64,000 bases of DNA from NCBI RefSeq assembly GCF_900070365.1, contig NZ_LN850107.1, positions 3,286,001 to 3,350,000 on the forward strand. Direction: 5' to 3'. Position 1 is the stretch's first letter, and each line of letters opens with the position of its first letter. The notes beneath the pieces are model-generated. The model was not told the origin of the DNA. It did no database searches and worked only from the letters and a program-made list of their open reading frames with translations. A program made the position numbers and the translations under genes. Below, piece by piece: positions 1-64,000 of the stretch. This DNA is from Alloactinosynnema sp. L-07. Its GTDB lineage: Bacteria; Actinomycetota; Actinomycetes; Mycobacteriales; Pseudonocardiaceae.

Positions 1-584
1 GGGTTGTCGCCGTGGCGCACGATCCGGTCGAACCGGCCCTCCACCCGGCTGTGGAACACCTTCTCCGCTGACCGAGCCCGCAATTCGCTCCGGTGCGCGA
101 CCGGGGTCAGCTGCTCACCGTTGAGCAGGTAGGTCTCGGTCTCCAGGCCTGCGTCGTATCGCGGCACACCCCACCGCGTGTCGACCGTGACCATCGGCGT
201 GCTGACGTCCCACCCGACGCCGAGCCACCCGTTCGCCCCCGAGGAGCTGTAGCCGACGGCGAGCTTCGGCTCCAGGCCCGCGCGGCCCTTCGGCACCTCC
301 AGCGGATACGACATCCGCGCGTCACCGCTGTTGTTCGCCGAGGGGGCTTCGACCAGGTTCACCCCGGTGCCCGGATCGGCGGCCTTGATGTCCTTGATCT
401 GGTTCGGGTTGAACGACGTGCCCTCCGGATGCTCAGGGGCCGTCACCGCCCCATCCGCGCCACCGGCCGCCGGGCCCGACACCGCGATCCACCCCGGCGG
501 CACCACCCCCAGCGCCGCCAACGCGACGATCAAGACCAGAACCAGGCTTCTTCCGCGCGCACGAGCAGACGCGAGGACAGTCAT
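1..584 (-). CDS. SpvB/RHS-type secreted protein, N-terminal part (cut by window edge)
   Basis: An open frame begins at an ATG (582-584) and runs off the left edge, so only about 194 residues are visible. Residues 1-40 look like a signal peptide: a basic stretch (ARARGRS) is followed by a hydrophobic run (LVLVLIVALAALGVV). The mature part carries SYPLEVPKGRAGLEPKLAVG and then YSSSGANGWLGVGWDV, the pattern of the SpvB/TcaC N-terminal domain that opens many RHS/YD-repeat toxin proteins. In that family the N-terminal domain starts a large shell or export scaffold, and a C-terminal repeat and effector would lie outside the window. The toxin or effector nature is inferred, because the C-terminus is not seen. 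Confidence 0.75.
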   Translation of the reverse strand, partial: MTVLASARARGRSLVLVLIVALAALGVVPPGWIAVSGPAAGGADGAVTAPEHPEGTSFNPNQIKDIKAADPGTGVNLVEAPSANNSGDARMSYPLEVPKGRAGLEPKLAVGYSSSGANGWLGVGWDVSTPMVTVDTRWGVPRYDAGLETETYLLNGEQLTPVAHRSELRARSAEKVFHSRVEGRFDRIVRHGDN

Positions 585-616
585 GTCCCCGACCCCCTCC
601 AGAGAACCGAACCCGA

Positions 617-640
617 CCTCGGGCAAGGCGTTGCCCGAGG
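617..640. promoter_or_regulatory. Perfect inverted repeat upstream of the SpvB-like gene
   Basis: Two 10-bp arms, CCTCGGGCAA and TTGCCCGAGG, flank a 4-base spacer GGCG, 33 bases upstream of the SpvB-like ATG and 130 bases from the divergent AraC-like gene. It could be an operator or a leader hairpin. A second, weaker dyad (GAAC-N6-GTTC) sits at 678-691. No regulator is assigned. Confidence 0.4.
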
Positions 641-770
641 AGTCGCGGCCGTTGAACCACCCAGGCGACCGCTTGATGAACGTACATGTTCACAAAGATT
701 GCGGACAAGTGAGCCGCCTCACGAAGCCTGCGAACGGGCCTTGTCGGTGGGGCGTGGCATCGTGCCGAAC

Positions 771-1451
771 ATGGGGTATCGGGAGACTTCGGCGGGACGG
801 CCGGGGATCGCCTGTCTGTGGTCGCGGACGCTTGACGTGCCCGTCGAGCACCGGGTCGTGCCGGACGGGTGCGCGGACGTGATCTGGCACCGCGAGAGCG
901 GGCGGCTGTTCGTCGCGGGCCCCGACACCACAGCCCAGGTGGGCATCGGGGAACCCGGGACGCTGATCGGATTGCGGTTCCTGCCTGGAGCGGCGGCGGT
1001 GGGGGTACCAGCGGACGCGATCCGGGACGGGCGGGTCGATCTCGCCGACTTCCGGGCCGACGCCGGTGAGCTGGCCGACCGACTCGCCCACTCCCCCGAT
1101 CCGCACCGGCTCCTGCTCGACGCCTTCCCCGTCCGGCCCGACCCGACGGTCGCCGCGATTCGGGGGCTGGCCTGCCGAACCGGGAAGGTGCGCGACATCG
1201 CCGACACCATCGGGCTCAGCGAGCGGCAACTGCTTCGGCGCAGCGCTGCCGCGTTCGGGTACGGGCCCAAGGTTCTGCACCGGGTCCTGCGGTTCGACCG
1301 CGCGCTCAACGCCGTCCGGGCGGGCCGACCGGCCGGAGCCGTCGCCTACGAGTGCGGGTTCGCCGACCAGGCCCACCTTGCCCGCGAGGTCAAAGCCCTC
1401 GCGGGCACAACACTCACCGAACTTCTCGGCCGTGGGCGCGCAGCGTCTTGA
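771..1451 (+). CDS. AraC-family transcriptional regulator with N-terminal sensor domain
   Basis: This 226-residue protein has a C-terminal AraC/XylS helix-turn-helix pair at about residues 138-215 (VRDIADTIGLSERQLLRRS, then AYECGFADQAHLAREVKAL). Residues 1-110 resemble the DUF6597 sensor domain often found before this type of HTH, with the typical PDGCADVIW segment. The ATG at 771 puts the sensor domain right at the N-terminus. The frame stays open upstream, but that extension looks like noncoding sequence. The gene is divergent from the SpvB-like gene, which it might regulate (inference). Its 3' end overlaps the convergent next gene by 38 bases. Confidence 0.8.
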   Translation: MGYRETSAGRPGIACLWSRTLDVPVEHRVVPDGCADVIWHRESGRLFVAGPDTTAQVGIGEPGTLIGLRFLPGAAAVGVPADAIRDGRVDLADFRADAGELADRLAHSPDPHRLLLDAFPVRPDPTVAAIRGLACRTGKVRDIADTIGLSERQLLRRSAAAFGYGPKVLHRVLRFDRALNAVRAGRPAGAVAYECGFADQAHLAREVKALAGTTLTELLGRGRAAS

Positions 1452-2289
1452 GCGCGTGCACGGTCATCCAGCCCGCCCACTCGAACTCCGTCACCGGGGT
1501 CCACGCGGGCCACCGCACCCGCCAGCCACCGTCCTGGCCCTGAGCCGACGCCAGCGCGTCCAGACTGGCCGACATCTCGGCCGCGCTGAACCACTCGTAG
1601 GCGAGGCTGTCCGGGGAAGGCGCGTAGTCGTGGGGATCGTGCAACTCGCCCTCGGCGTAGCCGTCCGGCACGGTCGCGACCCCGTTGATCCGGGCCAGGC
1701 CGCGGGACCGCACGATCGAGCCGATCGACGCGGCGGCACGGGAAGCCCGGTCGCGGTCCGGGGCGTGGTCCAGGAATTCGATACACGCCAACGCTTCGTA
1801 CGGGTGGGTGTTGGTCAGCGACTCGATGCGGTGCCAGCAGAACTCCGCCGCGCCGTCGATCCACGGGTGGGTCGCGCCCGCCTGCCACAGCGCACCCACC
1901 AGGTTCGCCGTGGGCAGCAGCGAACCCTCATAGACCGCGGGCACTACCCACCAAGGCGCGCGCGGGAAGTCCGTCGCGTTTGGATGGACAAAAGGGACAC
2001 CGCCGCCCGGGGCCTTGACCGACTCCAGGTAGTCGGCGACGCCGTCCGGGGCCGCGCCGACCTCGTGCAGGATGTTCAAGGCCGCCAAAACCGTCACCGG
2101 TTGACTGCCCGGGCCGCGGCCATCGGGTTCCAAGGCGTTGCCGTAGCCGCCGTCCGGGTTGCGGTAGGGGGCCAGTGCCGCCAGGACCGCGTCGGGTGAG
2201 CCCGCGCCGAACAGGAAGTCGAAGCGGCGGCGGTCGAGCAGGCGGGCGGTCCGCAGGATGAAGTCTGAAGCGCGCGAAAAGGAAGTCAC
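1414..2289 (-). CDS. Uncharacterised protein with prenyltransferase/squalene-cyclase-like alpha-toroid repeats
   Basis: The protein is 291 residues from a GTG at 2289; a TTG at 2313 would add eight residues. The pattern is alpha-helical repeats with Gly-Gly turns followed by aromatic residues, such as YRNPDGGYGNALEPD near the N-terminus and GQDGGWRVRWPAW near the C-terminus. This resembles prenyltransferase/squalene-oxidase repeats. No terpene cyclase aspartate motif (DXDD) is visible, so enzymatic cyclisation is not supported. Related actinobacterial proteins are usually annotated as hypothetical. It stands alone between the convergent AraC-like gene and rel. Function unknown. Confidence 0.7.
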   Translation of the reverse strand: MTSFSRASDFILRTARLLDRRRFDFLFGAGSPDAVLAALAPYRNPDGGYGNALEPDGRGPGSQPVTVLAALNILHEVGAAPDGVADYLESVKAPGGGVPFVHPNATDFPRAPWWVVPAVYEGSLLPTANLVGALWQAGATHPWIDGAAEFCWHRIESLTNTHPYEALACIEFLDHAPDRDRASRAAASIGSIVRSRGLARINGVATVPDGYAEGELHDPHDYAPSPDSLAYEWFSAAEMSASLDALASAQGQDGGWRVRWPAWTPVTEFEWAGWMTVHALKTLRAHGREVR

Positions 2290-2339
2290 CAGGCCAACGT
2301 AGGCCCGGCCCAACCCGCGCGTCTTGAACGAAACGGACG

Positions 2340-4646
2340 TCAGGACGCCGATGTCACCCGGTAGACGTCGTAGACGCCCTCGATGCCGCGCACCGCCTTG
2401 AGCACGTGCCCCAGGTGCTTCGGGTCGCCCATCTCGAACGAGAAGCGCGACACCGCCACCCGGTCACGCGACGTGGTCACCGTGGCCGACAGGATGTTGA
2501 CCTTCTCGTCGGCCAGCACCTTCGTCACGTCCGACAGCAGCCGGTGCCGGTCGAGCGCCTCGACCTGGATGGCCACCAGGAACACCGACGTCTCCGACGG
2601 CGCCCACTCGACCTCCAGCAGCCGCTCCGGCGAGTCCATCAGGTCGTCGGCGTTGGTGCAGTCGGTGCGGTGCACCGAGACACCGCCGCCGCGGGTGACG
2701 AAGCCGAGGATGTCGTCGCCGGGGACCGGGGTGCAGCAGCGGGCCAGCTTGACCCAGATGTCGCTGGCGCCCTTGACGATGACGCCCGCGTCGCCCGAGC
2801 TGCGGCGCCGGGTGATGGTCGACGGGGTGGACCGCTCGGCCAGTTCGTCCTCGGCGTGCTCGACCCCGCCCAGCAGGGCCACGAGCCGCTGCACGACGTG
2901 GCGGGCGGAGGTGTGGCCCTCCCCCACCGCCGCGTAGAGCGCGCTGACCTCGGGATAGCGCAGCTCGCGGGCCAGGGCGTTGACCGACTCGGCGGACACC
3001 AAACGCTGCATGGGCAGGCCGACGCGGCGGACCTCCTTGGTGATCGCGTCCTTACCGGCCTCGATCGCCTCTTCCTTGCGCTCCTTGGCGAACCACTGCT
3101 TGATCTTCGCCCGCGCCCGCGGCGACCCGGCGAAGGCCAGCCAGTCGCGCGACGGCCCCGCGCCCTCGGCCTTCGAGGTGAAGATCTCGATGACCTCGCC
3201 GTTCTCCAGCTTGCGCTCGAGGGCGACGAGCCTGCCGTTGACCCGCGCGCCGATGCAGCGGTGGCCGACCTCGGTGTGCACCGCGTAGGCGAAGTCGACC
3301 GGCGTCGACCCGGCGGGCAGCGTGACCACGTCGCCCTTGGGCGTGAAGACGAAGATCTCCCGCGCGGCCAGGTCGTAGCGCAGCGACTCCAGGAACTCGC
3401 CGGGGTCGGCCGCCTCCCGCTGCCAGTCGAGCAGCTGGCGCATCCACGCCATCTCGTCGACATCGGCGCCGCTGTGGGTGCCCCTGGTCTCCTTGTAGCG
3501 CCAGTGCGCGGCGATGCCGTACTCGGCGGTGCGGTGCATCTCGTGCGTGCGGATCTGCACTTCCAGCGGCTTGCCGTCCGGCCCGATCACCGTGGTGTGC
3601 AGCGACTGGTAGACGCCGAAGCGGGGCTGGGCGATGTAGTCCTTGAAGCGGCCGGGCATCGGCTGCCACAGCGCGTGCACCACGCCCATGGCCGCGTAGC
3701 AGTCGCGCACGTCGTCGACCAGGATCCGCACGCCGACCAGGTCGTGGATGTCGTCGAAGTCGCGGCCGCGGACGATCATCTTCTGGTGGATCGAGTAGTA
3801 GTGCTTGGGCCTGCCCTCGACCTTCGCGGTGATCCGCGAGCCGCCGAGGTCGGCGCCGAGCTGGTCGACCACGGTGCGCAGGTAGGTGTCGCGCGAGGGC
3901 GCGCGGTTGGCCACCAGGCGCACGATCTCGTCGTACTTCTTGGGCTGCAGGATGGCGAAGGCCAGGTCCTCCAGCTCCCATTTGACCGTCGCCATGCCGA
4001 GCCGGTGGGCCAGTGGGGCCAGCACCTCCAGGGTCTCGCGGGCCTTCTTGGCCTGCTTCTCCGGCGGCAGGAACCTCATGGTGCGCATGTTGTGCAACCG
4101 GTCGGCCAGCTTGATGACCAGCACGCGGGGGTCGCGGGCCATGGCGATGACCATCTTGCGGATGGTCTCGGCCTCGGCTGCGGACCCGAGTTGCACTTTG
4201 TCCAGCTTGGTGACGCCGTCGACCAGGTGGGCGACCTCGTCGCCGAAGTCGGCGCGCAGCCGGTCGATGGAGTAGTCGGTGTCCTCGACGGTGTCGTGCA
4301 GCAGCGCCGCGACCAGCGTCGTGGTGTCCATGCCCAGCTCGGCCAGGATGGTGGCCACGGCGAGCGGGTGAGTGATGTACGGGTCGCCGGACTTGCGCCG
4401 CTGCTCGCGGTGCGCCTCCTCGGCCACGTCGTAGGCGTGCTGCAGCAGGGCCAGGTCGGCCTTCGGGTGCAGCTCCCGGTGGACGGCGGCGAGGGGTTCG
4501 AGTACCTGCTTGACCGGGGCCGCGCGCTGCGCGGTGATCCTGCGGGCCAGGCGGGCGCGAACGCGACGAGTCGCGGAGGGCTCGCGGCCTGCGGGCGTGA
4601 GCGGCTCACCGGCCCCCGTCGCCGCGCTGTCAACGTCGTGGGTCAC
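2340..4646 (-). CDS. rel: Bifunctional (p)ppGpp synthetase/hydrolase Rel
   Basis: This cytosolic 768-residue enzyme makes (p)ppGpp from ATP and GTP/GDP during starvation and hydrolyses it back. The N-terminal HD hydrolase carries [11 protein letters not shown] and [12 protein letters not shown] (His-Asp at about 117-118). The synthetase domain contains [24 protein letters not shown] domain ([16 protein letters not shown]) and a C-terminal ACT domain (about 690-768) follow, giving the usual long RSH layout. Both catalytic halves look intact, so it should be bifunctional like other actinobacterial Rel proteins. The start is a GTG at 4646. It lies downstream of apt in the conserved secDF-apt-rel order, with a 104-base gap. 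Confidence 0.96.
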
Positions 4647-4750
4647 CCAGGCTCCCGGCAGTCGGTCGCCGGGTCACTGGTGTGGCCCGGGTACCGAGGA
4701 TAACTCCGGAACTGGTGTCGAACGTCCGCTGGGGCGCCTAAGTGACCTAG

Positions 4751-5269
4751 TCAGACGGTCAGAAGCGCTGTCAGGTTCGCGGCGCCTAGTCGACGCCGAC
4801 CGCCCAGCGCTCCGATTTCCAGGACGACGGCCACCGACGCGACCTTCGCTCCGGCCCGGTCCACCAGCCCCATGGCGGCTTCCAGAGTGCCGCCGGTGGC
4901 CAAAACGTCGTCCACCACCACGACCTGTTCCCCGGCGCGCAGCGCGCCTTCTGGCAGCTCGAAAGTGGCCGAGCCGTATTCGAGGTCGTAGGTGATCCGG
5001 TCGGCCACGGCGGGCAGCTTGCCCGGTTTGCGCACCGGGACCACGCCGTAGCCGCGCACGACCGCCAGCGCGGCGCCGAACAGGAAACCGCGGGCCTCCA
5101 GGGCCACGACCGTGGTCACCTCGGCCGGAATGTCCTTGGCCAGGGCGTCGACAACCGCACGGAACGCGTCGCCGTCGGCCAGCAGCGGGGTCAGGTCGCG
5201 AAAGAGAACGCCCTGGTTCGGGAAGTCAGGGACTTCCCGAACCAGGGCGAGCGCGTTCTCCAGGAGCAC
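4751..5269 (-). CDS. apt: Adenine phosphoribosyltransferase
   Basis: The enzyme salvages adenine to AMP using PRPP. The 172-residue protein has the PRPP-binding signature VVVVDDVLATGGT (about residues 116-128) and the early conserved PDFPNQGVLFRDLTPLL. The GTG at 5269 was chosen because it begins the family fold; upstream sequence in this frame lies inside secF in a shadow frame. It starts 4 bases after the secF stop and is probably translated from the same mRNA, and rel follows it. The length is normal for Apt. Confidence 0.95.
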   Translation of the reverse strand: MLLENALALVREVPDFPNQGVLFRDLTPLLADGDAFRAVVDALAKDIPAEVTTVVALEARGFLFGAALAVVRGYGVVPVRKPGKLPAVADRITYDLEYGSATFELPEGALRAGEQVVVVDDVLATGGTLEAAMGLVDRAGAKVASVAVVLEIGALGGRRRLGAANLTALLTV

Positions 5270-5273
5270 GCGG

Positions 5274-6491
5274 TCAGCGCTTCCGCTTGCCCGAGGGCCT
5301 TCCGCCTGGCTTGCGCTTGGCGTCGCTGGCCTTGGGCGTGCGCGACGGGACCCCGGCCGCGATGGCCATGGCCTTCTCGCGGCGCACCTCGGCGTTGACC
5401 GCCTCGTCGTCGTCGAGGTCCAGCTCGGACTCGGCCTTCTCGGCGGCATCGAGGCTGCTGCCCAGCTCGGCCTTGCGGGCCTGGTTGGCCTTGCGCTGGG
5501 CGACCCGCTCGGCCTGCTGCTTGTACTTCGCGTCGCGCATCTTGAGGTCGACCAGCAGCGGGGTGGCCAGGTAGATCGAGGACAGCACGGCGGCGAGCAT
5601 GCCGGTGGCCTGCACGAGCGCCAAGTCCTGCAGCGTGCCGACACCGAGCACACCGACACCGACCACGAGCAGGCCGATGACCGGCAGCAGCGCGATCAGG
5701 GCGGTGTTGATCGACCGCAGCAGGGTCTGGTTCAGCGCGAGGTTGGCCGCCTCGGCGTAGCTGCGGCGGGTCAGCCCGAGTAGGCCCCGGGTGTTCTCCT
5801 TGACCTTGTCGAACACGACGACGGTGTCATAGAGGGAGAAGCCGAGGATGGTCAGCAGACCGATCACCGTCGCGGGGGTGACCTCGAAGCCGATGATCGA
5901 GTAGATACCGGCGGTCACCACGATGTCGTGCAGCAGCGACAGCATCGCCGCGATCGCCATCAGCCGCTCGAAGTACAGCGCGAGGAAGATCGTCACCAGC
6001 ACGAGGAACACGGCCAGCGCGATGAGCGCCTGCCTGCTGATCTCCCCGCCCCAGCTACCCGACACCGCGCTGTCGCTGATCTGCGCGACGCTGGACTCGC
6101 CGCCCGACCCCTGCGGCTTGAGCTGCTCGAACAGCGCGTTCTTGATCTTGCTGACCTCGGCGACCGACAGGGCCTCGGACTTGATCTGGATGCTTGCGGA
6201 GCCACCGGTGCCGACCTGCTGCACCGCCGACGGGTCCTTGCCCGCCGCCTCGCGGAACACCGACTCCACCCGCTCGGTGGAGATCGGGCCCGAGGCGCTC
6301 GCCGCGGGCATCGAGATCTTCGTGCCGCCCTCGAAGTCGATGCCGAGGTTGAACCACCGGAAGGTGATCGACAGCAGACAGATCAGCACGATCCCGCCGA
6401 AGATCACATACCAGCGCTTGCGCTTGCCGACGATGTCGAACGCGCCGTTGCCCACATAGAGGCGGGTGAACACGCTTTCCTTGCTGGACAC
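5274..6491 (-). CDS. secF: Protein translocase subunit SecF
   Basis: SecF is an RND-type membrane partner of SecD that uses the proton gradient to pull exported proteins through SecYEG. Its 405 residues show an N-terminal transmembrane helix (YVIFGGIVLICLLSITFRW), the GIDFEGGTKIS motif at the start of the periplasmic domain, and five more hydrophobic segments, including ATVIGLLTILGFSLYDTVVV. The C-terminal tail (about 300-405) is long, charged and Lys/Arg/Ala-rich. The start is a GTG at 6491, one base after the secD stop codon, which suggests translational coupling. Confidence 0.96.
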   Translation of the reverse strand: MSSKESVFTRLYVGNGAFDIVGKRKRWYVIFGGIVLICLLSITFRWFNLGIDFEGGTKISMPAASASGPISTERVESVFREAAGKDPSAVQQVGTGGSASIQIKSEALSVAEVSKIKNALFEQLKPQGSGGESSVAQISDSAVSGSWGGEISRQALIALAVFLVLVTIFLALYFERLMAIAAMLSLLHDIVVTAGIYSIIGFEVTPATVIGLLTILGFSLYDTVVVFDKVKENTRGLLGLTRRSYAEAANLALNQTLLRSINTALIALLPVIGLLVVGVGVLGVGTLQDLALVQATGMLAAVLSSIYLATPLLVDLKMRDAKYKQQAERVAQRKANQARKAELGSSLDAAEKAESELDLDDDEAVNAEVRREKAMAIAAGVPSRTPKASDAKRKPGGRPSGKRKR

Positions 6492-6492
6492 G

Positions 6493-8334
6493 TCACACTT
6501 CCTTCGCGGCGGCGGAACCCGCGCCGACCCGCGCCGCGGGGCGCGCGGTCGGCCGCTGGACAGCGCCGAGGCCCGACAGCTTCGAGTTGGACAGCAACTT
6601 CGACTTCGAGGCGATCGCCAGCAGCGGGTGGGTCACCAGGAACACCACGACCAGGTCGAGCACGGTCGACATGCCCAGGGTGAACGCGAACCCGCGCACC
6701 TGCCCCACCGCCAGCACGTAGAGGACCGCGGCGGCCAGGAACTGGACCGCGTCGGCGGACAGGATCGTCCGCCGCGACCGGATCCACGCCTTGGGCACCG
6801 CGGACCGGAATGTCCGGCCCTCGCGTATCTCGTCCTTCAACCGTTCGAAGAAGATGACGAACGAGTCCGCGGTGATACCGATCGCCACGATGAATCCGGC
6901 GATACCGGCGAGGTCGAGAGTGAACCCGATCCAGCGGCCCAGCAGCACCAGCACCGCGAAGACCACGATGCCGGAGAGCACGAGCGACAGGATCATCAGC
7001 ACGCCCAGCAGGCGGTAGTAGAACAGGCAGTACACGAACACCAGCAGCAGGCCGATACCACCGGCGAGCAGACCGGCCTTCATCGACGACAGGCCCAGCG
7101 TCGCCGACACGGTCTCGGCCTCCGACGGCTCGAACGAGATCGGCAGCGAACCGAACTTCAGCACGTTGGCCAGCTTCGTGGCCTCCGCCGACTTGAAGCC
7201 GCCCTCGCCGCCGGTGATCTGGGTGTCGCCGTTGATGACGCCCTGGATGGTCGGGGCGGACACGACCGCGGTGTCGAGCACGAACGCGGCGCGCTCCTGC
7301 ACGTGCGCGGCCGTGTACTTCGACCAGATCTCGGTGCCCGTGTTGGTGAAGCTCAAGCTGACCACATAGCCGACGCCGCTCGTGTCGACCTGCGCGATCG
7401 CGCCGCTGATCTCCTTGCCCTCCAGGAACGACGGGCCGAGGATGAACTTCTCGTTGCCATCCTGGTCGCACGCGGCCACGGGCAGGGTCGGGTCGTCGTT
7501 GCCGACCAGCGGGTCCTGCTTGCCGGGCGTGCAGTCCAGGGTGGTCAGCGCCGCCAGCTGCACCGACTGGTCGGCCGGGACCTCGGCGCCGTCAGCGCCC
7601 TTGCTCGGAGCCAGCTTCGGGTCCTGACGGCAGGCCTTGGCGGCGGTGATCTGCGCGCCGTCCTCAGCCTTGGGGTCCTTCAGGATGTCGGCGTACTTCG
7701 TGCACGCCTCGGTCGTCGGCATCGGGGCGGGCGGCGCGGCCGGGTCCGACGCGGGCGGCTGGGCCGCCGTGGTCGTCGGCGCCGGCTGCTGTGCCTGGGC
7801 GGGAGCCGGGCGGCCCTGCGGCGCGGCCGAGGTCGGAGCACCGGCCGTAGGCGGCGCGGCCGAAGTCGGCGCACCAGAGGTGGGCGCGCCCGAGGTCGGG
7901 GCGCCCGAGGTCGGCGCACCACTGGTCGGCGGGGTCGTGGTCTGCTCCAGCGGGCCTGCCGGGATCGCCTGGATGACCGGGCGGAACCGCAGCTGGGCGG
8001 GCTGGGCCAGGTCCTTGGCCTTCTCGCCGCTCTCGCCGGGGACGGTGATGACGATGTTCTGGCCGTCGAGGATGACCTCGGCGCCGCTGACACCGCTGCC
8101 GTTGACCCGCGTCTCGATGATCTCTCGCGCCAGGTTGAGCGATTCCTTCGTCGGATCGCCGCTCTCGGTCCGCGCGGTGAGCACGACCCGGGTACCGCCC
8201 TGCAGGTCGATGCCCAACTTGGGCTTCGCCAGGCCGTCCCCGGTGAAGAACACCAGGGAGTACAGGACAGCGACAATTGCTACGAAGAACGCCAGATAGC
8301 GTCCTGGGCGGATCTGCCCGGCCGGTGGTGCCAC
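6493..8334 (-). CDS. secD: Protein translocase subunit SecD, with Pro/Ala/Thr-rich insertion
   Basis: SecD works with SecF in post-translocational protein export. The 613-residue protein has an N-terminal membrane helix (LAFFVAIVAVLYSLVFF), the GIDLQGGTRVVL motif at residues 41-52, a large extracytoplasmic part, and the C-terminal RND block (FVIFFERLKDEIREGRT). Residues about 131-206 are a low-complexity linker rich in Pro, Ala, Thr and Ser with repeated APTSG units, lengthening the first extracytoplasmic domain. The GTG at 8334 has a GAGGAG sequence upstream. The gene lies between yajC and secF in the usual order. Confidence 0.96.
   Translation of the reverse strand: MAPPAGQIRPGRYLAFFVAIVAVLYSLVFFTGDGLAKPKLGIDLQGGTRVVLTARTESGDPTKESLNLAREIIETRVNGSGVSGAEVILDGQNIVITVPGESGEKAKDLAQPAQLRFRPVIQAIPAGPLEQTTTPPTSGAPTSGAPTSGAPTSGAPTSAAPPTAGAPTSAAPQGRPAPAQAQQPAPTTTAAQPPASDPAAPPAPMPTTEACTKYADILKDPKAEDGAQITAAKACRQDPKLAPSKGADGAEVPADQSVQLAALTTLDCTPGKQDPLVGNDDPTLPVAACDQDGNEKFILGPSFLEGKEISGAIAQVDTSGVGYVVSLSFTNTGTEIWSKYTAAHVQERAAFVLDTAVVSAPTIQGVINGDTQITGGEGGFKSAEATKLANVLKFGSLPISFEPSEAETVSATLGLSSMKAGLLAGGIGLLLVFVYCLFYYRLLGVLMILSLVLSGIVVFAVLVLLGRWIGFTLDLAGIAGFIVAIGITADSFVIFFERLKDEIREGRTFRSAVPKAWIRSRRTILSADAVQFLAAAVLYVLAVGQVRGFAFTLGMSTVLDLVVVFLVTHPLLAIASKSKLLSNSKLSGLGAVQRPTARPAARVGAGSAAAKEV
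7857..7926 (-). repeat. 15-bp tandem repeats encoding APTSG units inside secD
   Basis: At least four in-frame 15-bp units encode (A/G)PTSG followed by degenerate APTSA/APPTAG copies. They form the core of the low-complexity linker in SecD. A tract like this can expand or contract by slippage without breaking frame. Confidence 0.8.
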
Positions 8335-8420
8335 GGTCGGTCCGTCTCCTCGGCTAGCTTCGGATGTGCACGCATGTCTCCCGCGCGGGCGCGGTCGACC
8401 AGCACTTGGCGGTCATGACG

Positions 8421-8461
8421 CTGCGCCCACACCCGAGTCACACGTGTGGGTGAGGGCGCAG
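8421..8461. terminator. Stem-loop between yajC and secD
   Basis: Arms CTGCGCCC and GGGCGCAG enclose a second helix CACCC/GGGTG. There is one A-A mismatch between them and a 13-base loop. The structure sits 63 bases after the yajC stop and 87 bases before secD, within a 189-base gap. It could attenuate read-through from yajC or adjust the yajC:secD ratio. There is no clear T-tract, so the terminator call is tentative. Confidence 0.5.
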
Positions 8462-8523
8462 CGTACCTCTTGCGAAGTGAACCCAGTGTTGCCTGGGTCA
8501 CCCCGCGGATAACTGTTTACGGA

Positions 8524-8877
8524 CTACTTGCCGTGGTCCAGCGGGGGCGCGACCTGGGCGGTCGAGTCGGTGTCCGCGGTGTCGGTGGCTTCGTCGTCAT
8601 CGTCCTCGTGCTCGTCCGGGCCGACCTTCTCCCGGATCGCCTGACGCAGCCACTCGGTCTCGACGCCCGGGGCGATCTCGAGGCTGATGGTGGCCGAGTC
8701 CGAGGTGTCGGAGACGGTGCCGTACATGCCGGAGGTCGTCATGACACGGTCGCCGACGGCGAGCGAGTCCTGCAGCTCCTGCTGCTGCGCCATCGCCTTC
8801 TTCTGCCTGCGGGACCCCAGGATCAGCGGGATCGCGAGCACAGCGACGAGGAGCAGAGGGAGCAAAGCCTGATTCAT
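8524..8877 (-). CDS. yajC: Preprotein translocase accessory subunit YajC
   Basis: YajC is a small single-span membrane protein that associates with SecDF. It has 117 residues, with one N-terminal helix (LLPLLLVAVLAIPLIL) followed by the basic RRQKKAMAQQQELQ stretch and the conserved VGDRVMTTSGMYGTVSD segment typical of YajC. The C-terminal tail is acidic (EDDDDEATDTADTD). The ATG at 8877 is clear. It lies between ruvB and secD, as in other actinobacteria. Confidence 0.94.
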   Translation of the reverse strand: MNQALLPLLLVAVLAIPLILGSRRQKKAMAQQQELQDSLAVGDRVMTTSGMYGTVSDTSDSATISLEIAPGVETEWLRQAIREKVGPDEHEDDDDEATDTADTDSTAQVAPPLDHGK

Positions 8878-8991
8878 TTCTCTCCGTTCGGGAACCCATC
8901 CCGGCGAGCGCGGGAAAAGTCCGATTGTTCGGGTTGTATCACCCGAGTGTGCCAGGTGTGAGCGGTGCGAACACGACCCACACGCGGTCGG

Positions 8992-10041
8992 TCACTCATC
9001 GAACAGAGTAGGCCCAGCCTGCCCAAAGGCTTCGATCGGGGCGGGCAGACCCAGGTGAGTCCACGCCGCGGCGGTCGCGACCCGGCCGCGCGGGGTGCGC
9101 GCGAGCATCCCGGCCCGGACCAGATACGGCTCGCACACCTCCTCCACGGTGGTCGGTTCCTCACCGACGGCCACCGCGAGCGTCGACACGCCCACCGGGC
9201 CGCCGCCGAAGGACTTGACCAGGGCGCCGAGCACCGCGCGGTCGAGCCGGTCGAGCCCGAGTTCGTCGACGTCGTAGACCTGCAAGGCGGCCTTGGCCAC
9301 GTCGCGGGTGACTGTGCCGTCGCCGCGGACCTCGGCGAAGTCACGCACTCGGCGCAACAGCCGGTTGGCGATGCGGGGTGTGCCGCGCGAGCGGCCCGCG
9401 ATCTCCTCGGCGCCGTCCTCATACAGATCGACGCCCAGGATCGTGGCGCTTCGCCGCAGGATTCGCCGCAGTTCGTGCGGCTCGTAGAACTCCATGTGGG
9501 CGGTGAAGCCGAAGCGGTCGCGCAGCGGACCGGTGAGCGCGCCGGAGCGGGTGGTGGCCCCGACCAGGGTGAACGGGGCGATCTCCAACGGGATGCTGGT
9601 GGCGCCGGGGCCCTTGCCGACGACGACGTCGACCCGGAAGTCCTCCATCGCCAGGTACAGCATCTCCTCGGCGGGGCGGGCGATGCGGTGGATCTCGTCG
9701 ATGAACATGACCTCGCCCTCGCTGAGGTTCGACAGCATCGCGGCGAGGTCGCCCGCGCGTTCGAGGGCGGGACCGGAGGTGATCCGGAGTGGGCGACCCA
9801 GTTCGGCGGCGATGATCATCGCGAGGCTGGTCTTGCCCAGCCCGGGCGGACCGGAGAGCAGCACATGATCAGGTGGGGAGCCGCGGCGGGTCGCGCCTTG
9901 GAGAACCAGGTCGAGCTGTTCGCGCACCCGCGGCTGGCCGACGAACTCGTCGAGCCGCCGCGGCCGCAGGGTCGTCTCGTCGTCCTGTTCACCGAGCTCG
10001 GCGACCGGGGAGAGCTGGGACTCCCACTCCTCGGGGTCCAT
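8992..10041 (-). CDS. ruvB: Holliday junction branch-migration helicase RuvB
   Basis: RuvB is the AAA+ motor that drives Holliday-junction branch migration with RuvA. Its 349 residues contain Walker [12 protein letters not shown] (about 64-74), Walker [11 protein letters not shown] (about 114-123), the sensor region [20 protein letters not shown], and a C-terminal winged-helix domain (RTPRGRVAT). The length is normal. Its ATG overlaps the ruvA TGA by one base (TGATG), so the two are translationally coupled and share the SOS-type control seen upstream of ruvA. Confidence 0.97.
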
Positions 10042-10631
10042 CAGCGCTTGCGCCCGAGGGTGGTCAGCGCTTCACGCAGCACGGCGGAGGTGTCGCTGAC
10101 GCCGTTGCGGGCGAGCACGCCGTCGACGGCCTGCTCGGCCTGCTTGACCGCGAACCCGAGCCCGACCAGTGCCTCCACGACCGACCCGCGCACGTGCCCG
10201 ACCGGCGCGGCGGGCTCGGCGCCCGAGGTGACGGCACCGACCTTGTCGCGCAGCTCGATGATCAGCCGCTCGGCGCCCTTGCGGCCGATGCCGGGCACCT
10301 GGGTGAGGATGGTGATGTTGCCGTCGGCCAACGCGGCGCGCAGCTGGTCGGGCTCCAGCACGGCCAGCGTCGCCAGGGCGAGCCGGGGCCCGATCCCGGA
10401 GACGGTCTGCAACAGCCGGAACAGATCCCGCGCCTCGGTGTCGGCGAAGCCGAACAGGGTCAGTGAGTCCTCCCGCACCACCAGCGCGGTGGCCAGCGCC
10501 GCCTCTTCCCCCCGGCGCAGCGTGGCCAGCGTGTGCGGCGTGGCCTGCACGGCGAACCCGACACCGCCGACCTCGACCACCGCGTGGTCGAGCGAGACCG
10601 CCGCCACCGTGCCGCGCACCGAGGAGATCAC
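10041..10631 (-). CDS. ruvA: Holliday junction DNA-binding protein RuvA
   Basis: RuvA binds four-way junctions as a tetramer and loads RuvB. The 196-residue protein starts [12 protein letters not shown] (GTG at 10631) with the OB-fold domain. It has two helix-hairpin-helix motifs ([14 protein letters not shown] and [13 protein letters not shown]) and a C-terminal RuvB-contacting domain ([17 protein letters not shown]). A LexA-like box lies 22 bases upstream. It overlaps ruvB by one base. Confidence 0.97.
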
Positions 10632-10652
10632 CGCTGTACCTGCCTTGTCGTC

Positions 10653-10668
10653 GAGAACACTAGTTCGA
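10653..10668 (-). promoter_or_regulatory. LexA (SOS) box upstream of ruvA
   Basis: On the minus strand the site reads TCGAAC-TAGT-GTTCTC. It matches the actinobacterial LexA consensus TCGAAC-N4-GTTCGA at 10 of 12 defined bases. It ends 22 bases before the ruvA start, where a repressor would block transcription of ruvAB. Confidence 0.65.
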
Positions 10669-10807
10669 GCTTAGGGGATCCACTTCGGCGTCGACCCGAG
10701 ACACTCCGGGGCCGATTCCGGCCGCCCAGAGCTCTGCCTCAAGGCGTGCTTGACGGCACCGAAGCGGCCGCGAACTGGGCGTCCTGCGACCGTGAACGCC
10801 CCATCCA

Positions 10808-11398
10808 CTATTTCCCTTTTCGGGAGTTCTCTTTGCGCGCGGAGACGGCGGCCGCGGTCAATCGCGCCCGGTGGGTGCGGGCGATCTCGGCCGCCTTCGC
10901 CTCGGCCTCGGCGAGGCGGTTGCGCATCGGGGCCCGCCAGAGGTGGCAGATGGCCAGGGCCAAGGCATCGGCGGCGTCGGCGGGCTTGGGCGCGACGGTC
11001 AGGCCGAGCAGGCGGGTGACCATGGTCGTGACCTGGGCTTTGTCGGCCCGGCCGGAGCCGGTGACGGCCGCCTTGACCTCACTGGGGGTGTGGAACATGA
11101 CCGGCAGGCCCCGCCGGGCCGCGGCCAGCGCGACGACCGCGGCGGCCTGGGCGGTACCCATGGCGGTGCGGACGTTGACCTGGCTGAACACCCGCTCGAT
11201 GGCGACCACCTCGGGGTGATGCTCGTCGAACCACAGCTCGACGGCGTCGGCGACCTTGAGCAGCCGGACCGACAGCTCGTCGTCCGCCGGGGTCCGGATC
11301 ACATCGACCGCCACGGCGCGCACCTGGCGCCCGACCCCGCCGTCGACCACCGCGATACCACAGCGGGTCAGCCCTGGGTCGACTCCCAGCACGCGCAC
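10808..11398 (-). CDS. ruvC: Crossover junction endodeoxyribonuclease RuvC
   Basis: RuvC resolves Holliday junctions by paired nicks. The 196-residue protein begins at a GTG (11398), [14 protein letters not shown], with the first catalytic Asp in GVDPG. Further acidic catalytic residues lie in AIERVF (Glu, about 68) and [13 protein letters not shown] (Asp, about 141-144). The C-terminal tail (about 155-196) is basic. The GTG was chosen because RuvC proteins start at this VRVLG strand. A gap of 176 bases separates it from ruvA, and both genes have their own LexA-like site. Confidence 0.96.
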
Positions 11399-11412
11399 GA
11401 CTCTCCTCCACC

Positions 11413-11428
11413 TTGAACACTCGTTCGA
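11413..11428 (-). promoter_or_regulatory. LexA (SOS) box upstream of ruvC
   Basis: The minus strand reads TCGAAC-GAGT-GTTCAA. It matches TCGAAC-N4-GTTCGA at 11 of 12 defined bases and lies 14 bases upstream of the ruvC start. Together with the ruvA box it indicates DNA-damage induction of the resolvasome. Confidence 0.75.
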
Positions 11429-11472
11429 GAGAGTACCCAGGTCGGCGCCGCCTGCCCGGGGGACACGCCGGG

Positions 11473-13206
11473 TCACCGCGCGCGGGGCACCTTGATCGGG
11501 TCCTCGATGAGTTCCGGCCGCAGCGGCTCGCCGTCGGGGACCAGCCAAGGGGTGTGCGCGGCGGCGTCCGGGGCGGGGGTCCAGGACCGGCAGGCCGACT
11601 CCAGCTTGACCGGAAAGATCGTCAGCCCGCCCTGGTCGTCGACGCGCAGCCGCAGGAATCCCTTGAAGTCCTCGATGCTCTGACCGGCCATGACCTCGTT
11701 GAGGTTGATGCCGAACCGGCTGGCGATCATCAGGTACACGGCGACCAACTCGGCGTCGAGGAACCCGATCAGCAGCGGGGTGCCGACCATGACGATCACC
11801 AGGGTCGCCCAGTCGCCGATCGGCCCGTCGGGCAGAACCGAGGTGTAGAGCCAGATGACGGCGAACGCCCACCCCGTGCTGAGGGCTATGTGCGCGGCCG
11901 CGTGCAGGATGCCCGCGACGGTCGCCGCGGGGCCGCGGCGTGGGTCCTCCAGTCGGGCGAAGGCGAGCGCGCCGAGGACCAGTCCGAAGCCGACCAGGAT
12001 GGCGGGCGTCCAGCTCGCGACCAGCCCGAAGAAGCCCGACGGGCCGTGGCTGCCGAGGACCTGCACGAGTCCATAGAGGACGGCCAGGCTCATCAGGGTC
12101 TGGAACACACCGGTGAGCGCCCAGAACCCGGGATTGCGCCACGGCAGCCGGAAGATCCCGCCTGCGAACCGCCGCGACGTCGGCCGGTCCGGGTAGCGCT
12201 CGGCGATGTCGTAGTCGACCGGTGTCGCGGGCTCGCGCACCCGCGAGGTCCGCGGCGGCAGCGTCAGCGCATCGGGCAGCTCATGGGTGGCCGCGAGGTA
12301 GGCGCCGCCGAGGCCGCAGGTGATCCGCTGGCCGGTGCCGCCGCGCTCGACGTAGCGGACGTAGTGGTGGCGGTCCCCCGACAGCATCACCCGGATCTCG
12401 GCGCCCTGGGAGCGGACGATCTCGCGGTCGAAGAACTCGACGGTGTCGTAGCTCTTGGTGTGTCCACCGGAGCCCGCGTCCACCCACACCGGCGCGGACG
12501 TGCACAGGATGACGCCGTCGCCGGGCCGCAGCTCGGCGGAGGCCTTGCGGAAGTACTCCAGCTGCGGGGCGTCGACGTAGTCGTCGAACTGGGTGTCGAT
12601 GGCGAACAGCCACCAGCGGTGCGGCAGCTCGATGGCGAAGTACGACCGGGCCTGCGCGGTCTCCCACCCGCCGAAGCCGCGCTGTTGGGCGAAGACGCGC
12701 AGGAACGAGGTGAGCCCGTCGTACCAGTCGTGGTTGCCGGGCAGCGCGAACAGCGTCGGCGGATCACCTTCGGCCGCGGGGAAGGCGGCCCGGTAGACGC
12801 CTTTGGTGCGGTCCTCGTAGTTCTGAGTGGACGCGGAGGGATAGACCTGGTCGCCGCCCATGATCAGCAGCCTGCCGCGCGGCAGCTCGCCGTGCCCCTC
12901 GATGTCGATTTTGTCCGCGGCCAGGAGGGTGGCCACCGAGTAGGTGGGATCGAACCCGTCCCCGACGTCGGCGACGAAGTCGATCCAGAGCTCGTCATCG
13001 TCGTCGTAGCGGTGGATCTTGGCCGGGAGGCTGCCCTGGAGTTCGCGCTTGTCGGCGTAGGACCCGAAGATCGTCGCGATCACCGACTGGATCCCGGTAC
13101 TGATGAGCACCTTGGGCGCCAGCCAGCGGACAGCGGGCTTGGGCACGAAACCGAGTTCGCCCTCGGTCATGTCCCGTGGCCGAGGGCGCGGCGCTGGAGT
13201 GGTCAT
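11473..13206 (-). CDS. Membrane-anchored metallophosphoesterase
   Basis: This 577-residue protein has a calcineurin-like phosphoesterase core with metal-binding motifs in order: [28 protein letters not shown] and [14 protein letters not shown]. The last third (about 340-490) has four hydrophobic segments, for example [19 protein letters not shown] and [19 protein letters not shown], so it should be anchored in the membrane. The substrate is unknown; phosphodiesters or nucleotides are plausible. Its ATG (13206) overlaps the TGA of the upstream DUF4262 gene as ATGA, so the two are probably co-translated. This architecture recurs in actinobacteria as hypothetical metallophosphoesterase. Confidence 0.85.
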
Positions 13207-13715
13207 GGACCGTCTATACCGGGCCGCCAGCTTTCCGGAAATCCGCTATTCGTGAGAACCGGCTGCCAGATGTCGAAACCCTTCGGCGCGTCGGGACTCC
13301 ACGGCCACTTGCCCTGGGGCGTCGCGACGATCAGCTGCAGGGCCGGGAACTCGCCGGAGGGGTAGAGCAGGAAGGCGCTGCCGAGGAATTCCGGGTAGTG
13401 GCCCTTGTGGACGCGTTCGACCACGACTGGAACGCCGTCGAAGAAGTCGAGGTAGGGCAAGCCGGGGAAGAACCGCTCCCCCGCGCTCGCCCTCCGCACG
13501 TACAGGTCGATCAGCGGCCGGGCCAGGTCGACCGGCAGGCCGATGACCACCGCCTCCGGGGCCCCGAACCGACGCCACGCGCCGACGGAGAACGCGTAGG
13601 GAGCGCCGTCGTTGTCGCCCGCGATCTCGACAACGGCGTGGCCGTCCTCGTCAGCGGTGCGCAGCAGCCACTGGCGCAGGTTCTCGTCTTCGGCGGTGAT
13701 GCCGTTCAGGGCCAC
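13203..13715 (-). CDS. DUF4262 family protein
   Basis: A 170-residue soluble protein from a GTG at 13715. The pattern WLLRTADEDGHAVVEIAGDN, then YAFSVGAWRRFGAPEAVVIG and a Trp/Pro-rich C-terminus (PQGKWPWSPDAP), fits the DUF4262 family, whose function is unknown. It overlaps the metallophosphoesterase start by 4 bases, so a shared role is possible. No catalytic motif is evident. Confidence 0.75.
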   Translation of the reverse strand: MALNGITAEDENLRQWLLRTADEDGHAVVEIAGDNDGAPYAFSVGAWRRFGAPEAVVIGLPVDLARPLIDLYVRRASAGERFFPGLPYLDFFDGVPVVVERVHKGHYPEFLGSAFLLYPSGEFPALQLIVATPQGKWPWSPDAPKGFDIWQPVLTNSGFPESWRPGIDGP

Positions 13716-13729
13716 AGGTCAGTCGACCT

Positions 13730-13779
13730 CCGCCATGACCTCATCGGAAATGTGGAAGATGACACAGCGCGAAGACGTT
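13730..13779 (-). repeat. Degenerate duplicate of the yebC 3' end
   Basis: A 24-base segment (13730-13753) is identical to 13797-13820 inside the end of yebC. An 11-base segment, 13769-13779, matches 13829-13839. The spacing differs by 7 bases between the two blocks, so this is a diverged partial duplication just beyond the yebC stop codon. Confidence 0.75.
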
Positions 13780-13782
13780 TCT

Positions 13783-14535
13783 CTAAGCATCGACAACCGC
13801 CATGACCTCATCGGAAATGTCGAAGTTGGCGAAGACGTTCTGCACGTCGTCCGAGTCTTCGAGGGCGTCGATCAGCTTGAAGATCTTGCGGGCGCCCTCG
13901 GCCTCCAGCTGCACCGTCACCGACGGCACGAAGTTGGCGTCGGCCGACTCGTAGTCGTAGCCCGAGTTCTGCAGGGCCGTGCGGACCGCCACCAGGTCAG
14001 TCGGCTCGGAGACGATCTCGTAACTGTCGCCGAGGTCGTTGACCTCCTCGGCGCCGGCCTCCAGGACGGCCATGAGGACGTCGTCCTCCGACAGGCCGTT
14101 CTTGGGCAGGATGATGACGCCCTTGCGGTTGAACATGTACGAGACCGAGCCCGGGTCGGCCATGGTGCCGCCGTTGCGGGTCATCGCCGTGCGCACCTCG
14201 CCCGCGGCGCGGTTGCGGTTGTCGGTCAGACACTCGATCAGCACAGCGACGCCGTTGGGGCCGTAGCCCTCGTACATGATCGTCTGCCAGTCGGCGCCGC
14301 CCGCCTCCTCGCCCGCGCCGCGCTTGCGCGCGCGCTCCACATTGTCAGCAGGCACGGAGTTCTTCCGCGCCTTCTGGATGGCGTCGAACAGCGTCGGGTT
14401 GCCGCTGGGGTCACCGCCGCCGGTGCGGGCCGCGACCTCGATGTTCTTGATCAGCTTCGCGAAGAGCTTGCCACGCTTGGCGTCGAGGGCGGCCTTCTTG
14501 TGCTTGGTTGTCGCCCACTTGGAGTGGCCGCTCAT
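13783..14535 (-). CDS. yebC: YebC/PmpR-family protein
   Basis: A 250-residue protein starting [16 protein letters not shown], the family hallmark, with [18 protein letters not shown] and the C-terminal [15 protein letters not shown]. Members act as DNA-binding regulators, and some are reported to help ribosomes at proline-rich stretches; the role here cannot be decided from sequence. The gene is 10 bases downstream of pdxT and probably shares its transcript, as in mycobacteria. A degenerate copy of its 3' end follows the stop codon. Confidence 0.93.
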
Positions 14536-14545
14536 CTCTCCTCCG

Positions 14546-15166
14546 TCATGACTCTTCGACCATGTTCACGAACAGCTGGTGCACCCGGTGGTCGCCGGTC
14601 AGTTCCGGGTGGAACGCCGTGGCCAGCACGTTGCGCTGCCGAACGGCGACGATCCTACCGGCGGCGGCGCCCGCGGCTGGTGTCTCGGGCACGGTGGCCA
14701 AGACCTGAACAGCCGGGGACGCCGACTCTACCCAAGGCGCGCGGATGAACACGGCGTGTGTCGGTCCGCCGTCGATTCCCTCGATGTCGAGGTCCTCCTC
14801 GAAGGAGTCGACCTGCCTGCCGAAGGCGTTGCGGCGCACGATCATGTCCAGGCCGCCGAGCTGGTTCTGGTCGGGCCTGCCGTCGAGGACCTTCTCGGCG
14901 AGCAGGATCATGCCCGCGCACGAGCCGTAGGTCGGCATGCCGTCGGCGATGCGCGCGCGCAGCGGCTCCAGCAGCTCGAAGGTCTCCAGCAGCCGGGAGA
15001 TCGTGGTCGACTCGCCGCCGGGCAGCACCAGTCCGTCCACTTGGGACAGCTCACCGGCCCGGCGCACCGGGATGACCCTGGCGCCGCCCGCGACGAGCGC
15101 GGCGGTGTGCTCCCGGACGTCGCCCTGCAACGCGAGGACACCGATCAGCGGACGATCTGCGGACAC
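14546..15166 (-). CDS. pdxT: Pyridoxal 5'-phosphate synthase glutaminase subunit PdxT
   Basis: PdxT hydrolyses glutamine and feeds ammonia to PdxS for PLP synthesis. The 206-residue protein has the class I amidotransferase nucleophile in YGSCAGMIL (Cys about 83), the oxyanion segment [10 protein letters not shown], and the His/Glu pair in [14 protein letters not shown]. The GTG at 15166 has a strong GGAGGGG ribosome site 5 bases upstream. It is separated from pdxS by about 2.4 kb of azlCD, an XRE gene and vapBC. Confidence 0.95.
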
Positions 15167-15198
15167 TTCGACCCCTCCATATGGTTCAACCAGCCTAC

Positions 15199-15507
15199 TC
15201 AGGCCACCCCGGCGAGCCGGAGCAGTGCCGCGGTGGCCGCCGCGGCGGCCACGACGACGACGAACGGCGCCTTGCGCCAGGCCAGGACTCCGCCGACCAA
15301 CACGCCTGCGGGCAGCGCCCACCCGGCGAAGGACTGCCCCTTGACCAGCGACGATGTGGCCACCAGGGCGACGAGCAGCACGATGGCGGCGGTCGAGAGC
15401 AGTTCCCGGACGTGGTCGGGGAACTCGACCCGCTCCCGCAGCAGCACCCCGCCGAACCGGAAGGCGAAAGTCCCCAGCGCGAGCACGAGGATGGGAACGA
15501 GAGTCAC
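15199..15507 (-). CDS. azlD: Branched-chain amino acid exporter small subunit AzlD
   Basis: A 102-residue hydrophobic protein with about four membrane segments and the AzlD pattern [15 protein letters not shown] near the start. AzlD partners AzlC to export branched-chain amino acids or analogues. Its GTG (15507) overlaps the azlC TGA as GTGA, so the pair is translationally coupled. The substrate is inferred from the family. Confidence 0.88.
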
Positions 15508-16184
15508 ACCGCCTCCTTCACCCGACGCGGCACGGCGAGCAGGCCGACCAGCGACAACAACACCGGGACACCAGCGGGCAGGAACGGCGTGGTGGCCAGC
15601 GCGACCGCCGCGCCGAGCAGCGCGGGCCGCAGCTTGGCCGAGTCGGTCAGCGACGGCAGCACGAGCGCCAGCATGATCGCGGGGAACACCGCGTCCAGCC
15701 CCAACACCGCCGGGTCGCTGACCAACTGCCCGGTCAGCGCGCCGCCGAGCACACCGAGGTTCCACGCCGCGAACAGCGCCGCGCCGCACAGCCAGAACGA
15801 GGCCCGCGCGCGGCGCGGGTCCGGTTCGGCCATCGCGAAGGCGACCGACTCGTCGATCAAAAGGTGACTGCCGACCAGCCGCGCGGGCCAGGACGTGCCG
15901 ATCACCTGCCCGACCGCCAACCCGAACGGCAGGTGGCGGGCGTTGAGGATGAGCCCGCCGAGCACCGCGGCCACCGGACTGCCGCCCGCGGCGACCACGC
16001 CGACTGCCAGATATTGGGAGCCGCCCGCGAAGACGAGCAGGGACATCACGACCGGCACCCACACCGGGGTACCCGCCGCGACCGAGATCGCACCGAAGGA
16101 CAGGCCGTTGACCACCGCCGCGACGGCGATGGCCAGCACGCCGCGCCACAGCTCGGCATCGAGTGTTCGCCAGATCGAACGCAT
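15504..16184 (-). CDS. azlC: Branched-chain amino acid exporter large subunit AzlC
   Basis: A 226-residue protein with five or six membrane helices and AzlC signatures: [36 protein letters not shown] and [13 protein letters not shown], plus [12 protein letters not shown]. The ATG at 16184 is used because the family starts about 20 residues before the first helix. It is divergent from an XRE-cupin regulator, with a strong palindrome in the 75-base gap, so local control is likely. Confidence 0.9.
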
Positions 16185-16208
16185 GGTTTCATATCCTGAA
16201 CGCCCAGG

Positions 16209-16234
16209 GCGACGTTCGTCAAGGCGAACGTCGC
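16209..16234. promoter_or_regulatory. Operator palindrome between azlC and the XRE-cupin regulator
   Basis: Perfect 10-bp arms GCGACGTTCG and CGAACGTCGC flank the spacer TCAAGG. It is centred in the 75-base divergent gap, 25 bases from each start codon. This is the expected place for the XRE-cupin regulator to control azlCD and itself. Confidence 0.75.
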
Positions 16235-16259
16235 GTACGCCATATCGAACGGGAGAGCC

Positions 16260-16811
16260 ATGAGCGGCGCGCCCCTGGAAGTGATCGCCCACTCGCTGCG
16301 CCGCGAGCGCGAGCGGATCGGACTGTCGCTGTCCGAACTGGCCAAACGCGCGGGCATCGCCAAGTCGACCCTGTCGCAACTGGAGTCGGCATCGGGCAAC
16401 CCGAGTGTGGAGACCCTGTGGGCCCTCGGCGTCGCCCTGAACGTGCCGTTCAGCCGCCTGGTCGAGCCACCGCGCCCGCGAGTTCAATTGATCCGCGCCG
16501 GTGAGGGCCCGGCCATCTACTCCGAGCGCGCGGACTACGTGGCCACCCTGCTGGCCTCCTGCCCACCGCACGCCCGCCGCGACATCTACCTGATCACCGC
16601 CGAACCGGGCAGCCGCCGTGAGTCCGCGCCGCACATGCCGGGGGTGGTGGAGCACGTGGTGCTGGTCTCGGGCCGCGCACTGCTCGGGCTGGCCGACGAT
16701 CCGATCGAGATCGGTCCCGGCGACTACGTCGCCTACCCGGGTGACCTGCCTCATGTGTTCGAGGCCCTCCAACCTGGCACTACGGCTTGCATGGTGTCCG
16801 AACACGTGTGA
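16260..16811 (+). CDS. XRE-family transcriptional regulator with C-terminal cupin
   Basis: A 183-residue protein. Residues about 8-65 form a Cro/C1-type HTH (RERERIGLSLSELAKRAG, AKSTLSQLESASGNPSVETL). Residues about 105-180 form a cupin effector domain (MPGVVEHVVLVSGRALLGL, GPGDYVAYPGDLPHVFEAL). Such regulators often control adjacent AzlCD or LysE-type exporters. It is divergent from azlCD with a perfect palindrome between them, which supports auto- and cross-regulation (inference). The ATG at 16260 follows a GGGAGAGCC ribosome site. Confidence 0.88.
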   Translation: MSGAPLEVIAHSLRRERERIGLSLSELAKRAGIAKSTLSQLESASGNPSVETLWALGVALNVPFSRLVEPPRPRVQLIRAGEGPAIYSERADYVATLLASCPPHARRDIYLITAEPGSRRESAPHMPGVVEHVVLVSGRALLGLADDPIEIGPGDYVAYPGDLPHVFEALQPGTTACMVSEHV

Positions 16812-16853
16812 AATGGGACTGGAACTGTCGGTGATCGGGTCTAACCTTGAGTC

Positions 16854-17096
16854 ATGACAGAACACGCCCACGATGAACCTGTTGGCCGGCCCGCTCGGCC
16901 TCCGGCGAACTCGACCGGCGGACGTCCTGCGTCGATCAGTCGGCCGTTCAGCGTGCGAGAGAACTTGGAACGCTGGCACGCCGAGTTCGAGGGGCCGACG
17001 ATGGCCGAGATCCTGGCGGACGCCGACAGGTACCGTTCCGGCGGTGTCCCCCGCGAACAGATCGCCGCGGCGATTCGCGAGGACCGTGACCGTTGA
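16854..17096 (+). CDS. VapB-like antitoxin
   Basis: An 80-residue hydrophilic protein directly upstream of a PIN-domain toxin. It has a Pro/Arg-rich N-terminus and a C-terminal amphipathic part (MAEILADADRYRSGG, REQIAAAIREDRDR) that would wrap the toxin. No clear ribbon-helix-helix or AbrB fold is evident, so the antitoxin call depends on position. Its stop overlaps the toxin TTG start by 4 bases (TTGA), the usual coupling in VapBC modules. Confidence 0.7.
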   Translation: MTEHAHDEPVGRPARPPANSTGGRPASISRPFSVRENLERWHAEFEGPTMAEILADADRYRSGGVPREQIAAAIREDRDR

Positions 17097-17497
17097 CCAA
17101 CGACATAGTCATCGACGCGTCCGCCCTTGTCGAAGCGCTCGGCTCCGCGAACCCGCACCAACCTCTGATCCATCGGATTCTCACGAGCAGGCTGTTCGCT
17201 CCCGAGGTCCTCATCCTGGAGACGTTGAGCGCCTTCGCCAAACACGTCCGCCGAGGCGAGATGGACTTGGAAACAGCCGGCCGCGCCGTTTCCCGACTCT
17301 CGAACCTCCCGGTGGCGCGCTCCAGCCATGAGCCATTCATGACGCGCATCTGGGAGCTCCGACATTCGATCAGCGTCTATGACGCCGCCTACATCGCCCT
17401 CGCCGAGGAACTGGACGCGCCCCTGGTGACCTGTGACGCGAAGTTGGCAGGCTCTAACAGCCACAACGCGACGATCGAGCTTTACCCGCCGTCCTGA
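17093..17497 (+). CDS. vapC: VapC-type PIN-domain ribonuclease toxin
   Basis: A 134-residue PIN domain starting at TTG (17093). Conserved acidic residues are in place: Asp8 (VIDASALVEAL), Glu43 (LETLSAFAKH), Asp97 (VYDAAYIALAEEL) and Asp115 (LVTCDAKL). VapC toxins cut tRNA or rRNA when freed from VapB; the target here is unknown. It forms a two-gene unit with the antitoxin and ends in a strong hairpin facing pdxS. Confidence 0.88.
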   Translation: MTNDIVIDASALVEALGSANPHQPLIHRILTSRLFAPEVLILETLSAFAKHVRRGEMDLETAGRAVSRLSNLPVARSSHEPFMTRIWELRHSISVYDAAYIALAEELDAPLVTCDAKLAGSNSHNATIELYPPS

Positions 17498-17525
17498 TGG
17501 GTGGCCCGGAAGGGCCACCCATCAG
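17494..17525. terminator. Bidirectional hairpin between vapC and pdxS
   Basis: A perfect 14-bp stem (CTGATGGGTGGCCC / GGGCCACCCATCAG) closes a GGAA tetraloop. The left arm includes the vapC stop codon, and the right arm ends 6 bases before the pdxS stop. No T-tract is obvious on either side. It is probably a terminator serving both convergent genes. Confidence 0.8.
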
Positions 17526-17531
17526 CCGAGA

Positions 17532-18443
17532 TCACCAGCCGCGGTCGGCCAGGCGGTGGGGTTCGGGGACGTCCTCGACGTTGATGCCGACCATGGCCTC
17601 ACCCAGGCCGCGCGAGACCTTGGCGATGACGTCCGGGTCGTCGTGGAACGTGGTGGCCTTGACGATGGCCTCGGCGCGCTGGGCCGGGTTGCCGGACTTG
17701 AAGATGCCGGAGCCGACGAACACGCCCTCGGCGCCGAGCTGCATCATCATCGCCGCGTCGGCCGGGGTGGCGATGCCGCCCGCGGTGAACAGCACGACCG
17801 GCAGCTTGCCTGCCCGGGCGACCTCACGGACCAGCTCGTACGGCGCCTGGAGTTCCTTGGCCGCGACGTACAGCTCGTCCTCGGCCAGGTTCTGCAGGCG
17901 GCGGATCTCGCCGAGGATCTTGCGCATGTGGGTGGTGGCGTTGGAGACGTCGCCGGTGCCCGCCTCACCCTTGGAGCGGATCATCGCCGCGCCCTCGGTG
18001 ATGCGGCGCAGAGCCTCGCCGAGGTTGGTGGCGCCGCAGACGAACGGCACGGTGAACTGCCACTTGTCGATGTGGTTGGTGTAGTCGGCCGGGGTCAGGA
18101 CCTCGGACTCGTCGATGTAGTCGACGCCGAGGGACTGCAGGACGCGGGCCTCGACGAAGTGGCCGATGCGGGCCTTGGCCATCACGGGGATGGAGACGGC
18201 CTCGATGATGCCGTCGATCAGGTCGGGGTCGCTCATCCGGGCCACGCCGCCCTGGGCGCGGATGTCGGCGGGGACGCGCTCGAGGGCCATGACGGCCACC
18301 GCGCCCGCGTCCTCGGCGATCTTGGCCTGCTCGGCGTCGACCACGTCCATGATCACGCCGCCCTTGAGCATCTCCGCCATGCCGCGCTTGACCCGGACGG
18401 TGCCGGTCTCGGGGACGGGAGCGGTGGTCTGTGCGTCGGACAC
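17532..18443 (-). CDS. pdxS: Pyridoxal 5'-phosphate synthase subunit PdxS
   Basis: PdxS forms PLP from ribose 5-phosphate, glyceraldehyde 3-phosphate and ammonia supplied by PdxT. The 303-residue TIM barrel carries [20 protein letters not shown], the catalytic-Lys segment [15 protein letters not shown], the second Lys region [16 protein letters not shown], and the phosphate loop [13 protein letters not shown]. The GTG at 18443 has an AAAGG site 9 bases upstream. It is unusual only in being separated from pdxT by five genes. Confidence 0.97.
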
Positions 18444-18666
18444 GATGGGACCTTTCGAGCTTGGCGATGGGGGCAGCAGCGGCGCCGCTGACCACAGCGT
18501 ACGTCGCAGGTGGCCCGCTCTGGCATGCCAATCCGAGACGACTCTCGAAGGCCACTTTGCCCCGCATGGCTGGCCGGGGTTGTCCCCGCCGTCGAACGGG
18601 TGTGAGATCGGACACAACTGCCGATGGGAGCCCCGGCGGCTCTCCGACTAGTGGGAGGTGGGCGAC

Positions 18667-20781
18667 ATGGGTAGCAAGCACTCCGACAACGGCCTGGCCG
18701 AGTCCGGTGTCGCGGCGGACGACCCCAGCAAGGTGCGCAACATCGTCCTCGTCGGGCCTTCCGGCTCAGGCAAGACCACCCTGGTCGAGGCGCTGCTGAC
18801 GGCGGCGGGCGTGCTGCCGCGCGCGGGGTCGGTCACCGAGGGGACGACGGTGTGCGACCACGACCCGGCCGCGGTGCGCCAACAGCGGTCGGTCGGACTC
18901 GCCGTGGCGCCGTTCATGCACGACGGGATCAAGGTCAATCTCATCGACACCCCCGGCTACGCGGACTTCGTCGGCGAGCTGCGCGCGGGTCTTCGTGCCG
19001 CCGACGCCGCCCTGTTCGTGGTGTGCGCGGCCGAAGGCGTGGACTCCGCGACGATCACCCTGTGGAACGAGTGCGCCGCCGTCGGGATGCCGCGCGCGCT
19101 GGTGATCGCCCGGCTCGACCATCCGCGCGCCGACTTCGCGGGCGAGTTGGCCCAGTGCCAGGCGGCGTTCGGCGCGGGGGTGCTGCCGCTGTACCTGCCA
19201 ACCAAGGACGGTCTGCTCGGCCTGATCACCCAACGCCACTTCGACCACTCCGCCGGACATCCGCCGACCGTGCGTGAGCCGGACAAGGGCGAGTTGGCCA
19301 GGGTCGCCGAGGCGCGGGACGAACTGCTCGAAGGCATCATCGCCGAGAGCGAGGACGAGACCCTCATGGACCGCTACCTGGCGGGCGAGGAGATCGACAC
19401 CGAGACGATCATCGCCGACCTGGAGACCGCGGTCGCCCGGGGCTCGTTCCATCCGGTGATCCCCGTGTGCGCGCAGACCGGCGTCGGCTTGTCCGCGCTG
19501 CAGGAGGCGTTGACCAGGGCCTTCCCGTCCCCACTCGAACACCCGCTGCCGATGGTCACCGACCCGTACGGCAAACCGCACGCCGCGCTGAGCGCCGACC
19601 CGAACGGTCCGCTGGCCGCCGAGGTGGTGCGCACGGCGGTCGACTCCTACGTCGGGCGGGTGTCGCTGGTCCGGGTGTTCTCCGGCACCCTGCGCCCCGA
19701 GCGGTCGGTGCACGTCTCCGGCCACGGGCTCGCCGACCGCGGCCACGAGGACCACGACGTCGACGAGCGCGTCGCCCACATCTACTCACCGCTCGGCGCG
19801 AACCTGCGCGAGGTGCCCTACTGCGTGGCGGGCGACCTCTGTGCCCTGACGAAGGTCGGCTCGGCCGAGACCGGGGACACCGTGTCCGCGCCGGAGGACC
19901 CGATCCTGATGGCGCCGTGGCAGATGCCCGAGCCGCTGCTCCCGGTCGCCGTGGTCGCCAAGACCCGCAGCGATGAGGACACCTTGGCGCGCAACCTGTC
20001 CCGGCTGGTCGCGGGCGACCCGACGCTACGGATGGACCGCAATCCCGAGACCCACCAGTTGGTCCTTTGGTGCATGGGCGAGGCCCACGCCGACGTCGTG
20101 CTCGCCCGCCTGCGCGCGGGCGGGGCGGACGTGGAGACCGAGCCGGTGAAGGTGTCGCTGCGAGAGACGTTCGCGGCGCCGTCGCGCGGGCACGGACGGC
20201 ACGTGAAGCAGTCGGGCGGCCATGGGCAGTACGCGGTGTGCGATATCGAGGTGGAGCCGCTGCCGACCGGGTCGGGGTTCGAGTTCGTGGACAAGGTGGT
20301 CGGTGGGGCGGTGCCGCACCAGTTCATCTCGTCGGTGGAGAAGGGTGTGCGGGCTCAGTTGGAGCGTGGGTTGCATGGTGGGCATCCGGTGGTGGACATC
20401 CGCGTGACGCTGGTCGACGGGAAGTCGCACAGCGTGGACTCGTCGGACGCCGCTTTCCAGACGGCCGGGTCATTGGCATTGAAGGACGCGGCCGGGCACG
20501 GGCGGATCTCGTTGTTGGAGCCGATCGACTCGGTGCGGGTGCGGTTGCCGGATGAGCATTTGGGGACGGTGCTTGGGGATCTTTCTTCGCGGCGGGGGCG
20601 GGTGTTGGGGACCGAGTCGGATAGTGATGGGTACACGGTGATCCTCGCTGAGGTGCCTGCGACGGCGTTGCCCCGGTATCTGATCGAGTTGCGGTCCATG
20701 ACTTCTGGGTCGGCTACGTTCAGTCGGGGGTTTGCGCGGTTCGATCCGTTGCCGGAGTCTCTTGCTGCGCAATTCGCGTAG
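18667..20781 (+). CDS. Elongation factor G-like GTPase (EF-G2 type)
   Basis: A 704-residue translational GTPase of the EF-G-like family found beside canonical EF-G in actinobacteria. Switch and nucleotide motifs are P-loop GPSGSGKTTL and DTPGY. The fourth motif is ARLDH instead of NKXD, so guanine recognition may be altered. Domain IV carries a Gly-rich RHVKQSGGHGQYAVCDIE and the C-terminal RGRVLGTESD. A role as a classical translocase is unlikely; ribosome-associated or stress roles are possible. The ATG at 18667 is preferred to the GTG at 18658 because GGGAGG lies 8 bases upstream of it. Confidence 0.9.
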   Translation: MGSKHSDNGLAESGVAADDPSKVRNIVLVGPSGSGKTTLVEALLTAAGVLPRAGSVTEGTTVCDHDPAAVRQQRSVGLAVAPFMHDGIKVNLIDTPGYADFVGELRAGLRAADAALFVVCAAEGVDSATITLWNECAAVGMPRALVIARLDHPRADFAGELAQCQAAFGAGVLPLYLPTKDGLLGLITQRHFDHSAGHPPTVREPDKGELARVAEARDELLEGIIAESEDETLMDRYLAGEEIDTETIIADLETAVARGSFHPVIPVCAQTGVGLSALQEALTRAFPSPLEHPLPMVTDPYGKPHAALSADPNGPLAAEVVRTAVDSYVGRVSLVRVFSGTLRPERSVHVSGHGLADRGHEDHDVDERVAHIYSPLGANLREVPYCVAGDLCALTKVGSAETGDTVSAPEDPILMAPWQMPEPLLPVAVVAKTRSDEDTLARNLSRLVAGDPTLRMDRNPETHQLVLWCMGEAHADVVLARLRAGGADVETEPVKVSLRETFAAPSRGHGRHVKQSGGHGQYAVCDIEVEPLPTGSGFEFVDKVVGGAVPHQFISSVEKGVRAQLERGLHGGHPVVDIRVTLVDGKSHSVDSSDAAFQTAGSLALKDAAGHGRISLLEPIDSVRVRLPDEHLGTVLGDLSSRRGRVLGTESDSDGYTVILAEVPATALPRYLIELRSMTSGSATFSRGFARFDPLPESLAAQFA

Positions 20782-20803
20782 TTCGGCCGTTTTACGCGGC
20801 GGC

Positions 20804-20942
20804 GCCTGTTTGGGTGGTTCGCCTTGATTTGGGGCCCCTCGAAATGGGCCTGTGCGGGTCAAAAGGCGAGCTCAAGGAACCTCACCCGCACCGCGATTTT
20901 AGGCCCATTTCCCCCAAATCAAGGCGAACCACCCAAACAGGC
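20804..20942. repeat. Palindromic intergenic element, copy 1 (inverted)
   Basis: A 139-bp imperfect palindrome. Its 31-bp arms (20804-20834 and 20912-20942, starting GCCTGTTTGGGTGGTTCGCC) are perfectly complementary. Inner helices AAATGGGCCT/AGGCCCATTT and GTGCGGGT/ACCCGCAC extend the hairpin. It lies between the convergent EF-G-like and NUDIX genes. Its interior is the reverse complement of copy 3. Confidence 0.92.
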
Positions 20943-20981
20943 CGTTCTGTTGTGCCCCTTGCGTTCTGTGGGAGTCGGCTC

Positions 20982-21026
20982 TTTCTTCCGCTTCTTCCGC
21001 TTCTTCCGCTTCTTCCGCTTCTTCCG
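20982..21026. repeat. 9-bp tandem repeat (CTTCTTCCG)x5
   Basis: Five consecutive 9-bp units CTTCTTCCG; the first has one mismatch. They lie between palindrome copy 1 and the end of the NUDIX gene. They are noncoding, and the strong strand asymmetry (pyrimidine on the plus strand) is unusual for this genome. Confidence 0.9.
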
Positions 21027-21056
21027 TGCGGCCTGGTCTGGCTTGGTCTGGGTTGG

Positions 21057-22034
21057 TTAGCGGACTGCTTTTACGGTGCCGTCCCAGTCGCGGACTGAGG
21101 TCATCAAGTCGGCGAGTTGTACGGGATAGACGGTGTCGGTGGTCTGGCGGAGTTCGGTGGTGGTCCACCAGCGGTGTTCGGCGATCGTTTGGGATTCCAA
21201 GGTGGTGAATCCGGTGGTGTCGATTGTGACGCCGTCGGGGAGGTGACCGAGGAAGAACCATTCCTCGCCGTCGTAATTTCGGCCCTCGAAACTGAAGGCG
21301 ACGCGTCGACGCCATAGGGGGCCTTTTAGCGCTTCCGGGGGGAGTTCCACGCCGGTTTCCTCGGCCAGTTCTCGGGAGGCGGCTGTTCTGAGGTCTTCGC
21401 CCGGCTCTACGCCGCCGCCCGCGGTGAACCAGTAGGTGTCCTCGGCGCGGACGGGGTCGTGGCCGTGGAACAGGAGCACGCGGTCGTCGGCGTCGAGGAG
21501 GACCACGCGGGCGGCGGGTCTTGGGCGGGGGACTTCTTCGCCCAGTTCGGGTTCGGCGATCTCCAGGTACTGCGGTTCCGGGGCCGTGCCCGCGAGTTTG
21601 AACCAGCGGACGAACCGGCGCCGTCGCTGGGACAGGGTGTCGCGGACTGCGTCGCCGTGGACGCGGCGGGCGATGACGACTCGGTGTTCGGCGTCGATCA
21701 GTTCGGCGGCCAGGGTGAGGGGGAGGGATTGGCGGTCGACGGCGGCGAGGTGGCGGGTGAGTTCGTTCTCGGCGGCCTCGCGGTCGGGGCGGGCGGCCCG
21801 CTCGGCTCGTTCCGACACCGCACGGAGGGGGTCGGATCGGTCGTGGTCGAGGACGCCGGAGACGGCCCTGGCGACGACGGCTCGGCGGGCGAGGGCTGCC
21901 TCCAGGGCGGCCCAGGCGGCGTCGGTTCTGATGTGGAGGCGGTCGAGGCGGTTGGCGGTGCCGACGAGCCAGACGCCGATGACGACGACCAGCGCCAGGA
22001 CGACGACGAGGAGGGTGATCTCAAGGCCGGTCAC
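21057..22034 (-). CDS. NUDIX hydrolase with N-terminal LemA-like membrane domain
   Basis: A 325-residue protein. Residues 1-25 form a membrane helix (LEITLLVVVLALVVVIGVWL), and residues 26-150 are a helical segment resembling LemA-type domains (NRLDRLHIRTDAAWAALEAA). The C-terminal part (about 170-320) is a NUDIX domain with the box GGVEPGEDLRTAASRELAEE. The equivalent mycobacterial gene sits in the same place beside pimA. NUDIX enzymes cleave nucleoside diphosphates linked to another moiety; the substrate here is unknown. The GTG at 22034 overlaps the pimA TGA (GTGA), making it the fourth gene of the pgsA-patA-pimA operon. Confidence 0.88.
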   Translation of the reverse strand: MTGLEITLLVVVLALVVVIGVWLVGTANRLDRLHIRTDAAWAALEAALARRAVVARAVSGVLDHDRSDPLRAVSERAERAARPDREAAENELTRHLAAVDRQSLPLTLAAELIDAEHRVVIARRVHGDAVRDTLSQRRRRFVRWFKLAGTAPEPQYLEIAEPELGEEVPRPRPAARVVLLDADDRVLLFHGHDPVRAEDTYWFTAGGGVEPGEDLRTAASRELAEETGVELPPEALKGPLWRRRVAFSFEGRNYDGEEWFFLGHLPDGVTIDTTGFTTLESQTIAEHRWWTTTELRQTTDTVYPVQLADLMTSVRDWDGTVKAVR

Positions 22035-23155
22035 GGCACCTCACCCACCCCGCGCGGGTCGGCTGCGACCGCCTGTTCGTAGACCCGCAGGACCTGGTTC
22101 GCCACGACCGACCAGTCGAAGGCTGCCACGCGCCGCTCCCCCTCGGCGATCAGGTTGGCGCGGCGGGCCGGGTCGGTCAGGACCGAGCGCAGGCCTGCGG
22201 CTAGGGCGTCGGAGTCGTTGACCGCGGTGAGCACCCCGGCGCGGCCGTCGTCCAAGACGCGGCGGAAGGCGTCGAGGTCGCTGGCGACGACGGCGGCTCC
22301 CGCGGACATCGCCTCGGTGAGGATGATGCCGAAGCTCTCGCCGCCGGTGTTCGGCGCGCAGTAGACGTCGACGCTGCGCAGCGCCCGTGCCTTGGTCTTG
22401 TCGTCGACCTGGCCGAGCAGGTCGAGTCGGCCCGCCAGCTCCGGACCGGCCAGCTGACGCAGCTCGTTGGCGTCGCCGCGGCCGACGACCAGCAGGCGCA
22501 CGTCCGGCAGGTCCAGCCGCCGCATGGCGTCGAGCAGGACCGGCATGCCCTTGCGGGGTTCGGTGTAGCGGCCGACGAAGCCGATCGTGCCCGTCGCTCG
22601 CGGGTAGCCCGCCAGCGGCGGCACGTCGCGGAAGAAGCCGACGTCGACGCCGTTGGGGATCTCCACCGCGTCGCCGCCCAGGTGTTCCACCTGCACCCGC
22701 CGGGCCAGCGCCGACACCGCGATGCGGGCGGTCACCTTCTCCAGGAACGGCTGCAGCACGCCCTGGAGCGCGCTCAGCGTGCGCGAGCGCGGTGTCGAGG
22801 TGTGGAAGGTCGCCACGATCGGCCCGTCGGCGATCATCAGTGCCAGCATCGACAGGCTCGGCGCGGTCGGCTCGTGCAGGTGCAGCACGTCGAAGTCGTG
22901 GTCGCGGATCCAGCGGCGGACCCGCGCGTAGGACACCGGGCCGAAGGACAGCCGGGCCACCGACCCGTTGTACGGGATGCCGACCGCGCGCCCGGCGGGG
23001 TGGACGAAGTCGGGCAGCTCGGCGTCCTCGTCGGCCGGGGCGAGCACGTCGACCTCGTGGCCCTGCGCCCGCAGCGCCCTGGCCAGGTCGAGCACGTGGG
23101 CCTGCACTCCTCCGGGGACCTCGAAGGAGTAGGGGCACACAATCCCGATCCTCAC
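22031..23155 (-). CDS. pimA: Phosphatidyl-myo-inositol alpha-mannosyltransferase PimA
   Basis: PimA transfers the first mannose from GDP-mannose to phosphatidylinositol on the cytoplasmic face, starting PIM/lipomannan synthesis. The 374-residue GT-B enzyme begins at GTG (23155) with RIGIVCPYSFEVPGGVQAHV and has the acceptor-side FDVLHLHEP. Its C-terminal donor motif GGESFGIILTEAM contains the EX7E pair. The start overlaps the patA stop as GTGA, and the NUDIX gene overlaps its end. Gene order pgsA-patA-pimA supports the specific call. Confidence 0.94.
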   Translation of the reverse strand: MRIGIVCPYSFEVPGGVQAHVLDLARALRAQGHEVDVLAPADEDAELPDFVHPAGRAVGIPYNGSVARLSFGPVSYARVRRWIRDHDFDVLHLHEPTAPSLSMLALMIADGPIVATFHTSTPRSRTLSALQGVLQPFLEKVTARIAVSALARRVQVEHLGGDAVEIPNGVDVGFFRDVPPLAGYPRATGTIGFVGRYTEPRKGMPVLLDAMRRLDLPDVRLLVVGRGDANELRQLAGPELAGRLDLLGQVDDKTKARALRSVDVYCAPNTGGESFGIILTEAMSAGAAVVASDLDAFRRVLDDGRAGVLTAVNDSDALAAGLRSVLTDPARRANLIAEGERRVAAFDWSVVANQVLRVYEQAVAADPRGVGEVP

Positions 23156-24084
23156 GGCTGCCGGGGTTCCTCCCGCGCGGCGAGCGCTTTCTGGCGGTCG
23201 GCGGACAAGTCCTCGACCCACAGCTTCTGCAGCATGTGCCAGTCTGCCGGGTGCGCGGCTATGTCACCGGCCAGCACGTCGGCGAGCGCCTGGGTGGCGG
23301 CCTGGACGCCGTCGATGCCGGTCACCCGGATCCGCGGGTGCAGCCGCAGGCCCCAGCCGTCCTCGGTGAACCAGAGCCCGACCGGCAGCAGCGCCGCACC
23401 GGTCTTCGCCGCGAGGTAGGCCGGGCCCGCGGGCATGCGCGTCTCGGCGCCGAAGAACGTCACCGGGATCCCGGACGGGGTCAGGTCGCGGTCGGCGAGC
23501 AGGCAGACGATGCCGTTGGCGCGCAGCCGCTCGGCCAGCACCTCCGACGGGGACCGCTCGTCGCCGCTGGCCGCGAGGATCTCGAAGCCCAGGGACTCGC
23601 GGTAGTCGACGAACCGGCGGTAGAGCGACTCCGGCTTGAGCCGCTCGGCGACGGTGGCGAACTTGCCGTGCAGGCCCACCATCCACACCCCGGCCGCGTC
23701 CCAGTTGCCCGAGTGGGGCAGCGCGAGGATCACGCCGTTGCCCTCGGCGAGCGCGGCGTCGAGGTTCTCATGGCCGGTGGCCTCGGCGTTGATGGAGCGG
23801 TGGACGGCGTCGTGGTCCATCGATGGCAGGCGGAAGGCCTCCATCCAGTACCGCGCGTAGGACCGCAGGGCTTGGCGGACGAGTTCGTCCAGTTCGTCCT
23901 CGCCCGCCTGCGGGACGACGCGGGCGAGGTTGGCCCGCAGCTGCTTGGCGCCCGGGCCCTGGCGGCGCGCGGCGAGGTCGGCCCCGAAGCCGAACACGGC
24001 CTTGGCCACGCTCTCGGGCAGCACCCTGACCAGCCGCCACCCGGCCGCGTAGCCCAGGCCGGCGAGGCGTTCGCCGAAGTTCAT
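23152..24084 (-). CDS. patA: Phosphatidylinositol mannoside acyltransferase PatA
   Basis: A 310-residue membrane-associated acyltransferase of the lauroyl (LpxL/HtrB-like) family. In actinobacteria it adds an acyl chain to the mannose of PIM. The HX4D catalytic motif is in LPHSGNWDAAGVW. The C-terminal half has MPAGPAYLAAKTGAALLPV. The ATG at 24084 overlaps the pgsA TGA, and its own TGA overlaps the pimA GTG. Context between pgsA and pimA makes PatA more likely than a general lipid A enzyme. Confidence 0.92.
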   Translation of the reverse strand: MNFGERLAGLGYAAGWRLVRVLPESVAKAVFGFGADLAARRQGPGAKQLRANLARVVPQAGEDELDELVRQALRSYARYWMEAFRLPSMDHDAVHRSINAEATGHENLDAALAEGNGVILALPHSGNWDAAGVWMVGLHGKFATVAERLKPESLYRRFVDYRESLGFEILAASGDERSPSEVLAERLRANGIVCLLADRDLTPSGIPVTFFGAETRMPAGPAYLAAKTGAALLPVGLWFTEDGWGLRLHPRIRVTGIDGVQAATQALADVLAGDIAAHPADWHMLQKLWVEDLSADRQKALAAREEPRQP

Positions 24085-24692
24085 GCGCTCTCCTCCTTGG
24101 CCGCTCGCCGCACCGCGAGCAGCCGCTGCGTGACGGTCACGACCGAGCCCGCGGCCAGCACCCACAGCGCGACGTGCAGCGCGTAGGGGACGCCAAGGCC
24201 GCTGAGTCCGGTCCCGACCAGGGTGATGATCAGCCGCTCGGCGCGTTCGACCACGCCGCCGTCGGCGCTGAGGCCCGCCGCCTCGGCGCGGGCCTTCACA
24301 TAGGAGATCACCTGGCCCGCGACCAGGCAGATCAGCGCGGCCGCGGCGAGCGTCCGGTTGTCGGCCACGGCGAAGCAGTACCAGACGATGGCGCTGGACA
24401 GCGCGCCGTCGGCGATCCGGTCGCAACTGGCGTCGAGCACCGCGCCGTAGCGGGTGCCGCCGCCCTGCGCGCGCGCCATGGCGCCGTCGATCAGGTCGAA
24501 CAGCGCGAAGGCGGTGACCGCGACGGTGCCCACGAACAGGTGCCCGGTCGGGAACAGCCAGAGCGAAGCCACCACGGCGCCGACGGTGCCGACGACCGTC
24601 ACCACGTTCGGGGTGAAGCCGATCCGCACCAGCGACGCACCGATCGGATCGGTGACGCGGTTGACCGAGGCACGAGCGAAGATATTCAGCAT
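24081..24692 (-). CDS. pgsA: Phosphatidylinositol phosphate synthase (CDP-alcohol phosphatidyltransferase)
   Basis: The enzyme joins CDP-diacylglycerol to inositol 1-phosphate. The 203-residue protein has about six membrane helices and the CDP-alcohol motif DLIDGAMARAQGGGTRYGAV followed by LDASCD, with all conserved Asp and Gly residues present. It is the first gene of the pgsA-patA-pimA-NUDIX operon, preceded by a gap holding a MITE-like element. Confidence 0.93.
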   Translation of the reverse strand: MLNIFARASVNRVTDPIGASLVRIGFTPNVVTVVGTVGAVVASLWLFPTGHLFVGTVAVTAFALFDLIDGAMARAQGGGTRYGAVLDASCDRIADGALSSAIVWYCFAVADNRTLAAAALICLVAGQVISYVKARAEAAGLSADGGVVERAERLIITLVGTGLSGLGVPYALHVALWVLAAGSVVTVTQRLLAVRRAAKEESA

Positions 24693-24741
24693 GGGGGCGT
24701 CGAGTGCACCTATCCGGTGAGACCAACTGGCCCGGGCAGCC

Positions 24742-24907
24742 TAGGGCATGTCCTGCGGATCATGGCGGGCGCTATCCGCGCCCGCTTGACCCCTGACCGC
24801 ACCGCGGGAACGGCCACGGACAACCAGTACGCGACCGCCCCCGCGGCACGCCCAGGAACCAAGCGGATCACGAATCCCACCCACCAAGATCCACAGGACA
24901 CGCCCTA
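24742..24907. mobile_element. MITE-like element with 20-bp terminal inverted repeats
   Basis: Terminal repeats TAGGGCATGTCCTGCGGATC (24742-24761) and GATCCACAGGACACGCCCTA (24888-24907) match at 18 of 20 positions and bound a 166-bp element with no convincing gene. TA dinucleotides at both outer ends fit a TA target duplication. It is probably a non-autonomous relic of an insertion sequence, inserted in the pgsA upstream region. Assignment to an IS family needs a database search. Confidence 0.65.
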
Positions 24908-24938
24908 ACCGCCTCGATCCCTCGGCCGATCAGCAGGT

Positions 24939-25418
24939 TTACCCGCGGCCCAGCAGCAACCTGTCCGGGTCGAGGCCGTCGAGCACGGCGACACTGATCT
25001 CGCCGAGCACCCGCACCTGTTCGGGGGTCAGCCGGTCGAACAGCTTCTCGCGGACCTCGGTGACATGGCCGGGCGCGGCGGCGGCGAGTGCGGCGAAGCC
25101 GGTGTCGGTGAGCACGGCCAGCGAGCCGCGCTTGTCGGTCGGGCATTCGCGGCGCTCGACCCAGCCCGCCTCCTCCAGCCGCGAGACCGCGTGCGACAGC
25201 CTGCTGCGCGACGAGCCGCGTAGGCCCGCCAGCTCACTCATCCGCATCTGCCTGCCCGGGGCGTGGGACAGCACGACCAGGATCTCGTAGTAGGTGTAGG
25301 GCATCGTCGAGTCGCGCTGTAGTTGGCGATCCAGCTGGTCGTTGAGCGCGCTGAGCATGGTGACGAACGCGCGCCATATCTCCTGTTCGCCGTCGGAGAG
25401 CCATCGGGTGTCTGCCAT
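24939..25418 (-). CDS. MarR-family transcriptional regulator
   Basis: A 159-residue winged-helix protein with the MarR core MRMSELAGLRGSSRSRLSHA, VSRLEEAGWVERRECPTDKR and the wing GSLAVLTDTGFAAL. It is divergent from a YceI gene across a 99-base gap that contains GTTGAG/CTCAAC palindromes, so it likely represses that gene and itself. The ligand is unknown. Confidence 0.92.
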   Translation of the reverse strand: MADTRWLSDGEQEIWRAFVTMLSALNDQLDRQLQRDSTMPYTYYEILVVLSHAPGRQMRMSELAGLRGSSRSRLSHAVSRLEEAGWVERRECPTDKRGSLAVLTDTGFAALAAAAPGHVTEVREKLFDRLTPEQVRVLGEISVAVLDGLDPDRLLLGRG

Positions 25419-25438
25419 GTCTCACATTCTAACCCATA

Positions 25439-25486
25439 GTTGAGCTCTCAACGGATGTGCGCTAGAGTCTCTGTTGAGCGCTCAAC
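25439..25486. promoter_or_regulatory. Paired MarR-type operators in the marR-yceI gap
   Basis: Two dyads share the same half-sites: GTTGAG-CT-CTCAAC (25439-25452) and the perfect palindrome GTTGAGCGCTCAAC (25473-25486). A further half-site-like CGTTCAAC follows near 25494. They lie between the two divergent starts and are the probable binding sites of the adjacent MarR protein. Confidence 0.8.
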
Positions 25487-25517
25487 CACTAAGCGTTCAA
25501 CTATCCAAGGAGACTCC

Positions 25518-26081
25518 ATGAGCACCCCCACGCTGACCGAGATCCCCGGCTTCCTCGCTGGCACCTGGGACATCGACGCCTCGCACTCCGACGTCGGCTT
25601 CACCGTGCGGCACCTGGTGGTCACCAAGGTCCGTGGCCGCTTCGACGGCGTGTCCGGCCACCTGGTCACCACCGATGACCTCGCGACCTCCAGCGTCGAG
25701 GTCGTCATCGACCTGAGCACCATCAACACCCACAACGAGCAGCGCGACGGCCACCTCAAGTCGGCCGACTTCTTCGAGGTCGACACCTACCCGGCGCTGA
25801 CCTACCGCGGCACCGGCGTGCGCGCGCAGGGTGACCGCTACGTCCTCGACGGCGAACTGACCCTCAAAGGCATCACCAAGACCGTGCCGCTGACCTTCGA
25901 GCTCAACGGCTTCAGCCCCGACCCGTGGGGCGGCACCCGCATCGGCTTCTCGGGCGACGCCGAGATCAACCGCAAGGACTTCAACGTGAACTTCGAGGGC
26001 GTCCAGAACGGCATCGCCGTGGTGTCCGACAAGATCAACATCCACATCGAGCTGGAGGCCGTCCTCCGCCAGGACGCTTAA
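25518..26081 (+). CDS. YceI-family lipocalin-like protein
   Basis: A 187-residue beta-barrel protein of the YceI family, whose members bind polyprenoid-like lipids. Motifs are WDIDASHSDVGFTVRHLVV, GHLKSADFFEVDTYP and LTLKGITKTVPLTFEL. There is no signal peptide, unlike E. coli YceI, so it is probably cytosolic. The ATG at 25518 follows AAGGAG. It is likely controlled by the divergent MarR. Its end overlaps the convergent HIT gene by 4 bases. Confidence 0.92.
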   Translation: MSTPTLTEIPGFLAGTWDIDASHSDVGFTVRHLVVTKVRGRFDGVSGHLVTTDDLATSSVEVVIDLSTINTHNEQRDGHLKSADFFEVDTYPALTYRGTGVRAQGDRYVLDGELTLKGITKTVPLTFELNGFSPDPWGGTRIGFSGDAEINRKDFNVNFEGVQNGIAVVSDKINIHIELEAVLRQDA

Positions 26082-26632
26082 GCAGTCCAGGCGTTCGCGA
26101 GTAGAGCGCGGGTCTCGCTGAGCAGCTGTGGCAGCACCTTGGTGTGGCCGACGACCGGCATGAAGTTCGAGTCGCCGCCCCACCGGGGAACGACATGCTG
26201 ATGCAGGTGCGCGGCGATGCCCGCGCCCGCGACGACGCCCTGGTTCATCCCGATGTTGAAGCCGTGCGGAGCGGCCACCTTGCGCTCGACCACCATCGCC
26301 CGCTGGGTGAACTCCGCCAGTTCGACGGTCTCGGCCCGCGTCAGCTCGGTGTAGTCGGCCACGTGCCGGTAGGGCAGCAGCATGAGGTGGCCGGGGTTGT
26401 ACGGGTAGAGGTTGAGCACCGCGTAGACGAGCTCCCCGCGCGCGATGATCAGCGCGTCGGCGTCGTCCAGGGCGATCAGCCCACAGAACGGACACCCGTC
26501 CTGCTCATCGTGCTCGGGCTTGTTCTCACCGCGGATATAGGCCATCCGGTGCGGCGTCCAGAGCCGTTGCAGGGCATCAGGAACCCCAACCCCGTCCTGG
26601 GCGACGAGCTCCGGTTCGTGTGCGGCGGCCAT
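26078..26632 (-). CDS. HIT-domain nucleotide phosphorylase/hydrolase
   Basis: A 184-residue HIT-family enzyme with the triad HLHQHVVPRW and a Cys-X2-Cys zinc motif (DGCPFCGL). The N-terminal segment YIRGENKPE is typical of the AP4A-phosphorylase-like proteins beside thrS and pgsA in actinobacteria. It probably cleaves dinucleoside polyphosphates or AMP conjugates; the exact substrate is not known. In mycobacteria it sits directly between thrS and pgsA; here a cupin, YceI, MarR and a MITE have been inserted. Confidence 0.9.
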   Translation of the reverse strand: MAAAHEPELVAQDGVGVPDALQRLWTPHRMAYIRGENKPEHDEQDGCPFCGLIALDDADALIIARGELVYAVLNLYPYNPGHLMLLPYRHVADYTELTRAETVELAEFTQRAMVVERKVAAPHGFNIGMNQGVVAGAGIAAHLHQHVVPRWGGDSNFMPVVGHTKVLPQLLSETRALLANAWTA

Positions 26633-26717
26633 GCACCGATCCTAGGGCCTGCCGGGTGCGGCCAGTTGTCGTGGATTGGCCATGTTGCCCGCCACCAGCG
26701 GTTCGTAGGCTCCCGGT

Positions 26718-27161
26718 GTGAGCCTGCTGATCAAATCCCCCGCCGATGTCGACCGTCTTCAAGCCGTGGCGGGTGAGTATCGGGTGCTGCTTTCCGGCAA
26801 GGACACGGGCGGCCGTCTGGCCATCGTCGAACAGATCCTTCCTCCCGGCGCGATCGGCGCGGCGCCGCATGTTCACCATGGGCATGAGGAGGACTTTGTG
26901 GTGACTGAGGGTGAGATCACGTTCGACACGGGCGAGTCGGCGGTGCTGGTTCCGGCGGGTGGGGTGGTGTCGGTTCCGCGAGGGGAGGCACACGGGTTCC
27001 GCAACGTGTCGGACAAGCCTGCGGCGTGCATCGTAACCTTCACCCCAGCGGGCTACGAGGATTACTTCCGGCTCATCGATGAGTTGATGAGGGCCGGGAC
27101 TACGCCGGACGCCGAGACGCTGACAGAGCTGCGGGCACGGTTCGCGACCGAGTCTGTGTAG
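26718..27161 (+). CDS. Cupin-domain protein
   Basis: A 147-residue single-domain cupin. Metal-binding motif 1 is PHVHHGHEEDFVVTEGEITF and motif 2 is VPRGEAHGFRNV. Function is not determinable from sequence; small cupins of this type include dioxygenases, isomerases and sugar- or ligand-binding proteins. The start is a GTG at 26718. It is divergent from the HIT gene and followed by palindrome copy 2. Confidence 0.82.
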   Translation: MSLLIKSPADVDRLQAVAGEYRVLLSGKDTGGRLAIVEQILPPGAIGAAPHVHHGHEEDFVVTEGEITFDTGESAVLVPAGGVVSVPRGEAHGFRNVSDKPAACIVTFTPAGYEDYFRLIDELMRAGTTPDAETLTELRARFATESV

Positions 27162-27210
27162 GCAGGTCCACCACCAGCCCCCACGAAACGCAACGGGCCG
27201 AACCCAGCGG

Positions 27211-27347
27211 CCTGATTGGGTGGTTCGCCTTGATTTGGGGTGAATGGGCCTAAACTTTCGGCGCGGGTGGGCTTCACCTCGCCCACCTTTTTAGCCCGCG
27301 CAGGCCCATTCGAGGGGCCCCAAATCAAGGCGAACCACCCAATCAGG
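27211..27347. repeat. Palindromic intergenic element, copy 2
   Basis: A 137-bp imperfect palindrome (left arm begins CCTGATTGGGTGGTTCGCCT) between the convergent cupin gene and thrS. The arms are perfectly complementary for 30 bp, with a second helix GAATGGGCCT/AGGCCCATTC. Flanking sequence is partly palindromic too: 27181-27193 pairs with 27366-27380, and the right flank CTTGCGTTCTGTGGG also follows copy 1. Confidence 0.92.
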
Positions 27348-27427
27348 TGCCCACGGCCCAGGCCGCTTGCGTTCTGTGGGTGCTGATCCTAAGGAGGGAG
27401 CGACCTGGTCGGCCGCTCCCCCACGAC

Positions 27428-29482
27428 TCACTCGGCGGGCGAGAAGGTCTCCGCGGTTGGGGACTCGTTCACCCTGCGGGCGATCCAGCCCTCGATGGCG
27501 GCGACTGCCTGGTCTACCGCGACGCCGTTGACCTGGGTTCCGTCGCGGAAGCGGAATGACACCGAACCCGACTCCACGTCCTTCGCCCCTGCCAGCAGCA
27601 GGAAGGGCACCTTCTGCAGTGTGTGGTTGCGGATCTTCTTCTGCATCCGGTCGTCCGAGGCGTCGACCTCAACCCGGATTCCCTTGGCCCGCAACGCCTT
27701 CGACACCTGCAGCAGGTGTTCGACGTGATCCTCGGCGACCGGGATGCCCATGACCTGGACCGGGGACAGCCACGCCGGGAAGGCGCCCGCGTAGTGCTCG
27801 GTCAGGACGCCGAAGAAGCGTTCGATCGAGCCGAACAGCGCGCGGTGGATCATGACCGGGCGCTGACGGTTGCCGTCCGAGCCGGTGTACTCCAGTTCGA
27901 AGCGCTCCGGCAGCTGGAAGTCGACCTGGATGGTCGACATCTGCCAGGTCCGGCCCAGCGCGTCCTTGGCCTGCACGGAGATCTTGGGGCCGTAGAAGGC
28001 CGCGCCGCCCGGGTCCGGAACCAGGTCCAGCCCCGAGGACTCCGCGGCCTCGCGCAGCGCGTCGGTCGCGACCGCCCAGGCCTCGTCGGTGCCGACGTAC
28101 TTCTCCTCGTTGCGGGTCGACAGTTCCAAGTAGAAGTCGTCGAGGCCGTAGTCTCGCAACAGGCCAAGCACGAACGAGAGCAGGGACTTCAGCTCGTCCT
28201 GCAGCTGCTCGGGGGTGCAGAAGATGTGGGCGTCGTCCTGCGTCATGCCGCGCACGCGGGTGAGGCCGTGGACCACACCGGACTTCTCGTAGCGGTAGAC
28301 CGAGCCGAACTCGAACATGCGCAGCGGCAGCTCGCGGTAGGACCGGCCGCGCGAGCGGAAGATCAGGTTGTGGAACGGGCAGTTCATCGGCTTGAGGTAG
28401 TAGTCCTGGCCGGGCTTGCGGACCTTGCCCTCTTCGTCGTGCTCGGCGTCGAGGTGCATCGCCGGGTACATGCCGTCCTTGTACCAGTCGAGGTGGCCGG
28501 AGGTCTGGAACAGCGTGCCCTTGGTGATGTGTGGCGAGTAGACGAACTCGTAGTCCTCCTGCTCGTGCCTGGAGCGCGAGTAGTCCTCCATCGCCTTGCG
28601 GATGATCCCGCCCTTGGGGTGGAACACCGCCAGGCCGGAGCCGATCTCGTCGGGGAAGCTGAACAGGTCCAGCTCCACGCCCAGCTTGCGGTGGTCGCGG
28701 CGCTCGGCCTCGGCCAGCAGCACCAGGTGGGCGTCGAGCGCCTCCTGCGACTCCCATGCCGTGCCGTAGACGCGCTGCAGCTGCGGGTTCTTGTCGTTGC
28801 CCCGCCAGTAGGCCGCGGCGACCCTGGTCAGCTTGAACGCGGGGATGTGCTTGGTCGTCGGCACGTGCGGGCCGCGGCACAGGTCGCCCCAGACCTGGTC
28901 GCCGCTGCGCGGGTCGAGGTTGTCGTAGATCGTCAGCTCGCCGCCGCCGACCTCCATCACCTCTGGGTCGTCCACATCACTTTTGATGTCGACGAGCTCG
29001 AGCTTGAACGGCTCGGTGGCCAGTTCCTGCTTGGCGGCCTCGACCGACTCGAGCACGCGCCGGGAGAACCGCTGCGAGCCCTTGATGATCGCCTTCATGC
29101 GCTTCTCCAGCGCCTGCAGGTCCTCCGGGGTGAACGGCTTGTCGACGGCGAAGTCGTAGTAGAAGCCGTCGCGCACCGGCGGGCCGATGCCGAGCTTGGC
29201 CGCCGGGAACTGCTGCTGCACGGCCTGGGCCAGCACATGGGCACAGGAGTGGCGGATCACCGCGCGGCCGTCGTCGGTGTCGGCGGCGACGGGCTCGACC
29301 GTCACGTCGGCGTCGGGGCTCCACGAGAGGTCGCGCAGCCTGCCTTCTTGGTCGCGCACGACCACGATCGCGTCCGGCCCCTTGCCGGGCAGCCCGGCCT
29401 CACGGACCGCCGCGCCCGCGGTAGTGCCCGCCGACACCACCACGCTCGTGGCGGGTGCGACGGATGCGGGCTGCTCGGACAC
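27428..29482 (-). CDS. thrS: Threonyl-tRNA synthetase
   Basis: The enzyme charges tRNA-Thr. The 684-residue protein has an N-terminal TGS-like domain, the editing domain with [14 protein letters not shown] (HXXXH) and a downstream Cys/His site, the catalytic domain with the zinc-binding Cys in [12 protein letters not shown], motif 2 around [14 protein letters not shown], and the C-terminal anticodon-binding domain ([20 protein letters not shown]). The start is a GTG at 29482. No T-box was recognised in the 194 bases upstream. Confidence 0.97.
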
Positions 29483-29676
29483 GATGACTCCTCGGGTTCT
29501 CGCGCGATCACGGTCTTGTGACCTCGACAGGAGGATGTTATCGAGCCGCCCGGGCAGGCCGCCGCCCGGTTTCGTCTGCCTGTGGATAACCGGGGGACAG
29601 GAAACACCCGCACCGCGTCCGGGCCCTCCTCGGTGTCGTCCAAGACCACCGACTCGTCGACCTCGGTAACTCCGGG

Positions 29677-30312
29677 TCAGCCCGCGAGCATCGTCTGCAT
29701 GCGGCGGATCTCGTCGCCCTGCTCGGCGACCACGTGGTCGGCCATCTCCTGCACCTTCACGTCCGCGCCGGACTGCTGTGCCTTGTTGGCCATCGCGATG
29801 GCGCCCTCGTGGTGCTTGATCATCAGCTGCAGGAACAGCTTGTCGAATTCGGCGCCCGAGGCCTGCTTGAGGGCGGCGAGCTGCTCCGGGGTGGCCATGC
29901 CCGGCATGTCGGCGGGCACATGGCCGTGGCCGGGGTCGACCGGCGGCTGGAAGTTGGTGCTCAGCCAGCGGTTCATCGCCTCGATCTCGGGCTGCTGGGC
30001 GTCGGAGATCCTTGAGGCCAAACCCTTGACCTGCTCGTTGCGCCCACGCTGGGGCACCAGCGCGGTCATCTCCACCGCCTGCCGGTGGTGGACGATCATG
30101 TCGCGGACATAGGTGATGTCTGCTTCGTTCGGCTTGTAGGTCGGGATGGCCGAGACCGCCTCGTCCGGCGACAGCGTCTTGTTATCTTCCCCCGGCTTCC
30201 CCGGTTGCAGCACCGGGTTGTCCGGTCGCGCGACATCGTCACCACAGCCGGAGATCCCGAGGGCGATCACCGCCGCGAGGACACTGACGACCAAATGGCG
30301 CAACGACTTCAT
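29677..30312 (-). CDS. DUF305 lipoprotein
   Basis: A 211-residue secreted protein. The N-terminus is a lipoprotein signal ([20 protein letters not shown]) with lipobox GISGC, so it should be anchored on the outer face of the membrane. The mature part has the DUF305 ferritin-like His pattern twice ([16 protein letters not shown] and [16 protein letters not shown]). Metal binding is plausible, but function is unknown. It is divergent from the LVIVD-repeat protein, a pairing that suggests a joint role at the cell surface. Confidence 0.88.
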
Positions 30313-30481
30313 CTGGACATCCCCTTACCGGCATCCGCATTGAGCCCGAGGGAACTTACCCCGCCGATCCGCCACACAACAAACCATTCCCAAATGACGA
30401 AGAAACGCGACAAATAAAGCTGGTTAGGAGATGACAGACGGGCCATACTGCGGTTCCCGACTCCACGAGAGGGGTACACGC

Positions 30482-31912
30482 GTGCCATCACCCCGACGCG
30501 ACCGGCGCCGCACCGCGCCCGCGGCGATCATCGGAGCTGCGACGATCCTGGCATCGACGTTGCTGGGCCTGCCCGCTGCGTCCGCGCAGGGCGAATTCCC
30601 AGCGCCGGACGAAATCGTCACCAGTCCCAACATCAGCCATATCGCCAACATCCCCGCGACCGCGCCGCTGGCCGGTGCAGGCTCGGTGGGTACCGACCTG
30701 GCGTTCACCGGCGACTACGCCATCGCGGGCAATTACCTCGGCTTCACGATCTACAACATCAAGCACCCGAAGAAGCCGACGATCACCAGCCAGGTCCTCT
30801 GCCCCGGCTCCCAGAACGACGTCTCCGTGAGCGGGGATCTGCTGTTCGTGTCCACCGACTCGCGCCGCAGCGACAACTCCTGCAACTCGGTCGCCCAGCC
30901 CGACGGCACCAAGCCGTACTGGGAGGGCATGAAGATCTTCGACATCAGCGACAAGACCAACCCGAGGTACATCACCGCGGTCGAGACCGACTGCGGGTCG
31001 CACACGCACACGCTGGTGCCGGACAAGCGCGGCAAGGACGTCTACCTCTACGTCTCGTCCTACAGCCCGGCGGCGTCGCTGTCGAAGTGCAAGCCGCCGC
31101 ACGACAAGATCTCGATCATCAAGGTTCCGCTGAACAACCCGGCCGCCGCGGCCATCGTCGCGACGCCGAACCTGTTCCCCAACGGCGGCAACCCCGGCAA
31201 GCCGGGCAACGTCGACACCGGCTACGTCGTGCCGACCAGCGGCTGCCACGACATCACCGTCTACCCGGCCAAGGACCTGGCCGCGGGCGCGTGCATGGGT
31301 GACGGCGTGCTGCTCGACATCTCCGACCGGGCCAAGCCACGGGTGATCACCACCGTCCAGGACGACGCGCACTTCGCGTTCTGGCACTCCGCGACCTTCA
31401 ACAACGAGGGCACCAAGGTCGTCTTCACCGACGAGCTCGGCGGCGGCGGCGCGGCGACCTGCAACCCGAAGATCGGTGCGACCCGGGGTGCCGACGGCAT
31501 CTACGACATCACCGGCCGCGGCGACAACCGGAAGCTGGAGTTCCGCAGCTTCTACAAGATCAACCGCACGCAGACCGACTCGGAGAACTGCGTCGCGCAC
31601 AACGGCTCACTGCTCCCGATCCCTGGCCGCGACATCATGGTCCAGGCCTGGTACATGGGCGGTCTGCAGGTCATCGACTTCACCAACTCGGCCAACCCGG
31701 TGGAGATCGGCTTCTTCGAGCGCGGCCCCGCGGCCAACCCGAGCGAGTCCGGTGGCTTCTGGTCCGCGTACTACTACAACGGCTATATCTACGCCTCCGA
31801 CATCGGCAAGGGCTTCGATGTCATCGACATCAACGACGCCCGCACCAACGTCGCGCGTGGCCACAAGTGGTCTGAGCTGAACGTCCAGACTCAGTACCAC
31901 TTCAAGAAGTAA
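30482..31912 (+). CDS. Secreted LVIVD-repeat (beta-propeller-like) protein
   Basis: A 476-residue protein with a signal peptide (IIGAATILASTLLGLPAASA) and no anchor, so it is probably exported. The repeated pattern (FTIYNIKHPKKPTITS, MKIFDISDKTNPRYIT, VLLDISDRAKPRVITT, LQVIDFTNSANPVEI, FDVIDINDARTNV) is the LVIVD repeat of beta-propeller-like proteins. No catalytic residues were identified. The GTG at 30482 has GAGAGGGG 8 bases upstream; an ATG at 30431 in the same frame has a ribosome site with no spacing and would put 17 residues before the signal. Confidence 0.85.
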   Translation: MPSPRRDRRRTAPAAIIGAATILASTLLGLPAASAQGEFPAPDEIVTSPNISHIANIPATAPLAGAGSVGTDLAFTGDYAIAGNYLGFTIYNIKHPKKPTITSQVLCPGSQNDVSVSGDLLFVSTDSRRSDNSCNSVAQPDGTKPYWEGMKIFDISDKTNPRYITAVETDCGSHTHTLVPDKRGKDVYLYVSSYSPAASLSKCKPPHDKISIIKVPLNNPAAAAIVATPNLFPNGGNPGKPGNVDTGYVVPTSGCHDITVYPAKDLAAGACMGDGVLLDISDRAKPRVITTVQDDAHFAFWHSATFNNEGTKVVFTDELGGGGAATCNPKIGATRGADGIYDITGRGDNRKLEFRSFYKINRTQTDSENCVAHNGSLLPIPGRDIMVQAWYMGGLQVIDFTNSANPVEIGFFERGPAANPSESGGFWSAYYYNGYIYASDIGKGFDVIDINDARTNVARGHKWSELNVQTQYHFKK

Positions 31913-31927
31913 GCGCTAGGCAACGGA

Positions 31928-31955
31928 AGAGAGGGGTCCACGCGGGCCCCTCTCT
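31928..31955 (+). terminator. Rho-independent terminator after the LVIVD gene
   Basis: Stem AGAGAGGGG / CCCCTCTCT (loop TCCACGCGGG, where extra pairing is possible), followed by TTTC. It starts 16 bases after the stop codon and serves the LVIVD gene; the convergent next gene ends at 31957. Confidence 0.8.
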
Positions 31956-31956
31956 T

Positions 31957-32685
31957 TCATGTCTGGATCCGGTACCGCGCAACGGAGTCCAAGAACCTCC
32001 GCGCCACCCGGTCGGCCGCCTTCACTGGATCAAGCCCCTGGACAACGGCGTCGAGTTCGCCCGCGACCTTGTCGATGAGGTCGCGGACCGCCCGTCGACC
32101 CACGAACATGATCACCGGCGCGAGCACGACCCGGTGTATCCCGTTGCCCCGCAGGTGAACGTCGACGTCGACCTGCCAGCCGCCGTCCACGGCCCGCACG
32201 AACGCCCGCAGGTCACCCACCAGCCGCGGGTGCTCGATCGACATCACGACTGGCGGGTCGCCGTCTCCTGGCAACCTGTCGAGGTCGATCCGCGCGTCCC
32301 CACTGACATGCCCGCCGATCGGCCACGGGCCATCCACCTCACCCGCGAACCGGAGCACGGCACGCCGCGCGGGCTTGGTCAACTCGAACTCGATCGGCAC
32401 GTCACCACGTTGCTCGATGCGCGCGGCGAAGACGGAGTCGCCGTCCTCGACCAACTCGATGTCGAAGTGCCCGGCCCGCTCCCCCACCGTCACGAGGCTG
32501 TAGCGCGTCCCGGCGGCCGGGTGCGTTCCCGCCTCGACGGCGAGCCCTTCGCGCCGACCACCGTCCACTACCAGCACACCGTCGTCGGCGAACGCCAGCT
32601 CCCGCCACCGCCGCACCAGCAGGGGCACGATGTCCACAATGGCCGCATCGATTCCCGCCAGCACGAAGGAAACCCGCGTCCGCAT
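31957..32685 (-). CDS. Hypothetical protein
   Basis: A 242-residue soluble protein from ATG (32685) that I do not recognise. Composition is high in Val, Asp and Arg, with short beta-rich stretches (GVLVVDGGRREGLAVEAG, ARIEQRGDVPIEFEL) and an Arg/Asp-rich helical C-terminus (DPVKAADRVARRFLDSVARY). There is no signal peptide, membrane helix or catalytic motif. It ends the core region and lies 32 bases downstream of mbtH on the same strand, so read-through from the cluster is possible. Codon use looks native. Confidence 0.6.
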   Translation of the reverse strand: MRTRVSFVLAGIDAAIVDIVPLLVRRWRELAFADDGVLVVDGGRREGLAVEAGTHPAAGTRYSLVTVGERAGHFDIELVEDGDSVFAARIEQRGDVPIEFELTKPARRAVLRFAGEVDGPWPIGGHVSGDARIDLDRLPGDGDPPVVMSIEHPRLVGDLRAFVRAVDGGWQVDVDVHLRGNGIHRVVLAPVIMFVGRRAVRDLIDKVAGELDAVVQGLDPVKAADRVARRFLDSVARYRIQT

Positions 32686-32717
32686 TCCGGCAGCCTAAGT
32701 TGACCTCGGACGGCCCG

Positions 32718-32915
32718 CTAATCGACGAGACTCTTGGGGCGCAGGTCGGTCCAGTGCTCGTTGGTGTAGTCCAGGCACTCCTGCCGGGGCGCGTCGCCGA
32801 ACACCTGGGTCCAGCCCGCCGGGACGGCGAGGTAGGCGGGCCACAGCGAGTGCTGGCCCTCCTCGTTGACCAGCACCAGGTAGCGGCCGTCGGCGTCTTC
32901 GAACGGGTTGGTCAC
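32718..32915 (-). CDS. mbtH: MbtH-like protein
   Basis: A 65-residue MbtH family chaperone that binds and activates NRPS adenylation domains. The signature [19 protein letters not shown] and the conserved Trp residues (LWP, AGW, HWTDLRP) are present, and the length is standard. The GTG start (32915) begins TNPFED, the usual N-terminus. It is the last biosynthetic gene of the lanM-lanA-LAL-mbtH strand, while the NRPS it should serve begins beyond the right end of the window. Confidence 0.95.
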
Positions 32916-33007
32916 GGCAGTCCTTCCGTCGCTGCGAGATCGTTGCCCGACCAGCCTTGCTCGCGCCCGCGCGCCGCCCCAGAGCCATTGCCGAGGCGAG
33001 TGGACTG

Positions 33008-33042
33008 GATTGGCAAGATTGGCAGGATTGGCAGGGATTGGA
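33008..33042. repeat. Short 9-bp tandem repeat between mbtH and the LAL regulator
   Basis: Four imperfect units of GGATTGGCA lie in the 128-base gap just after the LAL regulator stop codon (on the minus strand) and before mbtH. They are noncoding. No function is evident. Confidence 0.75.
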
Positions 33043-33043
33043 C

Positions 33044-35995
33044 TCACTCGTCCGCGACGGCGAACTTGCCCAGGGCGACCCGGTTCGGCTGGCCGGTCTT
33101 GGACATCAGGCTCGACACGTGCTTCTCGACCGTGCGCAGCGACAGGTGCAGGGTCTTGGCGATCTCCTGGTTGCCCAGCCTGCCCACCAGCAGCCGCAGC
33201 ACCTGGTACTCCCGCGCGGTGATCCCGGCCGCGCGCAGCGACGGCGGGATGTCGGCGACCCCGGCCCGGCGCTGGGTGACCCGGTGGCCCGCGCGGCGCA
33301 TCAGGGAGCGGCAGGCGCCCGCGACGGCGGCGACGTCGGTGTCGTGGAAGTAGGACTCGGCCTCGCGCAGCCAGTCCAGTGGGGTGCCCCACCCGTCGGC
33401 GAGGGCGGCCTCGGCGACCAGGCGCAGGCCGAGGTGTCGGCCCATGGCGTAGGGCTCGCCGACCCGCAGCGCGTCTGCGACCAGCGCGGCGGCGGCGTCC
33501 GCGCGGCCGTCGCGGCCGGCCAGCACGGCCTCGGCGAACAGCGCGAACTGCCGGTCCCAGCGCAGTTGGCCGCCCGGGGCCTCGGTGACCGAGCGCAAGT
33601 CAGACGGGTCCAGTTCCATCTCCAGCGCGGCCAGCAGCAAGTTGAGCCCGTTACGCCCGGCCAGGCGGAACGGGGTGGGGTTGCGGGTCTCGGCGTCGAG
33701 CGCGAGGCACAGCTCATGGCGGGCGGCGGCCCGGTCCTCCTCCAGCAGCGCGCAGAACGCCTTGGCCAGCCCGTGCACCCTGGACAGGTGCTGGCCGGGC
33801 TCGACGTCCCACTTGCGCAGTTCGGCGAGCGCGCGGTCCATGTCCCTGCGCCGCCCTCGGTGGGCGGCCAGCACCGCCCGGTTGAGCAGCATGAACTGGG
33901 TGATCTCCATCAGCTTGAGCCGGGTCGTGGCCGCCAGCACCTGGTCGATGACCGCTTGGGCGGCGGCGAAGTCCCCGCGCAGCACCAGTTGCAGCGCGAT
34001 GTTGACCTCCGCCTGGTAGCGGGCGGTCACCGCGCCGATGCGGGATGCCTTCTGCCGCGCCTGTTCCAGTCGCTCGATGCCAGCGTCCTGCAGCGCGTCG
34101 TTGAGTCCCAGCCGGACCAGCGCGTGGATCTCCCAGATCGGCAGGTCGTGGCGGACCGCGATGGACCGGCTGCGCTCCAGGAAGTGCGCGGCCTCCTTCG
34201 GGTCACGCGGCCGGACCAGGGCGCCCAGCAGCTGCCAGGCCTGGCACGCCACGACCGGCAGCGGCACCCGCTCGGCGACCTCGGCCGCGCGCCGCGCCAT
34301 GGCCTCGGCCTCGGCCATCCGGCCGGGCCCCGGCAGATCCAGCCGCAGGTACGCGGCGACGACGTCGAGCGGGGCGACGTCCTGCGGCTCGGCGTCGGGC
34401 CCCAGCAGCGCCCGCGCGGTCTCCACCTGGCCCAGACCCTCCACCGTGCGGCCGTCGAGGTTGGCCACCCAGGCCAGCCGCGCGTGCAGCCGGGCCCGGC
34501 GCCGGTGGTCGACCTGGCCGCCGAACTGGTCGAGCACCTCGGCGGTGGCCAGGGCCCGGTCGATGAGTCCGGCCTCGGCCAGCGCGTCGAGCCGGGCCTC
34601 CAGCACGTCGGCGCGGGCCGCGGCGTTGGTGAGCAGGTCGGCGGCCTTGTCGAGCAGGACGACCGCGGTGTGCGCCGCGCCGAGCGCCAGGGCCCGTCTG
34701 CCCGCCTCGGCGAAAAGCAGGCCCGCCCGCGGCTGCTGGCCCGCGTCGAGCCGCAGGGCCGCGCTCACCTGGCACCACTCGCCGGGCAGGCCGGGGTAGA
34801 TCTCCTCGACGGCGTCAGCGACCTGCCCGGCCAGTTGCGCCCGCTGCGCCGGGGTGAAGGCGGCCAGCAGCGCCTCGGTGATCAGCGAGTGCCGGAAGGC
34901 GTACCAGTCTGGGGTCTGCTCGTCCTGGCCGACCATCCGCGCCACGGCGTCGCAGTGCAGGTGGCTGAGCAGGTCGCGGTAGTCCAGTCCGACGACGCGC
35001 CGCACGACCGCGAGCGGGAACCGGCGGCCCAGCGTCGCGGCGACCGACAGGACCTGCCGTTCCTGGGTGTCGAGCAGATCCATGCGCCGGGTCACGCTCC
35101 GCACGAAGGTGACCGGCAGGTTCGTCTCCAGGCGCGCGGTCAGCGCGCAGTTGTCGCCGTCCACCACGAGCACGCCGCTGTCGAGCATCCCGTCGAGCAG
35201 TTCCTCCACCCGGAACGGGTTGCCGTCGCTGCCCGCCCAGATCAGGTCGATCACCGGCTCGGGAACCCGGTCGGCGCGCACGCCGACGTAGGAGCCCACC
35301 ATCGTGGGCAGGTCGGCGCGGGCGAGGTGGCCGAGGTCGAGCACCGTGCAGTCGCGTCGCTGGCCCGCCGACCGGGCCAGCCGCAGCGCCGGGGACGGCT
35401 CCTCGTCGCAGATGCCGCACACGAGCAGGGTCGGCTGGTCGGCCAGGTTGTCGATCAGGTACTCGACCACGGCCAGAGTCTCGGGGTCGGCGTTGTGCAG
35501 GTCGTCGAGGGTGACCACGCAGCCGTGGTCGCGGCCCGCGAGCGCGGTGAGTCGGAGCACGGCCTCGGCCAGGATGACCAGCGACGCGCCCTCCTGCTCG
35601 CCGGGCGGCTCGCCCCAGTCGGGGATCAGCTTGGCGAGGATCGGGCGGTACGGGCCCAGCGCGCTCACATCGATCGGCTCGCCCAGCCGGACCAGCGACA
35701 ACATGGCCTCGGTCAGCGACCGGAACGGCACCATCGGGCCCAGCGCGCTGGCCCGGCCGCGCAGCAGCCGCATGTCTGCGGCGAAACCGCGTTCGGCGGC
35801 GGCGGCCGCCAAACGCGATTTACCAATGCCGCTTTCACCGACCAGAAATAGCGCCCCACCGCGACCGGCGCGAACCGAACTCAGCGCGGTGTCGAGGGCC
35901 GTCAGTTCGTCATCGCGCCCCACGATGACCGACGAGCGATTTCCCACATGCCGAACAGTACCGATTCGGTGAGCCCCTGGTCCCCATTGCGGCAT
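33044..35995 (-). CDS. LAL-family LuxR transcriptional regulator (large ATP-binding)
   Basis: A 983-residue regulator. The N-terminal AAA-type ATPase has Walker [16 protein letters not shown] (about 52-66) and Walker [17 protein letters not shown]. The middle is helical TPR-like. The C-terminal 60 residues are a LuxR HTH ([40 protein letters not shown]). LAL regulators often activate actinomycete antibiotic clusters. The ATG at 35995 has GGAGGG 6 bases upstream; a GTG at 35947 lacks a ribosome site. It probably controls this cluster. Confidence 0.9.
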
Positions 35996-36020
35996 TCGGC
36001 CCTCCAAATTGGGCCGACAA

Positions 36021-36052
36021 GGACCGGGCCAATCGGGCGACCGGCCCAGTCC
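36021..36052 (-). terminator. Hairpin between the lanthipeptide precursor and the LAL regulator
   Basis: On the minus strand GGACTGGGCC and GGCCCGGTCC pair with one G-T wobble around a 12-base loop, 18 bases after the precursor stop codon. It could partly terminate or protect the transcript so that precursor mRNA exceeds regulator mRNA, as is common after RiPP precursor genes. Confidence 0.5.
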
Positions 36053-36069
36053 CAATCGCCTTATCGCGG

Positions 36070-36330
36070 TCAGACGTCCTCGATGCAGCAGGTCGAGCCC
36101 ATGGGCCAACTGTAGGAGGCCACCGCGTCCGGGCCCGCGAAGATACCGTTGAGCGCGTCGACCCCGCCGGTGCCGACGGCTACGGCGATACCGGCCAGCG
36201 CGGCCGCTCTCATCCCGAAGGCGACCGCGGGTGCCTGCCATCTTCTGCCCAGGGTGCCGATTCTTGAAAATTCGACCACTTCGAGTTTTTGCGGGGTCGC
36301 CGCGATCTCGGACATGCGTTCTCCACTCAT
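36070..36330 (-). CDS. lanA: Putative class II lanthipeptide precursor (LanA)
   Basis: An 86-residue peptide directly downstream of lanM (34-base gap). The C-terminus is a short Ser/Thr/Cys-rich core, ASYSWPMGSTCCIEDV, preceded by a long leader with an Ala/Gly-rich hydrophobic stretch and a possible double-Gly site (AVAVGTGG). Ser72, Ser74, Ser79 and Thr80 could be dehydrated and Cys81/Cys82 could form thioether rings. Two starts are possible: the ATG at 36330 (AAGGA upstream) and the ATG at 36315 (GGAG 5 bases upstream), giving 86 or 81 residues. No close relative is recognised, so the precursor role is inferred from position, size and core composition. Confidence 0.75.
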   Translation of the reverse strand: MSGERMSEIAATPQKLEVVEFSRIGTLGRRWQAPAVAFGMRAAALAGIAVAVGTGGVDALNGIFAGPDAVASYSWPMGSTCCIEDV

Positions 36331-36364
36331 CGGTTTCTTCCTTTCACACTCGCGCCGTAGCGCG

Positions 36365-39300
36365 TCAATTGGCATCATGCTGGATCGATTCGAGCAACAG
36401 CGCCGATGGGACCCGATTAGCGAAACCGAGCCGAAGCAATCCATAGCCGATTCCGGCCAGGCCATTCAGCAGCCCCGGCGTGGGCACCTGACCTGGGGTG
36501 CCGCACCGCGCGCCGTGGCGGGTGATCGCGTCCAGCACGAGCCCGGCCGACCGGCGGCGGGTGTCGGCGACACCCGGAACGCGCGCGGTCAGAGCGGTCA
36601 CGGTGTCGATGACGCCGAGTTCGCCGCAGCACAGACTCAGGTCGCTCAGGACCGGCCGCCAGGCCAGGTCCCGGACCTGGTCGGCCATCCGGGGACCACC
36701 GCCGTCGGCCGCACAGCTTCGTCCCAGCAGCAGACCCGCCGTACCCGCGCACCACCCCGGCGGCTGTCCCGGGTCCTCGGCCACCAGGGCCGCCGCCCGC
36801 CGCGCGGCCTCGGCGTAGCCGGGCTCGGCGACCGACTCGGCGTAGCGGGACAGTGCCCACGCCACCCCGGCCACCCCGTCGGCGAACCCGCTGGGCGGAT
36901 CGTCACCGGGATCGGCGACCAGCTGGACGAGCCCGTCCGCGCAGGACCGGGCCAGCGTCCCGGCGGCGGGAAGGTCCAACTCCGCGTGCACCGCGCCCAT
37001 GGCCGCCAGGCAGCCCGCGCCGCCGGTGGCCCAGCCGGGAGCGCCGTCCGCGGCGGCGGCCGCGAGATCGACCGAGGTCGCGGCCAGCCGCCGGAGGTCG
37101 CCGTCGTCGAGAAGGCGGGCGATGCGGGCCAAGGCGTAGGCGATGCCGCCGAATCCGTGCAGCCCACCGGACCCCACGGCAGGCGCCGACTCTGGCGCGT
37201 CGGCGAACCGCTCGATCAGGGCCGCGGTGCCGCGCAGCGTCCGACCGGCCACGTCGGTGTAGCGGTCGATGCCGCTCAACTCGGCCAGCTGAGCCAGGAA
37301 CAGGGCGACCCCGAGGGTCCCGTTGGCCAGGCCCACCCCCATCGGCAGCACCAGCCACTGCCGCTCGTCGACGAGTTCCAGCCCGATCCAGCTCACCGCG
37401 CCGCCGTCGGCGATCCCCCTGGCGACGATCTGGTCGCCGACCGCGCAGGCCGCGACCAGTAGCCGCTCGGCGGGCGCGGACGTGCCCGCGATCGACCCGG
37501 GCATCGGTCTTGGCGCGCGGTGCGGACGCGCTGGGCGGCGGGTGGCCAGGGTCGCCGCGATGATCCACTCCTGGTCGCGGCGGTCGATCTCGCCCAGCGC
37601 GGCGAGTTTGCCCATGGCGACCGCGAGCCCAGCGCGGTCCAGCAGCCGCGGCCCCCGGGCGCCGGTCGAGGTCCAGAGGTCGGTGCCACCGGGGCGGCCC
37701 GCGAACAGCGGCACGTCGCCCGCCCACAGGTCGGCCGTCTCGGCCGGACACAGCCGCCACCGGACCGGGTCGGCCGCCGCCGAGGTCCACAGCACCTCGA
37801 ACATCCGGTCCCGGTCGAGCCCGTCGGCCAGCACCTCGGGATCGGTGGCCTCGGCCAGCAGCGCCGCGTACCCCCGAGTCGGCCGGGCCACGACCCGAAC
37901 CTCGGTGTCCACGCAGGCGCGCAGCAGCACGGCGAAGTCGTCGCGGTGCCGGACCAGCGCGTCGTAGCCGAGCCGGAAACCGTTGAGCAGCGCGGATTCG
38001 TGGTCGCCGGGCTCGATCTCGCGGCCGTCCAGCCTGGGCCGATTCCCCGCGGGCCGGAACGGCCGCGGCCAGAGGACCGGCCGCATCAGGTCGGTCGCGG
38101 GGTCGGCCCAGTCCAGCACGCTGTCGGGCTCCAGCGGCCCCGCGTCGCCGCCGAGGCCGGAGCAGTCCACCGCGCCGTGGTCGCCGACGACCATCACCGG
38201 CAGCAGGGAGGTCCGGTAGACCGAGTCGGCGAGCGCGTCGGCGGCGGGGTCGTCGCCTGCCGCGCGGGGGGCCGCGAGCCGGGGGTGGAACAGCGTCTCC
38301 AAGTCGACGAGCACCGGTGTGTCGCCCGCGGCGATCAGGTTCTGGTAGTGCAGGTCGCCCGCGTGGACCACGTGCACGATGGCGAGCAGTGCGCCTAGCT
38401 TGCGGTAGAAGCGATCCGCCCCGGCGGCGTCGGGCAACGGGGCCCGGTCGATGAACTCCAGCCAGCCGTACCCTGACCGGGCGATCGCCGCGACCGCGCG
38501 CAGGCCGAGTCCGGGAGCCAGCCGGTTCATCCAGTCGATCATCGCGCCGAACCGCAGGTGGGCCTCGATGTCCCTGGGCCGGTAGACCACTCGGCGCCCG
38601 TCGTCGAACCGCAGCACCGCGACCGCGCGCCCGCCTCGATGCGGATCTCCTTGGCCGAGGTCGACGCCGACGACAAGGCCGGGGTCCACGCCGCCGAGCA
38701 GGTCCCGCACGATGTCCGCACGGTCGCGGACGAACCGGTCGAGCAGCTCCGCGCAGGCCGTCACGGCCGCGTCGCACGCCTGGGCGATCAGCCGGGCCAG
38801 CACCGGGTACCGGCCCAACGCGGCTGCCAGCTCCACGGGCCGGGCCAGTTGGCGGACGAAGTCGGCGAACCGGTCCGAAGACGTGACCCCGGTCAGAACC
38901 CCGGCCGCGCGGCGGGCGCCCAGTTCCCGGACCAGGATCCTGGTCGCGATGCCGACCAGCCTGCGACTCAAGTGGGCGCGGGCGTCCAGGACGACGGCGA
39001 GTCGATCGATGCCGACCATCCCGACCAGCGCGGTGGTGAGCCGGTCGCCCGCGTCGGCGACGAACGGGCGCAGCACGACGGCGAAGGCGTCCCGCCACGC
39101 CTCGGGCACGTCGACCGGCTCGTCCACCGCCGCGATCAGGGCGCGTTCAACGGTGTCGGCCCACGCGGGCCGCGGCACCCGGGCGGCGAGCGCCGACGGC
39201 GGCTCGGCGAGCAACCAGGCCAATCGCTGTTCATCAAGTCCTTGTTCGGCCAACCGGGCGGCGAACCGCGCCGCGCCGTCCGGCCCATGGACCGCTCGCC

Positions 39301-39475
39301 AGGCGTCGAGTCGGGGGTCCGACGGGCCGTCGCCGGGTGTGACCGGCGTCCGGATCCGTTCGTGCAGGGCCAAACCGGGCGCCCACCAACCCGGTGGCAG
39401 GTAGGCATCGAGCCATCGGCGGCCACCGCCTGCCGCGAGCGTCGCCATCGAACTCACAAAGCCACACGCTGTCAC
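36365..39475 (-). CDS. lanM: Class II lanthipeptide synthetase LanM (CCG type)
   Basis: A 1036-residue bifunctional enzyme that dehydrates Ser/Thr and forms thioether rings. The N-terminal DUF4135 dehydratase has a kinase-like active site (VVYRPRDIEAHLRFG, VHAGDLHYQNLIAAGDTPVL, then DLETLFHPRL). The C-terminal LanC-like cyclase carries a zinc Cys in GWCAGTAGLLLG (Cys about 909) and a CCG motif in LSLCCGELGV (about 949-950) in place of CHG. Three-Cys zinc sites like this occur in ProcM-type LanMs, which are known for broad substrate use. No LanT protease-exporter lies nearby. The start could be the GTG at 39475 or the ATG at 39448. Confidence 0.92.
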   Translation of the reverse strand: MTACGFVSSMATLAAGGGRRWLDAYLPPGWWAPGLALHERIRTPVTPGDGPSDPRLDAWRAVHGPDGAARFAARLAEQGLDEQRLAWLLAEPPSALAARVPRPAWADTVERALIAAVDEPVDVPEAWRDAFAVVLRPFVADAGDRLTTALVGMVGIDRLAVVLDARAHLSRRLVGIATRILVRELGARRAAGVLTGVTSSDRFADFVRQLARPVELAAALGRYPVLARLIAQACDAAVTACAELLDRFVRDRADIVRDLLGGVDPGLVVGVDLGQGDPHRGGRAVAVLRFDDGRRVVYRPRDIEAHLRFGAMIDWMNRLAPGLGLRAVAAIARSGYGWLEFIDRAPLPDAAGADRFYRKLGALLAIVHVVHAGDLHYQNLIAAGDTPVLVDLETLFHPRLAAPRAAGDDPAADALADSVYRTSLLPVMVVGDHGAVDCSGLGGDAGPLEPDSVLDWADPATDLMRPVLWPRPFRPAGNRPRLDGREIEPGDHESALLNGFRLGYDALVRHRDDFAVLLRACVDTEVRVVARPTRGYAALLAEATDPEVLADGLDRDRMFEVLWTSAAADPVRWRLCPAETADLWAGDVPLFAGRPGGTDLWTSTGARGPRLLDRAGLAVAMGKLAALGEIDRRDQEWIIAATLATRRPARPHRAPRPMPGSIAGTSAPAERLLVAACAVGDQIVARGIADGGAVSWIGLELVDERQWLVLPMGVGLANGTLGVALFLAQLAELSGIDRYTDVAGRTLRGTAALIERFADAPESAPAVGSGGLHGFGGIAYALARIARLLDDGDLRRLAATSVDLAAAAADGAPGWATGGAGCLAAMGAVHAELDLPAAGTLARSCADGLVQLVADPGDDPPSGFADGVAGVAWALSRYAESVAEPGYAEAARRAAALVAEDPGQPPGWCAGTAGLLLGRSCAADGGGPRMADQVRDLAWRPVLSDLSLCCGELGVIDTVTALTARVPGVADTRRRSAGLVLDAITRHGARCGTPGQVPTPGLLNGLAGIGYGLLRLGFANRVPSALLLESIQHDAN

Positions 39476-39779
39476 GGCATCCGACCGGTGTCATGGGTGA
39501 AAATCACCCCCTTTTGCCGCTCTCCACGCAGGTCCGGCGGCGACAACAGGGACAGCGCCTTGCGTTCGTTCAACTACCGTAAGTGAACACGATCAAGTGG
39601 CGCAAGCCCTTCGCCCGGCCTGACCGCCCCCTAGGGTTGCTTCCGGTCACGGCCGAAAGGCTTACCCGGCAAGAAAATTGGGTGCGTGACTCCCATGTGC
39701 GCGGCATGGGAGTGCTGCGACTCTTCCGCCGTCATTCGGGCGCAATTGGACCGGGAACTACGGGCGCAGGGGATGGACG
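39476..39779. promoter_or_regulatory. 304-bp divergent promoter region of the biosynthetic cluster
   Basis: This gap separates lanM from the 12-gene plus-strand operon and must hold promoters for both. Visible structure: a loose dyad GTTCA-N11-TGAAC (39568-39588), and a perfect 9-bp stem ACTCCCATG/CATGGGAGT with a 7-base loop (39689-39713) in the leader of the plus operon. No convincing -35/-10 pair or gene is seen. It is a candidate target of the LAL regulator. Confidence 0.5.
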
Positions 39780-41273
39780 TTGGGACCAATTGCCGGGAAA
39801 TCCGGGAACCTCGCTGAACATTTCGTCCACCAGGCCGACCGCGCACCCCAGGCGGTGGCCCTGATCTGGGCCGATCAGGAGATCACCTACGGCGAACTGC
39901 ACGCGCTGGCCCGCGGTGCCCAGCGGGAGGTGGACCGGCTCGACCTTCCCGCGGACAGGCCGGTTGGCCTTGTGCTGGACAAGAATCCGCGCGCCATCGC
40001 GCTGATCCTGGCCCTGCTTGGCGCGGGCCGGGCGTTCCTGCTGCCCTCGGCCACACTCCCCCACGCGACCCTCGCCGCCCTGTTCACCGCCGCCGACTGC
40101 GCGGCCGTCCTGTCCACCAGACCTGACCAGGCGGCCGGTCTCATCGACCACGTCATCGCCGTCGAGCAGGCCACGGGCGAACTGCGCACCGTGGCGACCC
40201 CCGACTCGGTCGGCTTCATGCTCACCACGTCCGGCTCGACCGGGGTGCCGAAGATCGTCCCGCTGACCGGCGGCGCGGTGGCCGCGTTCGCCGACTGGGC
40301 GGCGGCCGCGTTCCACATCGCCCCCGGCCGCACGGTGCTCAACTACGCGCCGCTCAACTTCGACCTCTGCCTGCTCGACATCTGGACCACGCTCGGCGCG
40401 GGCGGCCGGGTCGTGCTGGTCGACCCGGCGAAAGCCACGCTGGCCCCGTACCTGGCCGACCTGCTCACCGCCCACCAGGTCGACGTGGTGCAGGCCGTCC
40501 CGATGCTCTACCAGCTCCTCGCCGAGCACGGCGGCTCCTACCGAGCCGACCAGGTGATCTTCACCGGGGACGCGCTCCCCGTGCGCTGCCTGCCGCCGCT
40601 GCGCGCGCGGTTCCCCGCCGCGCGCCTCTACAACCTCTACGGCTGCACGGAAACCAACGACAGCTTCCTGCACGAGGTCGTCGACGACACCGCGTCGACC
40701 ATCCCGATCGGCAAGCCCATCGACGGGGTGCGCACGGTGATCATCGACGCCGACGGCGCGGCGGTGACCGGGGCGGGGACCGGCGAGCTGTATGTCAGCA
40801 CACCGTTCGCCAGCCCCGGGTATCTCGACCCCGACCAGGCTCGGCTCGCGTTCGGACCGCACCCGACCGGCGCCGACGACCGCCGGTACTTCCGCTCCGG
40901 CGACATCGTCGAGCGGCACACCGACGGCACGCTGACCCTGGCAGGCCGCAAGGACTTCCACGTCAAGGTGCGCGGCGTGCAGGTCAACACCCAGCAGGTC
41001 GAGCGGGCGCTGCTGGCCCATCCGGGAGTCGCCGAGGCCGTCGTGCTCGCCGGGGGCGACCCGCTCGGCGGAACGGTGCTGCACGCGGTGGTCCGACGCC
41101 GTTCGCCGGACGGCCCGCACAGCCTCGCCGTCCGCCGGCACTGCGCGCGCCTGCTGCCCAAGGCCGCCGTGCCAGGTGTGATCCACCTGGTCGACCAGCC
41201 GCTTCCCGCCACCTCGACCGGAAAACCCGACCGAACGCGCATCAAGCGCACCTATCTGGAGGCCCGATCATGA
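39780..41273 (+). CDS. Stand-alone adenylation enzyme (NRPS A domain)
   Basis: A 497-residue AMP-forming enzyme with A3 TTSGSTGVPK, A5 LYNLYGCTETNDSF, A7 YFRSGDIVER and A10 ATSTGKPDRTRIK (catalytic Lys). It should activate an amino acid and load the carrier protein encoded next. The YGCTETNDSF segment recalls proline adenylases of pyrrole pathways. By eye the pocket reads D-L-L-Q-I-T-L-D-S, where those enzymes start D-L-L, so a proline-like or altered substrate is possible; this is low-confidence. The start is a TTG at 39780 with AGGGG upstream. Its stop overlaps the carrier ATG (ATGA). First gene of the operon. Confidence 0.88.
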   Translation: MGPIAGKSGNLAEHFVHQADRAPQAVALIWADQEITYGELHALARGAQREVDRLDLPADRPVGLVLDKNPRAIALILALLGAGRAFLLPSATLPHATLAALFTAADCAAVLSTRPDQAAGLIDHVIAVEQATGELRTVATPDSVGFMLTTSGSTGVPKIVPLTGGAVAAFADWAAAAFHIAPGRTVLNYAPLNFDLCLLDIWTTLGAGGRVVLVDPAKATLAPYLADLLTAHQVDVVQAVPMLYQLLAEHGGSYRADQVIFTGDALPVRCLPPLRARFPAARLYNLYGCTETNDSFLHEVVDDTASTIPIGKPIDGVRTVIIDADGAAVTGAGTGELYVSTPFASPGYLDPDQARLAFGPHPTGADDRRYFRSGDIVERHTDGTLTLAGRKDFHVKVRGVQVNTQQVERALLAHPGVAEAVVLAGGDPLGGTVLHAVVRRRSPDGPHSLAVRRHCARLLPKAAVPGVIHLVDQPLPATSTGKPDRTRIKRTYLEARS

Positions 41274-41533
41274 GTGACACACAGGTGATCAAGCGGTTCG
41301 TGCTCGCCGAGTTCCTGCCGGACGTGCCGGAGAGCGAACTGGCCGACGACCTCGACCTGATCGAGAACGGCGTGATCGACAGCCTCGGCCTGCTCAAGCT
41401 GCTCGCCTGGCTGGAGGACCGCTTCGCCCTGCCCGTCGACGACATCGAACTCGACCCGGACAGCCTGCGCAGTGTCACCGCGATCGGCGAGTTCGTCGCC
41501 AAGGCGCGGACGGCTCCCGCGAGCACCCGGTGA
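41270..41533 (+). CDS. Free-standing peptidyl/acyl carrier protein
   Basis: An 87-residue carrier protein. The phosphopantetheine Ser is Ser38 in LIENGVIDSLGLLKLL, within the helix II signature. It would hold the aminoacyl thioester made by the upstream A domain while partner enzymes (the dehydrogenase, cupin or transglutaminase-like protein) act. It overlaps both neighbours by 4 bases (ATGA before, GTGA after). Confidence 0.9.
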   Translation: MSDTQVIKRFVLAEFLPDVPESELADDLDLIENGVIDSLGLLKLLAWLEDRFALPVDDIELDPDSLRSVTAIGEFVAKARTAPASTR

Positions 41534-42546
41534 CCGCGCTGCTCACCAGGCTGGTCGCCAGGGACGGCCCCATCGACCGCGCCGACTGGCACGGGTTCTT
41601 CGACCGGCTGGCCGATGGCGACCTGCGCCGCGGCGAGGGCGCCGCCCTGCTCGCGTCGCTGTCCACCGCGATGCCCGACGACGACACGCTCCACGCGCTG
41701 TTCGACAGCCTCGACGAGCGGCGCGGCGACCCCGGTGTGGCTTTCCCGGACGCGGTGAACATCGTCGGGACCGGCGGCGGGCCGCGCACCTTCAACGTCT
41801 CCACGGCCGCGGCCGTCGTCGCCGCGGCGATCGGCGTGCGGGTGATCAAGACCGGGTCGCGCGCCTACACCAGCAAGTACGGCTCGTTCGACCTGCTCGA
41901 AGCCCTCGGCGTCGGGCTGACCGAGGACTTCGCGGACACCGCCGAGCGCCTCGACCGGCTGGGGGTGGCGTTCGCCGGCCAGTTCGTCTACCCGGCCGAG
42001 ATCGCCCGGCTGGCGAGCCAGATCGTCCCGCTCGACCTGCGCACGGTGGGCACGTTCGTCAACCGGGTCGGCCCGTTCCTGGCCGCGATGCCGGTCGGCG
42101 CCCAGCTCACCGGGTTCTCCGACGAGCGGATGCTGCCCGCGCTGCGGCTGCTCGCCCGCCGCGACCCGAACAAGCGGGTGTGGTTGTGCGGCAACGACTT
42201 CGGCGCCGACGAGCTGATCAGCTGCACCGACAACGTCGTGCATCCCGATGACGGCGAGACATTCACCCTGGCCGCGGGGTCGCCCGCGCCCAGCGAGGGC
42301 ACGATCGAGGACCTGCGGCCGTGGCCGAACCCGGTCGAGCAGTTCCACGCCGTGCTGGCCGGGACCGGGCCCGCGACCGCCGTGCACACCGTGTGCCTCA
42401 ACGCCGCCGCGCTTGGCGTGCTGGGCGGCCGGTTCACCGACTGGGCCGACGCGTTCGCCGCGGCCCGCGACGCCGTGCGCGGCGGCGCGGCGACCGACCT
42501 GCTGGCGCGGGTGCGCTCGACCGATCCGGCGGCCGTCCATGCCTGA
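41530..42546 (+). CDS. TrpD-like anthranilate phosphoribosyltransferase homologue
   Basis: A 338-residue protein of the TrpD fold. TrpD joins PRPP to anthranilate. The PRPP loop is recognisable (VNIVGTGGGPRTFNVSTAAA), but the usual KHGNR is KTGSR and GSAD is GSFD (KTGSRAYTSKYGSFDLLEAL). The anthranilate-binding Arg normally found before the conserved RT is absent (ASQIVPLDLRTVGTFV). These changes suggest another amine-bearing acceptor. The alignment is by eye. It overlaps the carrier gene (GTGA) and the TrpA-like gene by 8 bases. Confidence 0.82.
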   Translation: MTALLTRLVARDGPIDRADWHGFFDRLADGDLRRGEGAALLASLSTAMPDDDTLHALFDSLDERRGDPGVAFPDAVNIVGTGGGPRTFNVSTAAAVVAAAIGVRVIKTGSRAYTSKYGSFDLLEALGVGLTEDFADTAERLDRLGVAFAGQFVYPAEIARLASQIVPLDLRTVGTFVNRVGPFLAAMPVGAQLTGFSDERMLPALRLLARRDPNKRVWLCGNDFGADELISCTDNVVHPDDGETFTLAAGSPAPSEGTIEDLRPWPNPVEQFHAVLAGTGPATAVHTVCLNAAALGVLGGRFTDWADAFAAARDAVRGGAATDLLARVRSTDPAAVHA

Positions 42547-43363
42547 GAACGCCTTCTTCGCCGACCGGCGGCCGGGTGAGATCGGCCTCGCCCTGTTCCT
42601 CAACGCGGGCGATCCCCCGCTGTCCGTGCTGCCCGACCTGCTGCGCGCGCTCGACGAGTCCGAAGTGGACTGCGTGGAGCTGGCGGTGCCGTTCCCGGAC
42701 TCGATCACCGACGGGCCGGTGATCCGCCGCTCGGCCGACCGGGCCCTGGCCGACGGGACCGACCTCGCCGAGGTGCTCAAGTGCCTGGACACGGTGCGCG
42801 GCGAACTCCGGCACACCAAGATCGCGCTGCTCGCCGACTGGAGTCACACGGTCCGCCCCCTAGGGCTCGCGGAGTTCGTCGCCACGGCCGCCGACGCCGC
42901 GGTCGACGGCCTGCTGGTGCATGGGCTCCCGCCCCGCGTGCGGTGGGCCTACCGCGAGGCGGCGGCCGCGGCCGGGATGCCGATCGTGGCCACCTGCTAT
43001 CCGAAGTCGGCGCAGGCCGTGCTCGCCGAGTCGGCGGCCACCGCGTCGGCCTACCTGTACCTGGTCGCCCACTACGGGCGCACCGGCTCCGCGCCGCCGG
43101 ACGGGTTCGCCCAACTCGGCGCGGTGATCGACGACCTGCGGACCCGCACGAGCGCGCCCATCGCGGTCGGCTTCGGCGTGCGGGGACCCAGCGAGGTCGC
43201 CGCCCTCGCCCGCGCGGGAGCCGACGCCGCGGTGGTCGGCAGCGCGGCCGTCGCCGTCGTCGAGCGTGCGGCCGAGGACCGCCGCGACGTCGTCGCCGAC
43301 CTCGCCGAGTTCGTCGCCATGCTCAAGTCCATCAACCCGACAACCCCAAGGAGTGCGAAGTGA
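42539..43363 (+). CDS. TrpA-like tryptophan synthase alpha subunit homologue
   Basis: A 274-residue TIM barrel. TrpA cleaves indole-3-glycerol phosphate to indole and glyceraldehyde 3-phosphate. The catalytic Glu is kept in VDCVELAVPFPD and the second acid in ITDGPVIRRSADRAL. Later segments YLVAHYGRTGSAP and IAVGFGVRGPSEVAAL match the phosphate-binding loops loosely. Retro-aldol chemistry is therefore plausible on an indole-glycerol-phosphate analogue. Its end overlaps the ectoine-synthase-like GTG (GTGA). Confidence 0.85.
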   Translation: MPENAFFADRRPGEIGLALFLNAGDPPLSVLPDLLRALDESEVDCVELAVPFPDSITDGPVIRRSADRALADGTDLAEVLKCLDTVRGELRHTKIALLADWSHTVRPLGLAEFVATAADAAVDGLLVHGLPPRVRWAYREAAAAAGMPIVATCYPKSAQAVLAESAATASAYLYLVAHYGRTGSAPPDGFAQLGAVIDDLRTRTSAPIAVGFGVRGPSEVAALARAGADAAVVGSAAVAVVERAAEDRRDVVADLAEFVAMLKSINPTTPRSAK

Positions 43364-43734
43364 TCGTCCGCAAACTGTCCGAAGTGGCCACTGTCGAATG
43401 GGGCAACGGCCTGAGCCGCCGGTTCCTGCTGGAATCCGACGGGATGGGCTACACCGTCACCGACACGGTCGTCCGCGCGGGCACCAAGTCCCGGCTGGAG
43501 TACCGCCGCCACCTGGAGGCCTGCTATTGCATCGAGGGCGCGGGCGAGGTCGTCGACGCCGACGGCAACTCCCACCCCATAGAGCCGGGCACGTTATACG
43601 CCCTCGACCAACACGACGCCCACTTCCTCGTCGCCGCGCCGGACTCGGACTTGCGCCTGGTGTGCGTGTTCAGCCCGGCGCTCAAGGGCGACGAGATCCA
43701 CCGGCTCGACTCGGCAGAGTTCTCCCACTACTGA
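43360..43734 (+). CDS. Ectoine-synthase-like cupin (EctC family)
   Basis: A 124-residue cupin very like EctC: MIVRKLSEV start (GTG 43360), LEYRRHLEACYCIEGAGEV and GTLYALDQHDAHFLVAA, with the metal-binding Glu, Tyr and His in place. EctC closes N-acetyl-diaminobutyrate to the cyclic amidine ectoine, and it has been reported to cyclise glutamine to an aminopyrroline carboxylate. No ectA or ectB is present, so ectoine itself is unlikely; a cyclodehydration step in the cluster pathway is inferred. It has AAGGAG upstream and an in-frame TTA Leu codon at 43594-43596. Confidence 0.88.
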   Translation: MIVRKLSEVATVEWGNGLSRRFLLESDGMGYTVTDTVVRAGTKSRLEYRRHLEACYCIEGAGEVVDADGNSHPIEPGTLYALDQHDAHFLVAAPDSDLRLVCVFSPALKGDEIHRLDSAEFSHY

Positions 43735-43748
43735 GCGGGCTGACCAAC

Positions 43749-44894
43749 GTGATCGAGTGGACTCAGGAGCAGCGGGACCTGCGGGCCGGGATCGACCAGT
43801 GGTGCGCGGGGCTGTCCGCCGACCACGTCGAACTCGACGCGGCGGCGGAGTTCCCCTGGCACAAGTGGAAAATGGTCCAGGAGAGCGGTATCGCGGGCCT
43901 GCCGTTCGACGAGGAGTACGACGGCCTCGGCCGTGACCTGCTGACCACGCTCTACGTCCTGGAAGGGCTGGGCCGCGGCTGCCGCGACAGCGGGCTGAGC
44001 TTCTCGCTGTCGACCCACATGGTCAGCGTCGGCGTCCCGCTGCAGCGGTTCGGCGCCGCTGCGCTCAAACGCGCTCACCTGCCGAGAATCGTCTCCGGCG
44101 ACGCCATCGGCGCGCACGCGATCACCGAGCCGGACGGCGGGTCCGACGCACTGCGGATGCGGACGAAGGCCACCAGGGACGGCGCGGACTTCGTGCTCGA
44201 CGGGAGCAAGACCTTCGTGAGCAACGGTCCGGTCGCGGGCCTGTTCATGATCTACGCCCGCACCCATCCCAAGGGCGGACCCCTTGGCATCACGGCGTTC
44301 CTGGTCGAGCGGGACACGCCGGGGCTGCACGTGGGCAACTCCATCGCCAAGATGGGTCTGCGCACTTCGCCGCTGTGTGAGGTGTTCCTCGACGGGTGCC
44401 GGGTCCCGGCGGCCAACGTGGTCGGCAAGGTGGGAACCGGCTTCCTGGTGCTGGACTACGTGATGAAGTGGGAGATCCTCTGCTCCTTCGCCATCACCCT
44501 CGGCGAGATGCGCCACCGGCTCGACCAGTGCGTCGACTACGCGCGCGAGCGGGTCCAGTTCGGTCAGCCCATCGGCTCCTACCAGGCGATCTCCCACAAG
44601 ATCGCCGACATGAAGGTCGGCGTGGAGACCACCGCGAAGTGGATCTACGACACCGCTGCCAAGTTCGCGGCGGGCGAGAGCATCACCACGGACCTGGCCA
44701 TCACCAAACTGGTCGCCAGCGAGCACAACCTGGCCTCCGCGCTCGCGGCGGTGCAGATCCACGGCGGCAACGGCTACATGGCCGAGTACGGCGTCGAGAA
44801 GGACCTGCGCAACGCGGTGGCGGGGACGATCTACTCGGGCACCTCGGAGATCCAGCGCAACCGCGTCGCGGCGATGCTGGGGGTGACCAAGTGA
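43749..44894 (+). CDS. Acyl-CoA-dehydrogenase-like flavoprotein (probable carrier-bound substrate oxidase)
   Basis: A 381-residue FAD-dependent ACAD fold with IGAHAITEPDGGSDAL, KTFVSNGPVAGLFMIYA and a C-terminal TIYSGTSEIQRNRVA. The usual catalytic Glu of IYEGT is Ser here. A Glu in the earlier helix (VMKWEILCSFAI) aligns by eye with the base position used by isovaleryl-CoA dehydrogenase. In pyrrole pathways such enzymes oxidise prolyl-S-carrier thioesters. With the A domain and carrier nearby, oxidation of a carrier-bound amino acid is the best inference. Its end overlaps the transglutaminase-like gene (GTGA). Confidence 0.87.
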   Translation: MIEWTQEQRDLRAGIDQWCAGLSADHVELDAAAEFPWHKWKMVQESGIAGLPFDEEYDGLGRDLLTTLYVLEGLGRGCRDSGLSFSLSTHMVSVGVPLQRFGAAALKRAHLPRIVSGDAIGAHAITEPDGGSDALRMRTKATRDGADFVLDGSKTFVSNGPVAGLFMIYARTHPKGGPLGITAFLVERDTPGLHVGNSIAKMGLRTSPLCEVFLDGCRVPAANVVGKVGTGFLVLDYVMKWEILCSFAITLGEMRHRLDQCVDYARERVQFGQPIGSYQAISHKIADMKVGVETTAKWIYDTAAKFAAGESITTDLAITKLVASEHNLASALAAVQIHGGNGYMAEYGVEKDLRNAVAGTIYSGTSEIQRNRVAAMLGVTK

Positions 44895-45559
44895 TCGCGG
44901 AACTGGCGGCCACCGAGTTCCTCGACCACGAGTCCGACGAGGTGCGGGCCCTGGTCGACAAGGTGTCCGATCCGTCGATGTCGACCGTCGCGCGGGCGGT
45001 CGCGCTCTACTACGCCGTCCGCGACCGGGTGCGCTACGAGGTCTACGGCGCCGACCTGTCCAGGACCGGGCTGCGCGCGAGCGCGGTGCTGCGCACGGGA
45101 TCGGGCATGTGCCTGCACAAGTCGGTGGTGTACGCGGCGGCGCTGCGCGCGGTCGGTGTGCCGAGCAGGCTGCTGCTCACCGACGTGCGCAACCACCTTG
45201 CCTCCGACCGACTCCGCGAGCTCGTCGGCGGCGACATGTTCACCTATCACTGCCTTGTCTCGCTGAATCTGGACGGCCGCTGGCTCAAGGCGACCCCGGT
45301 GTTCAACAAGACGCTCTGTCGGCTCTACCGCATGGCGCCGCTGGAGTTCGACGGCACCGCGGACAGCGTCTACCACCCGTTCGACACCCAGGGCCGACAG
45401 CACATGGAGTTCGTCCGCGTCCACGGCGAGTTCGCTGACCTGCCCTACGAAAGCGTCATCGCCGGTCTGCGCGCCGCGCACCCGAAGCTGTTCGACGAGC
45501 CGGACCGGTTCACCGCCGGGTCGCTCGTCGCGGACACCTACTCGGCCACCACCCACTGA
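44891..45559 (+). CDS. Transglutaminase-like protein
   Basis: A 222-residue transglutaminase-like fold. The nucleophile region [20 protein letters not shown] (Cys) and the His in [18 protein letters not shown] are present. The third-residue Asp usually after the Trp strand is not obvious ([10 protein letters not shown]). Relatives in antibiotic pathways (AdmF of andrimid) form amide bonds from carrier-bound acyl groups, so amide formation or offloading from the cluster carrier protein is a reasonable inference. A protease-like role cannot be excluded. GTG start overlapping the previous TGA. Confidence 0.8.
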
Positions 45560-45578
45560 CCCACGATTGGGGAACACC

Positions 45579-46943
45579 GTGTACGAACAGATCAAGTACC
45601 AGCTCGGCGAGGACCAGATCCCGCGCACCTGGTACAACATCGCCGCCGACCTGCCCGGCCTGGAACCGCTGCTGCACCCGGGAACCGGCGCGCCGATCAC
45701 CGTCGAGGACCTGCTGCCGATCATGCCGGAGGCGCTGGCGGTCCAGGAGCTGTCGCGGGAGCGGGAGATCGAGATCCCGGAGCCGGTCCGCCAGATCTAC
45801 GGCCAGTACCGCCCGGCCCCGCTGTTCCGGGCCCGCAGGCTGGAGCGCGCGCTGGGCACCCCGGCGCGGATCTACTACAAGTACGAGGGTGTCAGCCCGG
45901 CGGGCAGCCACAAGCCGAACACGGCTATCGCGCAGGCGTATTACAACAAGGAAGCCGGGATCACCAGGCTGGCCACCGAGACCGGCGCGGGCCAGTGGGG
46001 CTCGTCGCTGGCGCTGGCGGGCGCGCTGTTCGACATCGAAGTCCAGGTGTTCATGGTCAAGGTGAGCTACGGCCAGAAGCCGTACCGGCGGCTGCTGATG
46101 GAGACCTACGGCGCGCGCTGCACGCCCAGTCCCAGCCAGGAGACCGAGGTCGGCCGCAACATCCTCGCCGCCGACCCCGACTGCCCCGGCAGCCTCGGCA
46201 TCGCCACCTCCGAGGCGCTGGAACTCGTGGTCAACGACCCGACGACCAACTACGCGGGCGGCAGCGTGCTCAACCACGTGCTGCTCCACCAGAGCGTGAT
46301 CGGCCAGGAGGCGATCGCCCAGTTCGCGCTCGCCGAGGACTACCCGGACATCGTGATCGGCTGCACCGGCGGCGGCAGCAACTTCGGCGGCCTGGCCTTC
46401 CCGTTCCTCGGCGAGAAGCTGCGCGGCGGCCGGGACGTGCGGGTCATCGCCGCCGAGCCCGCCGCCTGCCCCACGATCACCCAGGGCAAGCTGGCCTACG
46501 ACTTCGGCGACACCGCCGGGCTCACCCCGCTGCTGAAGATGCACACCCTCGGCCACGGCTTCATCCCGCCGCCGGTGCACGCGGGCGGGCTGCGCTACCA
46601 CGGCATGTCGCCGCTGGTCAGCGCCGTCGTCGACCGCGGCCTGGTCGAGGCGCGGGCCGAGGCGCAGACGCGCTGCTTCGAGGCGGGCCTGACCTTCGCC
46701 CGGTCCGAGGGCATCGTGCCCGCGCCGGAGTCGACCCACGCCATCTCGGTGGCCATCAGCGAGGCGATGCGCTGCCGCGACGAGGGCAAGGCCGAGACGA
46801 TCGTGTTCGGCCTGTCCGGGCACGGGCATTTCGACCTCGGCTCCTACGGGGCGTACCTCGCGGGCGAGCTGCGCGACGAGGACTACGACCCGGCGATGGC
46901 CGACAAGGCCCTCGCCGAGCTGCCGACCGTCCCCGATGCCTGA
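45579..46943 (+). CDS. TrpB2-type tryptophan synthase beta homologue
   Basis: A 454-residue PLP enzyme of the TrpB-like (TrpB2) class. The PLP Lys is in [18 protein letters not shown] and the phosphate-binding loop is [16 protein letters not shown]. TrpB couples indole with serine. TrpB2 forms are longer at the N-terminus and often do not pair with TrpA. The GTG at 45579 has GGGGA 5 bases upstream and is preferred to a TTG at 45567. It would attach a serine-derived side chain to the indole-like product (inference). Confidence 0.88.
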
Positions 46944-46961
46944 CCGAACGGCGGGTCTCCG

Positions 46962-47702
46962 GTGCTGGTGAAGATCTGCGGCGCCGCCGGCGTCGCCGAC
47001 ATCGAGGTGCTCGCCGCGGCGGGCGTCGACTTCATCGGCCTGTGGCACGGGGTGCGCGGCGGCCACGCCGAGCTGAGCGCGGACGCGCTCGGCTCGCTGG
47101 CCGCCGCGGCCACCCTCGCCGGACCGGCGCCCGTGCTGGTCACCCTGGACTCCGGGGTGGCCGCGGTGCGGGCGGCGGTCGAGCGGTCCGGGGTGGGCTG
47201 GGTGCAGCTGCACGGGTACCAGCCGCCCGCGATGGTGCGGGCCATGGCCGCCGAGGTCGACGTGATCAAGGTGCTGCACGTGCGCGGCGGCGAGTGCGTC
47301 GAGCGCGGACTGATCCGGGCCTACGAACGGGCGGGCGTGCGGATGTTCCTGGTCGACACCCTCGCCGCGGACGGGCGGATCGGCAGCACCGCGGTGCGGG
47401 TCGACCCGTCCGCCGTCGCCGAGGTCCTGGCGGCCACCACGGTGCCGGTCATGCTCGCGGGCGGGCTCACCGCCGACAACGCCGACCAGTTCCGGTCGCT
47501 GCTGACCCATCCGCGGCTGGCCGGGATCGACGTGGACACCGGGGCCCGCGACGACACGGGCCGGATCGACCCGGCCAAGGTGGCCGCGATCAAGCGCGGC
47601 TGGACAGCTCAGGAGTTTTCAAAGATCGGGTCGAACCCAAGCGTTGATCGGAACACGCGCTCTGGCGACGCCGAGGTTGTCACGGATGAGGAGGTGCCAT
47701 GA
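46962..47702 (+). CDS. TrpF-like phosphoribosylanthranilate isomerase homologue
   Basis: A 246-residue (beta/alpha)8 protein. TrpF carries out the Amadori rearrangement of phosphoribosylanthranilate. The general-base Cys is kept in LVKICGAAGV, the acid Asp in MFLVDTLAADG, and VQLHGYQP and VMLAGGLTADNADQF match. The GFVF..SPR segment is replaced by GLWHGVRGGHAEL, and VDxSSGVE by IDVDTGARDD, so the substrate pocket differs. About 33 extra residues follow the barrel. It overlaps the TrpC-like ATG (ATGA). Confidence 0.84.
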   Translation: MLVKICGAAGVADIEVLAAAGVDFIGLWHGVRGGHAELSADALGSLAAAATLAGPAPVLVTLDSGVAAVRAAVERSGVGWVQLHGYQPPAMVRAMAAEVDVIKVLHVRGGECVERGLIRAYERAGVRMFLVDTLAADGRIGSTAVRVDPSAVAEVLAATTVPVMLAGGLTADNADQFRSLLTHPRLAGIDVDTGARDDTGRIDPAKVAAIKRGWTAQEFSKIGSNPSVDRNTRSGDAEVVTDEEVP

Positions 47703-48394
47703 CCCGGTTCACCGAGGCGCTGGCGGCGGGCAGTCCGCCGGTGATCGCCGAGATCAAGCCCCGCACCGCCGACGGGGAGGACCTCCTGCGCGGCCGCACC
47801 CCCACCGCGATCGCCGCGGCCTACGCCGACGCGGGCGCGGCCTGCCTGTCGGTGGTGACCGGCCGCTGGTTCGGCGGCACCGTCGACCTGCTGCGCGAGG
47901 TCACCGCCGCGAGCCCGCTTCCGGTGCTGCAGAAGGATTTCATCACCCGAGACGCCCACATCGAGACCGCGGCGGACTGCGGGGCCGCCGCGGTCCTGCT
48001 GACGGTGAAGCTGCTGACGGCCACCTCGATGCGACGGCTGGTGGACGCGGCCATCGGGCACGGGATCACGCCGTTCGTGGAGGTGACAGACGAGGCCGAG
48101 ATCGCCATCGTGCCCCGAGCCGCCGAGTGCGTGATCGCGGTGAACAACAAGGACATCAGCACCCGCGAACGCACCCCCGCCGACCTCCGCCGCGGCGCGG
48201 ACCTACTGGCGACGGTCCAGGCGACCGGGACGCCGTACCCGGTCAGCGCCAGCGGGATCGAGCACCCCGCACAGGCGGCCTCGCTGCTCGCGGCGGGCTA
48301 CCGGGGCCTGCTGGTCGGCACCGGCCTGCTGCGCGCGACCGACCCAGCCGAGTGGTTCGGCACCCTCGCCACGCATCTGAACGAGGCCGGGTAA
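47699..48394 (+). CDS. TrpC-like indole-3-glycerol-phosphate synthase homologue
   Basis: A 231-residue barrel. TrpC closes the indole ring with loss of the carboxylate. Catalytic residues kept by eye: Glu/Lys in VIAEIKPR, Lys in VLQKDFITRD, Glu in PFVEVTDEAE, and Asn in AVNNKDIST. Changed: SESGI is SASGI (a catalytic Glu becomes Ala), and the phosphate-side SPS motif after AEIKR is missing (KPRTADGED). It is somewhat shorter than typical TrpC at the N-terminus. A modified decarboxylative cyclisation is inferred. TAATG overlap with the UbiD gene. Confidence 0.84.
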   Translation: MTRFTEALAAGSPPVIAEIKPRTADGEDLLRGRTPTAIAAAYADAGAACLSVVTGRWFGGTVDLLREVTAASPLPVLQKDFITRDAHIETAADCGAAAVLLTVKLLTATSMRRLVDAAIGHGITPFVEVTDEAEIAIVPRAAECVIAVNNKDISTRERTPADLRRGADLLATVQATGTPYPVSASGIEHPAQAASLLAAGYRGLLVGTGLLRATDPAEWFGTLATHLNEAG

Positions 48395-49881
48395 TGACCG
48401 ACATCCTCCGTGAGCCAGGCCAGAAGACCGACCCGCGCCCCCTCGACCAACCCATCCCCGGCGTCGCGGTGCCTGCGGCGGATTCGGCGCGAACGGACGC
48501 CGCGCCGTCCCCGCGCAACACCGTGGATCCGGTGCGACTGGGCGCCGCGCTGTCGCTGCGCGATGCGGTGGATCCGGTGGCGATGGATGTCGTGTTGCCC
48601 GCCGACGAGATCGCGCGGCACTTCGCCGAGCACTTCGCCGGGATTCCGGCCACGCCGCTCACCAGGGACGAACCGGCGGTGACCTATCAGGTTCCCGGCT
48701 CGGCCATGCCGGTGCTGCTGGGCGCGTACGGCGCGGAGCGGCGGGTGCGCGACTGGTTGCCCGGTCTTCCCGACCGCACCGACCGCGCCGCCGCACACCG
48801 ACTCGCCGCGGCGGCTATCGCGCCGGTGACCGTCGCCGATCCGGTGTGCGCGCAGGTCGTTTCCATGCCGGGCGACCTCACCGCGCTTCCCGCTCTCACC
48901 GCCACGCCGCGCGACGCGGGGCCCTACTTGACGACGGGCATCGTGATGGCGGGGGATGTCGCGATGTCGGTGCACCGGATGCTCGTGCTCGACGCCACCC
49001 GGTTGGCGATCTGGATGGTTCCCGGGCGCGCGCTGCGGCGGCTGCACGAGTCCACTGGCAGGCTGGCCGTGTCGGTGAACATCGGCGCCCCGCCCGCCGC
49101 GATGGTCGCCTCGGCTCTCGGCACGGCGTTCCTGCCCGCCGGGGTCGACAAGCTCTCGATGGCCGGTGCGCTCGCGGGCGCGCCGGCGCGGATCGCCACT
49201 GGCGTCAGTCAGGCCGTTCCCGTGCTGGCCGACTCGGAGATCGTGATCGAGGGATACCTGGACGACACCGTCGCCGACGAGACCCTCGACGGACCGCCCG
49301 GCGTGTCCTTGCCCGAGTTCCTCGGCTACGACGGTGAAGCGCGGACCGGCCTTCCGGTCATCACCGTGACCGCCGTGACCACCCGACGGGACCCCCTCTT
49401 CCACGCGGTGATCGGCCCCGGCCGGGAGCAGTCGGTGATCCTCGGCCTGGCGGGGGCGGTGTCGGTCGCGCTGTCAGACACCGGGCCGCACGGTCACCTC
49501 CTGCACGACCTGCACTTCAGCGCGGCGGGCGGCGGCATGCTGCTGCTGGTCGCCGCGGTGCGCAAGACCAGCGCCGACGACGATGGCGCGCTGGCCGACC
49601 TCGCCGAGCGGATCCTCCGGCAGCACTTCTTCGTCAAGCTGGTCGTGTTCACCGACCCCGACGTCGACATCCGCGCCCCCGAGGACGTGCTCTGGGCGAT
49701 GACCACCCGGACCAATCTCGGCACCGACACCGGGACCATCTCCGGGTTCGGCCCACTGCCAGTGGACCCTTCACACAGCGCGACGTGGAGGGAAGGCAGG
49801 TCCGACCGCTCGTTTGTCGACGCGACCACACCATTCTCGTTGCGGCACAACGTCTTCCGCAGCTTCGGCGGGCAACCATGA
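48394..49881 (+). CDS. UbiD-family prenylated-FMN decarboxylase
   Basis: A 495-residue enzyme of the UbiD family, which (de)carboxylates aromatic or alpha,beta-unsaturated acids with prenylated FMN. Motifs: SVHRMLVLDATRLAIWMV, LAVSVNIGAPPAAMVASAL, and PGVSLPEFLGYDG with the conserved Glu, followed by VTTRRDPLFHAVIG. The N-terminal 60 residues are Pro/Asp-rich and extra. The partner UbiX is encoded directly downstream with an ATGA overlap. It probably removes a carboxyl group from a pathway intermediate. Confidence 0.9.
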   Translation: MTDILREPGQKTDPRPLDQPIPGVAVPAADSARTDAAPSPRNTVDPVRLGAALSLRDAVDPVAMDVVLPADEIARHFAEHFAGIPATPLTRDEPAVTYQVPGSAMPVLLGAYGAERRVRDWLPGLPDRTDRAAAHRLAAAAIAPVTVADPVCAQVVSMPGDLTALPALTATPRDAGPYLTTGIVMAGDVAMSVHRMLVLDATRLAIWMVPGRALRRLHESTGRLAVSVNIGAPPAAMVASALGTAFLPAGVDKLSMAGALAGAPARIATGVSQAVPVLADSEIVIEGYLDDTVADETLDGPPGVSLPEFLGYDGEARTGLPVITVTAVTTRRDPLFHAVIGPGREQSVILGLAGAVSVALSDTGPHGHLLHDLHFSAAGGGMLLLVAAVRKTSADDDGALADLAERILRQHFFVKLVVFTDPDVDIRAPEDVLWAMTTRTNLGTDTGTISGFGPLPVDPSHSATWREGRSDRSFVDATTPFSLRHNVFRSFGGQP

Positions 49882-50453
49882 GGCTGGTCGTGGGGATCAC
49901 CGGGGCGACCGGCGCGGTCATCGGCGTGCGCATCCTCACCGCGCTGCGCGACCTCGGCGTCGAGACCCACCTGGTGCTGAGCCGGTGGGGCCGGGCGACC
50001 CTGGAGATGGAGACCGACCTGACCGCCGCCGATGTGCAGGCGCTGGCCGACCACAGCCACGGCCCGGGCGACCACTCCGCCCCGATCGCCAGCGGGTCGT
50101 TCCGCACCGACGGGATGATCATCGCCCCGTGCAGCATGAAGACACTCGCGGCGATCCGCACCGGCTACGGCGAGGGCCTCATCCCCCGCGCCGCCGATGT
50201 CACCCTCAAGGAGCGCAGGCGGTTGGTGCTCGTGCCCCGCGAGCTGCCGCTGTCGGAGATCCACCTGGAGAACATGCTCGCGCTGACCCGGATGGGCGCG
50301 GTGATGGCCGCGCCCATGCCCGCCTTCTACAACCGCCCGCAGACCATCGACGACCTAGTCACCCACATCTGCGCACGCGTGCTAGACCAGTTCGACTTGG
50401 ACCTCCCCAACGCGACCCGCTGGACCGGCCCACCGCGCCGCGCGCACGCCTGA
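49878..50453 (+). CDS. ubiX: Flavin prenyltransferase UbiX
   Basis: UbiX makes prenylated FMN, the cofactor for UbiD. The 191-residue protein has the flavodoxin-like start RLVVGITGATGAVIGVRIL, the FMN/prenyl site IIAPCSMKTLAAIRTGYGEG, and RRLVLVPRELPLSEIHLENM. The ATG at 49878 overlaps the UbiD TGA. It is the last gene of the operon and is followed by palindrome copy 3. Confidence 0.94.
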   Translation: MRLVVGITGATGAVIGVRILTALRDLGVETHLVLSRWGRATLEMETDLTAADVQALADHSHGPGDHSAPIASGSFRTDGMIIAPCSMKTLAAIRTGYGEGLIPRAADVTLKERRRLVLVPRELPLSEIHLENMLALTRMGAVMAAPMPAFYNRPQTIDDLVTHICARVLDQFDLDLPNATRWTGPPRRAHA

Positions 50454-50494
50454 CAAACGCACACACCTGCCACACGCGCACGCCAGCCCGAACG

Positions 50495-50632
50495 GCCTGT
50501 TCGGGTGGTTTGCCTTGATTTGGGGTGAATGGGCCTAAACTCGCGGTGCGGGTGAGGTTCCTTGAGCTCGCCTTTTGACCCGCACAGGCCCATTCGAGGG
50601 GCCCCAAATCAAGGCAAACCACCCGAACAGGC
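50495..50632. repeat. Palindromic intergenic element, copy 3
   Basis: A 138-bp imperfect palindrome between the convergent ubiX and MFS genes. The 31-bp arms begin GCCTGTTCGGGTGGTTTGCC and are perfectly complementary. The inner helices GAATGGGCCT/AGGCCCATTC and GTGCGGGT/ACCCGCAC are kept. Relative to copy 1, two arm positions have changed on both sides so that pairing is preserved. Same orientation as copy 2; copy 1 is inverted. Confidence 0.92.
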
Positions 50633-50669
50633 ACCCACAACGCCACCTCGCGAGACCGACGGCGCCAGG

Positions 50670-52103
50670 TCACCTCACCGCCGCCGGTTCGGACTTGGGG
50701 CTAGCGGTGCGAGCGGCCATGGTCAAAGCGATCCCGACGACGAGAACGCCGATCGGCACCAGATAAGCGAACCGCACCGCGTCGGTCAGTACCTGCGGCG
50801 GCAAGTCCGACAGATCCCGGCCCGCCGAAGCGACCTTGGCCTGAAGCAGCGCCCCGACAACAGCTGAGCCGATCGCGCTGCCGGTCAACCTGCTCAGACT
50901 CAGCAACCCTGACGCCGCGCCGGAGTATTCCGGTTCGATGTCGCGCATAGCGATCGCCCCACCAGGGGAGAAGATCACCCCCATGCCGATGCCGAGCACG
51001 ATGAGCGCGGGCAGCAGCGCCGACCAGGTGGTGTCCGTCCGCGTCGCCAGCGCCAGCATCCCGACGCCAGCCGCGGCCAGCACCAGGCCGCCGACCAGCA
51101 CCCACTTGCCGCCGAAGCGGTCGGTCAGCCGCCCGGAGATCGGCGAGAAGAAGATCGAGACGAACGGCGCCGCGGCCACCGCCAGACCCGAGGCCAGCGC
51201 GCTCATGCCCGCGCCGCTCTGCAGGTGCAGGAACACCAGCAGGAAGACGCAGCCGATCCCACAGGCGATCGTCGCCGTGACCGCCGACATCAGCACGAAG
51301 TTGCGGTCACGCACCACGGCGAAGGGCAGCAGCGGGTCACGGTGCTGCCGTCCACGCTCGACCACGACGAAACCCACCAGCGCGGCCAGTCCCGCCACCA
51401 GCAGCATCGGCGCGGTGACCGGTCCCCACACGCGACCCCAGTGGTGCGGCTCGCCTTCGAGTAGCGCATAGGTGATCAGGAACAGACCGGCGGTGACCAG
51501 GCCGATGCCGACCAGGTCCAGCTTGCGGGTGGCCGATGCCTTGACATCCGGCACCACCAGCAGTGCCAGCACGAACCCGGCCACCCCGATGGGCACGTTG
51601 ACGAAGAACACCCACCGCCAGTCGAACACCGACACCAGCAGTCCACCGACGGTCGGCGCCGCCGCGACCGAGACCCCCGCGAACGACCCCCACACGCCGA
51701 TCGCCGCGCCCCGCCGGTCAGCGGGGAAGATCTTGGTGATGATCGACAGCGTCTGCGGCGACATCAGCGCGCCCCCGACCGCCTGTGCCACCCGCGCCGC
51801 GATGAGCTGGCCAGGACTCATCGCCAGTCCACACAGGACAGATGCGGCGGTGAAAACGCCCAGCCCGATCAGGTACATGCGCTTCGGCGAGAACAAGTCG
51901 CCGAACCGGGCACCGACCATGGTCAGCGCGGTGAGCACCAGGATGTAGACGTTGACCACCCAGAGCAGCTGTTCGAGGGTGGCGCCGAGGTCGTCCCCGA
52001 TCGCCGGGAGGGCGACGTTGACCACGGTGGAGTTGAGCAGGCCGAGGGACTGTCCGACACAGAGCGCGAACAGCACGGTCCAGGGATTGCGGGTCGTCGT
52101 CAT
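50670..52103 (-). CDS. MFS transporter, DHA2 (EmrB/QacA) type
   Basis: A 477-residue integral membrane protein with about 14 helices. Motif A-like GARFGDLFSPKRMYLIG and the motif C region (WRWVFFVNVPIGVAGFVLAL) fit the DHA2 drug:H+ antiporters. It follows the NRPS on the same strand through two micro-ORFs with ATGA overlaps and is the likely exporter or self-resistance pump for the cluster product. The ATG at 52103 has GGAGGA upstream. Confidence 0.93.
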   Translation of the reverse strand: MTTTRNPWTVLFALCVGQSLGLLNSTVVNVALPAIGDDLGATLEQLLWVVNVYILVLTALTMVGARFGDLFSPKRMYLIGLGVFTAASVLCGLAMSPGQLIAARVAQAVGGALMSPQTLSIITKIFPADRRGAAIGVWGSFAGVSVAAAPTVGGLLVSVFDWRWVFFVNVPIGVAGFVLALLVVPDVKASATRKLDLVGIGLVTAGLFLITYALLEGEPHHWGRVWGPVTAPMLLVAGLAALVGFVVVERGRQHRDPLLPFAVVRDRNFVLMSAVTATIACGIGCVFLLVFLHLQSGAGMSALASGLAVAAAPFVSIFFSPISGRLTDRFGGKWVLVGGLVLAAAGVGMLALATRTDTTWSALLPALIVLGIGMGVIFSPGGAIAMRDIEPEYSGAASGLLSLSRLTGSAIGSAVVGALLQAKVASAGRDLSDLPPQVLTDAVRFAYLVPIGVLVVGIALTMAARTASPKSEPAAVR

Positions 52104-52183
52104 CGCCGTCCTCCATCAGCGGCCACGCCGAGCAAGCGCCATGACGCCTCGCCCGACCCCGGCCTGCGGTCACAGATCCTCAT
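52100..52183 (-). CDS. Micro-ORF 2 between NRPS and MFS gene (27 residues)
   Basis: ATG (52183) to TGA (52100-52102), with the TGA overlapping the MFS ATG as ATGA. It has its own GGAGGA ribosome site within the repeated segment. Predicted ends are [12 protein letters not shown] and LLGVAADGGRR. It may be only a coupling leader that re-initiates ribosomes onto the MFS gene, with no peptide function. Confidence 0.4.
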   Translation of the reverse strand: MRICDRRPGSGEASWRLLGVAADGGRR

Positions 52184-52200
52184 CGCCGTCCTCCATCAGC
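52100..52200 (-). repeat. 21-bp direct repeat containing ribosome site and start
   Basis: A 21-base segment that includes GGAGGACGGCGATGA on the minus strand occurs at 52100-52120 (the MFS ribosome site and start) and again at 52180-52200. Weaker similarity extends upstream of each copy, so an ~80-bp segment was probably duplicated. Confidence 0.8.
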
Positions 52201-52239
52201 CGCCATACCGGACAAGCACCTGGCTTCGCGGGTCGTCAT
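52180..52239 (-). CDS. Micro-ORF 1 after the NRPS gene (19 residues)
   Basis: ATG (52239) overlaps the NRPS TGA as ATGA, and its own TGA overlaps the ATG of micro-ORF 2. It begins MTTREARC and ends MAADGGRR; the start resembles the MFS N-terminus (MTTTRNP). Probably a by-product of the duplication that keeps the NRPS-to-MFS translational chain unbroken. Confidence 0.4.
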
Positions 52240-55200
52240 GGCTGTCCTTCGTCGGTCGCGGGGTCGAGGCGGGCGGCGATGGCCTTGCCGATCTCGGCCA
52301 GGGGGCGCGGCTGGGTCATCGCGCCATGGGTGCAGTCGATCGGTAGTTCTTCCACGTGCCCGGCCACGTACGGCCGCCACGCCTGCGCGGTCAGACCCGG
52401 TGCCCGGCAGGCGGTCGCGGCGAAGAACAGCACGTCGCCGTCGAAGGTCGCCGGGGTGTGCCGGGCACTGGCCTCGACGGTCGCGGCGAACACGCCTGCC
52501 ACGGCCGCGATGCCGGACTCGCCCAGTTCTGCCAGTGGGCTGTCCGCCGCGCGCAGCTCGGCCAACGCGTCGGCCACCGTCAGCGGGCCCTCGGCCTGGG
52601 GGAAGCCGAGTGAGTCGAGCACGCCGCACAGTGCCGCGGACACGTCAACAGGCGGGTCCGGGTAGTCCGTGCCACGCGCGGAGGCCGGGTAGGAGTCCAT
52701 CAGGCCGAGGAAGGCCACCTCCTCCCCCGCGGACCGCAGCACCGAAGCCATCTCGTGCGCCACCAGGCCACCGAACGACCAGCCAAGCAGGTGGTACGGG
52801 CCCGTCGGCCGCACCCGACGGATCGCGGCGACATAGTCCCGAGCCATGTCGGCCACGTCCGCCGTCACCGGCTCGGTCAGACCGCGGGCCTGCAAGCCGT
52901 ACACCGGTCGGCGCGGGTCGAGGTGGCGCAGCAGGCCCGAGTACACCCAGCTGATGCCCGCGGCCGGGTGCACGCAGAACAGCGGCGGCAGGTCCCCGCC
53001 CGCGCGCAGTGGCAGGAGCACGTCGAGTGCGTCCCCGCCGGTCGGGGCGCCCTCGGCGATCCTGGAGGCGAGCCCGGCGACGGTGGGCGTCTCGAACAGC
53101 GCCCGCAGGCCCAGCCGCACCCCCAGCACCGCGTGGACCCGGCTGATCACCCTGGTGGTGAGCAGCGAATGCCCGCCGAGGTCGAAGAACCCGTCGTCCA
53201 ACCCGACCTCCGGCACGCCCAGCACGTCGGCGAACACCTCGCACAGGGCGCGCTCGACCGCCGTGCTCGGCGCGCGGCCGGTCGTGGTCGGCGCGTCCGG
53301 CGCCGGGAGGGCCGCGCGGTCGACCTTTCCGTTGGGGGTCAACGGAATCTCGTCCACCTCGACGAACGCCGACGGCACCATGGCCTCGGGCAGTGCGGCG
53401 GCGACGTGGGCGGCCAGGCTGTCGACCGGACCGACGACATAGGCGACGATCCGCTGGTCGCCCGGCCGGTCCTCGCGCACGATCACCGTGGCGCGGCGAA
53501 CGTCCTCGTGCGCGACCAGCCGGGACTCGATCTCGCCGAGTTCGATCCGGAACCCGCGGACCTTCACCTGGTGGTCGACGCGCCCGACGAACACCATTGT
53601 CCCGTCCGCGCGCCTGCGGACCAGGTCGCCGGTGCGGTAGAGGCGGGCGCCGGGGACGAACGGGTTGGCCACGAACCGTTCCGCGGTCAGCGCGGGCCGG
53701 TTCAGGTAGCCCCGCGCCAGCCCGGCGCCGCCGATGTACAGCTCGCCGACCACCTGGTCGGGCACGGGCATCAACCCCGCGTCGAGCACGTACAGCCGGA
53801 CATGGTCGAACGGCGTGCCGATGGGGACCGGCCCGGCGGGCAGTGGGTCGCCCGGCTCGACCCGGTACTCCATACAGCTCACCGTGATCTCCGTCGGACC
53901 GTAGGAGTTGATCACGGTGACGTCCGAGTGCCGGGCCCGCCACGGCTCGATCTGGGCGCCGTGCAGGGCTTCGCCCGCGACGATGAGCGTGCCGCTGGGG
54001 GCGAACTCGTCGGGCAGCGCGGACAGCAGCGGCAGGTGACTCGGCGTGCCTTTGAGCATCGTGACGGGCGCGCGCCGCAGTGATTCGACCGTGCCGCCGG
54101 TGTCGTCCAACGCGGCCAGGTGCACGCACCCGCCGGTGATCAGCGGCCCCCACAGCACGGTCACGGTGAGGTCGAACGCCACCGGCGAGTGCACCAGCGC
54201 CACCCCCGCCGCGTCCGGGTAGCCGACCCCGGCCCAGCCAAGGTACGCCGCCAGCGCCCGGTGCTCGATGACGACGCCCTTCGGCCGTCCGGTCGACCCG
54301 GAGGTGTAGATCACGTACGCCGGATCCGTGCCGCGCCTGCCGGGCACGAGCGGATCCTGTGGCGAGTGCCGCGCGATGTCGTCGGCGTCGGGCACGAACA
54401 CAGCGAAGCCCGCGAAGTCGGCGGCGAGCGCCGCGGTGGTCACCACCAGCGTGGGCTTGGCGTCGGCCAGCATGTATCCGACGCGCGCCGTCGGGTAGTC
54501 CGGGTCGATCGGCAGGTACGCCGCGCCCGACTTGAGCACCGCGAGCAGCGTCACGACCAGGTCGGCCGAGCGAGGCAGCACGACCGCGACGATCCGCTCC
54601 GGCCCGGCCCCCAACTCGGCGAGCCTGCCCGCCAGCCGGTTCGCCCGCTCGTTGAGGTCCCGATAGGACAGTTCGACGCCGTCGACGCGGACGGCAGGGC
54701 GGTTCGGAGTGCGTGCGGCCTGGCCTGCGACAAGATCGGGCAGTGTGGTCTCCGCCGCGGGCGTACCGGCGCGTTCCACCAGCCGAGCGCGTTCGTGCGG
54801 CGTCAGGATGTCCAACGCGCCGACGCGCTCGTCCGGCGCGGCGACGGCGGCGTCGAGCAGGCACACCAATCGGTCGGCCAGCGTCCGCGCGGTGGCGCGG
54901 TCGAACAGGTCGACGTCGTAGGTCAGCGACCCGTCGATGCCCAAATCGGGCCGTTCGGCGAGCATGAAGCTCAGGTCGTACTTGGCCGTCTCCACCGGGA
55001 TCTCCTGCTCGGCCACGTCGAGGCCCGGCAGCTCGACCGCGCCGGACTCGGTGTTCTGCAAGGCGAGCAGCACCTGGAACAGCGGGTGGTGCGACAGCGA
55101 CCGGGTGGGGCTGACCGCCTCCACGATCCGCTCGAACGGCACGTCCTGGTGGGCGTAGGCGGTCAGGTCGACCTCGCGGACCCGGTCCAGCAACTCCCGG

Positions 55201-58200
55201 AACGTCGGCTGCCCCCCGGTGTCCACCCGCAGGACCAGGGTGTTGACGAAGAACCCGACGAGATCGTCGAGCGCCGCGTCGGTCCGGCCCGCGATCGGCG
55301 ACCCGATCGGGATGTCCGTGCCCGCGCCGAGCCGGGTCAGCAGCGCCGCGAGCGCGGCGTGCAGGACCATGAACACGCTGGTCCCAGTGTCCGCGGCCAA
55401 CCCGAGGATCCGCTCGTGCAGGCCAGGGTCGACAGTGAAGTCGACCGCGTCGCCGCGGTGTCGGGCGAGGGCGGGGCGGGTGTGGTCGGCGGGCAGGTCC
55501 AGCCGATCCGGCACACCCGCGAGGGCGGACCGCCAGTGCGCCAGCGACTTGCCCGCAGGGCTGTCGGCGTCCGTCTCGCCGCCGAGCAGTTCCAGCTGCC
55601 ACAACGTGAAGTCGGCATACTGGACGGGCAGCGGAGTCCACTGTGGCCGGTCTTTTTGGACCCGGGCCGCGTAGGCGGCACCCAAGTCGGCGGTGAACGG
55701 CGCCAGGGACCACCCGTCGGTGGCGATGTGGTGCATCACGATGAGCAGGACATGGTCGCGCTCGCCCAACCGGAACAGCTCCGCGCGCAGCGGCGGTTCG
55801 ACGGCCAGGTCGAATCCGGTCGACGCCGCGGCGGCCACGGTCACGGCCAGATCCGCCTCGGCGAGATCACACACCGGCAGGTCGACCGACGCCGCCGCCA
55901 GCACCTCTTGGTACGGCTCGTCGTCGACCACGGGGAAGATCGTCCGCAGCGGCTCGTGCCGCTCGGTCACGTCGGCGATGGCCAGCCGCAGCGCCGCGAC
56001 GTCGAGGTCGCCGCGCAGCCGCAGCGCCAACGGCACGTTGGACATCGCCGCCGCGGTGTCGAACTGGTTGACGAACCACAGCCTGCGCTGGGCGAACGAC
56101 AGCGGGACACGGTCTGGTCGGGACATCGGCCGCAGGGCGACGCGGCTCGACGTCGTCGCGTCCGCCAGCCGCAGCGCCAGCGCGGCCGCGGTCGGCGCCT
56201 CGAAGACGGCCCGGATGCCCATCTCCACGCCGAGCGCCGACCGGATGCGGCCGACCAGGCGGGTGGCGAGCAGAGAGTGGCCGCCGATGGCGAAGAAGTT
56301 GTCGTCCGCCCCCACCTCGGGCAGCCCGGTCAACTCGGCGAAAAGTCCACACAGGACAGACTCGGTCGGGGTGGCGGGCCGACGGCTGGGCGCCTGCCGC
56401 CAGTCCGGCGCGGGCAGCGCGGCCCGGTCGAGCTTTCCGTTGCCGGTCAAGGGAAGTTCGGCCAGCTCGACCCACGCCGACGGCACCATGAAGTCGGGCA
56501 GCGTCCGAGCGACGCGCTCCCGTATCGCCTCGGTGTCCAATACCGCACCCACCACATCGGCGACCAGCCGCATGTCGCCGGGCCGATCCTCCCCGTCCGA
56601 CACCGCCTCGGTGTCCAGCGCCGCGCCCACCACATAGGCGACCAGCCGCTTGTCGCCGGGGCGATCCTCCCTGGCCAGCACCGCCGCGGCCGAGACCGCC
56701 GGATGCGCGACGACCGCCGCCTCGACCTCCCCCAGCTCGATCCGAAAGCCCCGGATCTTGACCTGGTGGTCGGCGCGGCCGAGGAACTCCAGCATCCCGT
56801 CCGGCCGCCACCGGGCGAGGTCACCGGTGCGGTAGAGCCGTTCGCCCGGCGTGCCGAAGGGGTGGGCCACGAACCGGGTCGCGGTCATGCCAGGCTCACC
56901 CCGGTAGCCGTCGGCCAGGCCCGCGCCGCCGATGTACAACTCGCCTGCCACACCGGGTGGCACCAGCCGCAGTTCGGCGTCGAGCAGGTACACGCTGGAG
57001 TTCGCCACGGGCAGCCCGATCGGCAGCGGCGCGCGCTCGGTGTCCTCGGCGCGGATCCGGTGACTGGTGGCCAGGACCATGCCCTCGACCGGCCCGTAGG
57101 CGTTCACCACCGGCAGCTCGGGACGCCTGCGCAGCAGTTCGGCGATGTGGTGGGCCGAGGGCACGTCGCCGCCGGTGATCACCTGGGCGACCGCGTCGAA
57201 CGCCTCCGGGTGCACGTCGACCATCACCGCGAGCAGCCCGGCGGACAGGAACAGCGTGGTGACACCGTGGCGGGCCACGAGTCGGGCGATCTCGGCGGGC
57301 TCCGGGCTCTGACCCGGCTGCAGCACAATGGTTCCGCCGGGCAGCAGGGCGCCGAAGAGTTCGAGGACGGCGCCGTCCCACGACACCGGCGCGGCCTGCA
57401 CCCAGACCTGGTCGGGCCCGAAGTCGAGATAGCCCTGCCCGAGGAATGTCCTGGTGATCGCGCGGTGCGACGAGACGACACCCTTGGGCCTGCCCGTCGA
57501 TCCCGAGGTGAACAGCACGCACGCGGTGGACCGCGGCCCACCGGGCACGATCAGGTCCTCGCGGCTCTCGGCCGCGGCGCCGTCGATCTGCTCATCGATG
57601 AGCAGGACATGGTCGACGCCGTCGAACATCCCGGCGGACGCGGGCTGGGTGACGACCCAGGTCAACTCCGCCTCGGCGACGATCGCGCGCACCCGGCCCA
57701 CCGGGTGCTCCGGGTCGATCGGGACATAGCCCGCACCCGCCTTGAGAACCGCGAGCAATGCCACGACCATGTCCGGCCCCCGGTCGACGCACAGGCCGAC
57801 AAGGTCACCATCGCCCACCCCGGCCGCGCACAGCCACCGGGCGAGCTGGTTGGCCGAGGCGTTCAGCTCCGCGTAGGTGATCTCGGTGTCGCGGAACACC
57901 AGCGCGACGGCGTCCGGGGTCTGCCGGGCGTGCCGTTCGATCACTTCGTGCACGCGCAGGTCGGGGATCTCGACGGCGGTGTCGTTGACCCCGGTGACGA
58001 GCATGTGCCGCTCGCCCCGGCCGACGACCTCCAGCGCCTGGACGCGCACCGCCGAGTCGGCGGCGACCTGCTCCAGCACCGTGACCAGCCTGTCACCCAA
58101 TGCCCGTGCGGTGGGGTGGTCGAACAGGTCGGCCGCGTACACGAGCAGGAAGTCCATGCCCGCCGAGCCGCCGTCCTCGGCACGCCGCGCGCTGTAGTGC

Positions 58201-61200
58201 AGCGTCAGGTCGAACTTGGCGGTCGCCGCCGTGACCGGCCCCGGCTCGACCACGAGGTCCGGCACCTCGAATCCGCCGGGACCCTCGGTGACCGCGGCGA
58301 GCATCACCTGGAACAGCGGGTGCCGCGACAGCGACCGCACCGGGTTGACCGCCTCGACGAGCCGCTCGAAGGGCACGTCAGCGTTGGCGTAGGCCTCCAG
58401 GTCGGCCCGCCGGACCCGGCCGAGCAGCTCGGCGAAGGTCAGGTCGCCGGACGTGTCGGCGCGCAGGACGAGCGTGTTGACGAAGAAACCGACCAACTCG
58501 TCGAGCGCCTCGTCGGACCGGCCGGTGATGGGCGAGCCGATCGGGATGTCGGTGCCCGCGCCGAGCCTGGTCAGCAGCGCGGCCAGGGCGGCGTGCACGA
58601 CCATGAAGACGCTGCACTGGTTGGCCCTGGCCAGTTCCACGAGCGCGGCGTGCAGCCGGGCGTCGATCCCGAAGGCGACCTCGCCCGCGCGGTTCGACGC
58701 GACCGCGGGCCGCGGCCGGTCGAGGGGCAGGTCGATCTGGTCGGGCAGGCCGGTCAGCTCCTGCCGCCAGAACCGCAGCTGCGCGGCGAGTGGACTGTCC
58801 GAATCGGACTCTTCGCCGAGGACTTCCCGTTGCCACAAGGAATAGTCGGCGTACTGCACCGGCAGCGAAGCCCACTGCGGCACGCCACCCGCCGCGCGGG
58901 CGGTGTACGCCGTGCCGAGGTCGCGCAGCAGCGGAGCCAGCGAGCCCTCGTCACCCGCGACGTGGTGCAGCACCAGCAGAAGAACATGCTCGGTCGGCGC
59001 CGTGCGGAACAGCGTCGCCCGCACCGGCAGGTCGACGGTAAGGTCGAACCCGGTGTCAGCGGCGACCTGCACGCGCGCGGCCAGCGCGGACGGCTCGACA
59101 TCGTGCGGGTCCAGCCGGAACGACGGCGGGTCGAGCACGACTTGGTGCGCGGTGCCGTCCCGCTCGGGCAGCACGGTGCGCAGGACCTCATGCCGGGCGA
59201 CCACGTCACCCAGCGCGGCGCCCAGCGCGGCCACGTCGAGTGGACCGGACAGCCGCAGCGCGGTGGGCACGTTGTAGAGCGCGCCCGCGTCCTCGAACCG
59301 GTTGAGGAACCACAGCCGCTGCTGGGCGAACGACAGCGGCACGGTCTCGGGTCGCGCGACCGGCCGCAGCGGCGCGGCGACCGCGGCCGTCGTGTCGATC
59401 GCCTCGGCCAGACCGCCCACGGTCGGCGCGGCGAACAGCGCGCCGATGGTGAGGTCGGTGCCGAACACCGACCGGACCCGGCCGACGACCCTGGTGGCCA
59501 GCAGCGAGTGCCCGCCGAGGTCGAAGAAGTTGTCGTCCACGCCGATCGTGGCCACCCCGAGCACCTCGGCGAACAGGTCGCAGAGGATCTCCTCGCGCGG
59601 TGTCCTCGGCGGGCGGGACACCGCGGCCGACGCCGCCAGGTCCGGCGCGGGCAGCGCGCGGCGGTCGAGCTTGCCGCTGGCGGTCAGCGGGAACGCGGCC
59701 AAGCCGACCACGGCGGCGGGCACCATGTGCTCGGGCAGCCGGGTGCCGAGCAGGGCGCGCAGCGCCACCGGGTCGACGGTCTCTCCCGGCTCGGCCACGA
59801 CGTAGGCCACCAGGCTCTTGGCCCCACCCCGGCCCGCGATGGCGGCGACCGCGGCCTGCCGGACACCGGGGCAGGCCGCGACGGCGGCCTCGACCTCACC
59901 CAGCTCGATTCGGAAGCCGCGGATCTTGACCTGGTGGTCAGCGCGGCCGACGAACTCGATGTTCCCGGTCGCCGTCCAGCGCACCAGGTCACCGGTCCGG
60001 TACATCCGCGCACCGTCCAACGCGAAGGGGTTGGCGACGAACCGCTCCGAGGTCAGACCGGGCCGGGCGAGGTATCCCCTGGCCAGCCCCGCGCCCGCGA
60101 GATACAGCTCACCGACCACGCCAGGGGCGACCGGCCGCAGCGCCGCGTCGAGCACGTACGCGCTGGTGCCGGGGATCGGCCTGCCGATGGGCGGGGCGTC
60201 GGCGCCGCTGAGCGGGTCCGACATGGTGGCGACCACAGTGGACTCGGTGGGCCCGTACACGTGCATCATCCGCCTGCCCGGCGACCAGCGGGCGACGAGT
60301 TCGCCGGGGCAGGCCTCACCGCCGACGACGAATCCGCGCAAGGTCGGCAGGTCCCCGTCGGGCAGCGAGGCGAGCATCGGCGCCACGAGGTCGGTGTGGG
60401 TGACCTTGTGGTCGTCGACCAGCGCGGCCAGTTCGGCCCCGGCCAGGGTGCTGCCCGGCGGCGGCAGCACCAGGGCCGCGCCGCAGGACAGGGTCATCGC
60501 GATGTCGGCCATCGACACGTCGAAGCTGATCGACACCGCGAGCAGGAACCGGCTGGTCTCGTCCAGCCGCATCCGATCGATGTGGACCGCGGCGACGTCG
60601 GCGACCCCGTGGTGGGTGACCACGACGCCCTTCGGGGTGCCGGTCGACCCGGAGGTGTAGATGACGTAGGCGGGGTGGCGCACCGACAGCGGGCGCACCC
60701 GGTCGGCGTCGGTCGGATCGGTCTCGGGGGCGCCGTCGAGGTCCAGTGTGTCGAGGGTGATCACCGGCGCGGCGCGGCGGTCGTCTTCCTCGATCAGCGC
60801 GGTGCCGATCTTGGAGTCGGCCTGTTCGGTGGTTGTGAGCACGACCGCGGGAGTGGCGTCGGCGAGCATGAACTCGATCCGCTCGGCCGGGTAGCCGGGG
60901 TCGACCGGCACGTAGGCCGCGCCGGTCTTGAGCACCGCCAGCCAGGCCACGATCAGCTCCGCCGACCGCGGCAGCGCCAGCGCCACCCGCGTCTCCGGAC
61001 CGACGCCCCGGCCGATCAGGTGGTGGGCCAGCCGGTTGGCCGCGGCGTTGACTTGGGCGTAGCTGAACACGGTGTCGCCGAACACCACCGCGTCGCCGTG
61101 CGGGGTGCGCCGGACCTGCGCCTCGACCAAGGCGGGCAGGGTCGCCGGGGTGGCGGCGGTCCCGGTGTCGTTCCACCCGTCCAGGACGAGGGCACGTTCC

Positions 61201-64000
61201 CCCGCGGTGAGCACGTCGACGCGGCTCAGCGGCACGGTCGGATCGGCGGCGAAGGACTCCAGCAGCCGGACCAGCCGCGCCACGATCGCCTCGGCGTCCA
61301 CTGTGGAGTAGACGTCGGGCCGGTAGCACAGCCGCAGGCGCAGCCGGGGACCCGGCGTGGCGGCCAAGCCTAGCGGGTAGTGGATGGCGTCGAGTTCCTC
61401 GATCCCGGTCACCCGCAGGCCGTCCGCCGACAGGTCGGCGTGGTCGGCGTAGCTGGCGAACACGGTCAGGGTGTCGAACAGCTCGCCGATCCCGGCGGCC
61501 CGCTGCGGTTCGGCCAAGCCGACGTAGGCGTGCGGGGTCATCGCCGACAGCTGGTCCTGCAGGTCGGCGAGGACCGCGGCCACCGACCGCGCCGGGTCAA
61601 GGCGCACCCGCACTGGCATGGTGCCCACGAACATGCCCAGCATCGAGTCCATACCCACGACCTCGGCCGGGCGCCCGCCAACGGAGGTGCCGAACAGCAC
61701 GTCGGACCGGCCGGTCAGCGAGCCGACCAGCATCGCCCACGCGCCCTGCACGACGGTGTTCATGGTCAGCTGGCAGCCGCGGGCGGTGGCGACGAGCGCG
61801 GCGGTCAGCTCCTCGGGCACCTCCACGACCAGGTCCTGCGAACGCACGCTCCGCGTCCCCTGCGCGGCAGCGGCGACCAAGGTCGGCTCGTCTACCCCGG
61901 CCAGCAGGTCGCGCCACGCGCGTTCGGCCGCGGCCCGGTCCTGGCGGTCCAACCAGGCCAGGTAAGCCGGGTACGGGGTCGCGGGCACGATGGCGGCCCC
62001 GGTGTAGCGGTCGAGCAGTTCGCGCAGCAGCACCGGCATCGACCAGCCGTCGAGCATCAGGTGGTGGCTGGTGATCACCAGCTGGCGCGCGGCCTCACCC
62101 ACCCGGACCACGGTGAACCGGACCAGCGGCGGCTCGGCGAGGTCGAACCGCCGCGCGCGGTCAGCCGCGAGCAGCCGCGCCATGCCTGCCGCGGCGTCCC
62201 CCGCCGTCAGGTCGACGACCTCGAACGGCGCCGACACCCGGGCGGGGACGACGGCCAGCGGGGCGGACAGCCCCTCGTGCCGGTAGGCGACCCGCAGCTG
62301 CGGATGGTCGCGCAGCACCGCGTCCGCCGCGGCCCGCAGCCGGTCGGTGTCCAGCGGCCCGTCCAGTCCGACGACGAGCTGGGTGAGGTAGACGTCGGCG
62401 CTGTCCTCATAGAGCGAGTGGAACAGCAGACCGTCCTGCAACGGCGTCACCGGCCACACGTCGGCCAGGTCGGGGTGGGCGGCCTCCAGCCGATCGATGT
62501 CGGACTGGGTGACCGACGCGAGCGGGAAGTCCGACGGCGTGTGGCCGCCCGCCGCGGGCTTCCCGGTGTGCGTGGCGATCGCGGTCAGCGCACGGAACCA
62601 CAGCTCACCCAGTCGCCGCACGTCGCCCTCGGCGAGCAGCTCGCCCGGCCACGCCCAGGTCACGCTCAGCCGGGGCCCGGTCGGCTGGTCCTCGGTGATG
62701 GCGTTGATCTCCAGCAGGTGCGCGAACGGGATGCCGGGGTCCTCCCCCTCGCCGAGCGCGGCGGTCTCGGGCGCGGCGGCCCAGTCGGTGCCCTCGGCCG
62801 GGACGCCGAAGCGGCCCAGGTAGTTGAACTCGATCTGCGGGGTGCCCAGCGCGGCGAGCGCGGGCGCGGTGTCGTCGTTGAGATGGCGCAGCAACCCGAA
62901 GGTCTGGCCGGTCGAGCCCGCGCGGAGCTGTTCTTTCACCCGCTTGACGACGCCCGCGACCGCGGCCCCGCCGGACCACACCGACGCCCAGTCCACGGCG
63001 CCGAGGTCGAGCCGCACCGGCCGGATCGAGGTGAACCAGCCGATGGTGCGCGAGAGGTCCATGCCCGCGGCGTCCTCCTCGCGCCTGCCGTGGCCTTCCA
63101 GGTCCAGCACGACCTGGGTCGAATCGGAGAGCCCGCGGTCGCGCCGCCACGCGGCGACCGCGAGGCCGAGCGCGGTGACCAGGATGTCCTCGACGCCCGC
63201 GTGGAAGGCGGCAGGCGCCGCTGTCAGCAGCGCGGCTGTCTGCTCCTCTGGCAGCGTCATGGTCACCGAGCGCTCGGTGCCGACGACATCGCGCGCGGGG
63301 TCGAGCGGCCTGCTCGACAGCAGCGGGTCGGGGGTGGCCAGGATCTGTTGCCAGCGCTCGGTTTCCGCGACGACGGCGGGATCGTGGGCACGTTCGGCCT
63401 GATGCTGGGCCCAGCGCCGGAACGACGTGGCGACCAGCTCCGGCGGGGTGCCCAGGTCGGCCCACGCCTCGGCCAGGTCGGGCACCAGGATCCGCCAGGT
63501 CACCCCGTCGACCACCAGGTGTTGCAGACAAAGCAGCAGCCGTCCCTGCCGCAGCGGGCCGCGGTCGAACCACACCGCGCGAAGCATGACGCCCCGCTCC
63601 GGGTCAAGGTCGGCTACCGCGCGCTCGGACTCTTCGGCGACCACGCGGGCGAGTTCATCGTCGCCCAGCCCGCTCACGTCGACCCGAGTCAGACAATCGG
63701 TGACCGCACCGACGTCCTGGACCTCCAGTGTCCACTGTGTACCGTCACGGCCGAGCCGGGAGCGGAGCATGTCGTGCCGATCGATGACCGCGCGAAGCGC
63801 GGCGGTCAGCCGCTCCAGGCCGAGGTCGGCGGGCACCTGCACCAGCATCGACTGGTGGAAGGCGTCAATGGGCCCACCCCGGTCCCGAAGCCAGTGCATG
63901 ATCGGCGTCAGCGGGACCGCCCCGATCCCGGCGCCGGGCGCCTCCACCTCGACCGCCCCGGTGTCCCTGGCCACCGCGGCGAGCCGCTCGATGGTGCGGT
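52236..64000 (-). CDS. Nonribosomal peptide synthetase, C-terminal part (E-CAT-CAT-CAT-TE), truncated by window edge
   Basis: The frame is open to the right edge, so the N-terminal part is missing. Approximate order, counting from 63974: epimerisation domain 16-460 ([10 protein letters not shown] instead of [11 protein letters not shown]), C 490-940 ([10 protein letters not shown]), A 945-1445, T (Ser about 1490), C 1545-1990 ([10 protein letters not shown]), A 2009-2525, T (Ser about 2567), C 2622-3050 ([10 protein letters not shown]), A 3079-3562, T (Ser about 3603), thioesterase 3652-3912 (GWSFGG, Ser about 3733). It adds three residues after a D-residue and releases the peptide. Eye-read pocket codes: A1 DVADVGVVV (first six like codes reported for Arg), A2 DGLFIGAVL (no match), A3 DLTKIASVS (first four like Asn/Asp codes); all are tentative. 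MbtH is encoded at 32.7 kb. Confidence 0.95.
56526..56670 (-). repeat. 78-bp in-frame tandem duplication inside the second A domain
   Basis: Segments 56526-56592 and 56604-56670 are about 60/67 identical, with a 78-base period (26 codons). They encode [15 protein letters not shown] and [15 protein letters not shown] in the C-terminal subdomain of the second adenylation domain, so one family-normal block is present twice. Confidence 0.88.

Follow-up and report, generated by a model that had tools for sequence, protein, structure and literature searches.

A carrier-linked, tryptophan-like operon in Alloactinosynnema sp. L-07: a candidate amino-acid-making variant of the kosinostatin-type pyrrolopyrrole pathway

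Results

The window analysed here, a stretch of 64,000 nucleotides from Alloactinosynnema sp. L-07, carries a 12-gene operon on its plus strand (39780/39855-50453, from ORF coordinates and family profiles). With slightly better than even confidence, we read this operon as a version of the kosinostatin/quinocycline pyrrolopyrrole pathway that would make an amino acid, starting from glutamine and ending with a TrpB2-type enzyme, all of its chemistry being our reconstruction. The reading draws on observed genes and their order, on kept and lost residues, on distribution and on kinship to kosinostatin-type clusters. The genes of the operon are:

39780..41273, plus strand: stand-alone adenylation enzyme (A), AMP-binding; start TTG 39780 or 39855
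41270..41533, plus strand: peptidyl carrier protein (PCP), PF00550; Ser in DSL
41530..42546, plus strand: TrpD-like phosphoribosyltransferase with altered acceptor site, Glycos_transf_3
42539..43363, plus strand: TrpA-like aldolase, PF00290; TIGR00262 154 bits
43360..43734, plus strand: EctC-like cyclase, PF06339 130 bits; NF009806 141.7 vs 128
43719..44894, plus strand: putative ACAD-type carrier-bound dehydrogenase of the prolyl-PCP class, RedW/PigA models; start 43719 or 43749
44891..45559, plus strand: transglutaminase-like Cys/His enzyme, PF01841
45567..46943, plus strand: TrpB2-type PLP enzyme, TIGR01415 619.6 bits
46962..47702, plus strand: TrpF-like isomerase, PF00697
47699..48394, plus strand: TrpC-like ring-closing enzyme, PF00218
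48391..49881, plus strand: UbiD-family decarboxylase, PF01977 143 bits; start 48391 or 48394
49878..50453, plus strand: UbiX-family flavin prenyltransferase, TIGR00421 249 bits vs cut-off 109

The operon is real, with 12 genes and 11 tight junctions (in order -4, -4, -8, -4, +14, -4, +7, +18, -4, -1, -4). The initial annotation had counted 11 overlaps or gaps under 20 bases, which agrees with the 11/11 measured, and had placed homologues of TrpD/F/C/A/B together with A, PCP, ACAD, EctC, transglutaminase-like and UbiD/UbiX genes, all twelve of which are present. Pfam families in the operon include AMP-binding, PP-binding, Glycos_transf_3 (TrpD), Trp_syntA, acyl-CoA dehydrogenase, Transglut_core, PALP, PRAI and IGPS, with further profile matches to Ectoine_synth (130 bits, cut-off 27), UbiD (143) and Flavoprotein (UbiX, 144). 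The gene order recurs in relatives, and for this reason the arrangement is beyond chance; the window and three of these relatives form the four clusters that we call type I.

Family profiles found no TrpE or TrpG among the operon's genes, so the earlier statement that anthranilate synthase is missing holds for the operon, TrpE-type genes being located elsewhere. A genome-wide search for TrpE only matched 4,022,402 and 1,314,442 in the 7.4 Mb genome, the former adjoined by ordinary TrpC, TrpB and TrpA homologues (locus L114), and the canonical TrpD of this genome lies at 666,678 (371 bits).

The code of the window A enzyme is D L L A I T L D S K, its positions placed by hand against GrsA numbering, and the pattern D..(A/G).T.DSK occurs in 45/45 family A domains. 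Asp235, the residue that we take to hold the alpha-amine, is kept in all 45 of them, and on this evidence the starting material is likely a carrier-bound alpha-amino acid, as the initial annotation had supposed of a carrier-bound amino acid. Compared with the proline code, the window code departs by the polar T, D and S. The best single-stretch PDB match of the A enzyme was 6o6e, an L-proline--[prolyl-carrier protein] ligase (177.5 bits), and in the family-profile PDB search Txo2 (276.9) and 6o6e (275.4) tie. The carrier gene is present in 35/35 family loci and the PCP serine is retained in 36/36. The best PDB match of the ACAD was 4irn, a prolyl-ACP dehydrogenase (288 bits), and the protein may act like a prolyl-carrier dehydrogenase, but we do not class it as a member since its best NCBIfam models, RedW (363.5 vs 650) and PigA (354.7 vs 500), both fall below cut-off.

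In the EctC-like proteins, the metal residues E57, Y84 and H92 and the substrate residue Y52 are retained in 46/46, roles assigned in PlEctC according to PMC6344544, which also has N38 contacting the carboxylate. The likeness to ectoine synthase covers fold family, metal site and substrate residues except N38, which is replaced by T, A or C in 45/45 readable proteins (Thr in the window); the operon protein differs further by a three-residue insertion relative to EctC. Ectoine synthesis was rejected as the operon's function, as neither ectA nor ectB was found by family profiles among its genes. Halomonas EctC has been published as forming 5-amino-3,4-dihydropyrrole-2-carboxylate (ADPC) from glutamine with very low efficiency (PMC6344544, PMC5924519). 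That reaction is reversible with its equilibrium toward glutamine (PMC5924519), which counts against a glutamine scheme. The role of solitary EctC-type proteins is called unresolved in PMC5924519.

By profile score, TrpD, TrpF and TrpC of the operon depart strongly from the canonical enzymes: all lie below NCBIfam cut-offs (TrpD-like 127.8 vs a curated 199; best models for TrpF-like 68.5 vs 215 and TrpC-like 139.4 vs 284). The TrpA-like protein is above its cut-off (154 vs 102). In a TrpD tree, the family's TrpD-like proteins (35 rows) form a single clade against canonical TrpD (20 rows) with support 100. An alignment with three references showed that their PRPP/Mg residues are retained and that H107, N109, H154 and R164, which we take to be the anthranilate-contacting residues, are replaced in 35/35 readable rows (of 36), the canonical letter occurring in none. 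N138 and R193 of the Mtb TrpD enzyme occur as variants in structure-match titles. Because these anthranilate contacts are lost, the TrpD acceptor probably lacks an ortho-carboxylate, and it may remain bound to the carrier. The TrpC-like proteins retain E51, K53, K110 and E159, with R182 changed to K and E210 to A, all in 33/33; the TrpA-like proteins retain E49 and D60 in 30/30 (E47 and D58 in the window), and the TrpF-like proteins retain C7 in 32/33 (one gap) and D126 in 33/33.

The TrpB homologue is of the TrpB2 type (TIGR01415 619.6 vs cut-off 519), with its PLP lysine retained in 8/8. A fold search with the transglutaminase-like protein (AF2 model pLDDT 94) matched cysteine proteases and transglutaminases as well as arylamine acyltransferases, geldanamycin amide synthase among them; since these matches cover both kinds of reaction, hydrolysis and acyl transfer are not separable for this enzyme. 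The position taken as its third catalytic residue is Thr in 12/12, which counts against the proposed scheme. UbiD occurs in 3/28 loci outside types I and III. The ending formed by the transglutaminase-like enzyme, UbiD/UbiX and TrpB2 in the window and its three relatives appears new, and a literature search of CC-licensed papers found no publication joining TrpD/F/C/A with TrpB2 and a carrier.

The operon is flanked by genes on the minus strand:

32718..32915, minus strand: MbtH-like protein, PF03621; in 3/4 type I clusters
33044..35812, minus strand: LuxR-family (LAL) regulator, PF00196; in 4/4 type I clusters
36070..36315, minus strand: LanA-like precursor peptide of 81 aa with a ...STCC... 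end, between regulator and LanM
36365..39373, minus strand: LanM lanthipeptide synthetase, TIGR03897 646 bits vs 304
50670..52103, minus strand: MFS transporter, PF07690; in 3/4 type I clusters
52236..64000, minus strand: four-module NRPS, its frame (4505 codons) continuing beyond the window end

Two NRPS modules have the codes DVALIGVVVK and DVALVGVVVK. The LanA-like peptide has a counterpart at the same place in two relatives, L019 and L021 (44-48% identity over 50-57 residues).

As for distribution, 15 loci carry A-PCP-EctC-ACAD without the family TrpD, 11 of them with TrpB2, and these loci suggest that the unit yields a separate product. In type III (3/3 genomes), the TrpD locus is without this unit, which is encoded elsewhere in the genome. 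Gene-caller sorting into types had missed the A gene of L043 (<40% identity), which tblastn recovered. Some loci count against the scheme: type III loci are without TrpA, L039 and L045 have only PCP, TrpD and EctC within 21 kb, and the type I cluster L021 (genome G009) has no EctC-like gene and is accompanied by LanM, not NRPS. The sole Ectoine_synth match of G009 scores 185 bits, a band that we take, judging by score, for canonical EctC. In a phylum sample, the family was found in 1/296, the window's own genome only, in a first look that scored 7 candidates per genome listed; viral contigs gave 0 relatives, as did genome contigs scanned with a single query sequence.

Discussion

Ma et al. 2013 reportedly described a kosinostatin (quinocycline B) cluster with a discrete A and PCP beside TrpD/F/C/A-like genes and no TrpE, and the window has a discrete A and PCP beside such genes in an operon without TrpE. 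In PMC7918784 (Table 5) and PMC5321127, the functions predicted for kstB/kstC are loading of nicotinic acid and its conversion to a pyrrole, and Table 5 of PMC7918784 also predicts that the pyrrole and phosphoribosyl pyrophosphate give the pyrrolopyrrole. Nocardiopsis alkaliphila is named in the literature as carrying a near-complete kosinostatin cluster. Our comparison with kosinostatin runs through its locus L040 (A-PCP-TrpD-TrpA-EctC-ACAD-TG-TrpF-TrpC); the L040 TrpD is one of the 35 rows of the family clade (support 100) and belongs to a group of 10 rows that also includes type I (support 94, not starred). Judged by this kinship and by the published kosinostatin accounts, the ring-building core of the window (A, PCP, TrpD, TrpA, EctC, ACAD, TrpF, TrpC) is a kosinostatin-type pyrrolopyrrole module, and the initial view that no described pathway has such genes does not stand for this half. 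The window differs by its added TrpB2, UbiX and UbiD, by its NRPS and LanM neighbours, and by the substrate, since the published accounts give nicotinic acid where we propose glutamine, a published view that counts against our scheme. Unlike kosinostatin-type clusters, the region shows no type II PKS: KS-alpha/CLF of L107 matched none of the genes called in the window and in the 20 kb that follow it (L126).

With canonical TrpD-F-C-A-B the operon shares folds, PRPP and catalytic residues and step order, but it has no TrpE/G, has lost anthranilate-site residues, includes a carrier gene and uses TrpB2 for TrpB. Pyrrolyl-carrier starter units (PltF/PltL/PltE, RedM/O/W, AnaB-D) likewise have a stand-alone A, a PCP and an ACAD of the prolyl-carrier class, to which the operon adds an EctC-like cyclase. 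Conversion of proline to pyrrole-2-carboxylate alone was rejected, as it leaves no exocyclic amine for TrpD.

We infer every chemical step of the proposed pathway, above all the glutamine origin and the steps from carrier release onwards. The A enzyme would load the PCP, and the EctC-like enzyme would form the cyclic amidine ADPC from glutamine, either free or bound as Gln-S-PCP; the ACAD would aromatise this amidine to 5-aminopyrrole-2-carboxyl-S-PCP. TrpD would add phosphoribosyl to the exocyclic amine, TrpF would perform the Amadori shift, and TrpC would close the ring at the free carbon beside the amine, with H+ rather than CO2 being lost; from the resulting pyrrolo[2,3-b]pyrrole TrpA would release glyceraldehyde-3-phosphate. 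The transglutaminase-like enzyme would free the acid from the carrier, UbiD (with prenyl-FMN from UbiX) would decarboxylate it, and TrpB2 with serine would yield beta-(pyrrolopyrrolyl)alanine, for which we predict C9H11N3O2 and [M+H]+ 194.0924. The adjacent NRPS would incorporate this residue, perhaps twice; its use by the NRPS, raised in the initial annotation, is plausible. The order given there (phosphoribosylation, Amadori shift, ring closure, serine coupling) fits the retained catalytic residues, whereas its aromatic amino acid in place of anthranilate needs changing, the anthranilate contacts of TrpD being gone. More tentatively, and at somewhat under an even chance, a tryptophan pathway tethered to a carrier would turn glutamine, ribose and serine into a complete isostere of tryptophan, beta-(1,6-dihydropyrrolo[2,3-b]pyrrolyl)alanine; A-PCP-EctC-ACAD would be an independent unit, reused to supply 5-aminopyrrole, and in TrpD-free operons TrpB2 would couple this pyrrole directly to give an aminopyrrolyl-alanine (predicted [M+H]+ 170.0924).

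The same pathway end could be reached if, as has been proposed for kosinostatin (kstB/kstC), the carrier held nicotinic acid and its ring were contracted to a pyrrole; this reading has the kst functions predicted in PMC7918784 behind it, and we regard it as unlikely. Asp235, the residue that we assign to the alpha-amine, would be odd in 45/45 A domains loading an aryl acid, the common A-PCP-EctC-ACAD unit appears to hold no evident pyridine-contracting enzyme, and the role of EctC would go unexplained. Moreover, kstB7, proposed for deformylation, is missing from a second producer's cluster. In the initial proposal, the carrier unit would supply an acid that resembles anthranilate and bears an ortho-carboxylate, and TrpC would close the ring with CO2 loss as in tryptophan synthesis; this agrees with the retained TrpC and TrpA catalytic residues but is very improbable given the replaced anthranilate site of TrpD (35/35 readable rows), the R182 and E210 changes of TrpC (33/33) and an operon with no obvious gene for ortho-amine addition.

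A further alternative, which we hold to be quite improbable, keeps the pyrrolopyrrole and has TrpB2 act otherwise, or sends the amino acid into a LanM-made peptide or free export instead of an NRPS product. In 3/4 type I clusters the operon has LanM and a LanA-like gene as neighbours, and in 3/4 an NRPS, whereas an EamA transporter accompanies the type 0 operon; against it, two near-identical A-domain codes recur in all three NRPS systems, an argument that is weak because 2/3 also share a similar code in the last module. Tryptophan supply genes exist in other clusters, and spare genes feeding a tryptophan-using NRPS were considered here and rejected as highly implausible: the operon has no TrpE/TrpG, its TrpD forms a divergent clade that has lost the anthranilate residues, A-PCP-EctC-ACAD would be left without a role, and trp genes are present elsewhere in the genome.

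In the glutamine-derived, TrpB2-ended pathway that we favour, the half that builds the ring is already known from kosinostatin, and the half that turns it into an amino acid seems new. If the reading is true, it would challenge the view that the bicyclic amidine of kosinostatin comes from nicotinic acid. It would also assign a function to one class of EctC-like proteins encoded away from ect operons, making the solitary-EctC question testable for such a group. Bacteria would then have used the tryptophan enzymes as a toolkit and directed them to a different heterocycle, the acceptor site of the first of these enzymes having changed most clearly, and a tryptophan isostere may have gone unrecognised in natural peptides.

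Results

39780-50453 (+): operon for homologues of an adenylation enzyme (A), a carrier protein (PCP), TrpD, TrpA, EctC, a dehydrogenase (ACAD), a transglutaminase-like enzyme (TG), TrpB2, TrpF, TrpC, UbiD and UbiX
36070-39373 (-): LanM and LanA-like precursor, divergent to the operon and shared by three of the four type I clusters

The window (G000:C1:3286001-3350000) belongs to a genome of 7.4 Mb in a single contig. The initial annotation described a 12-gene operon of Trp-like and carrier-protein genes without anthranilate synthase, and both points were borne out, since each gene was confirmed by a family match, 11 of 11 junctions are tight, and TrpE-type matches were found only at 4.02 and 1.31 Mb, the former adjoined by ordinary TrpC/B/A homologues (locus L114). 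A canonical TrpD encoded elsewhere scores 371 bits, and the window TrpD-like protein scores 127 bits, below the model cut-off of 199. In a quick maximum-likelihood tree, with odd composition in some rows and a long branch for L078, 35 TrpD-like rows split from 20 canonical rows with support of 100. A role as tryptophan supply was rejected because canonical TrpD, TrpE-type and ordinary TrpC/B/A genes are found elsewhere and the TrpD-like clade is separate. The AlphaFold2 model of the TrpD-like protein (pLDDT 88) has the AnPRT fold, with a TM score of 0.82 against an Mtb AnPRT entry. The window EctC-like protein matches Ectoine_synth at 130 bits and is one of three in the genome, with those of loci L013 and L115; none among the matches listed scored as canonical EctC.

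Residues of the TrpD-like proteins were compared in 36 rows, one being a fragment of L045, under a numbering and residue roles that we presume. G80-G83, N89, S91, K107, D227 and E228 are invariant in 35 rows, and the acceptor site is altered: H107 is replaced by T (27) or S (8), N109 by S (35), H154 by P (35) and R164 by I (17), V (12), L (5) or A (1). Variants of Mtb N138 and R193 are found among solved AnPRT entries. TrpC-like proteins keep E51, K53, K110 and E159 in 33 of 33, N180 in 32 and S211 in 31, with R182 changed to K and E210 to A in all 33 (alignment-based numbering). E49 and D60 are kept in 30 of 30 TrpA-like proteins, and TrpF keeps C7 in 32 of 33 and D126 in 33 of 33. TG has Cys and His in 12 of 12, with Thr at the position expected for the third residue. 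In the A domains, with code positions placed by hand and presumed to follow GrsA numbering, D235, T301, D330, S331 and K517 are present in 45 of 45 (31 plus 14 more). PltF has the proline code DLLYLALVCK. EctC-like proteins keep E57, Y84, H92, Y52 and F106 in 46 of 46 and W21, S23, R25 and T40 in 45 of 45 readable rows, while N38 is T (31), A (11) or C (3) and never N. In P. lautus EctC, N38 is described as contacting the substrate carboxylate (PMC6344544). Among other readings, the missing Asn would be compatible with a substrate held as a carrier thioester.

Relatives turned up in 10 of the 100 related genomes surveyed, at 13 places with at least 50% identity across most of the length. Another genus of the same class gave relatives in 16 of 295 genomes, and a phylum sample of 296 gave the window's own genome only. 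A relative's genome, G090, holds a short piece of 68 residues with 59% identity. Among named records, the first 19 of the best 80 of 571 relatives belong to the family by identity (46-55%), which falls to 30% after the 19th; 4 of 38 plasmid records were fetched. The resulting 35 loci are the window, L013-L024, L027-L045 without L030 (Actinokineospora spheciospongiae EG49, dropped as its end is identical to L015), L107, L108, L118 and L119, with L038 and L118 as near-copies. PCP is seen in 35, TrpF and TrpC in 33 each, EctC-like in 31, A, TrpA and ACAD in 30 each, TG in 11, UbiD in 10, TrpB2 in 7 and UbiX in 4, where absence means unseen in the fetched stretch, mostly ~10 kb each side.

Cluster types (core: A, PCP, TrpD, TrpA, EctC, ACAD, TrpF, TrpC)
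Type I: full set; window, L018, L019 and L021 (the last without EctC)
Type IIa: core with one or more of the following: BioF-like enzyme, FabF-like KS, MaoC, SARP regulator
Type IIb: core, with TG in most; type II PKS genes in L029, L034, L036 and L107, partial in L031
Type III: PCP-TrpD-TrpB2-TrpF-TrpC-UbiD; L020, L022, L024

Streptomyces sp. ST2-7A, S. spiroverticillatus and Couchioplanes caeruleus (L029, L034, L036), with type II PKS and core, are candidate quinocycline-like producers; UbiD is also present in L029 and L036. DEAD/DEAH helicase and SWIM zinc-finger genes beside quinocycline-like clusters, annotated in L107 and with homologues in L031, L039 and L045, could possibly provide self-resistance to a DNA-binding product. 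In L013 and other type IIa loci the core adjoins BioF-like oxoamine synthase, FabF-like KS and MaoC genes, a layout that we take to resemble prodiginine bipyrrole building, here on a pyrrolopyrrole carrier unit. The core set also occurs on Streptomyces clavuligerus pCLA1 (L108), beside genes with A-domain similarity (27-31%), and in the proteobacterium Azospirillum griseum (L042), hinting at transfer between phyla.

The four type I clusters were compared over ~59 kb per relative. A LuxR-type regulator and MocR are kept in 4, and MbtH, NRPS, MFS, LanM and a LanA-like gene in 3. The LanM motif is CCG in the window and CHG in L019 and L021, and the conserved LanA-like precursor holds (S/T)TCC. 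Two of the four A domains of the window NRPS read DVALIGVVVK and DVALVGVVVK, and both other NRPS systems have near-identical ones. Two of the three systems also share a similar last-module code (DLTGIASVSK, DLTAIASVSK); the rest of the codes are different. The DVALIGVVVK/DVALVGVVVK modules are candidates that may take the new residue.

The third EctC-like match of the window's genome lies in an A-PCP-EctC-ACAD-TG-TrpB2-EamA-AMDase operon without TrpD/F/C/A (locus L115). Its TG, used as query, had matches in 20 of 100 relatives. Among 20 fetched loci, A-PCP-EctC-ACAD occurs without family TrpD in 14 (15 with L115) and is absent from six (L150, L151, L155-L158). TrpB2 accompanies it in 11 of these 15; TG is on the opposite strand in L149, gene order is altered in L146, and ordinary trp genes are close by in L154. 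The type III genomes (G005, G006, G015) all have the module elsewhere (L145, L143, L142). Given these TrpD-free loci and the separate modules of type III genomes, A-PCP-EctC-ACAD seems to have its own product, on which TrpD-F-C-A would act. The complete L115-type operon (L115 4694-11652, L139-L145) is found in eight genomes of the genus; we know of no product for it, and an exported aminopyrrolyl amino acid is possible.

Discussion

TrpF would require an N-riboside formed on an exocyclic NH, and TrpC an adjoining carbon that is nucleophilic. 5-Aminopyrrole-2-carboxyl-PCP, as proposed acceptor, would supply both, and its lack of an ortho-carboxylate agrees with the TrpD residues that are lost. 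The proposed precursor of this acceptor is glutamine, which H. elongata EctC is described as converting, with very low efficiency, to 5-amino-3,4-dihydropyrrole-2-carboxylate as a side reaction. ACAD, which resembles prolyl-carrier dehydrogenases, would remove two hydrogens. The resulting bicyclic amidine would be the quinocycline ring system. UbiD/UbiX and TG would take off the carboxyl that tethered it, and TrpB2 would then add Ser.

In 2013, Ma et al. reportedly likened the assembly of the kosinostatin (quinocycline B) amidine to tryptophan synthesis. According to PMC7918784, the predicted role of the kstB genes is loading of nicotinic acid and its conversion to a pyrrole, and that of the kstC genes is to make the pyrrolopyrrole from the pyrrole and phosphoribosyl pyrophosphate; kstB7 is missing in a second producer's cluster, and Nocardiopsis alkaliphila is said to have an almost complete kosinostatin cluster (PMC7918784). 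Our L040 is from N. alkaliphila YIM 80379. The nicotinic acid and ribose origin is restated in PMC5321127, and the available portion of PMC8698034 adds nothing further on the ring. The earlier interpretation, which took the gene set to be undescribed, is partly right; the gene set is not categorically new, because its core is known through kosinostatin. For the TrpB2 ending and the glutamine origin, no precedent was found in a literature search of CC-licensed papers. The operon is a variant of the kosinostatin-type pathway, with a putative chemistry that can be tested.
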